This document shows positions 1 to 47,043 of a DNA stretch of 47,043 nt, in pieces. Made by a program: the position numbers and the translations under genes. This stretch comes from Flavobacteriaceae bacterium (GTDB lineage Bacteria; Bacteroidota; Bacteroidia; Flavobacteriales; Flavobacteriaceae): positions 72,405-119,447 of the forward strand of contig JANRDC010000006.1 in the NCBI GenBank assembly GCA_030726725.1, in the 5' to 3' direction. The notes under the pieces are model-generated. The model was not told where the DNA came from, made no database searches, and saw only the letters and a program-made list of their open reading frames with translations. The stretch's first letter is position 1. Every line of letters starts with the position of its first letter.

Positions 1-358
1 AGTTTTGACTCAGTTTTAGAAAAGCGTGAACGGCAGCAAGATTCATGTCTACCTCATTGCTTTGGGGCTTGGGAATCGAAGTCAGGTCCTTTAACTGACC
101 TGCTAAATCGGCGTATTGATCTGGATAAGCCTGTTGCATGATCGAATAGGCAGCCACAGTCGGATACACGTATATTCTAGAAGCTACCGGTGGAGAAAAA
201 ATATCATGTACGATGACATCGGTCAGCGTTTGCATGGCCTCGCTGAACAACTTGGGATCTTTTAGGTGTTCTTGATAGGCTGTGTTTTTTTCGCATGACG
301 TAAAGGCGATCAATATGGCGGCCAATAAAACGCCAGATTTTTTAAAAAATGTGTTCAT
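1..358 (-). CDS. Vanadium-dependent haloperoxidase/PAP2-type lipoprotein (N-terminal part only)
   Basis: This gene runs off the window at base 1, so only about 119 N-terminal codons are visible. The start ATG lies 2 bases after the stop of the upstream VCBS gene (TAATCATG junction), so it is the last visible gene of that operon. The N-terminus is a lipoprotein signal (hydrophobic stretch then a Cys at about residue 26, in FTSCEKN). The following stretch, with DIFSPPVASRIYVYP near residues 52-66, resembles the N-terminal helical part of Bacteroidota vanadium-dependent haloperoxidase/PAP2 proteins. The catalytic phosphatase-like residues are beyond the edge, so activity cannot be judged. The family assignment rests on recall of that motif and is fairly but not fully secure. 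Confidence 0.7.
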   Translation of the reverse strand, partial: MNTFFKKSGVLLAAILIAFTSCEKNTAYQEHLKDPKLFSEAMQTLTDVIVHDIFSPPVASRIYVYPTVAAYSIMQQAYPDQYADLAGQLKDLTSIPKPQSNEVDMNLAAVHAFLKLSQN

Positions 359-360
359 GA

Positions 361-3300
361 TTATTTCTTTTTATTCAACATTATAGCTTGTTGGTTATTG
401 CGTACGACCAAGAACCTGCCTTGGCCCAGTGGCACCACTTTTCTCGCTTCTGAAAATAGGGGTAATGGAAGATTTTGGTGGGATTTAAATCCTTGTTCGC
501 CAAATTCACTCAAGATGCCCCCTGCTTGGGCTTTGTTGATACCAAGTTCGGTGACATAACCGCTGTAATTACCCACATACCAAATTTGCCCTGGGCTTTC
601 CGGATCGACCGCGAAATCTTGAATACTGCTTCTCTGGGCTATTTTGGGTAAAGGAACGCCCACAAAACCTGAGGCGCCTTGGTTGAGGTAGGCCATGGAG
701 CGCAATTCTCTCACTTGTTTGGTCTCTAAGACTTCTTTTTTACCGGTAAGCCCTGAGATGTCCTTGGCTTTAGTAAACGATTTGTAATCGGTAAATGTCT
801 TTTTTAAAGGAGGGAGTTGTCCTGTGATTTTGTCCTTGGAGGCAAAGGGAACCTGCCGGTCTTTCATCCAGTAAAAGATGATGGGGTCCACTTGCTGATT
901 TTCGTCATAGTCATCCAGGAATAGAGAGATGGGTTTTTGTTCAGATGCTTCCCATTTCATGTTTAATCCAGCATTGCCCACTAGCAAATCTAATTGTCCA
1001 TCTCCATCTAGATCAGTTGTAGTGATACAGTTCCAAAATCCATCGGTCTTGTCCAATCCTAAAGCAGCGGTTTCATCTTTAAAGGTTCCGTCCCCTTGGT
1101 TCATCCATACGGTAACGGGCATCCAATCTCCCACAACAATCAGGTCTAACCAACCGTCGGCATTGAGGTCTGCAAACTCGCTGTCGGTCACCATCCCTAG
1201 ACGCTTTCTCTCGATGAGTTCAAAGTTGAATTCCTGGGTGTTTTTCAAAAGCGCGCTGTAGGGCGATAGACCATAACCTTTCGGAATAGAACGCGATCCC
1301 AAATACATGTCGGGATACCCATCATTGTTAAAATCAGCGACCGATATGCTTCCGCTGTTGCTGTTGGGAAGTCCTGCTTGGAAGCGGATAAAGTCACCTT
1401 TGCCATTGCTCAGATACAGTCGATCCAGCATTTGAATATCGCCCTCTGGGTTGTCGTTACCCCCACTCATCACATAGAGGTCCAGGTCGCCATCTTTATC
1501 AAAGTCAATGGCTGCAGCGTCTACATCCTCATGTATGGCATCACTGATAAATGCTTTTACTTCTTGGTATTTCCAACTGCCATCGGTTTGTTGTAGGTAA
1601 TAGCCGGGAATTTGGTTTTTACCCCCGCCAATGTATAGGTCTTTTAGGCCGTCACTGTTGAAATCCTCATAGACCACAGCAGGACCCTCAATCGATAGTC
1701 TTTCTGGCATCAGACCTTCGTTTTCATAGTCGAAATAGGTGTTTTCGGCGTGTTGATAGTTGAATAAGGATACTTCCAAGTCAGCCATAGCGATCGCTTG
1801 AGGCTGTGTAGCTTTAGCGATAGCCCCCTCTTTTTCCTCGATGAGGTGGTATTGGTCAGCGTTCAGGTTTTTATACACCTTAGGAGTTCTGCCTACCCAT
1901 TCAACAACGACGGAGTCAATTTTTGCTTGATCTCCCAACCCAAAATGAACAATAGGGGTAGAGGAGGATTGAAATCCGCGGGCATTGGCCTGTGACTTTT
2001 GCCAGACACCACCTTCAGCGTATACGGAAACTCTACTGCCCATGGTGGTCCGGTCAGATTTGAGGTCTAAGCCTACCCAGTGTTTTGAGCCGGGACTAAC
2101 ATTGCGCAAAATACTGGCTTTTTGGTTGATGTTGTTCACAATCAGGTCAAGCCGTCCATCTCGATCTAGGTCGGCATAGGCTGCCCCGTTGGAATAGGTT
2201 TCTTCCATGCCTGCTTCCTTGGTGAGTCTCTTAAATTCCAATCCGCCTTGGTGCTCAAAGATCACATTGCTGATTTTCAAGGTCGGCATTTCCCCAATTA
2301 ATTTTTGGGCGATCTCTTTCTGTTGGTCCTGGTTGTAGGCCGCAAAATCCACATTGCTCAAGTAATTGATGTAGTCCAAGTCATTGGGCCTGTTTAAGAT
2401 GCCGTTGGAGATAAATATATCGGTGTTTCCATCGTTGTTGTAGTCCTGGAGCAGCACCGACCAACTCCAGTCAGTCGCATGTGTTCTAGTCATCAAGGCC
2501 ACATCGGCAAATCCCTGGTTATTCTGATTGATCTGCAAGTGATTTCTTGAGTATTGTGGACCAAATCCAAAAGTTTCTTTGATTTGAGACACTTTATCCG
2601 CGTCTTCACCCCCTGATTTAAGGAAGATTTCTGGATCATCGGGCATCATATCCAAGCTCATCAAGTCTGTTCTCCCATCTCCATCGATGTCCGCCGCATC
2701 TACCCCCATGGTAAAGCGAGAGCTGTGGGCCAAATAGTCCCCTTGTGCTTGTCTAAATGTTTTGTCTTGGTTGTTGAGGTACAGATAATCGTTTTCGTGA
2801 AAATCGTTGCCCACATAGATATCGTCCCAACCATCCCCGTTTAGATCTCCCGTGTGCAGCCCAAGGCCATAGCCTAATGCACTGCTCAGAATCCCGGCTT
2901 TTTGGGTGACATCTACAAAGCTAAGCACGCCAGTTTCCCAAGTATTTTCCAGTAGTTTATCTCCAGCTGACGGATCAATTTCATTTCTTTTATCCGCAGT
3001 TCCATAGCTGTAGGGCGTGTGGACAGAGTGGTTCATCAGGTAAACATCTAAGTCCCCGTCTTGGTCGTAATCAAAAAATGAAGCCTGGGTCCCAAATCCT
3101 GCTAGGGCCAATCCTACTTCTTCAGAGGCCTCTCTAAATTTCATACCCCCCGTATTGAGATACAATAAATGATGACCGGTTAAATTTTTGTACCCGCTGA
3201 CTTGGGTAACCATGATATCCAATAGGCCATCGTTGTTGATGTCTGCCATCACCACCCCATTGGACCAATCTCCTGATTGAATGATCCCTGCTTTTTCCGT

Positions 3301-3606
3301 GACGTCCTCAAAGGTAAAATCACCTAGATTTTTGTAGAGCTTATTGGGTACCTGATTCCCTGTAAAGAACAAGTCGTCTAATCCATCTCCATCCAAGTCT
3401 CCTGCTGCTACACCGCCACCATTGTTGAAATACAAGTATTCAATCATGTTTAAGGGGCCATTGGGGTCTAGGTCGTTTGAAAAATCGACACCGGTTTCTT
3501 GGGCTGACAAAGCGTCAAATTTGATACCTGCATCTGTTGCCTCTTTGTCTTTGCACGCGGTGGCCAAAAACAATGCGCTAAGCGCCAAAGTCCATTTATT
3601 ATTCAT
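361..3606 (-). CDS. FG-GAP/VCBS repeat lipoprotein with ASPIC/UnbV domain (paralog 1)
   Basis: A large secreted lipoprotein of about 1,081 residues. The frame is open to 3636, but the ATG at 3606 is preferred because it gives MNNKWTLALSALFLATAC, a clean lipoprotein signal, and overlaps the upstream stop by 8 bases. Two blocks of Asp-rich, calcium-binding-like FG-GAP motifs (DLDGDGLDD, DINNDGLLD, DYDQDGDLD) are separated by an ASPIC/UnbV-like segment around residues 515-590 (ARGFQSSSTPIVHFGLG, then VVVEWVG). Such repeats normally fold as beta-propellers that bind ligands or partners. No catalytic motif was recognised. It is homologous to the next two VCBS genes upstream but is the most divergent of the three. 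Location is probably the outer membrane or cell surface, downstream of SusC/SusD. The biological role is unknown. Confidence 0.93.
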   Translation of the reverse strand: MNNKWTLALSALFLATACKDKEATDAGIKFDALSAQETGVDFSNDLDPNGPLNMIEYLYFNNGGGVAAGDLDGDGLDDLFFTGNQVPNKLYKNLGDFTFEDVTEKAGIIQSGDWSNGVVMADINNDGLLDIMVTQVSGYKNLTGHHLLYLNTGGMKFREASEEVGLALAGFGTQASFFDYDQDGDLDVYLMNHSVHTPYSYGTADKRNEIDPSAGDKLLENTWETGVLSFVDVTQKAGILSSALGYGLGLHTGDLNGDGWDDIYVGNDFHENDYLYLNNQDKTFRQAQGDYLAHSSRFTMGVDAADIDGDGRTDLMSLDMMPDDPEIFLKSGGEDADKVSQIKETFGFGPQYSRNHLQINQNNQGFADVALMTRTHATDWSWSVLLQDYNNDGNTDIFISNGILNRPNDLDYINYLSNVDFAAYNQDQQKEIAQKLIGEMPTLKISNVIFEHQGGLEFKRLTKEAGMEETYSNGAAYADLDRDGRLDLIVNNINQKASILRNVSPGSKHWVGLDLKSDRTTMGSRVSVYAEGGVWQKSQANARGFQSSSTPIVHFGLGDQAKIDSVVVEWVGRTPKVYKNLNADQYHLIEEKEGAIAKATQPQAIAMADLEVSLFNYQHAENTYFDYENEGLMPERLSIEGPAVVYEDFNSDGLKDLYIGGGKNQIPGYYLQQTDGSWKYQEVKAFISDAIHEDVDAAAIDFDKDGDLDLYVMSGGNDNPEGDIQMLDRLYLSNGKGDFIRFQAGLPNSNSGSISVADFNNDGYPDMYLGSRSIPKGYGLSPYSALLKNTQEFNFELIERKRLGMVTDSEFADLNADGWLDLIVVGDWMPVTVWMNQGDGTFKDETAALGLDKTDGFWNCITTTDLDGDGQLDLLVGNAGLNMKWEASEQKPISLFLDDYDENQQVDPIIFYWMKDRQVPFASKDKITGQLPPLKKTFTDYKSFTKAKDISGLTGKKEVLETKQVRELRSMAYLNQGASGFVGVPLPKIAQRSSIQDFAVDPESPGQIWYVGNYSGYVTELGINKAQAGGILSEFGEQGFKSHQNLPLPLFSEARKVVPLGQGRFLVVRNNQQAIMLNKKK

Positions 3607-6600
3607 TTCCGTAGGTGTATATGGCCAGTGAGTCACTGTTTCTCGCGGCGATTAGCATGTTCTTGTAGGTGAGCATCGATCTGATTTCTCCCTTAATCTT
3701 TAATCCGTGTCCTGGTTTGGGCAATAACCATTGGCCATTATCTTGAACCAGCCATTGGGCATAGCTTGCGTCATAGCGCCCTACCTCAGGCTTTACCCGA
3801 AATAGGTTTCCACCAAATGCCAAATCTAGGTCTCCATCTCCATCAAAGTCTGCGGCACAAATCGCATAAACCGGACTGATTTGAACTGCTTTTGGCAGTT
3901 TTACAGCGTTGAATTCCAGTTTTCTTTGGTTGATCAGCACCGTGGTTTCGAGGTCATTAGCCAAAATGTGCTGCGCTTTTTCTGAGCCTTGAGGGCCGAG
4001 TATTTGTTCGATATCGGCTGTTTTGAAGGAAGCGTAGTCCGGAAATAGTTTCTTGAGCGGCTTCATTTGATCGATCAAATTGTGGCGTAGGTTGTACGGG
4101 TAGTATTTGCCATCAGGGCGTTGGAAAGTCATGATGGGATCCAAGTCTCCGTTGTCATCAAAGTCCCCATAGGTCAACCTGATGGGGCGTTCTTGAGTGG
4201 CTTTAAAGAAGCTGTTGGTGCCGTGGTTACCCAGAGCTAAATCTACTAACCCATCTCCATTGAGGTCCTGGGCCAATACCGTGTTCCACCAACCCTTTTT
4301 CTGAGCGAGTGGGTGATCCTTTTGACGTGTCAATTGTTTTGTGTCGTTGATAAAAAGCTCCACGCCCATAAATTCACCCACGACCACTAAGTCAAGATCA
4401 CCATCGCCATCTAGATCTGTCCATGCAGCATCAGTGATCATGCCTAATTGGCTCAGTTCTGGCGCCCAAGTATCAGTTTTGTCAACAAAATGACCTTTTC
4501 CATCTGAAAAGAGCAAGTGACCTGAACCAGGAACCCCATAAGCGCCATTGATGCAACGTTCACCGACAAAAAGGTCTGATTTGCCGTCTCCATCGATATC
4601 TCCTGCGCGCACGGTACCTGTGTTGAAATAAACGCTTTGCGTGGGCAATACAGATTTGGACAAGGCAAAGGATCCTCGCCCATCGTTGAGAAATAGTTGA
4701 TCCCCTAATTCTGAGGAAAAAGGGGAGAATTCAACACCCCCTTGACCAAAATATACATCTAGATCACCATCGCTGTCCACATCGATCAGCGCTACAGCTA
4801 CTGTTTCTGAGTTTTTGTTCTCTTCAAAACTAAACCATGGCTTTGGCTCAAACCCCGAAGAAGTACCGGCAAATACTTGGCTAGGCAGGCCTTTAGCTCC
4901 TGGAATCAACAAATCCTCAAAACCATCCCCGTTGAGGTCACCCAAAGCGAGTTTAGGGCCGGGGGTGCTCATCATATGGTGCATCAAGCGATCTTTGTTA
5001 AAGTCGATGTAGTTATTCTCTTGATGCACGTACTCCGGTACCTCTGTCAAAGGGGCAAATACTTGCTTTTCGCTCGGTTTCGTCGATGCATTCGACACAC
5101 CCTCACTCATGTCTAAAACGAGCATTTGATCTACAGCCACCTCTTTGAGTAGGGTGTGGGTTCCGTTGGGCCATTGTACATCAACAGTTACTTTTTGTAC
5201 CCCAGGCAGTCCTATGTGTGGCCGAGTATCCATACTGGATTGAAATCCGCGTACAGGCTGCTGCGCCACACTGTAAGAGGCGTTTCCATCGTGTACGGTG
5301 ATTTGGGTGCCCACAGCCAGTGTGTTTTGCCCCATTCCTTTTAATGAAAACTGAAGAAAGTGTCCTTTCTGCTGATCTACGGCCTTGTTTTGGTAGACAA
5401 ATAAGGGCATATTCACATTGTTCACCACCAAATCGAGGTCTCCATCGTTGTCCAAGTCGCCATAGGCAGAACCATTGGAGAATCCTGGAGTGTCTAGCCC
5501 TAGTGAAGCATCGTTTTCAAATGTCCAGTCTCCTCGGTTGGCAAATGCTTTGTTAGCAATGGGATTCGAGGGAATGATATTGACCAACTCCGCGTAGTTG
5601 ACTCCATCCCCGGACACCATGGATTCAATCACCTCGTTGGAGGAAACGTATTGCAGATAATCTTGATCGGTGAGGTCTTTGTAGATACCATTGGCCACAA
5701 ATAAGTCCTTATTGCCATCGAGGTTCATGTCAAAAAGCAAGGCACCCCAACTCCAGTCAGTAGCTGAGACTCCAGCCATTCTACCTATTTCACTGAACGT
5801 GCCATCCCCGTTATTTCTCTGTAATGTATTTCTGGTGTATTGATGGTAGTAGCCATTTTTGGTGTTGTAGGTGTATTTATCCCAGTCCTCAAAAGTGGTC
5901 ACAGACTTAAGTCGCTCGTATTCGCCTGGCAGCATCTCAGTGACAAAAATATCGGCATTGCCGTCATTATCCACATCGGCCATATCCGCTCCCATCGAAG
6001 CACCGCTTATCGATTGTATGGACTCAGTCAACACTTCTTTAAACGTACCGTTCTGTTGGTTCACATACAGGTAGTCCCGCTCAAAAAAATCATTGGAAAC
6101 GTAGATGTCTTCCCATCCGTCGTTGTTTACATCACCCACGGTAACGCCTAATCCAAATCCAATAACGCTTCCATAGACACCCGCTTGTTCACTGATATCG
6201 ACGAATTTTCCTCCTCTGTTTTCCAATAGTTTATCTCCGCCCAATTCATCGCGTTTGGGTCGCTCGTTCCTGCGCAAATCAAAACTTCCAATAGCTTGGT
6301 ATGAATTGTTGAGCAAATAGACATCCAAATCGCCGTCTTTGTCAAAGTCAAAAAACGAGGCGTGGGTGGAAAAGCCTTGATCAGCGAGCCCATATGCTTC
6401 AGCCTCTTCGCTGAACGTACCGTCTTTTTGGTTGATGAACAACTCGTTCTGTTTGTTGTCTCCGGATACATCTCCTGAATTGCACACATAAATATCCAAC
6501 CATCCATCTGCGTTGATATCCACCATACTCACCCCGGTAGACCAAGCCCTGGTTCCAGCTACACCAGCGCTATCGGTGATGTTTTCAAACTGCCAATCTC

Positions 6601-6874
6601 CCTTGTTTAGAAATAGTTGGTTGGGCTTCTGGTTGGCCGTCAGGTATACATCTAGCAATCCATCGTTATTTACGTCGCCCAGCGAAACACCGCCTCCGTT
6701 GTAAAAATTGCGGTAGGTATACACATTAAACTCTTTGGAGAATCCGAGTTCATTGCTGAATTCCATCCCGATATCCGAAGGTTCCATCGCTTCAAAAAGC
6801 AGGGACTCTTTTTGGCACCCATTTAGGGCAAAAATCAAAAGTGTTATTGCAGAGAAAGCCCACTTGTTATTCAT
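3599..6874 (-). CDS. FG-GAP/VCBS repeat lipoprotein with ASPIC/UnbV domain (paralog 2)
   Basis: A 1,091-residue secreted lipoprotein. The N-terminus MNNKWAFSAITLLIFALNGC carries a lipobox with Cys at residue 20. It has the same layout as its neighbours: N-terminal FG-GAP propeller motifs (DVNNDGLLD, DINADGWLD, DFDKDGDLD), an ASPIC/UnbV-like segment near residues 525-600 (VRGFQSSMDTRPHIGLPG, then VQWPNG), a second FG-GAP block (DLNGDGFED, DVDSDGDLD, DLDGDGDLD) and a C-terminal DFDGDGDLD motif. Both ends overlap neighbours by 8 bases through an ATGAATAA sequence, so translation is probably coupled. It is closest to the third paralog, sharing an N-terminal YTYRNFYNG motif. Structural Ca2+ binding is a family expectation. 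The ligand is not known. Confidence 0.94.
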   Translation of the reverse strand: MNNKWAFSAITLLIFALNGCQKESLLFEAMEPSDIGMEFSNELGFSKEFNVYTYRNFYNGGGVSLGDVNNDGLLDVYLTANQKPNQLFLNKGDWQFENITDSAGVAGTRAWSTGVSMVDINADGWLDIYVCNSGDVSGDNKQNELFINQKDGTFSEEAEAYGLADQGFSTHASFFDFDKDGDLDVYLLNNSYQAIGSFDLRRNERPKRDELGGDKLLENRGGKFVDISEQAGVYGSVIGFGLGVTVGDVNNDGWEDIYVSNDFFERDYLYVNQQNGTFKEVLTESIQSISGASMGADMADVDNDGNADIFVTEMLPGEYERLKSVTTFEDWDKYTYNTKNGYYHQYTRNTLQRNNGDGTFSEIGRMAGVSATDWSWGALLFDMNLDGNKDLFVANGIYKDLTDQDYLQYVSSNEVIESMVSGDGVNYAELVNIIPSNPIANKAFANRGDWTFENDASLGLDTPGFSNGSAYGDLDNDGDLDLVVNNVNMPLFVYQNKAVDQQKGHFLQFSLKGMGQNTLAVGTQITVHDGNASYSVAQQPVRGFQSSMDTRPHIGLPGVQKVTVDVQWPNGTHTLLKEVAVDQMLVLDMSEGVSNASTKPSEKQVFAPLTEVPEYVHQENNYIDFNKDRLMHHMMSTPGPKLALGDLNGDGFEDLLIPGAKGLPSQVFAGTSSGFEPKPWFSFEENKNSETVAVALIDVDSDGDLDVYFGQGGVEFSPFSSELGDQLFLNDGRGSFALSKSVLPTQSVYFNTGTVRAGDIDGDGKSDLFVGERCINGAYGVPGSGHLLFSDGKGHFVDKTDTWAPELSQLGMITDAAWTDLDGDGDLDLVVVGEFMGVELFINDTKQLTRQKDHPLAQKKGWWNTVLAQDLNGDGLVDLALGNHGTNSFFKATQERPIRLTYGDFDDNGDLDPIMTFQRPDGKYYPYNLRHNLIDQMKPLKKLFPDYASFKTADIEQILGPQGSEKAQHILANDLETTVLINQRKLEFNAVKLPKAVQISPVYAICAADFDGDGDLDLAFGGNLFRVKPEVGRYDASYAQWLVQDNGQWLLPKPGHGLKIKGEIRSMLTYKNMLIAARNSDSLAIYTYGNE

Positions 6875-7454
6875 AAATCTCTGGGTATTTGTAGCGCAAG
6901 TCTTCTAGTTTTGCGGTGATTTCTTTTTCATTTTTTGGATAGAGCAGAATTTGTCTGCTGCCATCAATTTTAATCCAAACTTCTCGGTCGAGTTCTTTGA
7001 GATACACAGATTTGAATTCATTGCCAGGGTACCATTTTACCAAGCTGTCCTTGATTTGTGGGATTAATTTTTCAGCGTATAAATCTGTGTTCCATGGGGC
7101 CCATGCTTCGAAATAAAAGCCCATATCCAGTCCTGTCATCAGTTGTTCTGGGGTGAAAATTCCATAGAATTCATAGACAATGGAGGTTTGCCCTTCTTTT
7201 GTTGTCTCAAAAGTGTGCTGTACGGTTTTGTTGTTGGGCCCTTGGGTTACTTTCCCCATTTTATTCAACTCCCAACAACGGTCAAAAAATTGTTTTCTGT
7301 TTTGGCCCACCTTAAATCCGAAATACAAATCTTCGGTAGGGGTAGGGTTTTTTGCCTCAGATTCGACCATTTGCGTGTAATCAGAACGACAACTGCCCAA
7401 CAATAATGAAACAAATAGACCCAATAGTCCTAATATCCTGATATTTCTGTTCAT
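6867..7454 (-). CDS. Lipoprotein of unknown function between VCBS paralogs
   Basis: A 195-residue protein whose N-terminus (ILGLLGLFVSLLLGSC) is a lipoprotein signal with the acylated Cys at about residue 22. The mature part is hydrophilic and mixed alpha/beta in appearance, with no repeats, no membrane segment and no catalytic motif that I recognise. It begins 4 bases inside the end of the upstream VCBS gene (ATGA) and ends 8 bases inside the start of the downstream one, so it is an integral member of this operon. It could be a periplasmic or outer-membrane partner of the VCBS proteins. That is inferred only from position. Confidence 0.85.
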   Translation of the reverse strand: MNRNIRILGLLGLFVSLLLGSCRSDYTQMVESEAKNPTPTEDLYFGFKVGQNRKQFFDRCWELNKMGKVTQGPNNKTVQHTFETTKEGQTSIVYEFYGIFTPEQLMTGLDMGFYFEAWAPWNTDLYAEKLIPQIKDSLVKWYPGNEFKSVYLKELDREVWIKIDGSRQILLYPKNEKEITAKLEDLRYKYPEIYE

Positions 7455-10400
7455 GGTAAAATGCTTAATTTTTTATTGTTTATGCCAAAAATGATGCGTT
7501 TGCCCGCTTTTGTGTCCAGTGGTGAAATAGCGCGAATATTGCCTTTTATCCCCAGAGGGAGGGGCGTTTGATTGAATAAATAACCTTGTTTTCCCCCGGG
7601 AATAGCCCAGCCACTCGAAGCGTCAGAGGCCCCAAATCTAGGTTTTATCAGGTACTGATTTCCGCCAAAAATCAAATCATCAATCCCGTCTTTATTGTGA
7701 TCAGCTAAAGCAATGGCGTTTATGTGTGCGTACTGCAGCTCACCGGGTAGTTTTATTGGTGTTAATTGATCTCCATCAAAACTCCAGGCAGATGTCGACA
7801 CCGAGTTCAGTCTGTAGTTGGTCGATGATTCCATGGCCTCTTGTCCCAGCAATTTCTCCAAAGTCGCCGTGCTGTAATCCGCGTATAACAATCTGTTTTT
7901 TTTGAGGTAGGGAAGTTGCTGGCTCAGCTCATCTTTATCGTGAATCGGATAATCTTGTTCATCGATCTGATAGGTAAATATTTGCTCAGGACGACCGTTT
8001 TGATCAAAATCTGCCACCCACATACCCATACCTACCTGATAAAAACTGTTGGTGCCTACATTTCCTGCGATGAGGTCCTTTATCCCATCACCATTGAGAT
8101 CAGCCAGGTGTAACGCCCCCCACATACCCCGGGTGTTACCCATTCCGAACTGATCGGTGGCTCGTTCAAATTCACCGGCTCTATTCAGGTAAATCTCCAC
8201 ATTCATCCAGTCTCCAGAGGCGATGATATCAGGCCAGCTATCTGCGTTCAGGTCGGTCACAACGGCACTCCGGACCATACCCATATCTTTAAACGCTTCA
8301 CTGGACGAAAGACTAAATCTGCCCAGCCCATCGTTGATCAATAGATAACCCGAGCTCGGTAATCCATAGGTTTCTGTGTCGTATCTACCGGCAATCCACA
8401 AGTCGGGATCGTTGTCAGCGTCGGCATCGAAGCTGATCACAACACCTGTGTTTAACAAAGGTACTTCCTCGATCGCGAAGGCAAATGCTTTAAAGTTCCC
8501 ACGACCGTCGTTGAGATAAAACAGGTCTTTTAACGCACTGTCAAATTTTGAAAATGCTTTCCCACCTGTTCCTACATAAAGGTCTAAATCCCCGTCTCGA
8601 TCGGTGTCTACAAACAACGCCACTACCTCTTCCGCATTTTGTGCTGCTGCAAAAGGTTCAGTACGAACCGTGTAGGTTCCATCCGGCTTACTCAAAACGA
8701 GTTGTCCGCTTTGCTTCTTTCCCCCTCCTAAATACACATCGTCGTATCCATCCCCATTGACATCTCCTACGGCCAATGCCGGCCCTTGGTGACTCACCAT
8801 CTCCGGAAGCAGCTGTTCAAAATTAAAATCAATATATGGACCTTCTTCATGGGCTATTTCCGGAAAAATTTCCTCTTGAAGCACTTGCAGCGTCTCCGTT
8901 TCTGGAATTGCTTGTGTAGGTACTTGATGCTGATCTATATGCAGTAATTGGTTGGCAGTAATGTCTTTTAGCACACTTTTGGTTCTGTTGGGCCAAATCA
9001 CTTCAATACTGTCCACTTTTTTTGCTGCACCGAGTCCAAAGTGCAGTCGGTTTGGGCTCGCACTCATAAATCCTCTTGAGGGGAATTGTTCTCCCATGGA
9101 TTTATTGCCTCCGTAATATACAATAGCCTTGGTACCCACCCCAAAAGTGTTTTTTCCCAGCGCTTTAAAGCTTAATTGTAGGGCATTGGCCTGCTGATCT
9201 GTATTGTTTTTATAGATAAACGGAGGCATGTTTACATTGTTGACCACCAAATCTAGATCACCATCATTATCCAAATCCCCGTAAGCACTTCCATTGCTGA
9301 AAGAGGGTGTTTGCATACCCCAAGTTTCTCGCATATCCTCAAATTCCCAATCCCCTTTGTTGCGATAAACCGCATTGGGGACTGCTTTTGAGGGCATTAG
9401 GTCAATGAGTTTGGTGATCACCTCATCATCCTCTTGAATCATTTGGCGGACCTTCTCTTCGTTGGCCATATAGGCTAAATAATCGCGATCGAGCAGGTCT
9501 TTGTAAATACCGTTGCTGACATATACATCGCGCAGTCCGTCGTTGTCCATGTCAAACAACAACGCTGCCCAACTCCATTCGGTAGCTGACAAACCAGTCA
9601 TCCTGCTGATTTCGGCAAATCCTTGCTGTCCCAAATTCCGCTGTAAAGCATTTCTGGGATATTGTTTGTGGTATCCCTTACTTCCTGCCAAACTAAATTT
9701 GTCCCAGGATTCATAAGTCTGTTTCGTTTTCTGGCGCTCTAAAGTTTCGGGCAACATTTCTGTCACCATCAGATCAGGCAGTAAATCATTGTCTAAGTCA
9801 GCGGCATCTGCGCCCATGGAGCCCATAGACAACGCAGAGAAATATTGGTCGCTTACCTCTTTGAATCCCCCTTGCCCAGTATTGAGGTAGAGATAGTCCT
9901 TTTCAAAAAAATCATTGGAAATAAATAAATCAGGTCGGTGATCCCCGTTAAAGTCTGAAAGTGTAATCCCCAAACCAAATCCTATAGCAGAGGTGTAAAT
10001 TCCCGTTTCTTCGGACACATTCACAAAAAACCCGTCTCGGTTTTCCAAAAGTCGGTTTCCATCAGGATGACTTTTTTCTCTTTGCCCTTCAATAAGGTCA
10101 TAAGCGCCCACTGAGCGAATAGAGTTATTGAGCAAATAGCAATCCAAATCTCCATCCGCGTCATAATCAAAAAACGCTGCTTGAACAGATAAACCCACTA
10201 CATCTAGCCCATAGGCCGCAGATGATTCTTTAAAGGTTAAATCGCCTTGGTTGATAAACAGTTCATTGTTTCTGTTTTGCCCACCTGGCATCCCGGATTT
10301 AGTCACGTAAAGGTCTAGTAATCCATCTCCATTGATATCTGCCCAGGTAGCTCCAGCAGACCAAACTCCGCTACAGGCTACGCCTGCCCGATCAGTGATG

Positions 10401-10720
10401 TCCTCAAATTCCCAATTTCCTTTGTTGAGATACAGTTTGTTTTCGGTCATATTACCTGTAAAATACAGGTCGATCAACCCATCGTTGTTGATGTCTCCTA
10501 GGGCAACCCCAGCCCCGTTATAAAAATTGCGGTAGGTATACGGGTTAAACTCTTCTGTATAGCTCAATTGATTTTCAAACTCAATACCCAAATCTTTAGG
10601 ATCCATCTGGGTAAAGCGCGTGTCCTTTTCGGCGCAACCCACCAATAAAATCACCCAGGCAATAGTCGTGAACCAGGGCCCATACAAATATGTTAAACTT
10701 CTAGATTTAGTGGAATACAT
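7451..10720 (-). CDS. FG-GAP/VCBS repeat lipoprotein with ASPIC/UnbV domain (paralog 3)
   Basis: A 1,089-residue secreted lipoprotein and the first of the three VCBS genes to be transcribed. A long N-region precedes the hydrophobic segment WFTTIAWVILLVGC, with the lipobox Cys at about residue 29. FG-GAP motifs (DINNDGLID, DINGDGLLD, DYDADGDLD) come first, then an ASPIC/UnbV-like segment near residues 520-595 (SRGFMSASPNRLHFGLGAA, then VIWPNRT), then a second FG-GAP set (DVNGDGYDD, DTDRDGDLD, DLNADSWPD). It lies 143 bases after susD and behind a terminator, so its expression may be lower than, or independent of, SusC/SusD. It overlaps the next gene by 4 bases (ATGA). The function is unknown; surface ligand binding or complex assembly are possibilities. 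Confidence 0.94.
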   Translation of the reverse strand: MYSTKSRSLTYLYGPWFTTIAWVILLVGCAEKDTRFTQMDPKDLGIEFENQLSYTEEFNPYTYRNFYNGAGVALGDINNDGLIDLYFTGNMTENKLYLNKGNWEFEDITDRAGVACSGVWSAGATWADINGDGLLDLYVTKSGMPGGQNRNNELFINQGDLTFKESSAAYGLDVVGLSVQAAFFDYDADGDLDCYLLNNSIRSVGAYDLIEGQREKSHPDGNRLLENRDGFFVNVSEETGIYTSAIGFGLGITLSDFNGDHRPDLFISNDFFEKDYLYLNTGQGGFKEVSDQYFSALSMGSMGADAADLDNDLLPDLMVTEMLPETLERQKTKQTYESWDKFSLAGSKGYHKQYPRNALQRNLGQQGFAEISRMTGLSATEWSWAALLFDMDNDGLRDVYVSNGIYKDLLDRDYLAYMANEEKVRQMIQEDDEVITKLIDLMPSKAVPNAVYRNKGDWEFEDMRETWGMQTPSFSNGSAYGDLDNDGDLDLVVNNVNMPPFIYKNNTDQQANALQLSFKALGKNTFGVGTKAIVYYGGNKSMGEQFPSRGFMSASPNRLHFGLGAAKKVDSIEVIWPNRTKSVLKDITANQLLHIDQHQVPTQAIPETETLQVLQEEIFPEIAHEEGPYIDFNFEQLLPEMVSHQGPALAVGDVNGDGYDDVYLGGGKKQSGQLVLSKPDGTYTVRTEPFAAAQNAEEVVALFVDTDRDGDLDLYVGTGGKAFSKFDSALKDLFYLNDGRGNFKAFAFAIEEVPLLNTGVVISFDADADNDPDLWIAGRYDTETYGLPSSGYLLINDGLGRFSLSSSEAFKDMGMVRSAVVTDLNADSWPDIIASGDWMNVEIYLNRAGEFERATDQFGMGNTRGMWGALHLADLNGDGIKDLIAGNVGTNSFYQVGMGMWVADFDQNGRPEQIFTYQIDEQDYPIHDKDELSQQLPYLKKNRLLYADYSTATLEKLLGQEAMESSTNYRLNSVSTSAWSFDGDQLTPIKLPGELQYAHINAIALADHNKDGIDDLIFGGNQYLIKPRFGASDASSGWAIPGGKQGYLFNQTPLPLGIKGNIRAISPLDTKAGKRIIFGINNKKLSILP

Positions 10721-10755
10721 CAGCTCTTTTCGATTTCCTTTTCCGGTGTGAATGT

Positions 10756-10812
10756 AACAAAATTCAAGCAGCTGCTCAAAGATTCTTAGCCTGGTGTTTC
10801 TTGAATTTTGTT
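10756..10812. repeat. Perfect 13-bp inverted repeat upstream of the VCBS operon
   Basis: The arm AACAAAATTCAAG at 10756-10768 is matched exactly by CTTGAATTTTGTT at 10800-10812, with 31 bases between them. The spacer also holds a 10-bp palindrome, AGCAGCTGCT, at 10767-10776. The outer arm directly touches the T-tract of the susD terminator. It lies 36 bases upstream of the first VCBS start codon. It may be an operator pair or form an RNA stem in the leader. Confidence 0.75.
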
Positions 10813-10840
10813 AAAAAAAAAGCCACCCCGAAGGGTGGCT
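10813..10840 (-). terminator. Intrinsic terminator after susD
   Basis: Read on the minus strand, an 8-bp stem (AGCCACCC pairing with GGGTGGCT) with a TTCG tetraloop is followed directly by at least eight T residues (complement of 10813-10820). It begins 24 bases after the susD stop codon and lies before the VCBS genes. Confidence 0.9.
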
Positions 10841-10863
10841 TTTGCATTAATTTGGTTGGTCTA

Positions 10864-12423
10864 CTAGTTGTAGCCAGGGTTCTGAGTCAAAGTACCACCA
10901 CTCACCTGAATTTGTTCAGCAGGGATTGGCATTACAGTTCTGTAGGCATCAGAGTTGGTTTTTTCCCACCATGAAGCACCCCACTTATTGAAACGGATCA
11001 AGTCAGTTCTTCTTGAAGCTTCTTGGAACATCTCACGTCCTCTTTCAGCCAAGAATTGGTCTGCAGTGATTGAAGTCATCGCAGCAACTCCAGCACGAGC
11101 ACGGATGGTGTTTACATCTGGAAGAGCAAGAGCCCAGTTTCCAGCTGCACGAGCAGTAGCCTCAGCACGGATCAAGTACATATCTCCCAGACGAATAATA
11201 GGGAAATCGTTATCCATGTCTGGACGTCCAAACTGTTGGAAGCTAAATTTACCCAAACGAGCACCACCGATACGGTTAGCATTTGGTTCCAACTCGTTGA
11301 TGTTTGGCACGTAGTTGATCGCTGGGTCAGCGTTGTCAGAGGCTAAATCCACCAATGCATTTCCACCGTAATCCAATTGTGCACCTACGATAAAGTTGGC
11401 AGTTTTACGCGCATCACCGTTCTCATAAGAGTTATAGAACTCTTCAAGAGCAGAATAACCGTTCCATGGTTGGTCTTGGAAATTCCAAGAGTACTGAGAA
11501 GCGTAGTGCAAAGTCATTTGGTTGAAGTTCATACCACCAGCAGTTGCTTCGTCGTATTCAACAGACCAGATGATCTCAGGGTTGTTTTCGTTGTTTGGTG
11601 CAAATACTGCAGCATAACCTGAAAGTTCTACTGGGTCAGTAGATACAGATGGTCTTCTTCCCAAGTTAGTTACTTTAACACTGCTGTCAGACAAACGGTA
11701 AGGACCGTTTTCAATGACAAAGTCAGCGTGGAAGGCAGCATCAGCCCAACGAGCAGTACCGGTGTACACTTCAGCATTTAAATACAATTTAGCCAACAAG
11801 CCGTGAGCGGCATATTTGTTGATTCTGTATTTCACATCGTTTCCACCAAGGTTAGCTACAGAGGCAAGAATTTCGCTTTCAATCCAGTTGAATGCATCTG
11901 TTCTTGTTCTTTGTGCTGTTGACTCACCTGTAGCTACAATTTTGATACGTCCAAACATATCCATCAATCTCCAGTGCAGGTAAGCACGTACAACGCGCGC
12001 TTGAGCCAACTGGCCAGCATCTAAATTACCATTGGTAATTACGTTGTTTACCTGAGCGATTTGCTCGTATTGCTGAATCCAAGTTCCGTTGATCGGTCCA
12101 TTGTTTGAGCTAAAAGTGTGTCTGTGCATTTCTAACCAGATACCACCGTCATACCAGTCACCACCTTTTTGGGTAACCGCCATTTCATCAGATGAAACTG
12201 ATTGTACAGAGAAGTATCCACCGTGGTTGGCAGTTCCCGCGTTTCTTACCGCGTTAAATGCTCCGGTTAATGCATCTCCAGCATCTCCAGATGAGCTAGA
12301 AGCAATCCCTTCGATCGCAAAATCCGACTGAAGGTCTCCCACTAGTTCTTCCTCAAGGTCTGTACAGGAATAAGTAAGTCCTACTAGTCCTAAACCAAAG
12401 AATATTTTGTAGATATTTTTCAT
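10864..12423 (-). CDS. SusD/RagB-family nutrient-binding outer membrane lipoprotein
   Basis: A 519-residue SusD-like lipoprotein. The signal MKNIYKIFFGLGLVGLTYSC ends in a lipobox Cys at residue 20. The family pattern is visible: TPR-like helical N-half (for example ARVVRAYLHWRLMDMFGRI near residues 143-161, KYAAHGLLAKLYLNAEVY near 203-220) and the characteristic C-terminus with PIIRLGDMYLIRAEA near 404-418 and the end region MPIPAEQIQ...LTQNPGYN. SusD proteins cap their SusC partner at the cell surface and bind oligosaccharides or peptides. It lies 13 bases downstream of susC and is co-transcribed. The substrate cannot be read from sequence; the divergent alpha-glucan operon makes maltodextrin one candidate. 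Confidence 0.96.
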   Translation of the reverse strand: MKNIYKIFFGLGLVGLTYSCTDLEEELVGDLQSDFAIEGIASSSSGDAGDALTGAFNAVRNAGTANHGGYFSVQSVSSDEMAVTQKGGDWYDGGIWLEMHRHTFSSNNGPINGTWIQQYEQIAQVNNVITNGNLDAGQLAQARVVRAYLHWRLMDMFGRIKIVATGESTAQRTRTDAFNWIESEILASVANLGGNDVKYRINKYAAHGLLAKLYLNAEVYTGTARWADAAFHADFVIENGPYRLSDSSVKVTNLGRRPSVSTDPVELSGYAAVFAPNNENNPEIIWSVEYDEATAGGMNFNQMTLHYASQYSWNFQDQPWNGYSALEEFYNSYENGDARKTANFIVGAQLDYGGNALVDLASDNADPAINYVPNINELEPNANRIGGARLGKFSFQQFGRPDMDNDFPIIRLGDMYLIRAEATARAAGNWALALPDVNTIRARAGVAAMTSITADQFLAERGREMFQEASRRTDLIRFNKWGASWWEKTNSDAYRTVMPIPAEQIQVSGGTLTQNPGYN

Positions 12424-12436
12424 GATTTATTTATGA

Positions 12437-15382
12437 TTAAAAGTTGATGTTTAGTCCAATGGTGAATTGGCGAGAAGAGTAGTAGCTGTTTCTGCGCTCA
12501 ATACCAGAAGCCAATGGATTTCCGTCATTGCTGTCGAAAAGAGCTGGCTCTGGGTCAGTACCAGTGTAGTTAGTCAAAACAAAGGCGTTTTGTACGTTCA
12601 ATGACAATTGCATTGAGTCGAAGATCTTGCTGTTAGACACATCCAAAGAACGAGCGATGGTTAAGTTGTCCAATTTGAAGAAATCTGCTTTTTCAACATA
12701 CAATGAGCTGAACTGAGCATTTTTGATGTCAGGGTTAGCCAATTCTGTGTTTACGTAGTTGTAAGATTTCTGAGATCCTACTCTTGGCTCGTAGAAAGCG
12801 CGGAAGGTGTTCACCAAGCTGTGTCCGAAAGCACCGCGGAAGAATGCGTTTACTTCCCATTTGCCAAAGCTCAATTGGTTTGACCATCCCAATTCGAAGT
12901 CAGGAGTACCTTTACCCAAAACAGCGAAGTCAGCGTCCTCTGCATTCCAAGAACCTTGGTTGGTCACTAGGTTTCCGTCTCCGTTAACGTCTACGAAGTT
13001 TTGTGATCCGTTGGTGATTGTTCCATCCCAAACTGGTCCCCAGATTTGGCCGATTTCTTCACCCTCTTTAACGCGGATTACATAAGTATCGTTTTGTCCA
13101 GGAGCACCTAGGTTACCAAAACGATCTGATTCAGCTACGTAAGATTCCAATACGGATTTGTTTTTAGATAAAACAATACCTGTGTTGTAGCTGAGTTTGT
13201 CTCCTTGAAGTACATCGTAGTTCAAAGCTAGTTCCACACCTTTTGAAGAAAGCTCTCCAGCGTTTTCCCATCTTCTGTTAAATCCGTATACAGTAGCATC
13301 TACTTGACGGTTGATGATGAAGTCTTTAGAAGTTTGTTCGTACAAATCCAAAGTAGCAGAGAAACGATCCATGTTGAAATCGATACCGAAGTTCATCTCC
13401 GCTTTTTCTTCCCATTTCAAATCTGGGTTAGCTGCACGAGCTAAAGCTGTAGATCCACCAGTAGCATCTCCACCTGCCCAAGCATAGGTTCTGATTTCTT
13501 GAGAAAGACCAGATCCACTTGGTAAGTTACCAGTTACCCCGTAAGAAGCACGAGCTTTCAATTGGTTAACTCCTTCGAGTTCAAGGTATTTGTTTAAGTC
13601 AGCTCCTAAAGATACCGCTGGGAAAAGACCCCACTGATTTCCATCACCTAGTTTGGTTGATCCTTCGCGACGAAGAGAAGCATTTAAGAAGATAGAATCG
13701 TCAAAAGTCATGTTTAAACGACCGAAGTAAGCGATGATTTTTTCGTCTGGGCTCTTGTCAGAGCTTGCACCGATCAAACCAGCGTTTTTCAAGTCTTGAG
13801 AGTACTCAATAGCATTGATGTAGTCCATATCATCATTAGGGAAATCTCCTAATGTGAAGCTATGAGACATGTAGTTTTGCTGTTGGAATGAGTAACCTGC
13901 AGTTACAGTCATGGCCAAACGATCAAATGATTTTGCGTAAGTACCGTATCCTTCGTACAATTTAAATCTGAACTCATCATTGAAGAAAGAAGCTGACCCC
14001 TTACGAGTAGGAGAATCTGCTCTACCATTCCAAAGTGAAGTTGTTCTGTAGTACAATCTGTTAGAATAACGAGACAATTGCTCAGCAGCTCTGAAGTATC
14101 CAGTGAAATTTTCAGAGAAATTGTAGGTAAAGTTGGTAGAGTGGTTAAATTCTACTTTGTTACCGTCGTTGATGTTTTGTCTGATGATAGATACAGGGTT
14201 GTAAGAATCAAACAAACCTAAGGTTTCGAAGTATCCTCCGTAAGTGGCTGAGTTGAATGCGTATGGGGCATCAGCACCGTAAACAGGAGCAGTTGGGTTG
14301 TACAAAGTAGCGTAACGCAAAGCTTCGTTGAAACCGTTCTGTTGATCTCTCTTAGTGTAAGAGGTAGTGAAGTCAATTTTCAACTTGTCGTTCAAAGTTC
14401 TGGTTGAGAAATTTAAACGAGTGTTGAATTGCTCAAAACCTGAATTTAACAAGATACCCTCAACATCTCTGTAGTTGGTAGAGATACGGTAGTTAGTGTC
14501 ACCAGCACCACCTTGAACAGCGATGTTGTGCACTTTAGTTTGTCCTTGACGGGTAACTTCATCAATCCAATCTGTTTTAGATCCTAGATCACGACCACCT
14601 GCAGCGATAAACTCGTCTGGAGACATTAAGTCGATTTGATTCAAGATGTCAGCTGTAGTGAATTGAGCATTGTAGTTGAATTTTGGCTTTCCTTGAACCC
14701 CAGCACCAGATTTGGTGGTAACCAAGATAACACCGCTAGATCCACGAGATCCGTAGATTGCAGCTGCAGAAGCATCCTTCAATACGTTGATAGAAGCGAT
14801 ATCAGAAGGATCGACGTTGGCTAGAGATGCACCAATAACTCCGTCGATTACTACAAGTGGAGAAGAGTTTGCACCGATGGTAGACAAACCTCTCAAACGG
14901 ATAGTAGCCCCTGAGTTAGGGTTACCACCTTTGTTGTAGATCTGAAGACCAGCAACTTTCCCTTGAAGCAACTGAGACGCGTCGTTTACGTTTCCTTTGT
15001 TAAAGTCTTTCTCGCTGACAGCAACCACCGCTGAGGTGATTTCTTTCTCTCTTTGAGAACCGTAACCGGTCAACACAACTTCGTCCAATTCGTTTCCTGG
15101 GATAAGTACCACGTTGATGGTGTCTGAACTTCCCACGGTAACTTCTTGTCCGGTATAACCAACAAAAGAGAAGAGAAGTACATCCCCAGCTTTTGCAGAG
15201 ATAGAATAATTTCCATCAAAGTCAGCCGAAGAACCAACTGAAGTACCTTTAATAACCACTGTAGCACCTGGCAGAGGGCCATTTGCATCAGAAACGTTAC
15301 CGGATACTGTCTGCGCCCCTACAAGTCCAAAGCACAAAAGTGCGCCGACAAGCAGAAAGCTTTTAAGTAGCGTAATTTTCAT
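12437..15382 (-). CDS. SusC/RagA-family TonB-dependent outer membrane transporter
   Basis: A 981-residue TonB-linked receptor. A signal peptide (about 23 residues, ending LVGAQ) is followed by a CarboxypepD_reg-like domain (roughly 25-100, with GPLPGATVVIKGTSVGSSAD), a TonB-box-like DEVVLTGYG near 101-109, the plug domain (LLQGKVAGLQIYNKGG, IRLRGLSTIG, VLKDASAAAIYGSRG) and a long beta-barrel ending in SSRQFTIGLNINF with the terminal Phe typical of barrel assembly. It imports oligomeric nutrients across the outer membrane together with the SusD lipoprotein just downstream. Transcription starts in the 565-base gap shared with the divergent LacI-type regulator, which suggests, but does not prove, control by that regulator. 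Confidence 0.97.
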   Translation of the reverse strand: MKITLLKSFLLVGALLCFGLVGAQTVSGNVSDANGPLPGATVVIKGTSVGSSADFDGNYSISAKAGDVLLFSFVGYTGQEVTVGSSDTINVVLIPGNELDEVVLTGYGSQREKEITSAVVAVSEKDFNKGNVNDASQLLQGKVAGLQIYNKGGNPNSGATIRLRGLSTIGANSSPLVVIDGVIGASLANVDPSDIASINVLKDASAAAIYGSRGSSGVILVTTKSGAGVQGKPKFNYNAQFTTADILNQIDLMSPDEFIAAGGRDLGSKTDWIDEVTRQGQTKVHNIAVQGGAGDTNYRISTNYRDVEGILLNSGFEQFNTRLNFSTRTLNDKLKIDFTTSYTKRDQQNGFNEALRYATLYNPTAPVYGADAPYAFNSATYGGYFETLGLFDSYNPVSIIRQNINDGNKVEFNHSTNFTYNFSENFTGYFRAAEQLSRYSNRLYYRTTSLWNGRADSPTRKGSASFFNDEFRFKLYEGYGTYAKSFDRLAMTVTAGYSFQQQNYMSHSFTLGDFPNDDMDYINAIEYSQDLKNAGLIGASSDKSPDEKIIAYFGRLNMTFDDSIFLNASLRREGSTKLGDGNQWGLFPAVSLGADLNKYLELEGVNQLKARASYGVTGNLPSGSGLSQEIRTYAWAGGDATGGSTALARAANPDLKWEEKAEMNFGIDFNMDRFSATLDLYEQTSKDFIINRQVDATVYGFNRRWENAGELSSKGVELALNYDVLQGDKLSYNTGIVLSKNKSVLESYVAESDRFGNLGAPGQNDTYVIRVKEGEEIGQIWGPVWDGTITNGSQNFVDVNGDGNLVTNQGSWNAEDADFAVLGKGTPDFELGWSNQLSFGKWEVNAFFRGAFGHSLVNTFRAFYEPRVGSQKSYNYVNTELANPDIKNAQFSSLYVEKADFFKLDNLTIARSLDVSNSKIFDSMQLSLNVQNAFVLTNYTGTDPEPALFDSNDGNPLASGIERRNSYYSSRQFTIGLNINF

Positions 15383-15488
15383 AAATGTTAATTTAGTTTA
15401 GTTAATTTTTAGTTTTTAGGTTTTTTTAACACCTGTAAAAAGCAACATGAGCCCTGGATCAAGTCTTCCGTGTTGTTGGGGGTAATGG

Positions 15489-15570
15489 TGCAATTTTATC
15501 AACAACGATGCGGCTTCAGTGATTTTTAGACACAATGCATTTTTATCAAATGCTATGCAATTATAATCAA
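15489..15570. repeat. Three copies of a TGCAWTTTTATCAA-like motif
   Basis: TGCAATTTTATCAA occurs at 15489-15502, TGCATTTTTATCAA at 15536-15549 and TGCAATTATAATCAA at 15556-15570. The last two start exactly 20 bases apart, about two helical turns, and an additional ATGCAT follows after another 20 bases at 15575-15580. They lie 107-188 bases upstream of susC and could be binding sites for a regulator. Confidence 0.55.
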
Positions 15571-15898
15571 AAAAATGCATGCTTTCAATTTTTATCGCCA
15601 AAATGAAGGTGGAAATTTCACTCTTTTGTGAGAAAATAATACAGCAAGTTACCTTCAGTACCTTGAAAACACTGAGGTTGAGCGCAGATTAAAATGTCAA
15701 CTCTTGATAATCAACACGGGTATTTTACACATTTTGACAAACTTGTGTTAAATTTTTCTAAAAATCATGTGTTATCCCCAATAAAATCGGGTGTTTGAGG
15801 CTTGAACTGTCCACCTGATTCTATTCGAAATCGTTGTAGTTGCGCTTAGGTTATCAACAATTCTGTCTCACTGGGGTTTTGAGGGTCAGAAGTCCTGA

Positions 15899-15914
15899 TT
15901 TTAAGCGCTTAAAA
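15899..15914. promoter_or_regulatory. Probable LacI-family operator
   Basis: TTTTAAGCGCTTAAAA is a perfect 16-bp palindrome with a central CpG and an AAnCGnTT core, the usual form of a LacI-family operator. It lies 33 bases upstream of the preferred lacI start. A weak -7-like TATATTCG at 15918-15925 lies just downstream, so a bound repressor would sit on the promoter and could autoregulate the operon. Confidence 0.65.
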
Positions 15915-15947
15915 CTTTATATTCGCATCGATCAAAACAAAATATTT

Positions 15948-16967
15948 TTGGCAAAAAAATATACACTTAAAGATCTGGCTCAAGAGCTAAATATCTCCAT
16001 ATCTACAGTTTCAAAGGCGCTGAACAACAGTGCGGAAATCAGTGAGGAAACGCAGCGGAAGGTATTGGCCCTGGCGCAGCTGTATCACTACAGGCCCAAC
16101 AGCACTGCTTTGAGACTCAGAGAGCGCCGCAGCAATCATATAGGTGTTGTTTTGCCGGATTTAGTCCACCATTTTTTCACCACTGTATTTAAGGGAATCG
16201 AAGAGTATGCCAATGCGCGTGGGTTTAACGTCAGTGTTTGTTTTTCAGACGACAGCAGCCAAAAGGAGCAAGATGCGATTAACTTATTGATGGACAGTGG
16301 TGTAGATGGAATTATTCTCTCCCTGGCAGGCGAAACCCAACAGTTGAAGCGTTGGGAATATTTGCAGGAAATAACCGCACAGGGAACGCCAGTAGTGATG
16401 TTTGACAGGGCAACCGACCAGGTGCTCGGAGACCAAGTGATGATCGACGATGTTCAGAGTGCTTATAAGGCCACGCAAAAACTGATTGAGTGGGGTCGTT
16501 CAAGCATTGCATTGCTCACCACTGAATCCTATTTGAGCGTCAACCAAGACAGACAGAGCGGATATCAAAAGGCGTTAAACGACAGCAGCTTATCCTATGA
16601 TCCGGCAAGGGTATTGGCGCTTCCTAAATCAGAGGTCGATCCCGAAGCGCTGCGCCAGTTTTTTACAGATTGTCCCGTAGACGCGGTGCTTTGTGTCAAT
16701 GAACTCATCGCGGTACAGGCCATGCACGTGGTCAGCTCTTTAGGCAAACGAATTCCTGAGGACGTGGCATTTATCGGATACAACAACGGTATGCTGTCCA
16801 AGTATTCTTATCCCAGTTTAACGGTCGTAGACCAGCAAGGCTATCTTATGGGAGAAAAATCAGCCGAGGTGTTGATCGACAAAATTTTGAGCAAGACACC
16901 TTTGGACACCAACAAGTACGTCATACCAACGACTTTGGTAGAACGAGATTCTACCCCTAACACATAA
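15948..16967 (+). CDS. LacI-family transcriptional regulator
   Basis: A 339-residue LacI-family repressor when started at the TTG of 15948, which gives MAKKYTLKDLAQELNISIS, the usual LacI N-terminus. The frame is open upstream to 15840, but that extension would contain the palindromic operator and adds 36 atypical residues. The helix-turn-helix occupies residues 5-25 (TLKDLAQELNISISTVSKALN). The periplasmic-binding-like sugar sensor follows (NHIGVVLPDLVHHFFTTVFKGIEEYA, then DGIILSLAG, VMFDRATD, VAFIGYNN). It is the first gene of the operon with pgmB (7-base gap), GH65 and GH13, so it probably senses maltose or a related glucoside. It may also control the divergent susCD. Confidence 0.92.
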   Translation: MAKKYTLKDLAQELNISISTVSKALNNSAEISEETQRKVLALAQLYHYRPNSTALRLRERRSNHIGVVLPDLVHHFFTTVFKGIEEYANARGFNVSVCFSDDSSQKEQDAINLLMDSGVDGIILSLAGETQQLKRWEYLQEITAQGTPVVMFDRATDQVLGDQVMIDDVQSAYKATQKLIEWGRSSIALLTTESYLSVNQDRQSGYQKALNDSSLSYDPARVLALPKSEVDPEALRQFFTDCPVDAVLCVNELIAVQAMHVVSSLGKRIPEDVAFIGYNNGMLSKYSYPSLTVVDQQGYLMGEKSAEVLIDKILSKTPLDTNKYVIPTTLVERDSTPNT

Positions 16968-16974
16968 ATAAAGC

Positions 16975-17628
16975 ATGAAAAAAGGAATGATTTTCGACCT
17001 GGACGGGGTCATTGTGGATACAGCCAAGTACCACTATTTAGCTTGGAAAAAAATGGCCGCTCAGTTTGGGTATGATTTTACAGAAGAGGAAAACGAGGCA
17101 TTTAAAGGGGTGAGCAGGGCCCGTTGTATGGAGTTATTGCTTGAAATGGCCCAGGTTCAGGCTACTGAAGCGCAGATTGATGCATGGTTGTCTCAAAAAA
17201 ATCAGGATTATTTGGCCTACATTGAACAGATGGATCAGGATGAGATATTACCTGGAGTTCTGGCGACTTTATCCTTCTTTAAATCGAGGCAAATCCCCAT
17301 GGCTTTGGGATCGGCGAGCAAAAATGCGCGACCTATTTTGGAAAAGGTAGGTCTTTTGTCTTATTTTGATGCCGTAGTAGACGGGAATGACGTATCTGCG
17401 GCTAAACCGGACCCAGAAGTATTTTTGGTCGCAGCCCGTCAGTTGGGGGTAGCTGCTGACCACTGTGTGGTTTTCGAGGATTCAACCGCGGGTATTGAGG
17501 CTGCCCAACGCGCCTCTATGGGTACCGTGGGCATTGGACACCCCGAAAGTCTGGGGCGAGCAGACGTCGTGTTTGCCCAGTTTACAGAGATGGATGAAAC
17601 ATTTTTAAACGGATTATTGACAGCATAG
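16975..17628 (+). CDS. pgmB: Beta-phosphoglucomutase
   Basis: A 217-residue HAD-superfamily mutase that converts beta-glucose-1-phosphate to glucose-6-phosphate in the cytoplasm. The N-terminal FDLDGVIVDTA places the phosphorylated Asp at residue 8 and the general acid/base Asp at residue 10. The cap-domain sequence YHYLAWKKMAAQFGYDF and the substrate-specificity segment GVSRARCMELLL are typical of beta-PGM. Later HAD motifs are seen as LGSASKNA and VFEDSTAGIEAAQRA. One base separates its stop from the GH65 gene. The pairing with an inverting maltose phosphorylase, whose product is beta-glucose-1-phosphate, makes the assignment secure. Confidence 0.95.
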   Translation: MKKGMIFDLDGVIVDTAKYHYLAWKKMAAQFGYDFTEEENEAFKGVSRARCMELLLEMAQVQATEAQIDAWLSQKNQDYLAYIEQMDQDEILPGVLATLSFFKSRQIPMALGSASKNARPILEKVGLLSYFDAVVDGNDVSAAKPDPEVFLVAARQLGVAADHCVVFEDSTAGIEAAQRASMGTVGIGHPESLGRADVVFAQFTEMDETFLNGLLTA

Positions 17629-17629
17629 T

Positions 17630-19939
17630 ATGAATCAAGATTACATCAAAGCGGATCCTTGGAAGATCATCGAGGAAGGATTTAGCGCAGACCAGGTCAA
17701 ATCATCAGAGAGTTTATTCAGCATCGGAAACGGAGCTATGGGCCAACGCGCCAATTTTGAGGAGCATTACTCAGGACCTACTTTTCAAGGCAGCTACATC
17801 GGTGGTGTTTATTATCCAGACAAAACCAGAGTGGGTTGGTGGAAAAATGGTTATCCCGAGTATTTTGCCAAAGTGCTCAACGCGCCTAGTTGGATTGGGA
17901 TCGACGTGCACTTGAACGGAACGCGTCTCGATTTGAACCAGTGCACCGTGCGTTCATTCCGCCGAGAATTGGATATGGAGCACGGAGTCTACACCCGAAG
18001 TTTTGAAGCTGAAACGGCTGATGGGCTCCAGGTGAAGGTAACGGCTGTGCGTTTTTTGAGTATGAAAGTCGATGAGCTCGGGGCGATACGCTACAGCATC
18101 ACTCCGCTCAACGCAGATGCGCAGATAGTGATGACCCCCTATTTGGATAGCTCCATCACCAACCACGATTCAAACTGGGATGATGCGTTTTGGAATACCA
18201 CTGAAGTACAGGTCGGCGAAAACGAGGCTTATATTTTGGCGCAAACCAACAAAACCAATTTTAAGACCTGCACCTTTATGGGGGTTGCGCTATACCTGGA
18301 TGGAAAAAAAGTGTTGTCTGCAGGTAAGTCGGATCAAAAAGAAAAATGGGCTGGAATTACCTACAGCCAAAATGTGACTCAAGGGGCTGTTTTGTCCCTG
18401 GAGAAATTCGGGGGTTATGTAGTGGAGAAATTTCACAGTCGATCAGCGTTGGATGTGGCACAAGGAGTTGTTGCGGATGCATTGGCCACAGGCTTTGACG
18501 CTTATTTGGCGCTGCAACACCAAGCTTGGGAGACCATTTGGTCGACCAGCGACATCACGATCGAGGGAGATGTTAAGGCCCAACAAGGGATTCGCTTTAA
18601 CGTGTTTCAGCTCAACCAAACCTATTCCGGTAATAACCCTCAGCTGAACATAGGTCCCAAAGGATTTACAGGAGAAAAGTACGGCGGTAGCACCTATTGG
18701 GATACCGAGGCTTATTGCATCCCCTTCTACATGGCTACCAAAAATCAAAGAGTAGCGAGAAACTTATTGCAGTACCGCTACAACCAGTTGGATCGGGCGA
18801 TTGAAAATGCGCAAAAGCTCGGATTTAAGGACGGAGCAGCGCTGTACCCTATGGTGACCATGAATGGGGAGGAGTGCCACAACGAGTGGGAGATTACTTT
18901 TGAGGAAATCCACAGAAATGCGGCCATCGCCTTTGCTGTCTTCAATTACTACAGATATACGGGGGACTACAGCTATATCCCAGAAATGGGGTTGGAGGTG
19001 TTGATCGGCATTGCGCGATTCTGGCACCAAAGAGCGACCTTCAGCAAACACAAAAACGCCTATGTGATTTTGGGGGTAACCGGTCCCAATGAATACGAAA
19101 ACAACGTCAACAACAACTGGTATACCAACTACGCCGCCAAATGGTGTATCGAATACGCTGCTGAGCAAATCACCAAAGTAAAAGAAGGGTATCCAGAGGA
19201 TTACGCCCGCATCAAAGGGGTGACGAAAATAGATCGCTACGAAGTAGATGCTTGGATGAAAGTGGCCAAGAATATGTACTTCCCCTACGATAAAGACTTA
19301 GATGTGTTCTTGCAGAACGACGGGTTTTTGGACAAAGAACTGATTCCGGTATCGGAGCTGCCCAAAACCCAAAGACCGATCAACCAGAGATGGAGCTGGG
19401 ACCGCATTTTGCGCTCGGTGTACATCAAACAGGCAGACGTGCTGCAAGGCTTCTATTTCTTCGAAGATCATTTTGACCAGGCCACTTTGGCCCGTCATTT
19501 CGACTTTTATGAACCGTTTACCGTTCATGAATCTTCACTTTCTCCTTGTGTTCACGCTATTCAAGCAGCCAAATTGGGCCGCATGGAACAAGCCTACCAG
19601 TTTTATTTGAGGACCTCTCGATTGGATTTAGATGACTACAACAAAGAGGTAGAAGAAGGTTTGCACATCACCTCCATGGCGGGGACTTGGATGAGCATTG
19701 TGGAAGGATTTGCCGGGTTGCGCATTGTGGATGACAAACTTTCATTTCATCCGCAGATTCCGGACCAGTGGGGATCGTATTCATTTAAAATCAATTTTAG
19801 AAATAGAATTTTAAAAGTTGATATTTCAAAAGCACAGGTGGCTTTTACGCTCTCAGGAGACACCGAGATGTCCATTCGCATGTTTGGAAAACGCGTGGTG
19901 TTGTCGCCTGACCAAACCACGATACATCCTTTGTCATAA
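17630..19939 (+). CDS. mapA: GH65 maltose phosphorylase (or close glucoside phosphorylase)
   Basis: A 769-residue cytoplasmic enzyme with no signal peptide. GH65 inverting phosphorylases split an alpha-glucosyl disaccharide with phosphate to give beta-glucose-1-phosphate and glucose. The N-terminal beta-sandwich (ESLFSIGNGAMGQRANFEE) is followed by an (alpha/alpha)6 barrel containing WDTEAYCIPFYM, GEECHNEWEITFEEIHRN and VTGPNEYENNVNNNWYTN. The Glu of PNEYENN is residue 488, aligning with the general acid Glu487 described for the Lactobacillus brevis maltose phosphorylase. The length is typical. It follows pgmB by one base and its stop touches the ATG of the GH13 gene. Trehalose or kojibiose phosphorylase are alternatives, but context and motifs favour maltose. 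Confidence 0.9.
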   Translation: MNQDYIKADPWKIIEEGFSADQVKSSESLFSIGNGAMGQRANFEEHYSGPTFQGSYIGGVYYPDKTRVGWWKNGYPEYFAKVLNAPSWIGIDVHLNGTRLDLNQCTVRSFRRELDMEHGVYTRSFEAETADGLQVKVTAVRFLSMKVDELGAIRYSITPLNADAQIVMTPYLDSSITNHDSNWDDAFWNTTEVQVGENEAYILAQTNKTNFKTCTFMGVALYLDGKKVLSAGKSDQKEKWAGITYSQNVTQGAVLSLEKFGGYVVEKFHSRSALDVAQGVVADALATGFDAYLALQHQAWETIWSTSDITIEGDVKAQQGIRFNVFQLNQTYSGNNPQLNIGPKGFTGEKYGGSTYWDTEAYCIPFYMATKNQRVARNLLQYRYNQLDRAIENAQKLGFKDGAALYPMVTMNGEECHNEWEITFEEIHRNAAIAFAVFNYYRYTGDYSYIPEMGLEVLIGIARFWHQRATFSKHKNAYVILGVTGPNEYENNVNNNWYTNYAAKWCIEYAAEQITKVKEGYPEDYARIKGVTKIDRYEVDAWMKVAKNMYFPYDKDLDVFLQNDGFLDKELIPVSELPKTQRPINQRWSWDRILRSVYIKQADVLQGFYFFEDHFDQATLARHFDFYEPFTVHESSLSPCVHAIQAAKLGRMEQAYQFYLRTSRLDLDDYNKEVEEGLHITSMAGTWMSIVEGFAGLRIVDDKLSFHPQIPDQWGSYSFKINFRNRILKVDISKAQVAFTLSGDTEMSIRMFGKRVVLSPDQTTIHPLS

Positions 19940-21298
19940 ATGAAAAAAATGTTGTTGGCCGTCTTGGGATTGGCCGTTTTAGCTTGTCAAGAAATGAAAA
20001 AAGAAGAGACCGCTGTGGTGGAGTTGCCTGAAATGTCCCGCGATGTATTGGCAAAATCAGTGATTTACGAGGCCAATATACGCCAATATTCCCCCGAAGG
20101 GAGTTTTAACGCATTTGCCCAGGACCTGCCAGAGCTCAAAAAATTGGGTGTCGACGTTATTTGGTTGATGCCGGTGTATCCGATTTCAACCACCAACAGC
20201 AAAGGGACCTTGGGGTCGTATTACGCGGTGTCCGATTACACGGGAGTCAATCCTGAGTTTGGCACAATGGCGGACCTCAAAGCGCTGATCAACCAGGCGC
20301 ACGCGTTGGGCATGTATGTAATTTTAGACTGGGTGCCCAACCACACCGGTTGGGACCACCACTGGCTGAAGAACCACCCTGAGTGGTATACGCAGAACGA
20401 GCAAGGCCAGCCCACGCATCCCGTGGGTACAGACTGGACGGATACCGCCGATTTGAACTACGACAGTGCTGAGATGCGCGCCCAAATGGTCAAAGACATG
20501 CAGTATTGGATCACCGAGGCCAACATCGACGGTTTTCGATGTGATATGGCCGGTATGGTCCCCCTTGATTTCTGGGCGTCGACCATCCCTGCCCTCCGCG
20601 CCATGAAACCGATCGTGATGTTGGCAGAAGCTTGGGAGCCAGCCTTGATCGATGCGGGATTTGATATGGCCTACGGCTGGGAAACCCACCACATCTCCAA
20701 CCGAATCGCGCGAGGAGAAAACGATGTCAACGCTTGGCGTCACCGTATGGACGAGGTGCAATCCATGTATCCTTCTGGTACCATTCTGATGAATTTCACC
20801 TCCAACCACGATGAGAACTCCTGGAATGGAAGTGCTCCCGAGCGATTGGGTCCAGCTTTGGAAACTGCGGCGGCTTTGATGTATACGGCTCCTGGTATGC
20901 CTTTGATCTACAGCGGACAAGAGTACAATTTAGACAAACGATTGCTGTTCTTTGAGAAAGATTCGATCAACCGAGTAAAATCCACGATGTTTGGTGTTTA
21001 CGAGCGATTGGGCGCCTTGAAAAAAGCCACGACTGCTTTGGATGCTGGCCACGATGGGGCTGCTTACCGAGACCTATCCAACAGTGCTGGGGATCGCGTT
21101 CTGTCTTTTGAACGATCGAAAGGCCAAGACCGTTTGTATTACGTCGCTAACTTCAGCGCTGAACCAAAGACATTTACGGTGGATATCAACGGTTCATTGA
21201 TCGATTATATGACCGGACAGCCTCTGGATTTTGCCCCAGGCGCTACCTGGACATTGGCACCTTTTCAGTACCGCATTTTACTCCCCAAAGCTCCATAG
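19940..21298 (+). CDS. GH13 alpha-amylase family lipoprotein
   Basis: A 452-residue secreted alpha-amylase-family enzyme. MKKMLLAVLGLAVLAC is a lipoprotein signal with Cys at residue 16, so it is probably anchored in the outer membrane. GH13 conserved regions are present: DWVPNHT, GFRCDMAG with the nucleophile Asp202, LAEAWEP with the acid/base Glu230, and FTSNHDENSW with the transition-state Asp291. The short C-terminal beta domain ends at PFQYRILLP. It should cut starch or maltodextrin outside the cytoplasm to give maltose for the phosphorylase. The ATG directly follows the GH65 stop codon (TAAATG). The exact specificity (alpha-amylase, cyclomaltodextrinase, oligo-glucosidase) cannot be fixed from sequence. 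Confidence 0.93.
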   Translation: MKKMLLAVLGLAVLACQEMKKEETAVVELPEMSRDVLAKSVIYEANIRQYSPEGSFNAFAQDLPELKKLGVDVIWLMPVYPISTTNSKGTLGSYYAVSDYTGVNPEFGTMADLKALINQAHALGMYVILDWVPNHTGWDHHWLKNHPEWYTQNEQGQPTHPVGTDWTDTADLNYDSAEMRAQMVKDMQYWITEANIDGFRCDMAGMVPLDFWASTIPALRAMKPIVMLAEAWEPALIDAGFDMAYGWETHHISNRIARGENDVNAWRHRMDEVQSMYPSGTILMNFTSNHDENSWNGSAPERLGPALETAAALMYTAPGMPLIYSGQEYNLDKRLLFFEKDSINRVKSTMFGVYERLGALKKATTALDAGHDGAAYRDLSNSAGDRVLSFERSKGQDRLYYVANFSAEPKTFTVDINGSLIDYMTGQPLDFAPGATWTLAPFQYRILLPKAP

Positions 21299-22060
21299 AT
21301 GATGAAGTACACCAAACATTTCTCCTCCGTTGTTTTGGGCACTGCTCTATGGGCCAGTTGTTCGCCTCAGGGAAATGATTTTTTGGTCATCGGACATCGA
21401 GGCGCCATGGGCCATGTCTTGGAGAATACCCTGGCCTCAATAGACACCGCGCTCTCCCTAGGGGTGGATATGATTGAAATCGATGTGTACCGCATCGCCA
21501 GTGGGCAGTTGGTGGTCTTTCACGACGACACACTCGGGCGATTAAGCGTTTACCAGGATTCCATTGAACACCTCACGATAGAGGCCCTAGACACCATCAG
21601 ACTGCACGATGGGCATGCCATTCCTACCCTGGCTCAGGTCATTGACCGCATTCAAGGCCGAGTGCCCCTGAATATTGAGTTAAAAGGGGCCGGTACTGCG
21701 GCACCCACGTATGCGCTGATTCAAGAACTGACCCCACAACAGAACAGTCAATCATCCCCCTACTTGATTTCCAGTTTTCGCTGGGATGAATTGGAGATCA
21801 TGCGTTCTCTTGACGCGGAGTTGCCCATCGCTGTGCTGACTGAAGACGATCCCCTTTTGGCGTTGGATATGGCCCATAAGCTTCGGGCCCAGGCGATCAA
21901 TCCGTATTATAAAAATGTGGATGCATCCGTGGTCGACGCCCTCCACCAAGCTGGTTTTCAGGTGTTTCCATGGACTGTCAACGAACCAGAAGACCTGGAG
22001 GCCATGAAAGCGGCCGGTGTAGACGGACTGTTTACCAATTTTCCAGAACGACTTCGTTGA
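21299..22060 (+). CDS. Glycerophosphodiester phosphodiesterase family lipoprotein
   Basis: A 253-residue GDPD-family protein with a lipoprotein-like N-terminus (VVLGTALWASC, Cys near residue 21). The family motif is intact: GHRGAMGHVLENT (catalytic His and Arg), DMIEIDVYR (metal-binding Glu and Asp) and VVFHDDTLGR (second catalytic His). VPLNIELKG follows. Members hydrolyse glycerophosphodiesters to glycerol-3-phosphate and an alcohol. Its ATG starts immediately after the GH13 stop codon, so it is an operon member even though phospholipid-derived substrates have no evident link to maltose. A double ATG lies at the start (residues 1 and 2). Confidence 0.9.
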   Translation: MMKYTKHFSSVVLGTALWASCSPQGNDFLVIGHRGAMGHVLENTLASIDTALSLGVDMIEIDVYRIASGQLVVFHDDTLGRLSVYQDSIEHLTIEALDTIRLHDGHAIPTLAQVIDRIQGRVPLNIELKGAGTAAPTYALIQELTPQQNSQSSPYLISSFRWDELEIMRSLDAELPIAVLTEDDPLLALDMAHKLRAQAINPYYKNVDASVVDALHQAGFQVFPWTVNEPEDLEAMKAAGVDGLFTNFPERLR

Positions 22061-23337
22061 GGTGGGATATCGCCATAGTGGGGGCAGGTGCTTCGGGCTA
22101 TTACGCGGCCATACACGCTGCTCAGACACTGGAATCCTACGGCATCGAATACCGAATTGCGCTTTTGGAACGCGCAGCAGAAGTGCTTTCCAAGGTCCGT
22201 ATTTCTGGGGGTGGGCGTTGCAATGTCACGCATGACCAGCGAGACCCCCGTTTGCTGGTCGATCAGTACCCCAGAGGCCATAAAGCCCTTTTGGGCCCTT
22301 TTCACCACCATGGACCCGATCAAGTGATCGAATTTTTTGCTCAGTTGGGGGTTTCTCTAAAAACAGAGCCAGATGGGCGTATGTTTCCCACGACAGACCG
22401 CTCTGAAACCATCATCAACGCCTTGGTCGCAGAGGCTGACCGCTTGGGCGTGCAGGTATTGACAAGATCTTCGGTCCAAACCTTGGTGTATGACGCAGCA
22501 ACATCGCTGTGGCAAATCACCACTACTGCAGCATCCCACCAGGCGCGCACCGTACTGGTGGCTGCCGGTAGCAGCCCCCAGATGGGCCGCTTGCTCGAAG
22601 ACTTAGGCCACCAGATGGTGGCTCCAGTGCCTTCCCTGTTTACTTTTCATATTCAGGATCCCCGCTTAGAGGGGCTTATGGGGTTGAGCGCTGAGGTTTC
22701 ATTGCGCGTTTTAGACCCCCAGGGACATCCGACAAAGCCCCTGGTCCACACCGCGGGACCCTTGTTGATTACCCATTGGGGTGTCAGCGGTCCTGCCGTG
22801 TTAAAAGCCTCTGCTTGGGGCGCGCGTATGATGGCAGATTGGCGCTATAATTTTTCGATTGAGGTCAATTGGTTGCCTCAGCATAACCTGGATTCAGCGG
22901 CCCTAGTTTTGGCTGAATTTGCCGGGCAAGAAGCCAAAAAGTCCATGAGTAACCATCCCTTTGGAACCTTACCCAAGCGTTTATGGGAACGAATGATCAA
23001 TGCCGCGGGTTGTGGCGGCGATCAAACATGGGCCCACCTCACCAAGGAACAGCGCATGGCACTGGCCGCTGAACTCACCCAAGCGCGCTATCAGGTGACT
23101 GGAAAAAGCACTTTTAAAGAAGAATTTGTCACTGCAGGAGGTGTAGATTTAGGTGAGGTGCGTTTTAAAGACCTGTCCAGCAAACGGGTGCCCCAGCTGT
23201 TTTTTGCTGGCGAATGCCTAGATGTAGACGCAGTTACCGGAGGCTATAATTTTCAAAATGCGTGGACCACCGGTTATCTGGCGGCTCAAGGCATGGTCTC
23301 ATGGCTGTTGGAACACCCAGTCGAGGCTCGGGATTAA
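22057..23337 (+). CDS. BaiN/HI0933-family NAD(P)/FAD-dependent oxidoreductase
   Basis: A 426-residue flavoprotein of the HI0933/BaiN family. The TTG at 22057, overlapping the upstream TGA as TTGA, is chosen as the start because it gives MRWDIAIVGAGASGYYAA with the FAD-binding GxGxxG directly at the N-terminus. The longer frame to 21970 lies inside the previous gene. Family motifs are SKVRISGGGRCNVTH near residues 46-60 and the C-terminal GGVDLGEVRFKDLSSK and FFAGECLDVDAVTGGYNFQNAWTTG. Members are cytoplasmic. The physiological substrate is usually unknown, although BaiN acts in bile-acid reduction. It looks like the last gene of the LacI-led operon. Confidence 0.9.
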   Translation: MRWDIAIVGAGASGYYAAIHAAQTLESYGIEYRIALLERAAEVLSKVRISGGGRCNVTHDQRDPRLLVDQYPRGHKALLGPFHHHGPDQVIEFFAQLGVSLKTEPDGRMFPTTDRSETIINALVAEADRLGVQVLTRSSVQTLVYDAATSLWQITTTAASHQARTVLVAAGSSPQMGRLLEDLGHQMVAPVPSLFTFHIQDPRLEGLMGLSAEVSLRVLDPQGHPTKPLVHTAGPLLITHWGVSGPAVLKASAWGARMMADWRYNFSIEVNWLPQHNLDSAALVLAEFAGQEAKKSMSNHPFGTLPKRLWERMINAAGCGGDQTWAHLTKEQRMALAAELTQARYQVTGKSTFKEEFVTAGGVDLGEVRFKDLSSKRVPQLFFAGECLDVDAVTGGYNFQNAWTTGYLAAQGMVSWLLEHPVEARD

Positions 23338-23341
23338 TTTG

Positions 23342-23349
23342 TATTTTTG
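23342..23349 (+). promoter_or_regulatory. Possible -7 promoter element for mvaD
   Basis: TATTTTTG fits the Bacteroidota -7 consensus TAnnTTTG exactly and lies 16 bases before the mvaD ATG. No good -33 TTG was found at the expected spacing, so this is tentative. Confidence 0.4.
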
Positions 23350-23365
23350 GCCTTCAAAGTCTGCC

Positions 23366-24445
23366 ATGAAGGAGTTTTCCCCCATTACACAGCCCCACCT
23401 ATCCATCCCCCACCAAGTGGCCTGGCAATCTCCCAGCAATATTGCATTGGTCAAGTACTGGGGAAAATACGATCCTCAGTTGCCCGCCAACCCTTCGGTG
23501 AGTTTGACGCTCAACCAGTGCAGGACCAACACCAGCGTTTGGTGTGGACCAAGGCCATCAGCGGCCACAGGGACTTACTCCTTTGAGTTTTTGCTCAGCG
23601 GGACGCCAAAACCCGATTTTCATCCCAAAATCGAAGGTTTTTTTCACAGAATTTCATCCTATTTGCCGTTTTTGACTCAGGTGCATTTGCGCATTGAGAG
23701 TGAAAATACATTTCCTCATTCCAGCGGTATCGCCTCTTCTGCGAGCGCGATGAGCGCATTGGCCTTATGCTTATGGCAAATAGCCAGGGGAGCGGAAGCC
23801 TTATCCGACCCTGAATTTTATCGACAAGCCTCTTACCTCGCTCGTTTGGGCTCAGGTTCTGCCTGTCGCAGCATATGGGGACCTGTGGTGGTTTGGGGCG
23901 AGACGCCTGGTATCCCTCAGGCGAGTCAGGAGTTTGGCTGGGCCAGCGATCGGGTACACCCCGTTTTTGCAGATTACCAAGACACGATTTTGTTGATTGA
24001 TCAAGGACAAAAATCGGTGAGCAGCACAGTCGGACACCAACTCATGGTAGGGCATCCCTTTGCAGAAGCGCGGTTTAAACAGGCCCACGATCACTTGGGG
24101 CAAATGATGGAGGTATTGGCCCAAGGAGATTTGGATCGTTTTATCGATTTGGTCGAACGCGAGGCACTGACATTACACGCGCTGATGATGGCCTCCAACC
24201 CGAGTTTTGTATTGATGAAGCCCGCTACACTAGCGGTGATTGAAAAAATTAGGGCCTACAGAAAGGCCACCCAAAACCCGGTTTGTTTCACCTTGGATGC
24301 CGGGGCCAATGTCCATGTGCTCTACCCCAAATCCATCAGCAAAACAGTTTTGCAATGGATTCAGGATGAACTCGTTGTGTATTGCGAAAAGGAATCGTAC
24401 ATTTGCGACACGGTAGGCAGTGGAAGCTCACCGATCAACGGATGA
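23366..24445 (+). CDS. mvaD: Diphosphomevalonate decarboxylase
   Basis: A 359-residue GHMP-superfamily enzyme of the mevalonate pathway that converts mevalonate diphosphate to isopentenyl diphosphate in the cytoplasm. The ATG at 23366 is preferred to the longer frame from 23258, which lies within the previous gene. Motifs include SPSNIALVKYWGKYD near residues 21-35, NPSVSLTLN, and the ATP-binding SSGIASSASAMSALAL. It ends in an ATGA overlap with the mevalonate kinase gene, so the two are translationally coupled. The pairing with a second GHMP kinase and a UbiA enzyme matches the layout common in flavobacteria. Confidence 0.93.
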   Translation: MKEFSPITQPHLSIPHQVAWQSPSNIALVKYWGKYDPQLPANPSVSLTLNQCRTNTSVWCGPRPSAATGTYSFEFLLSGTPKPDFHPKIEGFFHRISSYLPFLTQVHLRIESENTFPHSSGIASSASAMSALALCLWQIARGAEALSDPEFYRQASYLARLGSGSACRSIWGPVVVWGETPGIPQASQEFGWASDRVHPVFADYQDTILLIDQGQKSVSSTVGHQLMVGHPFAEARFKQAHDHLGQMMEVLAQGDLDRFIDLVEREALTLHALMMASNPSFVLMKPATLAVIEKIRAYRKATQNPVCFTLDAGANVHVLYPKSISKTVLQWIQDELVVYCEKESYICDTVGSGSSPING

Positions 24446-25380
24446 AAGGACCTCTATTTTACGCAAAAATTTTGCTCTTTGGAGAGTACGGAATCATCAA
24501 AGATTCCAAAGGCCTTTCCATCCCGTACAACGCTTTTCAAGGTGCGCTTAAGCGCGATGAATTCCCCGACGAAAAAGCACAGCAATCCAATAAAAAACTC
24601 GCCCATTACGCCCAACACCTCGCTGAGGTGCGCGCCCAAGACCCATCCTCGATGCCCATAGACACGGAACAATTGTTGTCTGACGTGGCCGCAGGGCTTT
24701 ATTTCGACAGCTCCATCCCTCAAGGATACGGCATCGGAAGTTCAGGGGCATTGGTCGCAGCGGTATACAGCCAGTACGCCATCGACCGCATCACCGTTTT
24801 GGAAAACCTGACCGCGGACAAACTTTTGGCATTAAAAGCCCTTTTTGGCCGTATGGAATCCTTTTTTCACGGCAAATCCTCCGGTCTTGATCCCCTCAAC
24901 TCGTATTTGAGTCTTCCGATCCTCATCCACGCCCAAGACAATATCGCTTCAACCTCCATTCCCCACCAAAACGGTCAGGGTAAGGGGGGTGTCTTCTTGA
25001 TCGACAGCGGTCAAGTCGGAGAGACTGCTCCTATGGTGCAGCTGTTTATGGAGCAGATGAAAAACGACGGTTTTAGGGTCATGCTCAAAGACCAGTTTAT
25101 CAAACACACCGATGCATGTGTAGAAGATTTTGTCAGCGGCAACGTCTCCTCTTTGTTTCAAAATATCAAAGCCCTGTCCTCTGTGGTCATTCAGCATTTT
25201 ACGCCTATGATTCCACAGGAGTTTCACCAAGTGTGGAAAAACGGACTACAGACCAACGACTACTACCTAAAACTCTGCGGTTCGGGTGGTGGCGGATATA
25301 TCTTGGGATTTGCCCCGGATCTAGACAAGGCTAGAGCAGCGCTTAAGCCCTACCAGCTAGAGGTCGTTTACCAATTTTAA
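24442..25380 (+). CDS. mvk: Mevalonate kinase-like GHMP kinase
   Basis: A 312-residue GHMP kinase. The ATG at 24442 overlaps the mvaD stop (ATGA) and gives MKGPLFYAKILLFGEYGII, the usual N-terminus; the longer frame to 24382 is not needed. The ATP-binding loop is IPQGYGIGSSGALVAAVYS near residues 92-110. The C-terminal GHMP motif is LKLCGSGGGGYILGF near 284-298. The enzyme should phosphorylate mevalonate for isoprenoid synthesis. Phosphomevalonate kinase is an alternative because GHMP kinases are hard to separate by eye. Bacteroidota usually annotate the gene in this position as mevalonate kinase. Confidence 0.82.
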   Translation: MKGPLFYAKILLFGEYGIIKDSKGLSIPYNAFQGALKRDEFPDEKAQQSNKKLAHYAQHLAEVRAQDPSSMPIDTEQLLSDVAAGLYFDSSIPQGYGIGSSGALVAAVYSQYAIDRITVLENLTADKLLALKALFGRMESFFHGKSSGLDPLNSYLSLPILIHAQDNIASTSIPHQNGQGKGGVFLIDSGQVGETAPMVQLFMEQMKNDGFRVMLKDQFIKHTDACVEDFVSGNVSSLFQNIKALSSVVIQHFTPMIPQEFHQVWKNGLQTNDYYLKLCGSGGGGYILGFAPDLDKARAALKPYQLEVVYQF

Positions 25381-25389
25381 TTGAGGCTG

Positions 25390-26274
25390 ATGAGACGATC
25401 GCTCAAACGGATCGCCCTCAAGAGTTTTGCCGTGTTCTCCTTGTTGCGCCTGCAAAACATTTCCATGATTGTCTTGGCTCAGTATTTGTGTGCGGTCTTT
25501 ATTTTTGCCCCCCAGCGCAGCATCACCCAAGTAATTTTTGACCCCAACGTCATTTTCTTGATTTTGGCCTCAGCCATGACCATTGCGGCGGGTTATCTCA
25601 TCAATGCTTTCTACGACCAAGAAAAGGATTTGATCAACAAGCCTTACGTCACTATGTTGGGGCGCCACATCCCACAACGCCATAAGATCACGGCTTATTT
25701 TGTGTTAAACTTTTCTGCTGTGGTGGTGAGCAGTGCCATTTCTTTTCGGGCGGTACTGTTTTTTTCGGCCTATATTTTTAGCCTTTGGGTCTATTCCCAC
25801 AAAGTCAAACGCATTCCGCTTTGGGGCAACATCGCCTGGTCAGTGCTCACCCTCACCCCTTTTTTAGGGCTGTTTATTTACTTCAGCAGCACAGACGCCC
25901 ATATTTGGGGGCACGCCTTGTTCTTGTTTTTGATTTTTTGGGCGCTGGCTATGATCAAGGACTTGCGTAACCTGCCCGGGGATTTGAGTCAAAATTACCT
26001 GACTTGGCCATTGGTCAAGGGGGTCAGTTCGTCAAAATACTGGGTCAGTGGACTTTTAATCGCCACCTGGTTACCCGCTGCTTGGTTGTTGTGTTCAGGG
26101 TCAGTTGGACTGATGGGGTACTATTTTATGCTCTCCATAGCCACCGTTTTTCCTGCTTTGTGGATGCTGTGGCGCACACAGGTCGCTGCTGGTTACCAAA
26201 ACGTTTACAACCTGCTGAAGCTGTTGATCGCCATCGGCGTGTTTAGCATCGTATTGATGCATTGGACGGCTTAA
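25390..26274 (+). CDS. UbiA-family prenyltransferase (geranylgeranylglycerol-phosphate type)
   Basis: A 294-residue integral membrane prenyltransferase with about eight or nine hydrophobic segments. The ATG at 25390 is chosen over a TTG at 25381 that directly follows the upstream stop. The two Asp-rich motifs that hold Mg-diphosphate are visible: NAFYDQEKDLINKP near residues 76-89 and KDLRNLPGD near 192-200. Members transfer a polyprenyl chain to a small acceptor. In Bacteroidota this gene next to the mevalonate genes is usually named geranylgeranylglycerol-phosphate geranylgeranyltransferase, but a menaquinone-type or other acceptor cannot be excluded. It converges on the pseudouridine synthase gene with only 22 bases between, and no terminator is seen there. 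Confidence 0.85.
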   Translation: MRRSLKRIALKSFAVFSLLRLQNISMIVLAQYLCAVFIFAPQRSITQVIFDPNVIFLILASAMTIAAGYLINAFYDQEKDLINKPYVTMLGRHIPQRHKITAYFVLNFSAVVVSSAISFRAVLFFSAYIFSLWVYSHKVKRIPLWGNIAWSVLTLTPFLGLFIYFSSTDAHIWGHALFLFLIFWALAMIKDLRNLPGDLSQNYLTWPLVKGVSSSKYWVSGLLIATWLPAAWLLCSGSVGLMGYYFMLSIATVFPALWMLWRTQVAAGYQNVYNLLKLLIAIGVFSIVLMHWTA

Positions 26275-26296
26275 TGGATGGCAAAAACCAAGGGAT

Positions 26297-27520
26297 TTAC
26301 TGGATCATTTCTAGATTGATGACCTCTTGTTTGGTCAAGGGTCTCCAGTGACCTCTAGGCAAATCTTTTTTGGTCAATCCCGCGTAATACACCCGATCTA
26401 AAGCGACGATTTCGTAGCCCAGATGTTCAAACAGGGTAGGGATCATGTTGTGTTTGGAGCTCCAAACTTCTAGGCCGATTTCAGTTTTAGGCTTGTCATC
26501 GACATAGGAAATCTCCTGTACCCTTTGCGGAATTCCCTCGATCAGTACGCCCTCAGCAATGGCATCCAAATCTGTTTTTTTTAGGGGTTTGTTCAAAGTG
26601 ACTTGGTAGATTTTTTTCAGTCCATTTTTTGGCTTGTTCAGCCTTTTGATCAAGGCCTCATCATTGGTGAACAGGACCAACCCCATGGATTTGTTCTCCA
26701 TTTTTCCCACGGGCTTTAAGATAGATTTACTCGCATTACCCACCAGTGAAGTGGCCGATCTAGCTCCGGATTCTGTACGGGTAGTCAGGGGGAAATCCTT
26801 GGGTTTGTTCAATAGGATGTATTCTCTTTTTACAGGGTTGAGCAGACGTCCGTCAAAGCGCACAGCGTCATCGATACGGACCTGATACCCCATTTCAGTC
26901 ACCACTTTGCCGTTGACGGTTACGTTGCCTGAGCTGATGTATAAATCCGCTTCGCGACGAGAACACACACCTGCGTTGGCCACATAGCGGTTCAGTCGGA
27001 TGATGTTGGGGTCTTTGGGTGGTGTTTTGGGGGCCTGTTGACCGCGGACAATAGGTTTACCTGTTCTGGTGGTGGGGGTAAATGGTCTTGGACCACGTGC
27101 GCCCGGACTGGTATTGGGTGTTCCATCCGCATTTTTTGGGGTGCGGGGGGTGGGTTTAAATTTCATGCCCTTCAGCTTCTCCGCCAGGGTAAGCCCTCTT
27201 TGACTGGTATCTGATTTTGGGGAAGTGGGACGCGGACGGGCAGATCCTGAGTCCGAAGTTGCGCCTTGGTCACTCCATCTGGGTATTCCTGCTTTGGGCC
27301 CAGATCCGCTTTTGGTTGGGGCTCCTGCTTGTTTGGGTTTGCCGAATGCAGAGGATCCACTGGGTTGGGCACTGCCGGTTCTAGGACCGCTTGGTTTTGA
27401 GCCGCTGGGTCTACCGCCTGTTGGCCTAGCCCCGCTGGGACGGGCGCCTTTTGGGGCATCATTTTTTCGAGGAGCAGCCCCAGAAGTATTTCGGGGTTTT
27501 GAGGGTCTAGAACCGGCCAT
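26297..27520 (-). CDS. RsuA/RluB-family pseudouridine synthase with altered active site
   Basis: A 407-residue protein. The ATG at 27520 is chosen because the longer frame begins with a TTG at 27538 that lies inside a perfect -7 element. Residues 1 to about 165 are a low-complexity Arg/Pro/Ser/Gly/Lys-rich tail, expected to be disordered and RNA-binding. An S4 domain follows (IRLNRYVANAGVCSRREADLY, residues ~174-194), then a pseudouridine synthase domain (REYILLNKPKDFP onward, ending AGLTKKDLPRGHWRPLT). The catalytic motif, normally GRLDxxTxG, reads GKMENKSMG, so Glu275 replaces the catalytic Asp. The later R-containing motif before FEHLGYE reads HNMIPTLFEH. It may be inactive or have another role. 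It lies 59 bases downstream of argH on the same strand. Confidence 0.88.
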   Translation of the reverse strand: MAGSRPSKPRNTSGAAPRKNDAPKGARPSGARPTGGRPSGSKPSGPRTGSAQPSGSSAFGKPKQAGAPTKSGSGPKAGIPRWSDQGATSDSGSARPRPTSPKSDTSQRGLTLAEKLKGMKFKPTPRTPKNADGTPNTSPGARGPRPFTPTTRTGKPIVRGQQAPKTPPKDPNIIRLNRYVANAGVCSRREADLYISSGNVTVNGKVVTEMGYQVRIDDAVRFDGRLLNPVKREYILLNKPKDFPLTTRTESGARSATSLVGNASKSILKPVGKMENKSMGLVLFTNDEALIKRLNKPKNGLKKIYQVTLNKPLKKTDLDAIAEGVLIEGIPQRVQEISYVDDKPKTEIGLEVWSSKHNMIPTLFEHLGYEIVALDRVYYAGLTKKDLPRGHWRPLTKQEVINLEMIQ

Positions 27521-27535
27521 AAACGTATTTTGAGG

Positions 27536-27543
27536 CAAAGATA
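27536..27543 (-). promoter_or_regulatory. Possible -7 promoter element for the pseudouridine synthase gene
   Basis: On the minus strand TATCTTTG matches TAnnTTTG exactly and ends 15 bases before the ATG at 27520. It argues for an internal start and for transcription independent of the arginine operon just upstream. A -33 element is not obvious. Confidence 0.45.
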
Positions 27544-27579
27544 CGCATGTTTCTCACTTAATGGGCAGACCTGAGGTAC

Positions 27580-28875
27580 CTAGTTGTTGGACCAGTCGCT
27601 CGCCCGTTGCATTTTGGCCTTAATTTGTTCAAAACCCGGAGCGCCTATACTGCCGATATGCGTGTGATTAATGTCCCTTTTAGGAAGGTAGGTGCCCTGT
27701 GCAATCTCGGCACCCAAGCTTTTATAGGCATCTCTAAAGGGCATACCTTGAAGCACCTTTTCGTTTAGGGCATCTACGCTGAATAGATAATCGTATTTGG
27801 ATTGATCGGTGATGCCTGGGTTAACGATGATGTCTTTGAGTCCAAAACGCATCATGTCCAAGCAGGATTTGAGGTTGGCGATGGCTGGAAAGAGCACTTC
27901 TTTAAGCAATTGGTATTCCCTGTGGTAACCGCTTGGCAGGTTGTTGGTCAACAGGGTTAAGGTGTTGGGGAGTGCTTGAAGCAAGGCGGATTTGCCGCGA
28001 ATCAATTCAAATACATCGGGATTTTTTTTGTGGGGCATGATGCTCGATCCAGTGGTGAGCTGGTCTGGAAAACTGATAAATCCAAAATCTTGACCCATGT
28101 ATAAACAGATATCCATCGCCAAACGGCCCAAAGTGCCTCCGAGTGAGGCCAAGGCATAGCCCACCGCTTTTTCTGTTTTTCCACGGCCCATTTGCGCAGC
28201 GACGACATTGTATTTCAGTGTTGAAAAGCCCAGTTGACGGGTTGTCATTTCCCGGTCAATGGGGAAAGAGGATCCGTATCCTGCGGCAGAACCTAAAGGA
28301 TTTTGGTCCGTGGTCTTGTAGGCGGCATGTGCGAGATATAGATCATCGATCAGCCCCTCTGCGTAGGCCGAAAACCAAAGCCCAAAGGAAGAAGGCATCG
28401 CGACTTGAAGGTGGGTATACCCCGGCATCAGGGTGTTTTTGTGTCTTTCTGCCAGGTCCATCAACAGCTCGAATAAGGCTGATGTTTCCGCCTTAATCGC
28501 CTCGAGTTCCGCTTTCAGATACAACTGACAAGCCACCAATACTTGGTCATTTCTAGACCTGGCAGCGTGAATTTTTTTACCGGTCTCTCCCAATTCCTGG
28601 GTCAGTAGGTATTCAATTTTGGAGTGCACATCTTCAAATGAATCCTCAATGACGAACTCACCGGCCTCTATAGCCTCGCCTATGTGCGTTAATGAGGTAA
28701 TCAGCGCTTGGCTTTCCTCATGCGTGATCAATCCGACATGGGCCAGCATAGCGGCATGAGCCTGGGATGCTTGAACATCGTAGGGCGCAATCAACAGGTC
28801 GAGTGTTCTGTCCATCCCCACGGTGAACTGATCTATTTTTTGGTCTGTAGGTTGTCCTTTATCCCAGAGTTTCAT
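27580..28875 (-). CDS. argH: Argininosuccinate lyase
   Basis: A 431-residue cytoplasmic lyase of the fumarase/aspartase superfamily that splits argininosuccinate to arginine and fumarate, the last step of arginine synthesis. The signature GSSIMPHKKNPD lies near residues 279-290 and contains the mobile-loop catalytic Ser. HSKIEYLLTQELGETGKKIHAARSRNDQV near residues 104-132 and TPGYTHLQ-like PGYTHLQVAMPSSFG are also typical. The start overlaps the end of argE by 17 bases. It is the last gene of the arginine operon. Confidence 0.96.
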   Translation of the reverse strand: MKLWDKGQPTDQKIDQFTVGMDRTLDLLIAPYDVQASQAHAAMLAHVGLITHEESQALITSLTHIGEAIEAGEFVIEDSFEDVHSKIEYLLTQELGETGKKIHAARSRNDQVLVACQLYLKAELEAIKAETSALFELLMDLAERHKNTLMPGYTHLQVAMPSSFGLWFSAYAEGLIDDLYLAHAAYKTTDQNPLGSAAGYGSSFPIDREMTTRQLGFSTLKYNVVAAQMGRGKTEKAVGYALASLGGTLGRLAMDICLYMGQDFGFISFPDQLTTGSSIMPHKKNPDVFELIRGKSALLQALPNTLTLLTNNLPSGYHREYQLLKEVLFPAIANLKSCLDMMRFGLKDIIVNPGITDQSKYDYLFSVDALNEKVLQGMPFRDAYKSLGAEIAQGTYLPKRDINHTHIGSIGAPGFEQIKAKMQRASDWSNN

Positions 28876-29962
28876 GGTCTTGCGGTTTTAAAAAGGGGTT
28901 CAGTAATCGAAAATAAATTTCAGGAGCTTCCAGCAACTCATCCAGATAGATAAACTCATCAGCGCTGTGGCTTCGCGTGCTGTCACCAGGCCCCATTTTT
29001 AGGGAGGGACAACTCAATACCGATTGGTCGGATAAGGTGGGGCTTCCATAGGTGGTGCGCCCCAGAGCAAGCCCTGATAGCACCAGGGGATGCTGCGGAT
29101 CAATGCCTGATGAATTGAGCCTTAGTGATCTAGGCGTAAGTGTACAAGGTGCATCTGCTTGCAGTTGCCCAGCAATTTCAGCATTGGTATAGCACTCATT
29201 GACACGCACGTCAACCACCAGGTGAAGTTGGGCGGGTACTGCATTGTGTTGCACTCCTGCTTGAATTTGGGTAACGGTTATTTTAACGGGTCCCAATTGG
29301 GGAGATACTCGTTCAAAACGATAGTTTTTGAACCATTCTAGCACGGGAATTGCTCGATAAATGGGGTTGTCCTCATTGGGGTGTGCTGCGTGCGAAGCTG
29401 TTCCTTCGACGACACCATCAAAGACGACCAAGCCTTTTTCTGCAATGGCTAGCTGCATTTGCGTGGGTTCGCCCACAATGGCTACATCGATATGTGGGAG
29501 GGTGTCGAGTAGACCCACCAGTCCATTGGGGCCAGAATTTTCTTCTTCAGCCGTGGCAGCCAACACCAAATTATGGGTCAAATCGACCTCGTGATAAAAC
29601 GCCATAAATACAGCCATCAAGCTCACCAGCGCACCACCGGCATCATTGCTCCCCAAACCGTACAATCGGCCCTCTACCAGATCAGCCTGATACGGATCAC
29701 GGGTGTAGCCTTGGTTGGGCTGTACTGTGTCGTGGTGTGAGTTGAGCAACAAAGTGGGTTTAGCAGGGTCAAAATGCAGGTTGGTCGCCCAGATGTTGTT
29801 GCCTTGACGGTTGGTCGTCACCCCTCTTGCAGTCAACCATTGGTGAATCAGTTCAGCAGTTCCTTGCTCTTCACCTGAAAAAGAACGCGTCGCAATCAGC
29901 TGTTTCAGCAGCTCAATGGCCTCAAGGGTGTATTGTTTGATCAATTCTTTGTTTTTATCCAT
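28859..29962 (-). CDS. argE: M20-family deacylase of the arginine pathway (ArgE type)
   Basis: A 367-residue M20 zinc amidohydrolase. The ATG at 29962, 2 bases after the argB stop (TAATCATG), gives MDKNKELIKQYTLEAIELLK; the longer frame runs back into argB. Metal-binding motifs are LLNSHHDTVQP, GSNDAGGALVS and the catalytic ATAEEENSGPNG. In a pathway that uses an ArgF'-type carbamoyltransferase, the enzyme is expected to remove the acyl group from N-acylcitrulline, not from N-acylornithine. This is inferred from context; sequence alone does not separate the two or exclude other M20 substrates. Confidence 0.88.
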   Translation of the reverse strand: MDKNKELIKQYTLEAIELLKQLIATRSFSGEEQGTAELIHQWLTARGVTTNRQGNNIWATNLHFDPAKPTLLLNSHHDTVQPNQGYTRDPYQADLVEGRLYGLGSNDAGGALVSLMAVFMAFYHEVDLTHNLVLAATAEEENSGPNGLVGLLDTLPHIDVAIVGEPTQMQLAIAEKGLVVFDGVVEGTASHAAHPNEDNPIYRAIPVLEWFKNYRFERVSPQLGPVKITVTQIQAGVQHNAVPAQLHLVVDVRVNECYTNAEIAGQLQADAPCTLTPRSLRLNSSGIDPQHPLVLSGLALGRTTYGSPTLSDQSVLSCPSLKMGPGDSTRSHSADEFIYLDELLEAPEIYFRLLNPFLKPQDHETLG

Positions 29963-29964
29963 GA

Positions 29965-30747
29965 TTAGTGGATGATGGTTGTTCTGGGTTGTTCTGGTTT
30001 TTGTAACATAGACTCCGATCCAATTTCGATGTGGCCTACACCGAGTTTGAGCGCGGTAAAACAATTGTTCAGTTTAGGGAGCATACCTTGGTGAATCACC
30101 CCTTGATCGACCAGTTCTTCGAACCTTTGTCGGTTCAATTCGGTCAACAGGGAATGCGGATCGTTTAAATCTAAAAGGACGCCTTGTTTTTCAAAGCAGT
30201 AAGTCAGCCGAACATCGCATTGCTCTGTGAGTGCAGCCGCGATAGCTGCGGCTATCGTATCCGCATTAGTGTTGAGTAATTGTCCTTTTTTGTCGTGGGT
30301 AATGGCGCAGAACACCGGGATAAATCCCGCTTCCATCAATCGGTTAATGCTCAGGGCATCCACCTGATGGATATCGCCTACAAAGCCATAATCCACTGGT
30401 GATGGAGTTCGTTTTCGCGCTTCAATCACATTGCCATCTGCACCGGACAGCCCCAGGGCATTGACGCCATAAGACTGCAGCAGACTTACGATGCTTTTGT
30501 TGGTCCATCCCGCATACATCATGGTCACCGCTTTAAGGCTTTCTGAAGAGGTGACCCGACGACCATCAATCATGGTCGTTGGAATACCCAGTTGAGCTTC
30601 CAAGACAGAGGCGTCTCTTCCACCTCCGTGTACCAAGATTTTTGAGCCTTTAAGGGCAGCAAAATCTTGGAGCAGTGCTTCCAGACGGGCGGTGTCTTCC
30701 AGGATGCCGCCCCCGATTTTCACGATGTGGACCTGTGGTTTAGACAT
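29965..30747 (-). CDS. argB: Acetylglutamate kinase
   Basis: A 260-residue amino acid kinase for the second step of arginine synthesis, phosphorylating N-acylglutamate. Motifs are KIGGGILED at the N-terminus, KILVHGGGRDAS near residues 36-47, GLSGADGN near 98-105 and NTNADTIAAAIAAAL near 160-174. The protein begins directly with the first beta strand and lacks the extra N-terminal helix found in arginine-inhibited hexameric forms, so allosteric control by arginine is doubtful. It lies 2 bases after argF' and 2 bases before argE. Confidence 0.95.
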   Translation of the reverse strand: MSKPQVHIVKIGGGILEDTARLEALLQDFAALKGSKILVHGGGRDASVLEAQLGIPTTMIDGRRVTSSESLKAVTMMYAGWTNKSIVSLLQSYGVNALGLSGADGNVIEARKRTPSPVDYGFVGDIHQVDALSINRLMEAGFIPVFCAITHDKKGQLLNTNADTIAAAIAAALTEQCDVRLTYCFEKQGVLLDLNDPHSLLTELNRQRFEELVDQGVIHQGMLPKLNNCFTALKLGVGHIEIGSESMLQKPEQPRTTIIH

Positions 30748-30749
30748 GG

Positions 30750-31685
30750 TTAGGCGTTGAGTATTTGGTGGAGTACATACAGGGCGGAGTAGGTGCGGTT
30801 GTTGGCTTGATGGAGCACCAGTGATTGAGCAGAATCCAGCACGTCGTCAGCGACTACTACATTGCGGCGCACAGGCAAGCAGTGCATCATTTGGGCTGAG
30901 CCCAATTTATCCAAATTCACCATCCAATTCGGGTCTGTGTTGTGTACAGTTCCGTATGGGTCAGAAGCGCTCCAATTTTTCACATAGACAAAGTCCGCAT
31001 CTTCCAGGGCTTCCTCTTGGTTGTGGTAAATGGGGATTCCTCGGGTGAGCTCAGGGTTTAGTTCGTACCCTTTTGGGTGGGCGATGGCTGTAGGGCCGCC
31101 CATCAACTGCATCATTTCAACAAACGAGTTGGGAACGGCATGTGGGAGTGCTCTGGGGTGGGGCGCCCAAGTCAGCACAATTTTGGGTTGAGCGGTTTTT
31201 TTGTGTTCTTCTATCGTCATCGCATCGGCCAATGCCTGAAGGGGATGACCTGTGGCACTTTCCATATTGATAACCGGTACCCCGGCGTATTTTACAAATC
31301 CGTTGAGCACTATATCCGCTTGGTCTTCCGCTTGATTTTTAAGCTCTGCAAACGAGCGCACGGCAATCACATCGCAATACTGGGACAATACAGCAGCAGC
31401 TTCTTTGATATGTTCCGCTTTGCCGCCATCCATCACGACCCCATCTCCGAATTCCAATTGCCATCCCTCGCTGCCAAAGTTCATGACCACCACCTCCATA
31501 CCCAAGAGACGTCCCGCTTTTTGGGTGCTCAACCTGGTGCGCAGTGAAGGGTTGAAAAACAACATCCCCAAGGTTTTGCCCTGTCCCAAAGTCGCTGCTT
31601 TGCGGTGATCTTTTTTTAAGGCCAATGCACCCTTTAGGTGATCCCCAAAGGGGTTGAGATCCGATAATGCGGTGAAATTTTTCAT
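30750..31685 (-). CDS. argF': N-acylornithine carbamoyltransferase (ArgF' type)
   Basis: A 311-residue carbamoyltransferase. The carbamoyl-phosphate site reads FFNPSLRTRLSTQKA near residues 43-57, in place of the STRTR of ordinary ornithine transcarbamylase, which marks the acetyl/succinylornithine type. Other motifs are WAPHPRALPHAVPNSF and MHCLPVRRNVVVADDV. In this family, residue 90 (Pro in the Bacteroides succinylornithine enzyme) and the matching Glu92 of the Xanthomonas acetylornithine enzyme set the acyl preference, as I recall. Here the sequence GGKAEH puts Ala at residue 90, so the preferred acyl group is unclear. It overlaps argD by 4 bases. Confidence 0.93.
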   Translation of the reverse strand: MKNFTALSDLNPFGDHLKGALALKKDHRKAATLGQGKTLGMLFFNPSLRTRLSTQKAGRLLGMEVVVMNFGSEGWQLEFGDGVVMDGGKAEHIKEAAAVLSQYCDVIAVRSFAELKNQAEDQADIVLNGFVKYAGVPVINMESATGHPLQALADAMTIEEHKKTAQPKIVLTWAPHPRALPHAVPNSFVEMMQLMGGPTAIAHPKGYELNPELTRGIPIYHNQEEALEDADFVYVKNWSASDPYGTVHNTDPNWMVNLDKLGSAQMMHCLPVRRNVVVADDVLDSAQSLVLHQANNRTYSALYVLHQILNA

Positions 31686-32809
31686 GCGAGTGCTTGAATT
31701 AATGCGTCAAAGAACTGGTCGATGTGTTCTTTTTTAATGTTTAGCGCTGGTAAAATACGCAATACCTTCGGATCGCTGGCTGATCCGGTAAAGATGTGGT
31801 GTTCGTGGATCAGGCGATTGCGCAGCGGAGCTACCGGTGCCTCAAAGGCCAATCCCAGCATCAATCCACGGCCCTTTACTTGAAGGACTTGGGGAATTTG
31901 GGCTGCTTTGGCCTTGAAATAGGGCTCCATAGCCGCGGCATTGCGCATCAGATCCTCAGATTCTATGACTTCTAAAACTGCAAGTGCTGCTGCGCAGGCC
32001 AGGTGATTGCCGCCAAAGGTGGTCCCCAACATTCCGTAGCTCGCCTGGATGTGGGGGGCGATTAATATACCCCCAATCGGAAATCCATTGCCCATGCCTT
32101 TGGCTACGGAGACGATGTCTGGGCTAATCCCCGCGTGTTGGAAGGCAAAAAATCGGCCAGAACGGCCGTAACCTGACTGAACCTCGTCTGCGATCATCAT
32201 CGCTCCATGTGCTTTACAGGCGGCTGAAATCTGTTGCAAAAACTCAGCGGAAGGCATATCCAATCCACCCACACCTTGGATGGGTTCTACAATCACCGCA
32301 GCGATTTTTCCGGTGGCCAATAATTCCTCAAGTCGCTGATGATCCCCAAAATCAACAAAATGCACCTGGTGCTGTGCGTTGAGGGGCGCAACAATTTTTG
32401 GGTTGTCGGTCACAGCTACCACAGCAGAAGTACGTCCGTGAAAGCTGTGTGTAAAGGCGATCACTTCAGCTTTTCCTGTGGCCATGGAGGCTACTTTGAG
32501 GGCGTTTTCGTTGGCCTCTGCGCCTGAGTTGCACAAAAACAGCTGGTAGTCCTCCAATCCGGAGAGCGCGCCCAGTTTTTGCGCGAGTTCCTGTTGTAAG
32601 GGGTTTTGCACCGCATTGCTGTAAAAGGCCATACGGTCGAGTTGTTCCTTGATTCGGGAAACGTAATGCGGGTGGGTATGCCCGATGGAAATTACTGCGT
32701 GGCCTCCATATAGGTCTAGGTATGGAATGCCGTCACCGTCCCAAACCACAGATCCCTCTGCCTTTACGGGTGTGATGTCGTATAATGGATAAACGTCAAA
32801 TGGCTTCAT
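31682..32809 (-). CDS. argD: Acylornithine aminotransferase
   Basis: A 375-residue class III PLP aminotransferase that makes N-acylornithine from the semialdehyde using glutamate. Family motifs are NSGAEANENALK near residues 94-105, HSFHGRT near 121-127, DEVQSGYGRSGRF near 208-220, and VAKGMGNGFPIGG with the PLP-binding Lys at residue 237. It starts in a 4-base overlap with proC and ends in a 4-base overlap with argF'. The length is normal. It may also act in lysine synthesis as succinyldiaminopimelate aminotransferase, which sequence cannot exclude. Confidence 0.95.
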   Translation of the reverse strand: MKPFDVYPLYDITPVKAEGSVVWDGDGIPYLDLYGGHAVISIGHTHPHYVSRIKEQLDRMAFYSNAVQNPLQQELAQKLGALSGLEDYQLFLCNSGAEANENALKVASMATGKAEVIAFTHSFHGRTSAVVAVTDNPKIVAPLNAQHQVHFVDFGDHQRLEELLATGKIAAVIVEPIQGVGGLDMPSAEFLQQISAACKAHGAMMIADEVQSGYGRSGRFFAFQHAGISPDIVSVAKGMGNGFPIGGILIAPHIQASYGMLGTTFGGNHLACAAALAVLEVIESEDLMRNAAAMEPYFKAKAAQIPQVLQVKGRGLMLGLAFEAPVAPLRNRLIHEHHIFTGSASDPKVLRILPALNIKKEHIDQFFDALIQALA

Positions 32810-33606
32810 AATTGTTCTCGGGTAATATTGCTTATTTTTTCAAACGAGCGTTGCATGCCTTGTATCAAAGCAGAACTCATGCCCTGGTGTTCCATCTCGT
32901 TGAGTCCTGCGATGGTACACCCTTTTGGGGTGGTCACTTTGTCAATTTCCGCTTCTGGGTGGGAGTTGGATTTGACCAAAAGATCAGCCGCTCCGCGACA
33001 GGTATAAACGGCGAGCTCTTGGGCTTCGCGGGCTTCAAACCCCAACTGAATGGCGGATTGGGTGGTGGCTCTGATCAGGCGCATCCAAAAAGCAATGCCG
33101 CTGGCACAAACCACGGTGGCTGCCTGCATCAATTCCTCGTGAATGACCATTGAATGTCCCATGCGCTCAAAAATGGCTTGAGCCAGCGCCACTCTTTTTT
33201 CTCCTTTTGGATTGCTGCAGATACAGGTCATCGAACTGCCCACGGATAGAGCGGTATTGGGCATGGCCCGGATCAAGTATCGATCAGGCCCCACTATTTC
33301 CTCGATAAATGCGATGCTGCAACCGGCAGCTGTGGAAATGACCACATGCCGTTCTTCTAAGAGATCGTTGACTTCAGTCAGGATGGTTTTGAGTTGGCTG
33401 GGTTGTACGGCAAAGATCAGGATATCCGATTGTTGAACGGCCAATCGATTATCGGTCGTTATGGTCACATTCCCGTAGGATTCAAATTCTTGGATACTGG
33501 CGGTATGTCTTTTGGTCAGCACCATGGAGGTAGCTCCGTTGGTGTTGAGGATGCCGCGCGCGAGCGCTTTTCCCAGATTTCCCGTTCCGATGATGGCGAT
33601 TTTCAT
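32806..33606 (-). CDS. proC: Pyrroline-5-carboxylate reductase
   Basis: A 266-residue NAD(P)H-dependent enzyme that completes proline synthesis. The ATG at 33606, 5 bases after the argC stop, gives MKIAIIGTGNLGKALARGIL with the nucleotide-binding GxGxxG; the longer frame enters argC. Other motifs are AVQPSQL, ISTAAGCSI, RAMPNTALSVGSSMT near residues 108-122 and the C-terminal GCTIAGLNEMEHQGMSSALIQ-like substrate site (residues ~228-248, key G, T, E, M). Its place inside the arginine operon ties proline to arginine synthesis, with glutamate semialdehyde chemistry in common. Confidence 0.94.
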   Translation of the reverse strand: MKIAIIGTGNLGKALARGILNTNGATSMVLTKRHTASIQEFESYGNVTITTDNRLAVQQSDILIFAVQPSQLKTILTEVNDLLEERHVVISTAAGCSIAFIEEIVGPDRYLIRAMPNTALSVGSSMTCICSNPKGEKRVALAQAIFERMGHSMVIHEELMQAATVVCASGIAFWMRLIRATTQSAIQLGFEAREAQELAVYTCRGAADLLVKSNSHPEAEIDKVTTPKGCTIAGLNEMEHQGMSSALIQGMQRSFEKISNITREQL

Positions 33607-33611
33607 AAGCG

Positions 33612-34586
33612 TTAAAATGCGGAGGGTTTGAGTAACAACCCTAGGTTTTCTTCCCATCCAAAGATGAGGTTCATGTTTTGTACGGCTTGGCCTGAGGCCC
33701 CTTTAAGCAGGTTGTCAATCGCTGAGGTGATCAGCAGCTGGTCTTCAAAAAGGTGTAGGTGTATCTGGCAGAAGTTCGTGTTTACTACTGCTTTTAAGTG
33801 AATCGGATCCTCTGATCGGTGCGTAAACGGCGCATCGGCATAGAAATCGTCAAATAGTTGCTTGGCTTGGTTCAGCGTCCCGGAATAGGACGTATAAGCA
33901 GTGGCCCAAATCCCGCGGGCAAAATTTCCTCTTTGGGGTAAAAAGTAGAGCTTGGGATTGGTTTTTTGAAGCCCCCCTAATTGCTCGCCGATTTCCCCTA
34001 AGTGTTGGTGTTCAAAGGCTTTATACCAAGACATCGAATTGTTGCGCCAGCTAAAATGCGTAGATTCCGACAGGGCAGCACCTGCACCGGTGCTTCCGGT
34101 GGTTGCGTTGATATGAACAGGTTCTTTCAGGTATCCATGAGCAGCGAGTGGAGCTAGGGCCAATTGGATGGCGGTAGCAAAACAGCCGGGATTGGCCACG
34201 GCATCAGCCCCCTCTATCGCTTTCTTTTGGGTTTCGCAAAGTCCGTAGACAAAGTTTCTTCCGGCAAATGAGGCGTCTTTTTGGGCCCTAAAGTCCGTGC
34301 TTAGGTCGATGATTTTCGTGTGAGCGCTAAAGGGATGTTCGGTTAAAAAAGCCGCTGAAGCCCCGTGGCCCAAACACAAAAAGACCACATCCACTTCGGG
34401 GTTGACTCGGTCCGTTAGGGTCATATCCACTAGGCCTAACAAATCAGGATGGGCACTGTGGACCGGGCGACCCGCTCTGGTGGTGGAATACAAAAAATCA
34501 ATGGTGACGGCTGGGTGCTGGCTGAGGATGCGCACGAGCTCCCCACCGGTATATCCCGTAGCGCCGATGATACCTGCTTTAATCAT
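33612..34586 (-). CDS. argC: N-acetyl-gamma-glutamyl-phosphate reductase
   Basis: A 324-residue NADPH-dependent reductase for the third step of arginine synthesis. It opens with the Rossmann motif GIIGATGYTGGELVRILSQHP. The catalytic Cys lies in VANPGCFATAIQLAL near residues 130-144, and HINATTGSTGAGAALSES follows. The start overlaps argG by 8 bases (ATGATTAA), consistent with coupled translation. Confidence 0.95.
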   Translation of the reverse strand: MIKAGIIGATGYTGGELVRILSQHPAVTIDFLYSTTRAGRPVHSAHPDLLGLVDMTLTDRVNPEVDVVFLCLGHGASAAFLTEHPFSAHTKIIDLSTDFRAQKDASFAGRNFVYGLCETQKKAIEGADAVANPGCFATAIQLALAPLAAHGYLKEPVHINATTGSTGAGAALSESTHFSWRNNSMSWYKAFEHQHLGEIGEQLGGLQKTNPKLYFLPQRGNFARGIWATAYTSYSGTLNQAKQLFDDFYADAPFTHRSEDPIHLKAVVNTNFCQIHLHLFEDQLLITSAIDNLLKGASGQAVQNMNLIFGWEENLGLLLKPSAF

Positions 34587-35766
34587 GGTACGGATGTATC
34601 GAGTTGTAAATCATTCCGGCATTGGCGCTCATGGCGATAAAACCTTTGGCGTCTTCAGCCGTCCATGCCTTGTTTTCTTCCCCATAAGAACCGAAGGAAG
34701 AACGCATGAGGTCGTTGGGAGAATCAACCCCATCCAAGGTAAATCGGTAGGGGTGTAGGGTGACGATGACCGTGCCTTCCACCGCTTTTTGACTATCGAT
34801 TAGAAAAGCCTCCAGGTTGCGCATCACAGGATCCAGGTATTGGCCTTCGTGCAGCAGCATGCCATAAAAATTCCCGATTTGCTCTTTTTGGAATTGTTGC
34901 CACTTGCTGAGGGTGTGTTTTTCGAGTAGGTGGTGGGCTTTGATGGTCAACAAGGCAGCAGCTGCCTCAAATCCAACACGGCCTTTGATGCCGATGATCG
35001 TATCCCCCACATGGATGTCGCGACCGATTCCATAAGGACCTGCAATGCGCTCCAAGTCTTGAATGAGGACTTGTGGGGCGTCCACACGTCCATCTATAGA
35101 AACTAATTCCCCGGCTTTAAAGCCCAGGCGCAATGTGCGCGGGGTATTTTCGGTCTGTTGGGTTGGGTAAGCGTGTTCGGGCAGGGGTCGATCTGAGGTT
35201 AAGGTTTCTACCCCGCCTACTGAGGTGCCCCAAAGCCCTTTATTGATCGAGTATTTGGCTTTTTCCCATTGCCCTTCAACCCCTTGAGCTTGTAAATAAG
35301 CGATTTCAGTTTCCCGACTTAAAGCTTCATCCCTGATGGGGGTGATCAACTTCATATCCGGGGCGATGATGCGGAAAATCAAATCAAATCGGACCTGGTC
35401 ATTCCCCGCCCCGGTAGATCCATGGGCGATGTGGGTGGCGCCTATTTTTTGGGCGTACTGTACAATTTCTAGGGCTTGAACCACGCGTTCAGCGCTGACC
35501 GATAATGGGTAGGTATTGTTTTTAAGCACATTGCCGAAAATCAAGTAACGCACTACTTTGGTGTAAAAGCGGCGCACCGAGTCGATGGCGGTGTAACTAT
35601 GCACCCCCATAGCCAGCGCTTTGCGTTCGATCTCAGCGATTTCTTCTGGGGCAAATCCCCCCGTATTCACCGTCACCGCATGGACTTCATATCCAGCGAG
35701 CGAAAGGCTTTTGGCGCAATAAGAGGTGTCGAGGCCTCCGGAATAGGCGAGTACTAGTTTTTTCAT
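34579..35766 (-). CDS. argG: Argininosuccinate synthase
   Basis: A 395-residue ATP-dependent ligase joining citrulline and aspartate. The N-terminal PP-loop is LAYSGGLDTSYCAKSL near residues 5-20. AHGSTGAGNDQVRFDL near 114-129 and the TPIRDE segment are typical of the citrulline/aspartate site. It overlaps the upstream GNAT gene by 4 bases (ATGA) and argC by 8. The length matches the bacterial family. Confidence 0.95.
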   Translation of the reverse strand: MKKLVLAYSGGLDTSYCAKSLSLAGYEVHAVTVNTGGFAPEEIAEIERKALAMGVHSYTAIDSVRRFYTKVVRYLIFGNVLKNNTYPLSVSAERVVQALEIVQYAQKIGATHIAHGSTGAGNDQVRFDLIFRIIAPDMKLITPIRDEALSRETEIAYLQAQGVEGQWEKAKYSINKGLWGTSVGGVETLTSDRPLPEHAYPTQQTENTPRTLRLGFKAGELVSIDGRVDAPQVLIQDLERIAGPYGIGRDIHVGDTIIGIKGRVGFEAAAALLTIKAHHLLEKHTLSKWQQFQKEQIGNFYGMLLHEGQYLDPVMRNLEAFLIDSQKAVEGTVIVTLHPYRFTLDGVDSPNDLMRSSFGSYGEENKAWTAEDAKGFIAMSANAGMIYNSIHPYHD

Positions 35767-36383
35767 TTTTTTTGGGCTTTTAGCAATAGTTTTTCCTTGA
35801 TTTGTTTCAGGCGTTGAAATGCTTTGGGATTAAAAATCCGCTCCTTAAGTCCCGGCTTTTTCACCTGAGGATCATAGAGCATTCCGGTACACAGACACAT
35901 TTTGCGTTCTGTACGGGTCAGGATGTCAAAGTTCTTACATGTTTTGCAACCATTCCAAAATTCTGGATCATCGGTCAATTCTGAAAAGGTCACAGGCTTG
36001 TACCCCAAAGCGTAGTTGATTTTCATCACAGCCAGGCCGGTGGTGATACCAAAGAGTTTAGCTTCGGGAAATTTCTTTCTGGATAGGTCAAAAGCGGCCT
36101 GCTTAATTCTTTTGGCCAGACCAGTACCTCTGAAGTCTGGGTGGACGATAAGGCCTGAATTGGCCACAAATTTTTCGTGACCCCATACTTCGATATAACA
36201 GAACCCAGCAAAATCTTCACCGCGCAAAGCGATGATCGCATTCCCGTTTTCCATTTTCTTTTGGATGTATTCCGGGGTGCGTTTGGCGATACCTGTTCCT
36301 CTGATTTTGGCAGATTCTTCAATGGTGTCGCAGATGATGGGTGCGTATTTAAAATGGGTGCGATCAGCAACGAGGATGCGCAT
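35763..36383 (-). CDS. GNAT acetyltransferase, probable N-acetylglutamate synthase
   Basis: A 206-residue GNAT-family acetyltransferase and the first structural gene of the arginine operon. The acetyl-CoA-binding region is NSGLIVHPDFRGTGLAKRI near residues 75-93 (Rx2GxG/A type). No ArgA or ArgJ is otherwise visible in this nine-gene operon, so this protein most likely makes N-acylglutamate, the first step. That is an inference from position and completeness of the pathway. Unusual for a GNAT, a tail holds four Cys (C146, C149, C163, C165, in GCKTCK and MCLC) that could bind zinc, followed by a Lys-rich end. It overlaps argG by 4 bases. Confidence 0.85.
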   Translation of the reverse strand: MRILVADRTHFKYAPIICDTIEESAKIRGTGIAKRTPEYIQKKMENGNAIIALRGEDFAGFCYIEVWGHEKFVANSGLIVHPDFRGTGLAKRIKQAAFDLSRKKFPEAKLFGITTGLAVMKINYALGYKPVTFSELTDDPEFWNGCKTCKNFDILTRTERKMCLCTGMLYDPQVKKPGLKERIFNPKAFQRLKQIKEKLLLKAQKK

Positions 36384-36461
36384 AGCACAACGTGGTGTTT
36401 AGTGAAATAAGTGAAAAAAGGATTTTGTTTTCGAGGGGGAATTGGACACACCTAATTCCAT

Positions 36462-36486
36462 AAAAAGACACACCCTTACGGGCGTG
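36462..36486 (-). terminator. Intrinsic terminator in the arginine operon leader (candidate attenuator)
   Basis: On the minus strand CACGCCC pairs with GGGTGTG (one G-U wobble) around a GTAA tetraloop (arms 36480-36486 and 36469-36475), followed by TCTTTTT. It lies between the putative operon promoter and the GNAT start, 79 bases upstream of the latter. Its loop contains the stop codon of the leader ORF. A termination site in front of the operon, with no upstream gene to end, is best explained as attenuation. Confidence 0.7.
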
Positions 36487-36556
36487 GAAACCTTGGGGTT
36501 GTCCTATAAGAAAAGGACCCCTGAGCTAATGACGATAAAAGTGCTTGGACTTTCAT
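36476..36556 (-). CDS. Candidate arginine-operon leader peptide
   Basis: A 26-codon ORF with ATG at 36556 and TAA at 36478-36476. It ends in YRTTPRFPRP, so Arg codons stand at positions 18 (AGG), 22 (AGG) and 25 (CGC). The Arg-25 codon lies within the 5' arm of the terminator stem and the stop codon lies in its loop. A hairpin at about 36496-36521 (GTCCT pairing with AGGAC, plus three G-C pairs) overlaps Arg-18 and could make RNA polymerase pause. The ATG lies 5 bases after a perfect -7 element, so the transcript may be leaderless or nearly so. Ribosomes stalled for Arg-tRNA at codons 22 or 25 would cover the stem and allow read-through. No translation evidence is available. Confidence 0.5.
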   Translation of the reverse strand: MKVQALLSSLAQGSFSYRTTPRFPRP

Positions 36557-36561
36557 GGGCA

Positions 36562-36569
36562 CAAATGTA
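36562..36569 (-). promoter_or_regulatory. Possible -7 promoter element of the arginine operon
   Basis: TACATTTG on the minus strand matches TAnnTTTG exactly and is 5 bases upstream of the leader-peptide ATG. The start of transcription would be expected near that ATG. A -33 TTG at standard spacing was not found. Confidence 0.45.
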
Positions 36570-36614
36570 ACAAAATATCCAGGCGGTGTCCTGCTAGTTC
36601 AAGGATTTAACAAA

Positions 36615-36622
36615 AAGCGCTT
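36615..36622. promoter_or_regulatory. Second AAGCGCTT operator-like core, upstream of GH32
   Basis: AAGCGCTT repeats the core of the palindrome in front of the LacI-family gene (AAnCGnTT type) in a non-coding region, 71 bases upstream of the GH32 start. Flanking symmetry is weak, so it may be chance. Confidence 0.3.
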
Positions 36623-36693
36623 CAGCTGTCATAAATCGCCAAGTGACTCCACCCAGTGTAAAAAATACTATTTTAGCGCAAAATGATTGAATT

Positions 36694-38229
36694 GTGATCC
36701 GAGTATTCCGCACTGCAGTACTGACTTGCGCCTTATTGGCCGCAGCAGCTTGTCAAAATAAAAAAGAAGCAACACCCCCCGAAGAACCTACTGCTTACCA
36801 TGAGGCCTATCGCCCACAACTGCATTTCTCCCCAGAGGCGCATTGGATGAATGACCCCAATGGTTTGGTCTATCACCAGGGCGTGTATCATTTATTCTAC
36901 CAATACTATCCCGAGGATATCGTTTGGGGTCCCATGCATTGGGGACACGCCACCTCGACTGATTTGGTTTCTTGGACACACCAACCCGTCGCCTTGTTTC
37001 CCGACGAACACGGCTATATCTTTTCCGGTTCTGCGGTGGTGGATACCCAAAACACCAGTGGCTTAGGCACTTTGGAAAACCCACCCATGGTGGCGTTGTA
37101 TACCTACCACAAGGCGGAACGCGAAAAGGAAGGGTTTAATGATTTTCAAACTCAGGGATTGGCCTACAGCTTGGACAACGGGCAGACTTGGACCAAGTAC
37201 GACCGGAATCCGGTGATTAAGAACCCAAACAGCATTCGCGATTTTAGAGACCCCAAGGTGTTTTGGAACGACTTGACGCAAGCTTGGACCATGCTATTGG
37301 TCGCTGGAGATCACGTGCAGATTTGGGGTTCAAAGAATTTGATCGACTGGGCTCAGCAAAGCACTTTTGGCCATGAACTAGGGGCCCATGGAGGTGTTTG
37401 GGAATGCCCTGACTTGTTTGCTTTACCTGTCGAGGGTACGGACCAGGTCCGTTGGGTCATGTTGGTCAGTATCAATCCAGGCGCGCCCAACGGAGGAAGT
37501 GGCACCCAGTATTTTGTGGGTGACTTTGACGGAACCAAGTTTACCACCGATCAAAAAGATCCTCTGTGGATCGATGGAGGCACAGACAACTACGCTGGGG
37601 TGACGTACAACCATACCCCTGATGGATCCAGACAGTTTATCGGCTGGATGAGCAATTGGGCCTATGGTCAGGAAACACCCACCAAGGAGTGGCGTTCTTC
37701 GATGACTTTGGCGAGAACCTTGAGTTTGAGGGCTACACCACAAGGCCCTAGGTTGCGCACCAAGCCTTTGCCTGCGCTGGCATCATACAGTCAGGGTGCG
37801 GCTGAAGCAGTTGCCGTGGATCAACCTTGGACCCAACCCAGTCAAGGGCATTTGCAGGGCCAAGTGTCTGGGGATCAAGTCTTGACTTTGTCCAATGCCT
37901 CTGGTCAATCTGTAGTATTCACCTTTGAGGCTACAAAAAACAGAATCACGGTGGATCGATCCGCTTCTGGGGATGTTTCGTTTAGCGAAGCGTTTGCCGC
38001 AGCGCCTATGCAGATGGATTGGGATAACCCAGCTGACAACACGCCGGTCTCTTTTTATTTAGACGCGTCCTCCATCGAACTCTTTGTCGGTGACGGGGAC
38101 CAGGTGATGACCCTACAGGTATTTCCCACCACGCCCTGGGACCGCATCTCGGTGGCCCCATCTCCAGGTTCAACCACTGATACTCCATGGAGCTGGCAAC
38201 CGATGCGCTCCATTTGGGAAAAGCACTAA
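36694..38229 (+). CDS. GH32 fructan hydrolase lipoprotein (levanase/fructanase/inulinase type)
   Basis: A 511-residue secreted glycoside hydrolase. The GTG start gives MIRVFRTAVLTCALLAAAAC, a lipoprotein signal with Cys at residue 20; an ATG slightly upstream reads into a stop and is not usable. The three GH32 catalytic motifs are intact: WMNDPNG with nucleophile Asp54, FRDPKV with transition-state Asp186 and ECPDLF with acid/base Glu237. A C-terminal beta-sandwich (from about residue 370) completes the family fold. It should hydrolyse beta-fructosides such as levan, inulin or sucrose outside the cytoplasm. No fructokinase or fructan SusCD is present here, so it stands alone. A strong terminator follows 4 bases after the stop. 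Confidence 0.95.
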   Translation: MIRVFRTAVLTCALLAAAACQNKKEATPPEEPTAYHEAYRPQLHFSPEAHWMNDPNGLVYHQGVYHLFYQYYPEDIVWGPMHWGHATSTDLVSWTHQPVALFPDEHGYIFSGSAVVDTQNTSGLGTLENPPMVALYTYHKAEREKEGFNDFQTQGLAYSLDNGQTWTKYDRNPVIKNPNSIRDFRDPKVFWNDLTQAWTMLLVAGDHVQIWGSKNLIDWAQQSTFGHELGAHGGVWECPDLFALPVEGTDQVRWVMLVSINPGAPNGGSGTQYFVGDFDGTKFTTDQKDPLWIDGGTDNYAGVTYNHTPDGSRQFIGWMSNWAYGQETPTKEWRSSMTLARTLSLRATPQGPRLRTKPLPALASYSQGAAEAVAVDQPWTQPSQGHLQGQVSGDQVLTLSNASGQSVVFTFEATKNRITVDRSASGDVSFSEAFAAAPMQMDWDNPADNTPVSFYLDASSIELFVGDGDQVMTLQVFPTTPWDRISVAPSPGSTTDTPWSWQPMRSIWEKH

Positions 38230-38233
38230 TAAA

Positions 38234-38265
38234 AAGGGGCGGCCACAGGCCGCCCCTTAATTTTT
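38234..38265. terminator. Bidirectional terminator between convergent genes
   Basis: An 11-bp perfect stem (AAGGGGCGGCC with GGCCGCCCCTT) closes a 3-base ACA loop, followed by AATTTTT on the plus strand and by T-rich sequence on the minus strand. It separates the GH32 gene (plus) from the lipoprotein gene (minus). Confidence 0.93.
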
Positions 38266-38278
38266 AACCCTTTTGGTG

Positions 38279-38815
38279 TTATTGAACGTTGACTGAAAAA
38301 CTCACCAACACATCGGTTTCACCACCCGCTGTATCCGGATTTCCGTTGTTGGGCTTGGTGGGTAGGTGTCTGAGCATGACAGTCAAGGTGCCCGATCCCT
38401 GGGTGGGGGTGATGGCAAATGCAGTCCCCAAAGGTTGCCCATTCCCATCGTTGTTGAGGTACTCTAGGTTGAGCGAAAAACCATTGGCCACAAAAAACAC
38501 TTGGTGCTCATCGGATTCTGCTTCAACTTCTTCAGTGATATCTTCAGCAGGGCTTTCTGACTCGTTGAGAAAAGTGATGGCACCGACATACCGAACCCCG
38601 GACTTTAATGGTCCAGACACACTGATGTTTGGCGCTTGAGGGCCATCTGCATCCAGATCTCTGTACACCAGGGTGACATTGCCTTCAGCACTGCTTAACG
38701 CCACTTCAACCGTGGTGATCAGTTCTTCTTCGTTGATTTCTTCAGGCACTTCATCTTTGCTGCATGAAATTGCGGTCAGTCCAATAAGTCCGTATATAAA
38801 TAGTAGTTTTTTCAT
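38279..38815 (-). CDS. Lipoprotein of a TonB-receptor-associated family, unknown function
   Basis: A 178-residue lipoprotein (signal MKKLLFIYGLIGLTAISC, Cys at residue 18). The mature part is acidic and beta-rich in appearance, with TTVEVALSS, VYRDLDADGPQAPNISVSGPL, an acidic ESPAEDITEEVEAESDEH stretch and a closing PNNGNPDTAGGETDVLVSFSVNV. I recognise this pattern from small flavobacterial lipoproteins encoded next to TonB receptors, but the function is not known to me. It lies 5 bases after the TonB receptor, in the same operon. The acidic and His-containing segment could bind metal at the surface; that is an inference. Confidence 0.82.
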   Translation of the reverse strand: MKKLLFIYGLIGLTAISCSKDEVPEEINEEELITTVEVALSSAEGNVTLVYRDLDADGPQAPNISVSGPLKSGVRYVGAITFLNESESPAEDITEEVEAESDEHQVFFVANGFSLNLEYLNNDGNGQPLGTAFAITPTQGSGTLTVMLRHLPTKPNNGNPDTAGGETDVLVSFSVNVQ

Positions 38816-38820
38816 ATGAA

Positions 38821-41211
38821 TTAGAATTTTAAAATGGAATAAAGTTGAATAGAACGCCCCAAGTCATCTGCGTAAAAACGCAGGCGATTCAGGTAGTTTC
38901 TGTAATTTAAGTCAGTTGCATTGCGGATCGATAATCCAATTTTTGGTTGGAGTTTTCCTTGTTTTTTTACTTGGTATTCCAAGCGGGTATGCCAAAGTCC
39001 ATAGGCGCTCGGCGGTGTGGATAGGTCCAGGTCAACCGTCCTGTTTTCCGTGGGAATAAACACCGCTATGTCGTATTTTGGAAACCGGGTTTGCTCGGCT
39101 GTCCATTGGTGTTCCAAACTCCACGACCACACCCCTTTGTTCCAAGCTATTTGGTTGTTAATCGTCGGCGGTGGCATCATCATCAAAGGCTCGTCACGAT
39201 CGGTGTCTGTTCCACGCAGCCACGAAGCTTGGTGCGCAGAGCGCCAATGTTCGCTCCATTGATGCGCCGCATCAACATCAAGGCCCCAAATAGAAGCCGT
39301 AGTTTGTCGGTATTCCCAGACCTGAAAATGTCCCCGGATGGTCTGCATGGCCCCGGTGGGTACCAAGAGCATAAATCCTTCGATCCACTGAGCGTACGGG
39401 TGAATCTCCAAGGTGGTACGCCCTGTTTTTTTGGTCCAAGTCCCACTTGCTTTATGGGATACTTCTGGGCTAAATCTGATGTCGCCTAACTCTATACTCG
39501 CTGCAGAATGGTGCAGGCCTTCACTGAAGAGTTCGGCGGGATTGGGCGCTCGACTTGCCCGTGCGATATTGAAGTACTGTTCCCATCCGCGTCCCGCATC
39601 TCGATGCAGTCCCAGACTCCCAGACCAAGTGGTGTAATCGAGTAGTGGTCGGGTCAGCATTTGCTGTTCTTCTTTCCAAACTACCCAATCGCTAAAGTCA
39701 TCACCGTATTGGCGCTGGTCCCAAAAACCAGTTCGGTAGTACTTATATCCTTGGATTTCCTGGTGGTCGACTCGGATACCCGCATCGACAATCCACAGGT
39801 CGTCCACGGGTTTTGTCCCCAACAGATAACCTCCGTATTGCTGGGATTGATAGTCGGGAATCAAGCGTTTGACCCCTGTGCCAGGGTCCGATGCGTTGGA
39901 CTGTGTGCCCAGCACCATACCGTATTCCAGGGTCTGTTGTTTGGGGTCAGTTTTTTTAACGTGTAGGTTGGCGTTAAAACTTTGAAGCGTCAGGTCGAGC
40001 GCTGGCGTTCCTTTAAGGGACCCTCTGCGCACATCGAATTCTTTGCGTTGGTTGAATTGATAGTCGATCTGTGCAGATACAGTACCCCAAAACGGGTGGC
40101 GATAATATCCATCAATCCGCGTAAGACCGTGTCCAACTGATTGACGCGGCGCATCGATGACATAGTCAAACTCCTCGATGATCAAAGGTGTTTGAGCGCT
40201 GAGCGCCCGGAATTGATCCTCTGCGCCAGAAAGATGGGATGCAGCCAATATACCCAAGTCGCTACCGATCCAAGAACCATAAGCGGAGAACCCAAAGTCA
40301 GTTTGTTTCCACCCCCATTGTCCGCTCCAGCTTTTTTGCTCCATAGCTGTGTTGGTCAACAGATAATCTGGCGCCTCAAGGTCTCCTTGTTTTTGGAAGC
40401 CTGCGGTCATGCTCGAGAACCAACCATTGGCCTGGCTGCGGTTGAGTTGAAGACTGCTTTGGAACCCTTGTCCGTTGTCTTGGTAGGACACCTGTGCCTT
40501 GCCCCACAAGGTATCCTGGCGCACTGGACGCGTGGATTGAGCGATGACTACCCCGCCCAAAGCATCTCCGGTATATCTCAATGCTTGAGCTCCTTTGACC
40601 ACAGTTACTGCCGCTAAGGTGCTTAAGTCCACCATAGGGGCGTGTTCGGCGCCCCATTCTTGGTCTTCTACGCGCACTCCGTTCAGCATCAAGGCTACCC
40701 GAGAACTGTGCAGTCCATGAATGATGGGTTTCACCACATTGTTGCCCGTTTTAAGACTGTTCACTCCGCTCACCTGGCTGATCAGGTCACCTAGGCTACC
40801 TCCTTGTGCCCGTTCTATTTGGGCTCCGACAATTTTGCTGGCGTTGTTGCTGGTGTTTGGGTCGCTGAAAACAGCTGCCTGTACCATCACCTCGTCCAAC
40901 AGGTGGATGTGATGTTCAATAAAGAAATCCTGTGTCAGATTTTTGGTCAGGTCAACCGCGGTCTCCAGGGGCTCACAAAACGGGTGGATGATGCGCACTC
41001 GGTATTTTCCAGGCACAATATCCACGATCAAAAACTGACCGTCAAGATCGGTAGTTGCCACCTTATCCGTGCCGAGCAACTGCACAGCAGCTCCAGACAT
41101 GGGGTTTTGGTCCGTCAGGTCCAAAACCCTGCCCTTGAGGGTGTGGTAGGTCGATTGACTGTAGCCCCATAGACTGATGCCTAGGGTGCAGAGGATAAGC
41201 AGGATTCGCAT
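38821..41211 (-). CDS. TonB-dependent receptor, probable metal uptake
   Basis: A 796-residue outer membrane receptor. A signal peptide (about 18 residues, ending WGYSQ) precedes a CarboxypepD_reg-like domain (residues ~22-90), a TonB-box region (IHLLDEVMVQAAVF), the plug (GGSLGDLISQVSGVNSLKTG, IHGLHSSRVALMLNGVRVE, VVKGAQALRYTGDALGGVV) and a 22-strand-type barrel ending in SIQLYSILKF. The HHIHLL stretch and the QEWGAEHAP plug motif resemble ZnuD-like zinc receptors. It is flanked by a His/Cys-rich small protein and an acidic lipoprotein, which supports metal uptake. The actual metal is not determined by sequence. Confidence 0.92.
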   Translation of the reverse strand: MRILLILCTLGISLWGYSQSTYHTLKGRVLDLTDQNPMSGAAVQLLGTDKVATTDLDGQFLIVDIVPGKYRVRIIHPFCEPLETAVDLTKNLTQDFFIEHHIHLLDEVMVQAAVFSDPNTSNNASKIVGAQIERAQGGSLGDLISQVSGVNSLKTGNNVVKPIIHGLHSSRVALMLNGVRVEDQEWGAEHAPMVDLSTLAAVTVVKGAQALRYTGDALGGVVIAQSTRPVRQDTLWGKAQVSYQDNGQGFQSSLQLNRSQANGWFSSMTAGFQKQGDLEAPDYLLTNTAMEQKSWSGQWGWKQTDFGFSAYGSWIGSDLGILAASHLSGAEDQFRALSAQTPLIIEEFDYVIDAPRQSVGHGLTRIDGYYRHPFWGTVSAQIDYQFNQRKEFDVRRGSLKGTPALDLTLQSFNANLHVKKTDPKQQTLEYGMVLGTQSNASDPGTGVKRLIPDYQSQQYGGYLLGTKPVDDLWIVDAGIRVDHQEIQGYKYYRTGFWDQRQYGDDFSDWVVWKEEQQMLTRPLLDYTTWSGSLGLHRDAGRGWEQYFNIARASRAPNPAELFSEGLHHSAASIELGDIRFSPEVSHKASGTWTKKTGRTTLEIHPYAQWIEGFMLLVPTGAMQTIRGHFQVWEYRQTTASIWGLDVDAAHQWSEHWRSAHQASWLRGTDTDRDEPLMMMPPPTINNQIAWNKGVWSWSLEHQWTAEQTRFPKYDIAVFIPTENRTVDLDLSTPPSAYGLWHTRLEYQVKKQGKLQPKIGLSIRNATDLNYRNYLNRLRFYADDLGRSIQLYSILKF

Positions 41212-41243
41212 AGCGCTTTAATTGATCAATAATTCAGTGAAGA

Positions 41244-41573
41244 CTAGATCAAACCCGAAGGGGGCGCGCGCAATGGGTTTTTGGGTTGGTAAAATGAAGT
41301 CTGATACGGGGTGAAAAAATTGCTTTTTTCGTAAGTGGCTTCAGGAATCCAAGGCTGGAATACCAGGGGAACTTGGAGCTGCATGGGTGCCAAACGCATG
41401 TGGTACACCCAACATTTTGGTTTGGCTTGGTGAAAATGGTGATCTGCCTGTTCGCATTTGACTTCGTGCTCAGCTTCAAAGCCGTGGTGCAATTGCACAC
41501 CCAGGGGGGTCAAAAAGATCCCCAGCAGCAGCAAAGCACTGACTAGTCGAGCAAGCGAAACAGTTAGGCGCAT
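41244..41573 (-). CDS. Small His/Cys-rich protein upstream of the TonB receptor
   Basis: A 109-residue protein with one N-terminal hydrophobic segment (residues ~8-27), either a signal peptide or a membrane anchor. Potential metal ligands crowd residues 29-58 (H29, H30, H36, C40, H45, H46, H48, C54, H58), then a Pro/aromatic-rich tail. Its ATG lies 32 bases upstream of the TonB receptor, so it heads that operon. The function is not known; periplasmic metal binding or sensing fits the ligands and the neighbour. The overall call is an inference from composition and context. Confidence 0.72.
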   Translation of the reverse strand: MRLTVSLARLVSALLLLGIFLTPLGVQLHHGFEAEHEVKCEQADHHFHQAKPKCWVYHMRLAPMQLQVPLVFQPWIPEATYEKSNFFTPYQTSFYQPKNPLRAPPSGLI

Positions 41574-41577
41574 TCTT

Positions 41578-41585
41578 TAAAGATA
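41578..41585 (-). promoter_or_regulatory. Possible -7 element of the TonB-receptor operon
   Basis: TATCTTTA on the minus strand differs from TAnnTTTG by one base and lies 4 bases upstream of the ATG of the His/Cys-rich gene. Confidence 0.3.
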
Positions 41586-41600
41586 CGAAATTTTAAGGAT

Positions 41601-41765
41601 TTATCCGTTGTGGGCACCGTTGCAAAATGGTGGAGTTCCTGTTTTTCCACAGCCGCAAAGCGTAAATCTGGGCCCGTGTTCTATTTCAGTCCCGTGCTCA
41701 TCGGTGAGGGTTACTGTTCCTTTAACGACGATCTGCCCATTGGATTTTCTGATGATTTCTGTCAT
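41601..41765 (-). CDS. CDGSH iron-sulfur domain protein
   Basis: A 54-residue ORF. It encodes a complete CDGSH motif, CGCGKTGTPPFCNGAH, at residues 37-52, so three Cys (37, 39, 48) and one His (52) can hold a [2Fe-2S] cluster in the mitoNEET manner. The usual Asp after the third Cys is Asn. The preceding part (MTEIIRKSNGQIVVKGTVTL) is beta-rich, as in small bacterial members. The protein should be cytoplasmic and act in electron transfer or iron-sulfur handling. It stands alone upstream of the TonB-receptor operon and divergent from the GMC oxidoreductase gene. Confidence 0.9.
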   Translation of the reverse strand: MTEIIRKSNGQIVVKGTVTLTDEHGTEIEHGPRFTLCGCGKTGTPPFCNGAHNG

Positions 41766-41842
41766 GACTTTTTTTGGTTGCTAGATTAAAAATGGATACT
41801 TTAAGGGTCGAATCACCTAAGCGGTAGCAATATACTACAAAG

Positions 41843-43561
41843 ATGCAAATCATCGACCAATCAAAAACCTATGACGTGGTTATCGTCGGCTCTGGAGCTG
41901 GCGGAGGAATGGCCACCAAAGTACTTTCGGAATCAGGATTAAATGTGGCCGTTGTAGAAGCGGGCCCTTATTTTGATCCAGCTGATCCAGCCCAACAAAC
42001 CCAATTTAAATGGCCTTATGAATCGCCCCGTCGAGGTGCGAGCACCCAGCGCGCATTTGGCGATTTTGACGCCTTGTACGGAGGCTGGGAAATAGAAGGA
42101 GAACCTTACACCCAAGTGGGCGACACCAAATTTGACTGGTTTCGCGCGCGAATGATGGGGGGGAGAACCAACCACTGGGGTCGGATCTCACTGCGTTTTG
42201 GCCCAGAAGATTTTAAATCAAAAAACAAGGATGGCCTGGGTGAAAATTGGCCCATCAGCTACGAAGATATCAAGCCTTATTACGACAAGGTCGACAAACT
42301 GATCGGTATTTTTGGCACCAAAGAGGGCTTGCACAACGAGCCTGATGGATTCTTTTTACCACCGCCCAAACCTAGGTTGCACGAATTGTACTACAAAATG
42401 GGAGCGGAAAAAACAGGGGTAAAGGTTATTCCCTCCAGAATGTCCATTGTCACTAAGCGCATCAACCAGGAAAGAGGGGTCTGTTATTACTGCAATCAAT
42501 GCAGTAGATCTTGTCAGATTTATGCAGATTTTTCTTCCAGCTCGTGTTTGGTGATCCCCGCCCACAAAAATACAGGTCGGGTAGACTTATACATGAATGC
42601 CATGGTCCGCGAGGTCACTACCGACGACGAAGGACGGGCCACAGGTGTGTTGTACGTCAATAAAGAGGACCGACAAGAATACCGCATTAAAGCTAAAGTG
42701 GTCGTGCTTGCTGCGTCAGCCTGTAGTTCAGCGCGTATCTTGCTGAATTCAAAAAGTCCGCAACACCCCAATGGGTTAGGGAATTCCAGCGATACGGTGG
42801 GTCGATATTTGCACGATTCTACCGGGGCTGACCGCATGGGTTTTGTGCCTAAGTTGATGAATCGAAAAATTTACAACGAAGACGGGGTGGGAGGATTACA
42901 CCTGTATTCGCCTTGGTGGTTGGACAACAAAAAGCTCGATTTCCCCAGGGGTTATCACATCGAAGTCTGGGGTGGATTGGGTATGCCTTCTTATGGTTTT
43001 GGCTTTAATCACAACTACCTCAACGAGTATTTGGGGCTACCTGTGGGTGGATATGGGACGAAAATCCGCGAAGAGGTCCGTCAGTATTACGGGGCTGTAG
43101 TGGGGATGTCTGGTCGTGGCGAATCCATCGCACTTCGCGATAATTACTGCGAAATTGACCCCAATGTGGTCGATGAGTTTGGGATTCCTGTGCTGCGTTT
43201 CCACTATAAATGGAGCGATCATGAACGCAAGCAAGCCAAACACATGCACGATACCTTTGAACAGATTATCGAAAATATGGGGGGCGTGGTCTTGGGACAA
43301 AAACCTGGTGCGGAACAAAATTACGGACTGCACACCCCTGGGCGCATCATCCACGAAGTAGGCACTACCCGAATGGGGGATGACCCCAAAACCTCGGTGG
43401 TCAACCGATTTGAACAGATGCACGAGGTCGACAACGTGTTTATTGTCGACGGGGGTCCTTTTGTGTCTCAAGCGGATAAAAACCCGACCTGGACCATATT
43501 GGCCTTGGCTTGGCGCACCTCAGACTATATTGTGGAAGCATTAAAAAAACAAAACATCTAA
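41843..43561 (+). CDS. GMC-family oxidoreductase (large subunit with Cys cluster)
   Basis: A 572-residue flavoprotein. FAD binding is shown by YDVVIVGSGAGGGMATKVL near residues 10-28 and VVEAGPYFDP. MMGGRTNHWGRISLRF is the GMC signature region. The C-terminal HEVGTTRMGDDP and VDGGPFVSQADKNPTWTILALAWR segments hold the active-site His/Asn. Four Cys at 214, 217, 220 and 224 (CYYCNQCSRSC) could bind an iron-sulfur cluster, as in FAD-dependent glucose and gluconate dehydrogenases. No signal peptide is seen; the small subunit 3 bases downstream could carry it across the membrane. It probably oxidises a sugar or polyol. The substrate is not known. Confidence 0.92.
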   Translation: MQIIDQSKTYDVVIVGSGAGGGMATKVLSESGLNVAVVEAGPYFDPADPAQQTQFKWPYESPRRGASTQRAFGDFDALYGGWEIEGEPYTQVGDTKFDWFRARMMGGRTNHWGRISLRFGPEDFKSKNKDGLGENWPISYEDIKPYYDKVDKLIGIFGTKEGLHNEPDGFFLPPPKPRLHELYYKMGAEKTGVKVIPSRMSIVTKRINQERGVCYYCNQCSRSCQIYADFSSSSCLVIPAHKNTGRVDLYMNAMVREVTTDDEGRATGVLYVNKEDRQEYRIKAKVVVLAASACSSARILLNSKSPQHPNGLGNSSDTVGRYLHDSTGADRMGFVPKLMNRKIYNEDGVGGLHLYSPWWLDNKKLDFPRGYHIEVWGGLGMPSYGFGFNHNYLNEYLGLPVGGYGTKIREEVRQYYGAVVGMSGRGESIALRDNYCEIDPNVVDEFGIPVLRFHYKWSDHERKQAKHMHDTFEQIIENMGGVVLGQKPGAEQNYGLHTPGRIIHEVGTTRMGDDPKTSVVNRFEQMHEVDNVFIVDGGPFVSQADKNPTWTILALAWRTSDYIVEALKKQNI

Positions 43562-43564
43562 GCC

Positions 43565-44266
43565 ATGGATAGAAGACAGAGCATACAATCCCTATTGATG
43601 GGTTCAGCTATGGTAGGCGCCCTGGCCCTTGAATCCTGCGTGGGCGGCGATAAAGAGGCGTTAGCCCAGAAGGTCTGGGACCACCAATACGGAAGAACGC
43701 CCAAAGAAATGGAACACGACAGCCGCTTGCTCGCTGAGGTGTTTTTTCATGAACACGAACAAAAAACCATTCATCGACTCGCCCATTTGATCATGCCCCC
43801 CAACGAGCACGGGGATATAGACCAAGCGGGTACCCTGGAGTTTATCGAGTTTATGGTCAAGGAATACCCCGGTTTTCAGTCGCCGCTGCGCGGAGGATTG
43901 ATGGGGCTTGACCACAGGTGCCGCAAAGAGTACGGGACCCAGTTTATCTCCCTGACCGAGGATCAACAACACCAGGTGTTGACTTCCATCGCATATCCAG
44001 ATCCAGCCGTTGAGGTGCAGCGACAGGAGGTTTCCTTTTTTGCGACACTGCGCAACTTGGTGGTCACCAGCTACTACACTTCAGCGGTGGGTATTGCTGA
44101 ACTGGGATACCAAGGGAACCAACCCAATGTTTGGGACGGTGTACCTCAGGAAGTCCTCGATGAACACGGTCTTTCTTATCCCGAATCCTGGATGCCCCAT
44201 TTTTTAGACGTAACCAAGAGGAACACCCAGGCGGAGTGGGACGATCAAGGTAATTTGATCACCTAG
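43565..44266 (+). CDS. Gluconate 2-dehydrogenase subunit 3-family protein
   Basis: A 233-residue partner subunit. The N-terminus MDRRQSIQSLLMGSAMVGALALESC has a twin-Arg, Tat-like start (RRQSI) and a lipobox-like LESC. The mature part has the family look: FFHEHEQKTIHRLAHLIMPP near residues 60-79 and YPGFQSPLRGGL near 99-110. Such subunits escort the GMC flavoprotein through the Tat system and keep it on the membrane. It lies 3 bases after the GMC gene, as expected for a two-subunit dehydrogenase. Confidence 0.88.
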   Translation: MDRRQSIQSLLMGSAMVGALALESCVGGDKEALAQKVWDHQYGRTPKEMEHDSRLLAEVFFHEHEQKTIHRLAHLIMPPNEHGDIDQAGTLEFIEFMVKEYPGFQSPLRGGLMGLDHRCRKEYGTQFISLTEDQQHQVLTSIAYPDPAVEVQRQEVSFFATLRNLVVTSYYTSAVGIAELGYQGNQPNVWDGVPQEVLDEHGLSYPESWMPHFLDVTKRNTQAEWDDQGNLIT

Positions 44267-44313
44267 TTGAGGGTCGCCAATCCTAAATTTTAACAGACAA
44301 AGTATTTTTTTCT

Positions 44314-45537
44314 ATGAACAACCAAGCTTTTAAGGCAGCGCTATTCATCAATTATTTTGTGTTTGCGATCCTGCTCAATTCTGTGGGTATTGTTATTCTT
44401 AAGTCCCAAAATGTATACGGAGTTGATGAGGTGGCTGCAAGTACTCTGGAATTGTTTAAGGATATGCCCATCGCTATAGTTTCTTTCCTGGTGGCATCTT
44501 TTCTGCCGCGCATCGGCTATAAAAAAGCCATGCTATTCTCTTTGGGTTTAGTGACACTTGCCTGTTTGGGTATGTATTTTGGAAATTCTTTTTGGTGGGC
44601 CAAGGCCTTATTTGCCGCAGTAGGCGCTTCTTTTGCTTTGATTAAAGTGTCGGTTTATGCCAGTATTGGGTTAGTAACCGCCAACCAACAAGAGCACAAT
44701 GCCTTGATGAGCAACATAGAGGGGGTGTTTATGTTTGGCATCGCCTTGGCTTATTTTTTATTTCCCGCCTTTAACACGGGAACAGATCCGGATTCATGGT
44801 TGCGTGTGTATTGGGTATTGGCTGGTTTGTCAGCACTTTCCTTTGTGTTTTTATGGCGTGCTCCATTTGCGGTTACAGCAGTAGCTTCGGATGATTCCGC
44901 TGGATTGGGGGAGGACTTTGCAGCCATGTTTCGTCTGATGGTTAAGCCCTTGGTATTGGTTTTTGTGGTTTCAGCATTTTTATTTGTGATGATTGAACAA
45001 GGCATCATGACTTGGCTGCCGACGTTTAATGACCGGGTATTGGCGCTTCCTGAAAATTTAGCGATCATGATGGCGAGTATCTTGGCAGTTTCCTTGGGTA
45101 TTGGGCGCATAGCTGCGGGTGTGTTGACCCGCTATATTTCGTGGTTTTGGGTCCTTCTGGGTTGCTTGGCCGCGGCTATGGCGATGGTCTATTGGGTGCT
45201 GCCGATGGCCGTAGCATCAAAGATCGATGGGGTGACTACCCTAAGCGATATTCCCCTTTTGGGCTTTGCTTTTCCCATTGTTGGGTTATTTATAGCACCG
45301 ATTTATCCTTTGTTAAATTCTGTAGTATTAAGTGCCTTACCCAAACACAGCCATAGTGCTATGTCGGGTTTGATCATTATTTTTTCTGCCATTGGAGGCA
45401 CCTTAGGCTCTCGGATAATCGGACTTTTATTTAAACATGTCGGGGCCTCTGAGGCATTTAGCTACACCTTATTGCCTATGGCTTTGCTGCTCGGTGCACT
45501 GGTATTATTACGCCGATGGACCCAAGAACACACCTAG
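44314..45537 (+). CDS. Major facilitator superfamily transporter
   Basis: A 407-residue inner-membrane protein with about 12 hydrophobic segments, for example FINYFVFAILLNSVGIVIL near residues 11-29, LVLVFVVSAFLFVMIEQG and HSAMSGLIIIFSAIGGTLGSRI near the end. The positive loop PRIGYKKAM follows the second helix, as in MFS proteins. The next gene is a trehalase, with one base between, so trehalose or a related disaccharide is a likely cargo. It could also feed maltose to the GH65 phosphorylase, whose operon has no importer. Both are inferences. Confidence 0.88.
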   Translation: MNNQAFKAALFINYFVFAILLNSVGIVILKSQNVYGVDEVAASTLELFKDMPIAIVSFLVASFLPRIGYKKAMLFSLGLVTLACLGMYFGNSFWWAKALFAAVGASFALIKVSVYASIGLVTANQQEHNALMSNIEGVFMFGIALAYFLFPAFNTGTDPDSWLRVYWVLAGLSALSFVFLWRAPFAVTAVASDDSAGLGEDFAAMFRLMVKPLVLVFVVSAFLFVMIEQGIMTWLPTFNDRVLALPENLAIMMASILAVSLGIGRIAAGVLTRYISWFWVLLGCLAAAMAMVYWVLPMAVASKIDGVTTLSDIPLLGFAFPIVGLFIAPIYPLLNSVVLSALPKHSHSAMSGLIIIFSAIGGTLGSRIIGLLFKHVGASEAFSYTLLPMALLLGALVLLRRWTQEHT

Positions 45538-45538
45538 T

Positions 45539-46996
45539 ATGAATTACCTCCCTATAGAACAGGTTTTTGGAGCGCTTTTTGTCGATTTACATGTGAGCGG
45601 TATTTGGTCAGATGGCAAATCCATCTCCGACGCACAACCTCTGTATGCCCCTGAAGTGATTATCCGCGCTTATCAAGAACAAAAAGACCAGCCCGGTTTT
45701 GACTTAAAGTCTTTTTTTGAGGCTCATTTTGAGCTTCAGTCTACTCCTGCCTCTGGATTTGAAAGCATCGTTTCCCAAGGAGTTACAGCTCATTTAAAGC
45801 GGTTATGGCCTTTGTTGCTTCGCGACTCAGATCAAGGGGTTGAAGGCAGTTCTTTGGTGCCTTTGCCCTACAGCTATATTGTACCAGGTGGCCGATTTAA
45901 CGAGATCTACTACTGGGACAGTTATTTTACTCAGTTGGGTCTTAAGGCTCATGGACTCCAGGAGGTAATTCGATCGATGGTGGACAATTTTGCTTGGATG
46001 ATCGATCGTTTTGGGTTTATCCCCAACGGAAACCGCACCTATTTTCTGGGGCGTTCACAACCGCCCTTTTTTTCCATGATGGTGGAATTACTCGCTTCCG
46101 TCTACGGGGATGAGGTTGGGGATACCTACCTGCCGCAACTGGAAAAAGAGCATGCATTTTGGATGACTGAGGCGGATGAGTTGTCAGGTTTCAGGCTGAA
46201 CAGGTATTTTGATCGTTTGAGTGGACCACGTCCGGAAATGTACGCCACGGATCTGCACGACGCACAGTCCGCTCCGAACCCACAAGAATTCTATCGCCAC
46301 GTTCGGGCGGCATGTGCCTCAGGATGGGATTTTTCGGCTCGATGGTTTGAAGATCCCAATCGATTGGCAACTATTCGGGCTGCTGATATCGCGCCTGTGG
46401 ATTTACAGTGTTTGCTTTTTCATCTAGAGCAAAGCATAGCCGCGATATATAAAAGAAAGGGGAGTATCCAATTCGATCGTTGGAATTCAATGGCTCAACA
46501 GCGAAAAGAGTCGATTCAACAGTTGTTTTGGAATCCGAAGATCGGATACTTTTCAGATATTTTCCTGCCTAGTGGGCAACCTACCTCGGTACCTTCCTTA
46601 GCGGGAGTTTTTCCTTTGGCTTTGGGTGTCGCTAGTCAAGAGCAAGCGGATCGAGCAGCTGCCTTTATTGAGGCCCACTTTCTGCAGCCTGGGGGTGTGG
46701 TTTCTACCAGCCTGACCACAGGGCAGCAATGGGACGCCCCAAATGGTTGGGCACCCTTACAATACATGACCGTTTTGGGCCTCAACAAGTACGGACACCA
46801 AGAATTGGCTGATTTGATCAGGGATCGCTGGGTAGCTTTGAATGAGCGTGTTTTTCAGCAAACAGGTAAAATGATGGAAAAGTACAATGTGGTAGCTATG
46901 GACCTGCCCTCTGGTGGAGGTGAATATCCCGTTCAAGATGGCTTTGGATGGACCAACGGGGTATTGGCCCATTTTCTGGCTCAAAAAAATGGATAA
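45539..46996 (+). CDS. treF: Cytoplasmic trehalase (GH37)
   Basis: A 485-residue GH37 trehalase that hydrolyses trehalose to two glucose. The ATG at 45539, one base after the MFS stop, is used; the frame open to 45437 lies in the transporter gene. Both trehalase signatures are present: PGGRFNEIYYWDSYF near residues 117-131 and QQWDAPNGWAP near 394-404. The catalytic Asp264 lies in CASGWDFSARWF and the catalytic Glu462 in GGGEYPVQDGFGWTNGV. There is no signal peptide, so it should act in the cytoplasm on trehalose imported by the MFS protein. It overlaps the next gene by 8 bases. Confidence 0.95.
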   Translation: MNYLPIEQVFGALFVDLHVSGIWSDGKSISDAQPLYAPEVIIRAYQEQKDQPGFDLKSFFEAHFELQSTPASGFESIVSQGVTAHLKRLWPLLLRDSDQGVEGSSLVPLPYSYIVPGGRFNEIYYWDSYFTQLGLKAHGLQEVIRSMVDNFAWMIDRFGFIPNGNRTYFLGRSQPPFFSMMVELLASVYGDEVGDTYLPQLEKEHAFWMTEADELSGFRLNRYFDRLSGPRPEMYATDLHDAQSAPNPQEFYRHVRAACASGWDFSARWFEDPNRLATIRAADIAPVDLQCLLFHLEQSIAAIYKRKGSIQFDRWNSMAQQRKESIQQLFWNPKIGYFSDIFLPSGQPTSVPSLAGVFPLALGVASQEQADRAAAFIEAHFLQPGGVVSTSLTTGQQWDAPNGWAPLQYMTVLGLNKYGHQELADLIRDRWVALNERVFQQTGKMMEKYNVVAMDLPSGGGEYPVQDGFGWTNGVLAHFLAQKNG

Positions 46997-47043
46997 AACT
47001 TATTTCTCTCAGCCTTTAGAGACCGAACATTGGTTGATCAGAC
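46989..47043 (+). CDS. Start of a further gene, cut by the window edge
   Basis: An ORF begins with ATG at 46989 inside the last codons of the trehalase gene (8-base overlap, ATGGATAA) and stays open to the edge: MDKTYFSQPLETEHWLIR. Only 18 residues are visible, so no family can be named. The overlap resembles the tight spacing elsewhere in the window and suggests a real gene of the same operon. Confidence 0.5.
   Translation, partial: MDKTYFSQPLETEHWLIR

Follow-up and report, generated by a model that had tools for sequence, protein, structure and literature searches.

A conserved arginine-codon leader element before the arginine operon of Flavobacteriaceae is probably a ribosome-mediated attenuator

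Results

The arginine operon and its leader in the window

The DNA analysed here, called the window below, is a stretch of 47,043 nt from a Flavobacteriaceae bacterium (GCA_030726725.1, contig JANRDC010000006.1, positions 72,405-119,447, forward strand). An arginine operon lies on its minus strand, as do all the leader parts described below. The first gene of the operon encodes a GNAT-family acetyltransferase (35763-36383; Pfam PF00583), for which an NCBIfam search gave no match. Protein-family searches identified the remainder (27580-35766, minus strand) as argG, argC, proC, argD, a carbamoyltransferase gene (argF'), argB, an M20 deacylase gene (argE-like) and argH. Elsewhere in the window, at 361-10720 on the minus strand, are three neighbouring ORFs of 1091, 1091 and 1089 amino acids, perhaps encoding related proteins.

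Upstream of the GNAT gene is a -7 promoter box, TACATTTG (36562-36569), followed 5 nt on by the ATG (36556) of a leader ORF of 26 codons, MKVQALLSSLAQGSFSYRTTPRFPRP (36476-36556), which ends in a TAA stop at 36478-36476. A TTG is found 30 nt upstream of the box; the usual spacing between the two is shorter than this. Arg occurs just three times in the ORF, at codons 18, 22 and 25, twice as AGG and once as CGC. Inside it, before the last Arg codons, a candidate pause hairpin was recognized by eye and is called hp0 here, GGGGTCC...GGACAACCCC (36495-36521). The next hairpin, hp1, CACGCCC-GTAA-GGGTGTG (36469-36486), was identified by a terminator scan, alignment and covariation; the last Arg codon, CGC, lies within its 5' arm, the TAA lies in its loop, and TCTTTTTAT follows. 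It is the sole terminator-like site in 36300-36720, where shuffled sequences average 0.3. A U-rich tract (36461-36468), defined by spacer composition, separates hp1 from hp2, GGAATTAGGTGTGTCCAATTCC (36438-36459), which alignment and covariation show as GGAATT-A-GG-UGUGU-CC-AATTCC with a pentaloop conserved as UGNGU. A preliminary description of this DNA had named the -7 box, the ORF 5 bases on with its 26 codons, the three Arg codons among its last nine, the last Arg codon in the stem and the stop in the loop of hp1, a hairpin ahead of hp1 and the second hairpin at 36438-36459, and a check of the sequence found each of them in place, the hairpin ahead of hp1 by eye at 36521-36495.

The case from the single sequence is modest. 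The 186-nt leader folds with a z score of -1.48 relative to shuffles, with 17 of 200 shuffles as good. The window has three -7 boxes with a following ATG-started ORF of 12-60 codons, and another of them (13888, plus strand) precedes an ORF with, again, three Arg among the last nine codons. The element is judged real on comparison with relatives and not on window statistics alone.

The ArgB and ArgR results bear on how such an operon could be controlled. In ArgB kinases with a long N-terminal extension, this extension senses arginine. The ArgB of the window is 260 aa long, and its alignments to solved kinases begin at query residue 7-8; this start pairs with chain residue 24 in 2bty, 30 in 2buf and 39 in 2rd5, but with residue 6 in 1gs5. 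By these alignments it has no long N-terminal extension, as had been suspected. ArgR (PF01316) was found in 0 of 31 relatives, while the control search was positive in 9 of 14 genomes, with a Bacteroides species among the positives; this does not fit an ArgR-controlled operon. The lack of ArgR in the 31 relatives, together with an ArgB without the extension, makes operon-level control by a leader element plausible.

Distribution of the element in relatives

Within the genus, a protein search with GNAT gave matches in 9 of 12 genomes, the window's own included. One of the loci recovered (L008, in genome G001) has a GNAT match with an internal TAA in a 64% complete genome, which may be a sequencing error or decay. 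In other genomes, 80 loci were taken as the best 80 of 327 confirmed, mostly from Maribacter, Arenibacter, Zobellia, Salinimicrobium, Sinomicrobium and their kin. The hp2 core, AGGTGNGTCC, precedes the GNAT gene in 81 of 82 upstream regions (the window, the 80 loci and L005), the exception being L060. The window and the 32 of the 80 loci that were kept at less than 88% identity, 33 sequences in all, served to build a covariance model, R1.

The model was then run on a family sample of 120 Flavobacteriaceae genomes, one per genus. It matched 71 of the 120 at E<1e-5, one match each, and no genome of the 120 had a second strong match. The weak second matches in G086 (C10), G063 (C16), G089 and G104, and the only, weak match in G062, lie inside longer opposite-strand ORFs and look like chance. 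The GNAT gene is present in 75 of the genomes, 70 of which also have the R1 match, just upstream of the gene. R1 occurs without GNAT in G095 only, where the element is followed by a different small gene and, after that, argG. GNAT occurs without an R1 match in G044, G076, G080, G092 and G121; four of these show a degenerate element by eye, and G080 shows none. Another small gene heads the arginine operon in G095 (locus L176) and G028 (locus L222) with the leader element kept, decayed by eye in G028; the small gene of L222 has a sub-cutoff GNAT match and that of L176 has no Pfam match.

Neither GNAT nor R1 turned up in 44 genomes, and 15 of these were searched for argG. Thirteen had none, G028 had a good match, and G071 had a 68-residue match at 6.9e-4. 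The 13 genomes without a match are probably arginine auxotrophs or carry an unrecognised gene.

Wider searches used stricter filters, with which weak matches are lost. In 296 genomes of the phylum, R1 was found in 16 at E<=0.01: 13 at E<1e-6, all in Flavobacteriaceae, and three at 0.005-0.009 outside the family. In 148 genomes of the order, it was found in 11 at E<=0.001, all in Flavobacteriaceae. No convincing element was seen outside Flavobacteriaceae among these 296 and 148 genomes. The R1-negative family genomes among those listed (17 in the phylum search and 10 in the order search) all belong to the large genus g121, probably Flavobacterium. Five loci of g121 (L216-L219 and L221) have, by eye, a different arginine leader upstream of GNAT: its short peptide, of the type MNKISLHITSLSRTNSPITSPEVRTLSL, uses two CGG codons, and small hairpins surround the stop codon. 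Further down, these loci have a hairpin of the type TTTGTCC/GGACAAA which differs between genomes and stays paired.

The leader reading frame

Conservation of the frame was measured over the 12 codons before the hp1 Arg codon in 70 of the 75 GNAT loci of the family sample, five without an hp1 anchor being omitted. Arg accounts for 213 of 840 codons in the leader frame, and for 34 and 28 in the other two frames; stops number 0 in the leader frame and 22 and 37 in the others. This excess of Arg and absence of stops suggest that the ORF is translated. Apart from the Arg positions, the leader peptides vary. The last leader Arg codons keep mostly their first two bases and have C or T, rarely A, in the third position. 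Over the 15 codons before hp1, the leaders use 230 CGN and 18 AGR codons, while the GNAT genes at the same loci use 223 CGN and 362 AGR; these counts come from 76 of the 80 loci, which are mutually related, so they give no fair P value. The window and its twin in G007 (L002, the same as L010) are atypical within the genus in that two AGG and one CGC replace the CGN run.

The box TAnnTTT[GA] stands 4-8 nt before the start of the Arg-rich leader in 46 of 75 loci, and at five other distance ranges in 12, 3, 2, 2 and 4 of them. From this position, the leader mRNA probably has its 5' end at the first leader codon or only a few bases away.

Two layouts are seen. By script criteria, 48 of the 75 loci have one Arg leader, as do the window and its near relatives, 25 have two in tandem, and two (G063 and G080) have none. 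In the tandem loci the first Arg-rich ORF comes right behind a -7-like box and often ends in RNRRR-stop, and the second ends in hp1. In L151, L154, L159, L162, L178 and others the first leader starts 4-6 nt behind the box. The first leader has no obvious hairpin, and a T-rich stretch which is similar between genera precedes the second. The ORF picker ranks candidates by score, and at times it returns a start further upstream or, of two leaders, the first. In L020, L048 and L071 the scan for Arg-rich ORFs came up empty, and in L038, L041 and L052 it gave other candidates only, though the CGN run is present.

The hairpins hp0 and hp1 and the U-rich tract

In 24 hand-picked loci of the second layout, a covarying 7-bp hairpin was found at the place matching hp0. 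In 24 single-leader loci RNAalifold gave no hp0, and by eye it is there in a shifted register. A shuffle scan of the hp0 region, whose segment cut off the window's own hp0, put 24 of 70 loci above their own 95th shuffle percentile, where about 3 would be expected, and 5 of 65 in a control region.

Of 67 aligned loci, 57 have an in-frame stop in the columns of the hp1 loop and ten do not. The GNRA fold was dropped as the reason for the GUAA loop, because the loop is also UUAA, CUAG and others, and the in-frame stop is what persists. In the fixed columns of the main alignment (A2, described below), hp1 pairs in every one of the 52 rows that have the common arms and in 2 of the 15 variant rows, which by eye can be read in other registers; hp1 also occurs, for example, as CGCAC/GUGCG or with three-base loops. 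The automatic hp1 picker misplaced hp1 in a few loci (e.g. G020, G036, G040, G045, G075 and G130), which affects A2 by row choice only.

The preliminary description took hp1 for a terminator. This fits the window best, where hp1 has -11.8 kcal/mol and is the strongest of 67 rows, and fits most relatives less well, as the median over these rows is -7.9 kcal/mol. The 11-13 nt spacer between hp1 and hp2 is 59% T and 22% A, compared with 37% T and 41% A in a control stretch (67 loci), and five T in the eight bases directly after hp1 are seen in 42 of 67 loci and 18 in the control. In a scan of the last 150 nt for T-tailed hairpins, with crude labels, 68 of 75 loci had any such hairpin, and the best one was hp1 in 10, hp2 in 8 and another hairpin in 50.

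The hairpin hp2

By alignment, hp2 is the best conserved piece of the element. A search of the 300 nt preceding the gene found its core, GGTGNG[TC]CC, in 67 of 75 loci, and in 59 of 67 aligned loci the core lies 57-74 nt before the gene. In A2, where the core was part of the row choice, the loop is UGNGU in 65 of 67 rows, UGCGC in one and UGUGC in one, and the closing GG/CC is replaced by GA/UC in two rows. Two pairs of the arms are G-U in 25 and 22 of the 67 rows. A DNA operator was rejected, since covarying arms with so many G-U pairs point to RNA. Readings of the stretch after hp2 as boxA-like and of GGUGNG as an elemental pause were also dropped, as no consistent match was found by eye. 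The window had no match at gathering score to any family of Rfam 15, which includes Flavo-1, Bacteroid-trp, riboswitches, T-box and other leaders, and seven relatives searched at E up to 1 gave only one U6 match, at E 0.71, outside the element.

Covariation and alternative pairings

The main alignment, A2, has 67 rows selected by the hp2 core plus a flank-pairing score and drops 8 of the 75 loci (G017, G025, G044, G076, G080, G081, G092 and G121). In it 91.8% of cells pair, and covariation over hp1 and hp2 is 0.251, as opposed to 0.148 when shuffled, with 0 of 500 shuffles as high; double changes occur in 7 of 8 hp2 pairs and 1 of 5 hp1 pairs, in rows whose selection favours hp2. In a smaller alignment, A1, whose rows were selected by the hp2 core alone, covariation is 0.195 versus 0.104 shuffled, again with 0 of 500 as high, and double changes occur in 3 of 12 pairs (a count reached by 104 of 500 shuffles), including 2 of 8 in hp2. 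With no selection by pairing, the hp2 flanks score at least 4 in 65 of 67 loci, as against 44% when the 3' flanks are swapped between loci. Both hairpins covary, and the last two comparisons agree with A2.

A fixed-place scan for helices of at least 4 pairs used ungapped flanks and covered 60 of the 67 rows, as 7 were not rejoined to theirs; it is blind to shifting helices, hp0 included. It returned hp1, hp2 and three alternative pairings of the hp1 arms, or of the preceding Arg codon, with the hp2 core. The preliminary description had offered a GGTG block of hp1, repeated in hp2, as an alternative pairing partner. The letters for it are conserved in most relatives: the hp1 5' arm fits GGUG of hp2 in 51 of 52 typical and 12 of 15 variant rows, and the preceding Arg codon fits it in 45 of 52 typical and 13 of 15 variant rows. 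For the hp1 3' arm the corresponding partner is GUCC; in fixed columns these two pair in 52 of 52 typical rows but in only 1 of 15 variant rows, and several loci with an altered hp1 no longer have this pairing. Several variant rows can, by eye, be re-registered for both hp1 and the GUCC pairing, but in L136, L184 and L187 hp1 is retained and the GUCC pairing is not. Compensatory changes that would mark an antiterminator were sought in the alternative pairings of the aligned rows and none was found, so of this proposal the conserved letters stand and the pairing gains no support from covariation.

Discussion

Proposed mechanism

The element is probably, at roughly 0.7, a leader-peptide (ribosome-mediated) attenuator of the arginine operon in a layout typical for Flavobacteriaceae. 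Assignment to the class of Arg-codon leader-peptide attenuators is well supported by the comparative sequence data, through the conserved frame, the Arg codons, the hairpins and the operon context. The short ORF, whose translation is suggested by its frame, is over-represented in codons for the amino acid of the pathway, and the element is placed between the promoter, seen as a consensus box only, and the first gene of the operon. Comparison indicates that the ORF is kept in frame, that its closing CGN Arg codons stand at the base of hp1 and reach into it, that Arg codons and hairpins are selected together, and that the unit belongs to the arginine operon. In the aligned 5' regions of relatives the Arg codons are conserved as well as the hairpin, and the preliminary description's proposal of a ribosome-mediated attenuator survives as to class. 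Its details, with hp1 as a simple terminator, are less secure, because hp1 is weak in most relatives, no antiterminator covaries, and the terminators of the his leaders in 23 sampled genomes are twice as strong.

In the proposed mechanism, hp0 would pause RNA polymerase until the leading ribosome arrives. With ample charged tRNA-Arg the ribosome would reach the stop codon and leave, hp1 would close behind it, and transcription would stop or stay low in the U-rich tract. Scarcity of charged tRNA-Arg for CGN codons would instead hold the ribosome on the Arg codons at the base of hp1; hp1 then could not close, and the polymerase would proceed into the arginine genes. A part in the decision may fall to hp2, for example by pausing the polymerase or binding a factor.

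Two points count against the hp1-terminator model. The first, raised in the preliminary description, is that a ribosome which has reached the stop codon covers hp1 too, and the position of the stop in most aligned loci makes this difficulty general. Only timing, or a distance of 2-3 codons, separates the two states, and since the terminating ribosome covers the same hairpin, discrimination would have to come from dwell time, the U-rich tract or hp2. The second is that the model assigns no definite part to hp2, although hp2 is the best conserved.

Alternative readings

In one alternative reading, translation of the leader is still sensed but hp2 is the output: hp2 with its UGNGU loop would dock a protein or RNA polymerase, and hp1 or the ribosome would only decide whether it is presented. 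We hold this possible and keep it tentative. It draws on the conservation of hp2, with the core in 67 of 75 loci and double changes at 7 of 8 pairs in A2, on its place 11-13 nt after hp1 in the alignment and its retention where the hp1 loop and stop codon differ, and on the G-U pairs in its arms, which point to RNA and not to a DNA operator. On the other side, no factor is known, and the absence of a second strong R1 match in the 120 genomes means that no wider regulon points to one. The fast-changed genomes G044, G092 and G121 keep, by eye, a hairpin with a different loop, so the loop is not indispensable. A related and equally tentative suggestion is that the architecture is new: the decision would be made with the ribosome on or next to a stop codon in a hairpin loop and relayed by a dedicated hairpin, GG-UGNGU-CC, to RNA polymerase or a factor, without a classical terminator/antiterminator pair, and with two Arg leaders in series in a third of the sampled genera.

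Control by Rho or at the level of translation is unlikely. Here the position of the leader ribosome would set Rho access or the start of GNAT translation, with no intrinsic terminator. The stretch from hp2 to GNAT has more C (15.5%) than G (7%) and a rather constant length, as this would have it, but a similar lack of G may be found in other A+T-rich 5' regions of these genomes. Moreover, the U-rich spacer behind hp1 is specific, and it is not obvious how a ribosome stalled upstream could shield the stretch between hp2 and GNAT.

Less probable still is an arrest of the nascent chain of the TnaC or SpeFL type, by which a C-terminus ...RRRP-stop would bind free arginine in the exit tunnel and block release, the arrested ribosome then controlling termination. 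TnaC ends in Arg-Pro, and so do most of these leaders: the aligned rows have a Pro codon in 62 of 67 and the in-frame stop in 57 of 67, so that Arg-Pro-stop is the usual end. However, this end is absent in G013, G042, G072, G111, G122 and G126 and in the Salinimicrobium loci (RTFVRA), where the frame passes through hp1 and the Arg codons and hairpin are retained. An arrest at Arg-Pro-stop was thus rejected as a general mechanism. An arrest peptide would also be conserved in sequence, whereas here only the Arg positions are kept and the C-terminus differs in several genera, and the CGN bias is a feature of codons and not of residues.

Finally, a chance ORF over an ordinary hairpin with no regulation, which the modest statistics of the window alone might have allowed, is refuted by the frame and covariation tests, along with the distribution and codon choice in relatives.

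The leader-peptide attenuator remains the preferred reading. Arginine control in Flavobacteriaceae appears to work without ArgR, found in none of 31 relatives, and with a kinase that has no N-terminal extension, and the leader element is the obvious candidate for the missing control.

Comparison with known systems

A literature search over titles and the starts of abstracts returned no description of an arginine leader in Flavobacteriaceae. The closest background comes from Flavobacterium psychrophilum, for which there are strong clues for leader-peptide attenuation at amino acid operons, and 5' elements without Rfam matches (pheA, hisG and others) are kept in other genera of the family; arginine operons are not among the genes named in the section on 5' elements (PMC9723704). 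The motifs Bacteroid-trp and Flavo-1 are listed in PMC2864571, leader-like short ORFs of B. thetaiotaomicron are mentioned in PMC7366714, and PMC4833913 cites comparative work on attenuation published by Lopatovskaya and colleagues in 2010. The available part of PMC2965389 contains no occurrence of Bacteroid, Flavobacter or arginine.

The cysS leader of Rhodobacterales, uORFC-8-2, likewise has its cognate codons (Cys) in the first of two stems. Its model ends in a U-run terminator, it belongs to another phylum and another amino acid, and the parts of the paper at hand do not describe a UGNGU hairpin (PMC8632094).

With the enterobacterial trp and his attenuators, as far as covered in the part of PMC1183508 consulted, the element shares regulatory codons, a candidate pause hairpin that the ribosome would release and a bias in the synonymous control codons. 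Unlike them, it has no demonstrable II:III antiterminator or III:IV terminator pair, its regulatory codons adjoin the hairpin, and it has two leaders in 25 of 75 loci. The idea of selective charging put forward for attenuators agrees with the CGN bias of the leaders (PMC1183508). The family seems to offer a natural codon-choice experiment for selective tRNA charging, with CGC/CGT here and, by eye, CGG in a related genus.

The most direct comparison is with the his leaders of the same sampled genomes (L227-L250, upstream of hisG). The two kinds of leader share a short ORF with a run of cognate codons before a biosynthetic operon: a His-rich ORF was found in 22 of the 24 loci. By eye, a segment of the his leader, CTCAGGCGAG, could pair with the 5' arm of the terminator. 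Behind the his ORF is a strong intrinsic terminator, found in 23 of 23 loci scanned (L245 omitted) with a median of -16.6 kcal/mol, whereas the arginine element has its stop inside a weak hairpin which is then followed by hp2. As hp1 has a median of -7.9 kcal/mol and is seldom the best T-tailed hairpin, the arginine element differs from the his design in more than its codons. One genome offers a clean comparison between a classical attenuator, that of his, and a differently built one, that of arginine.
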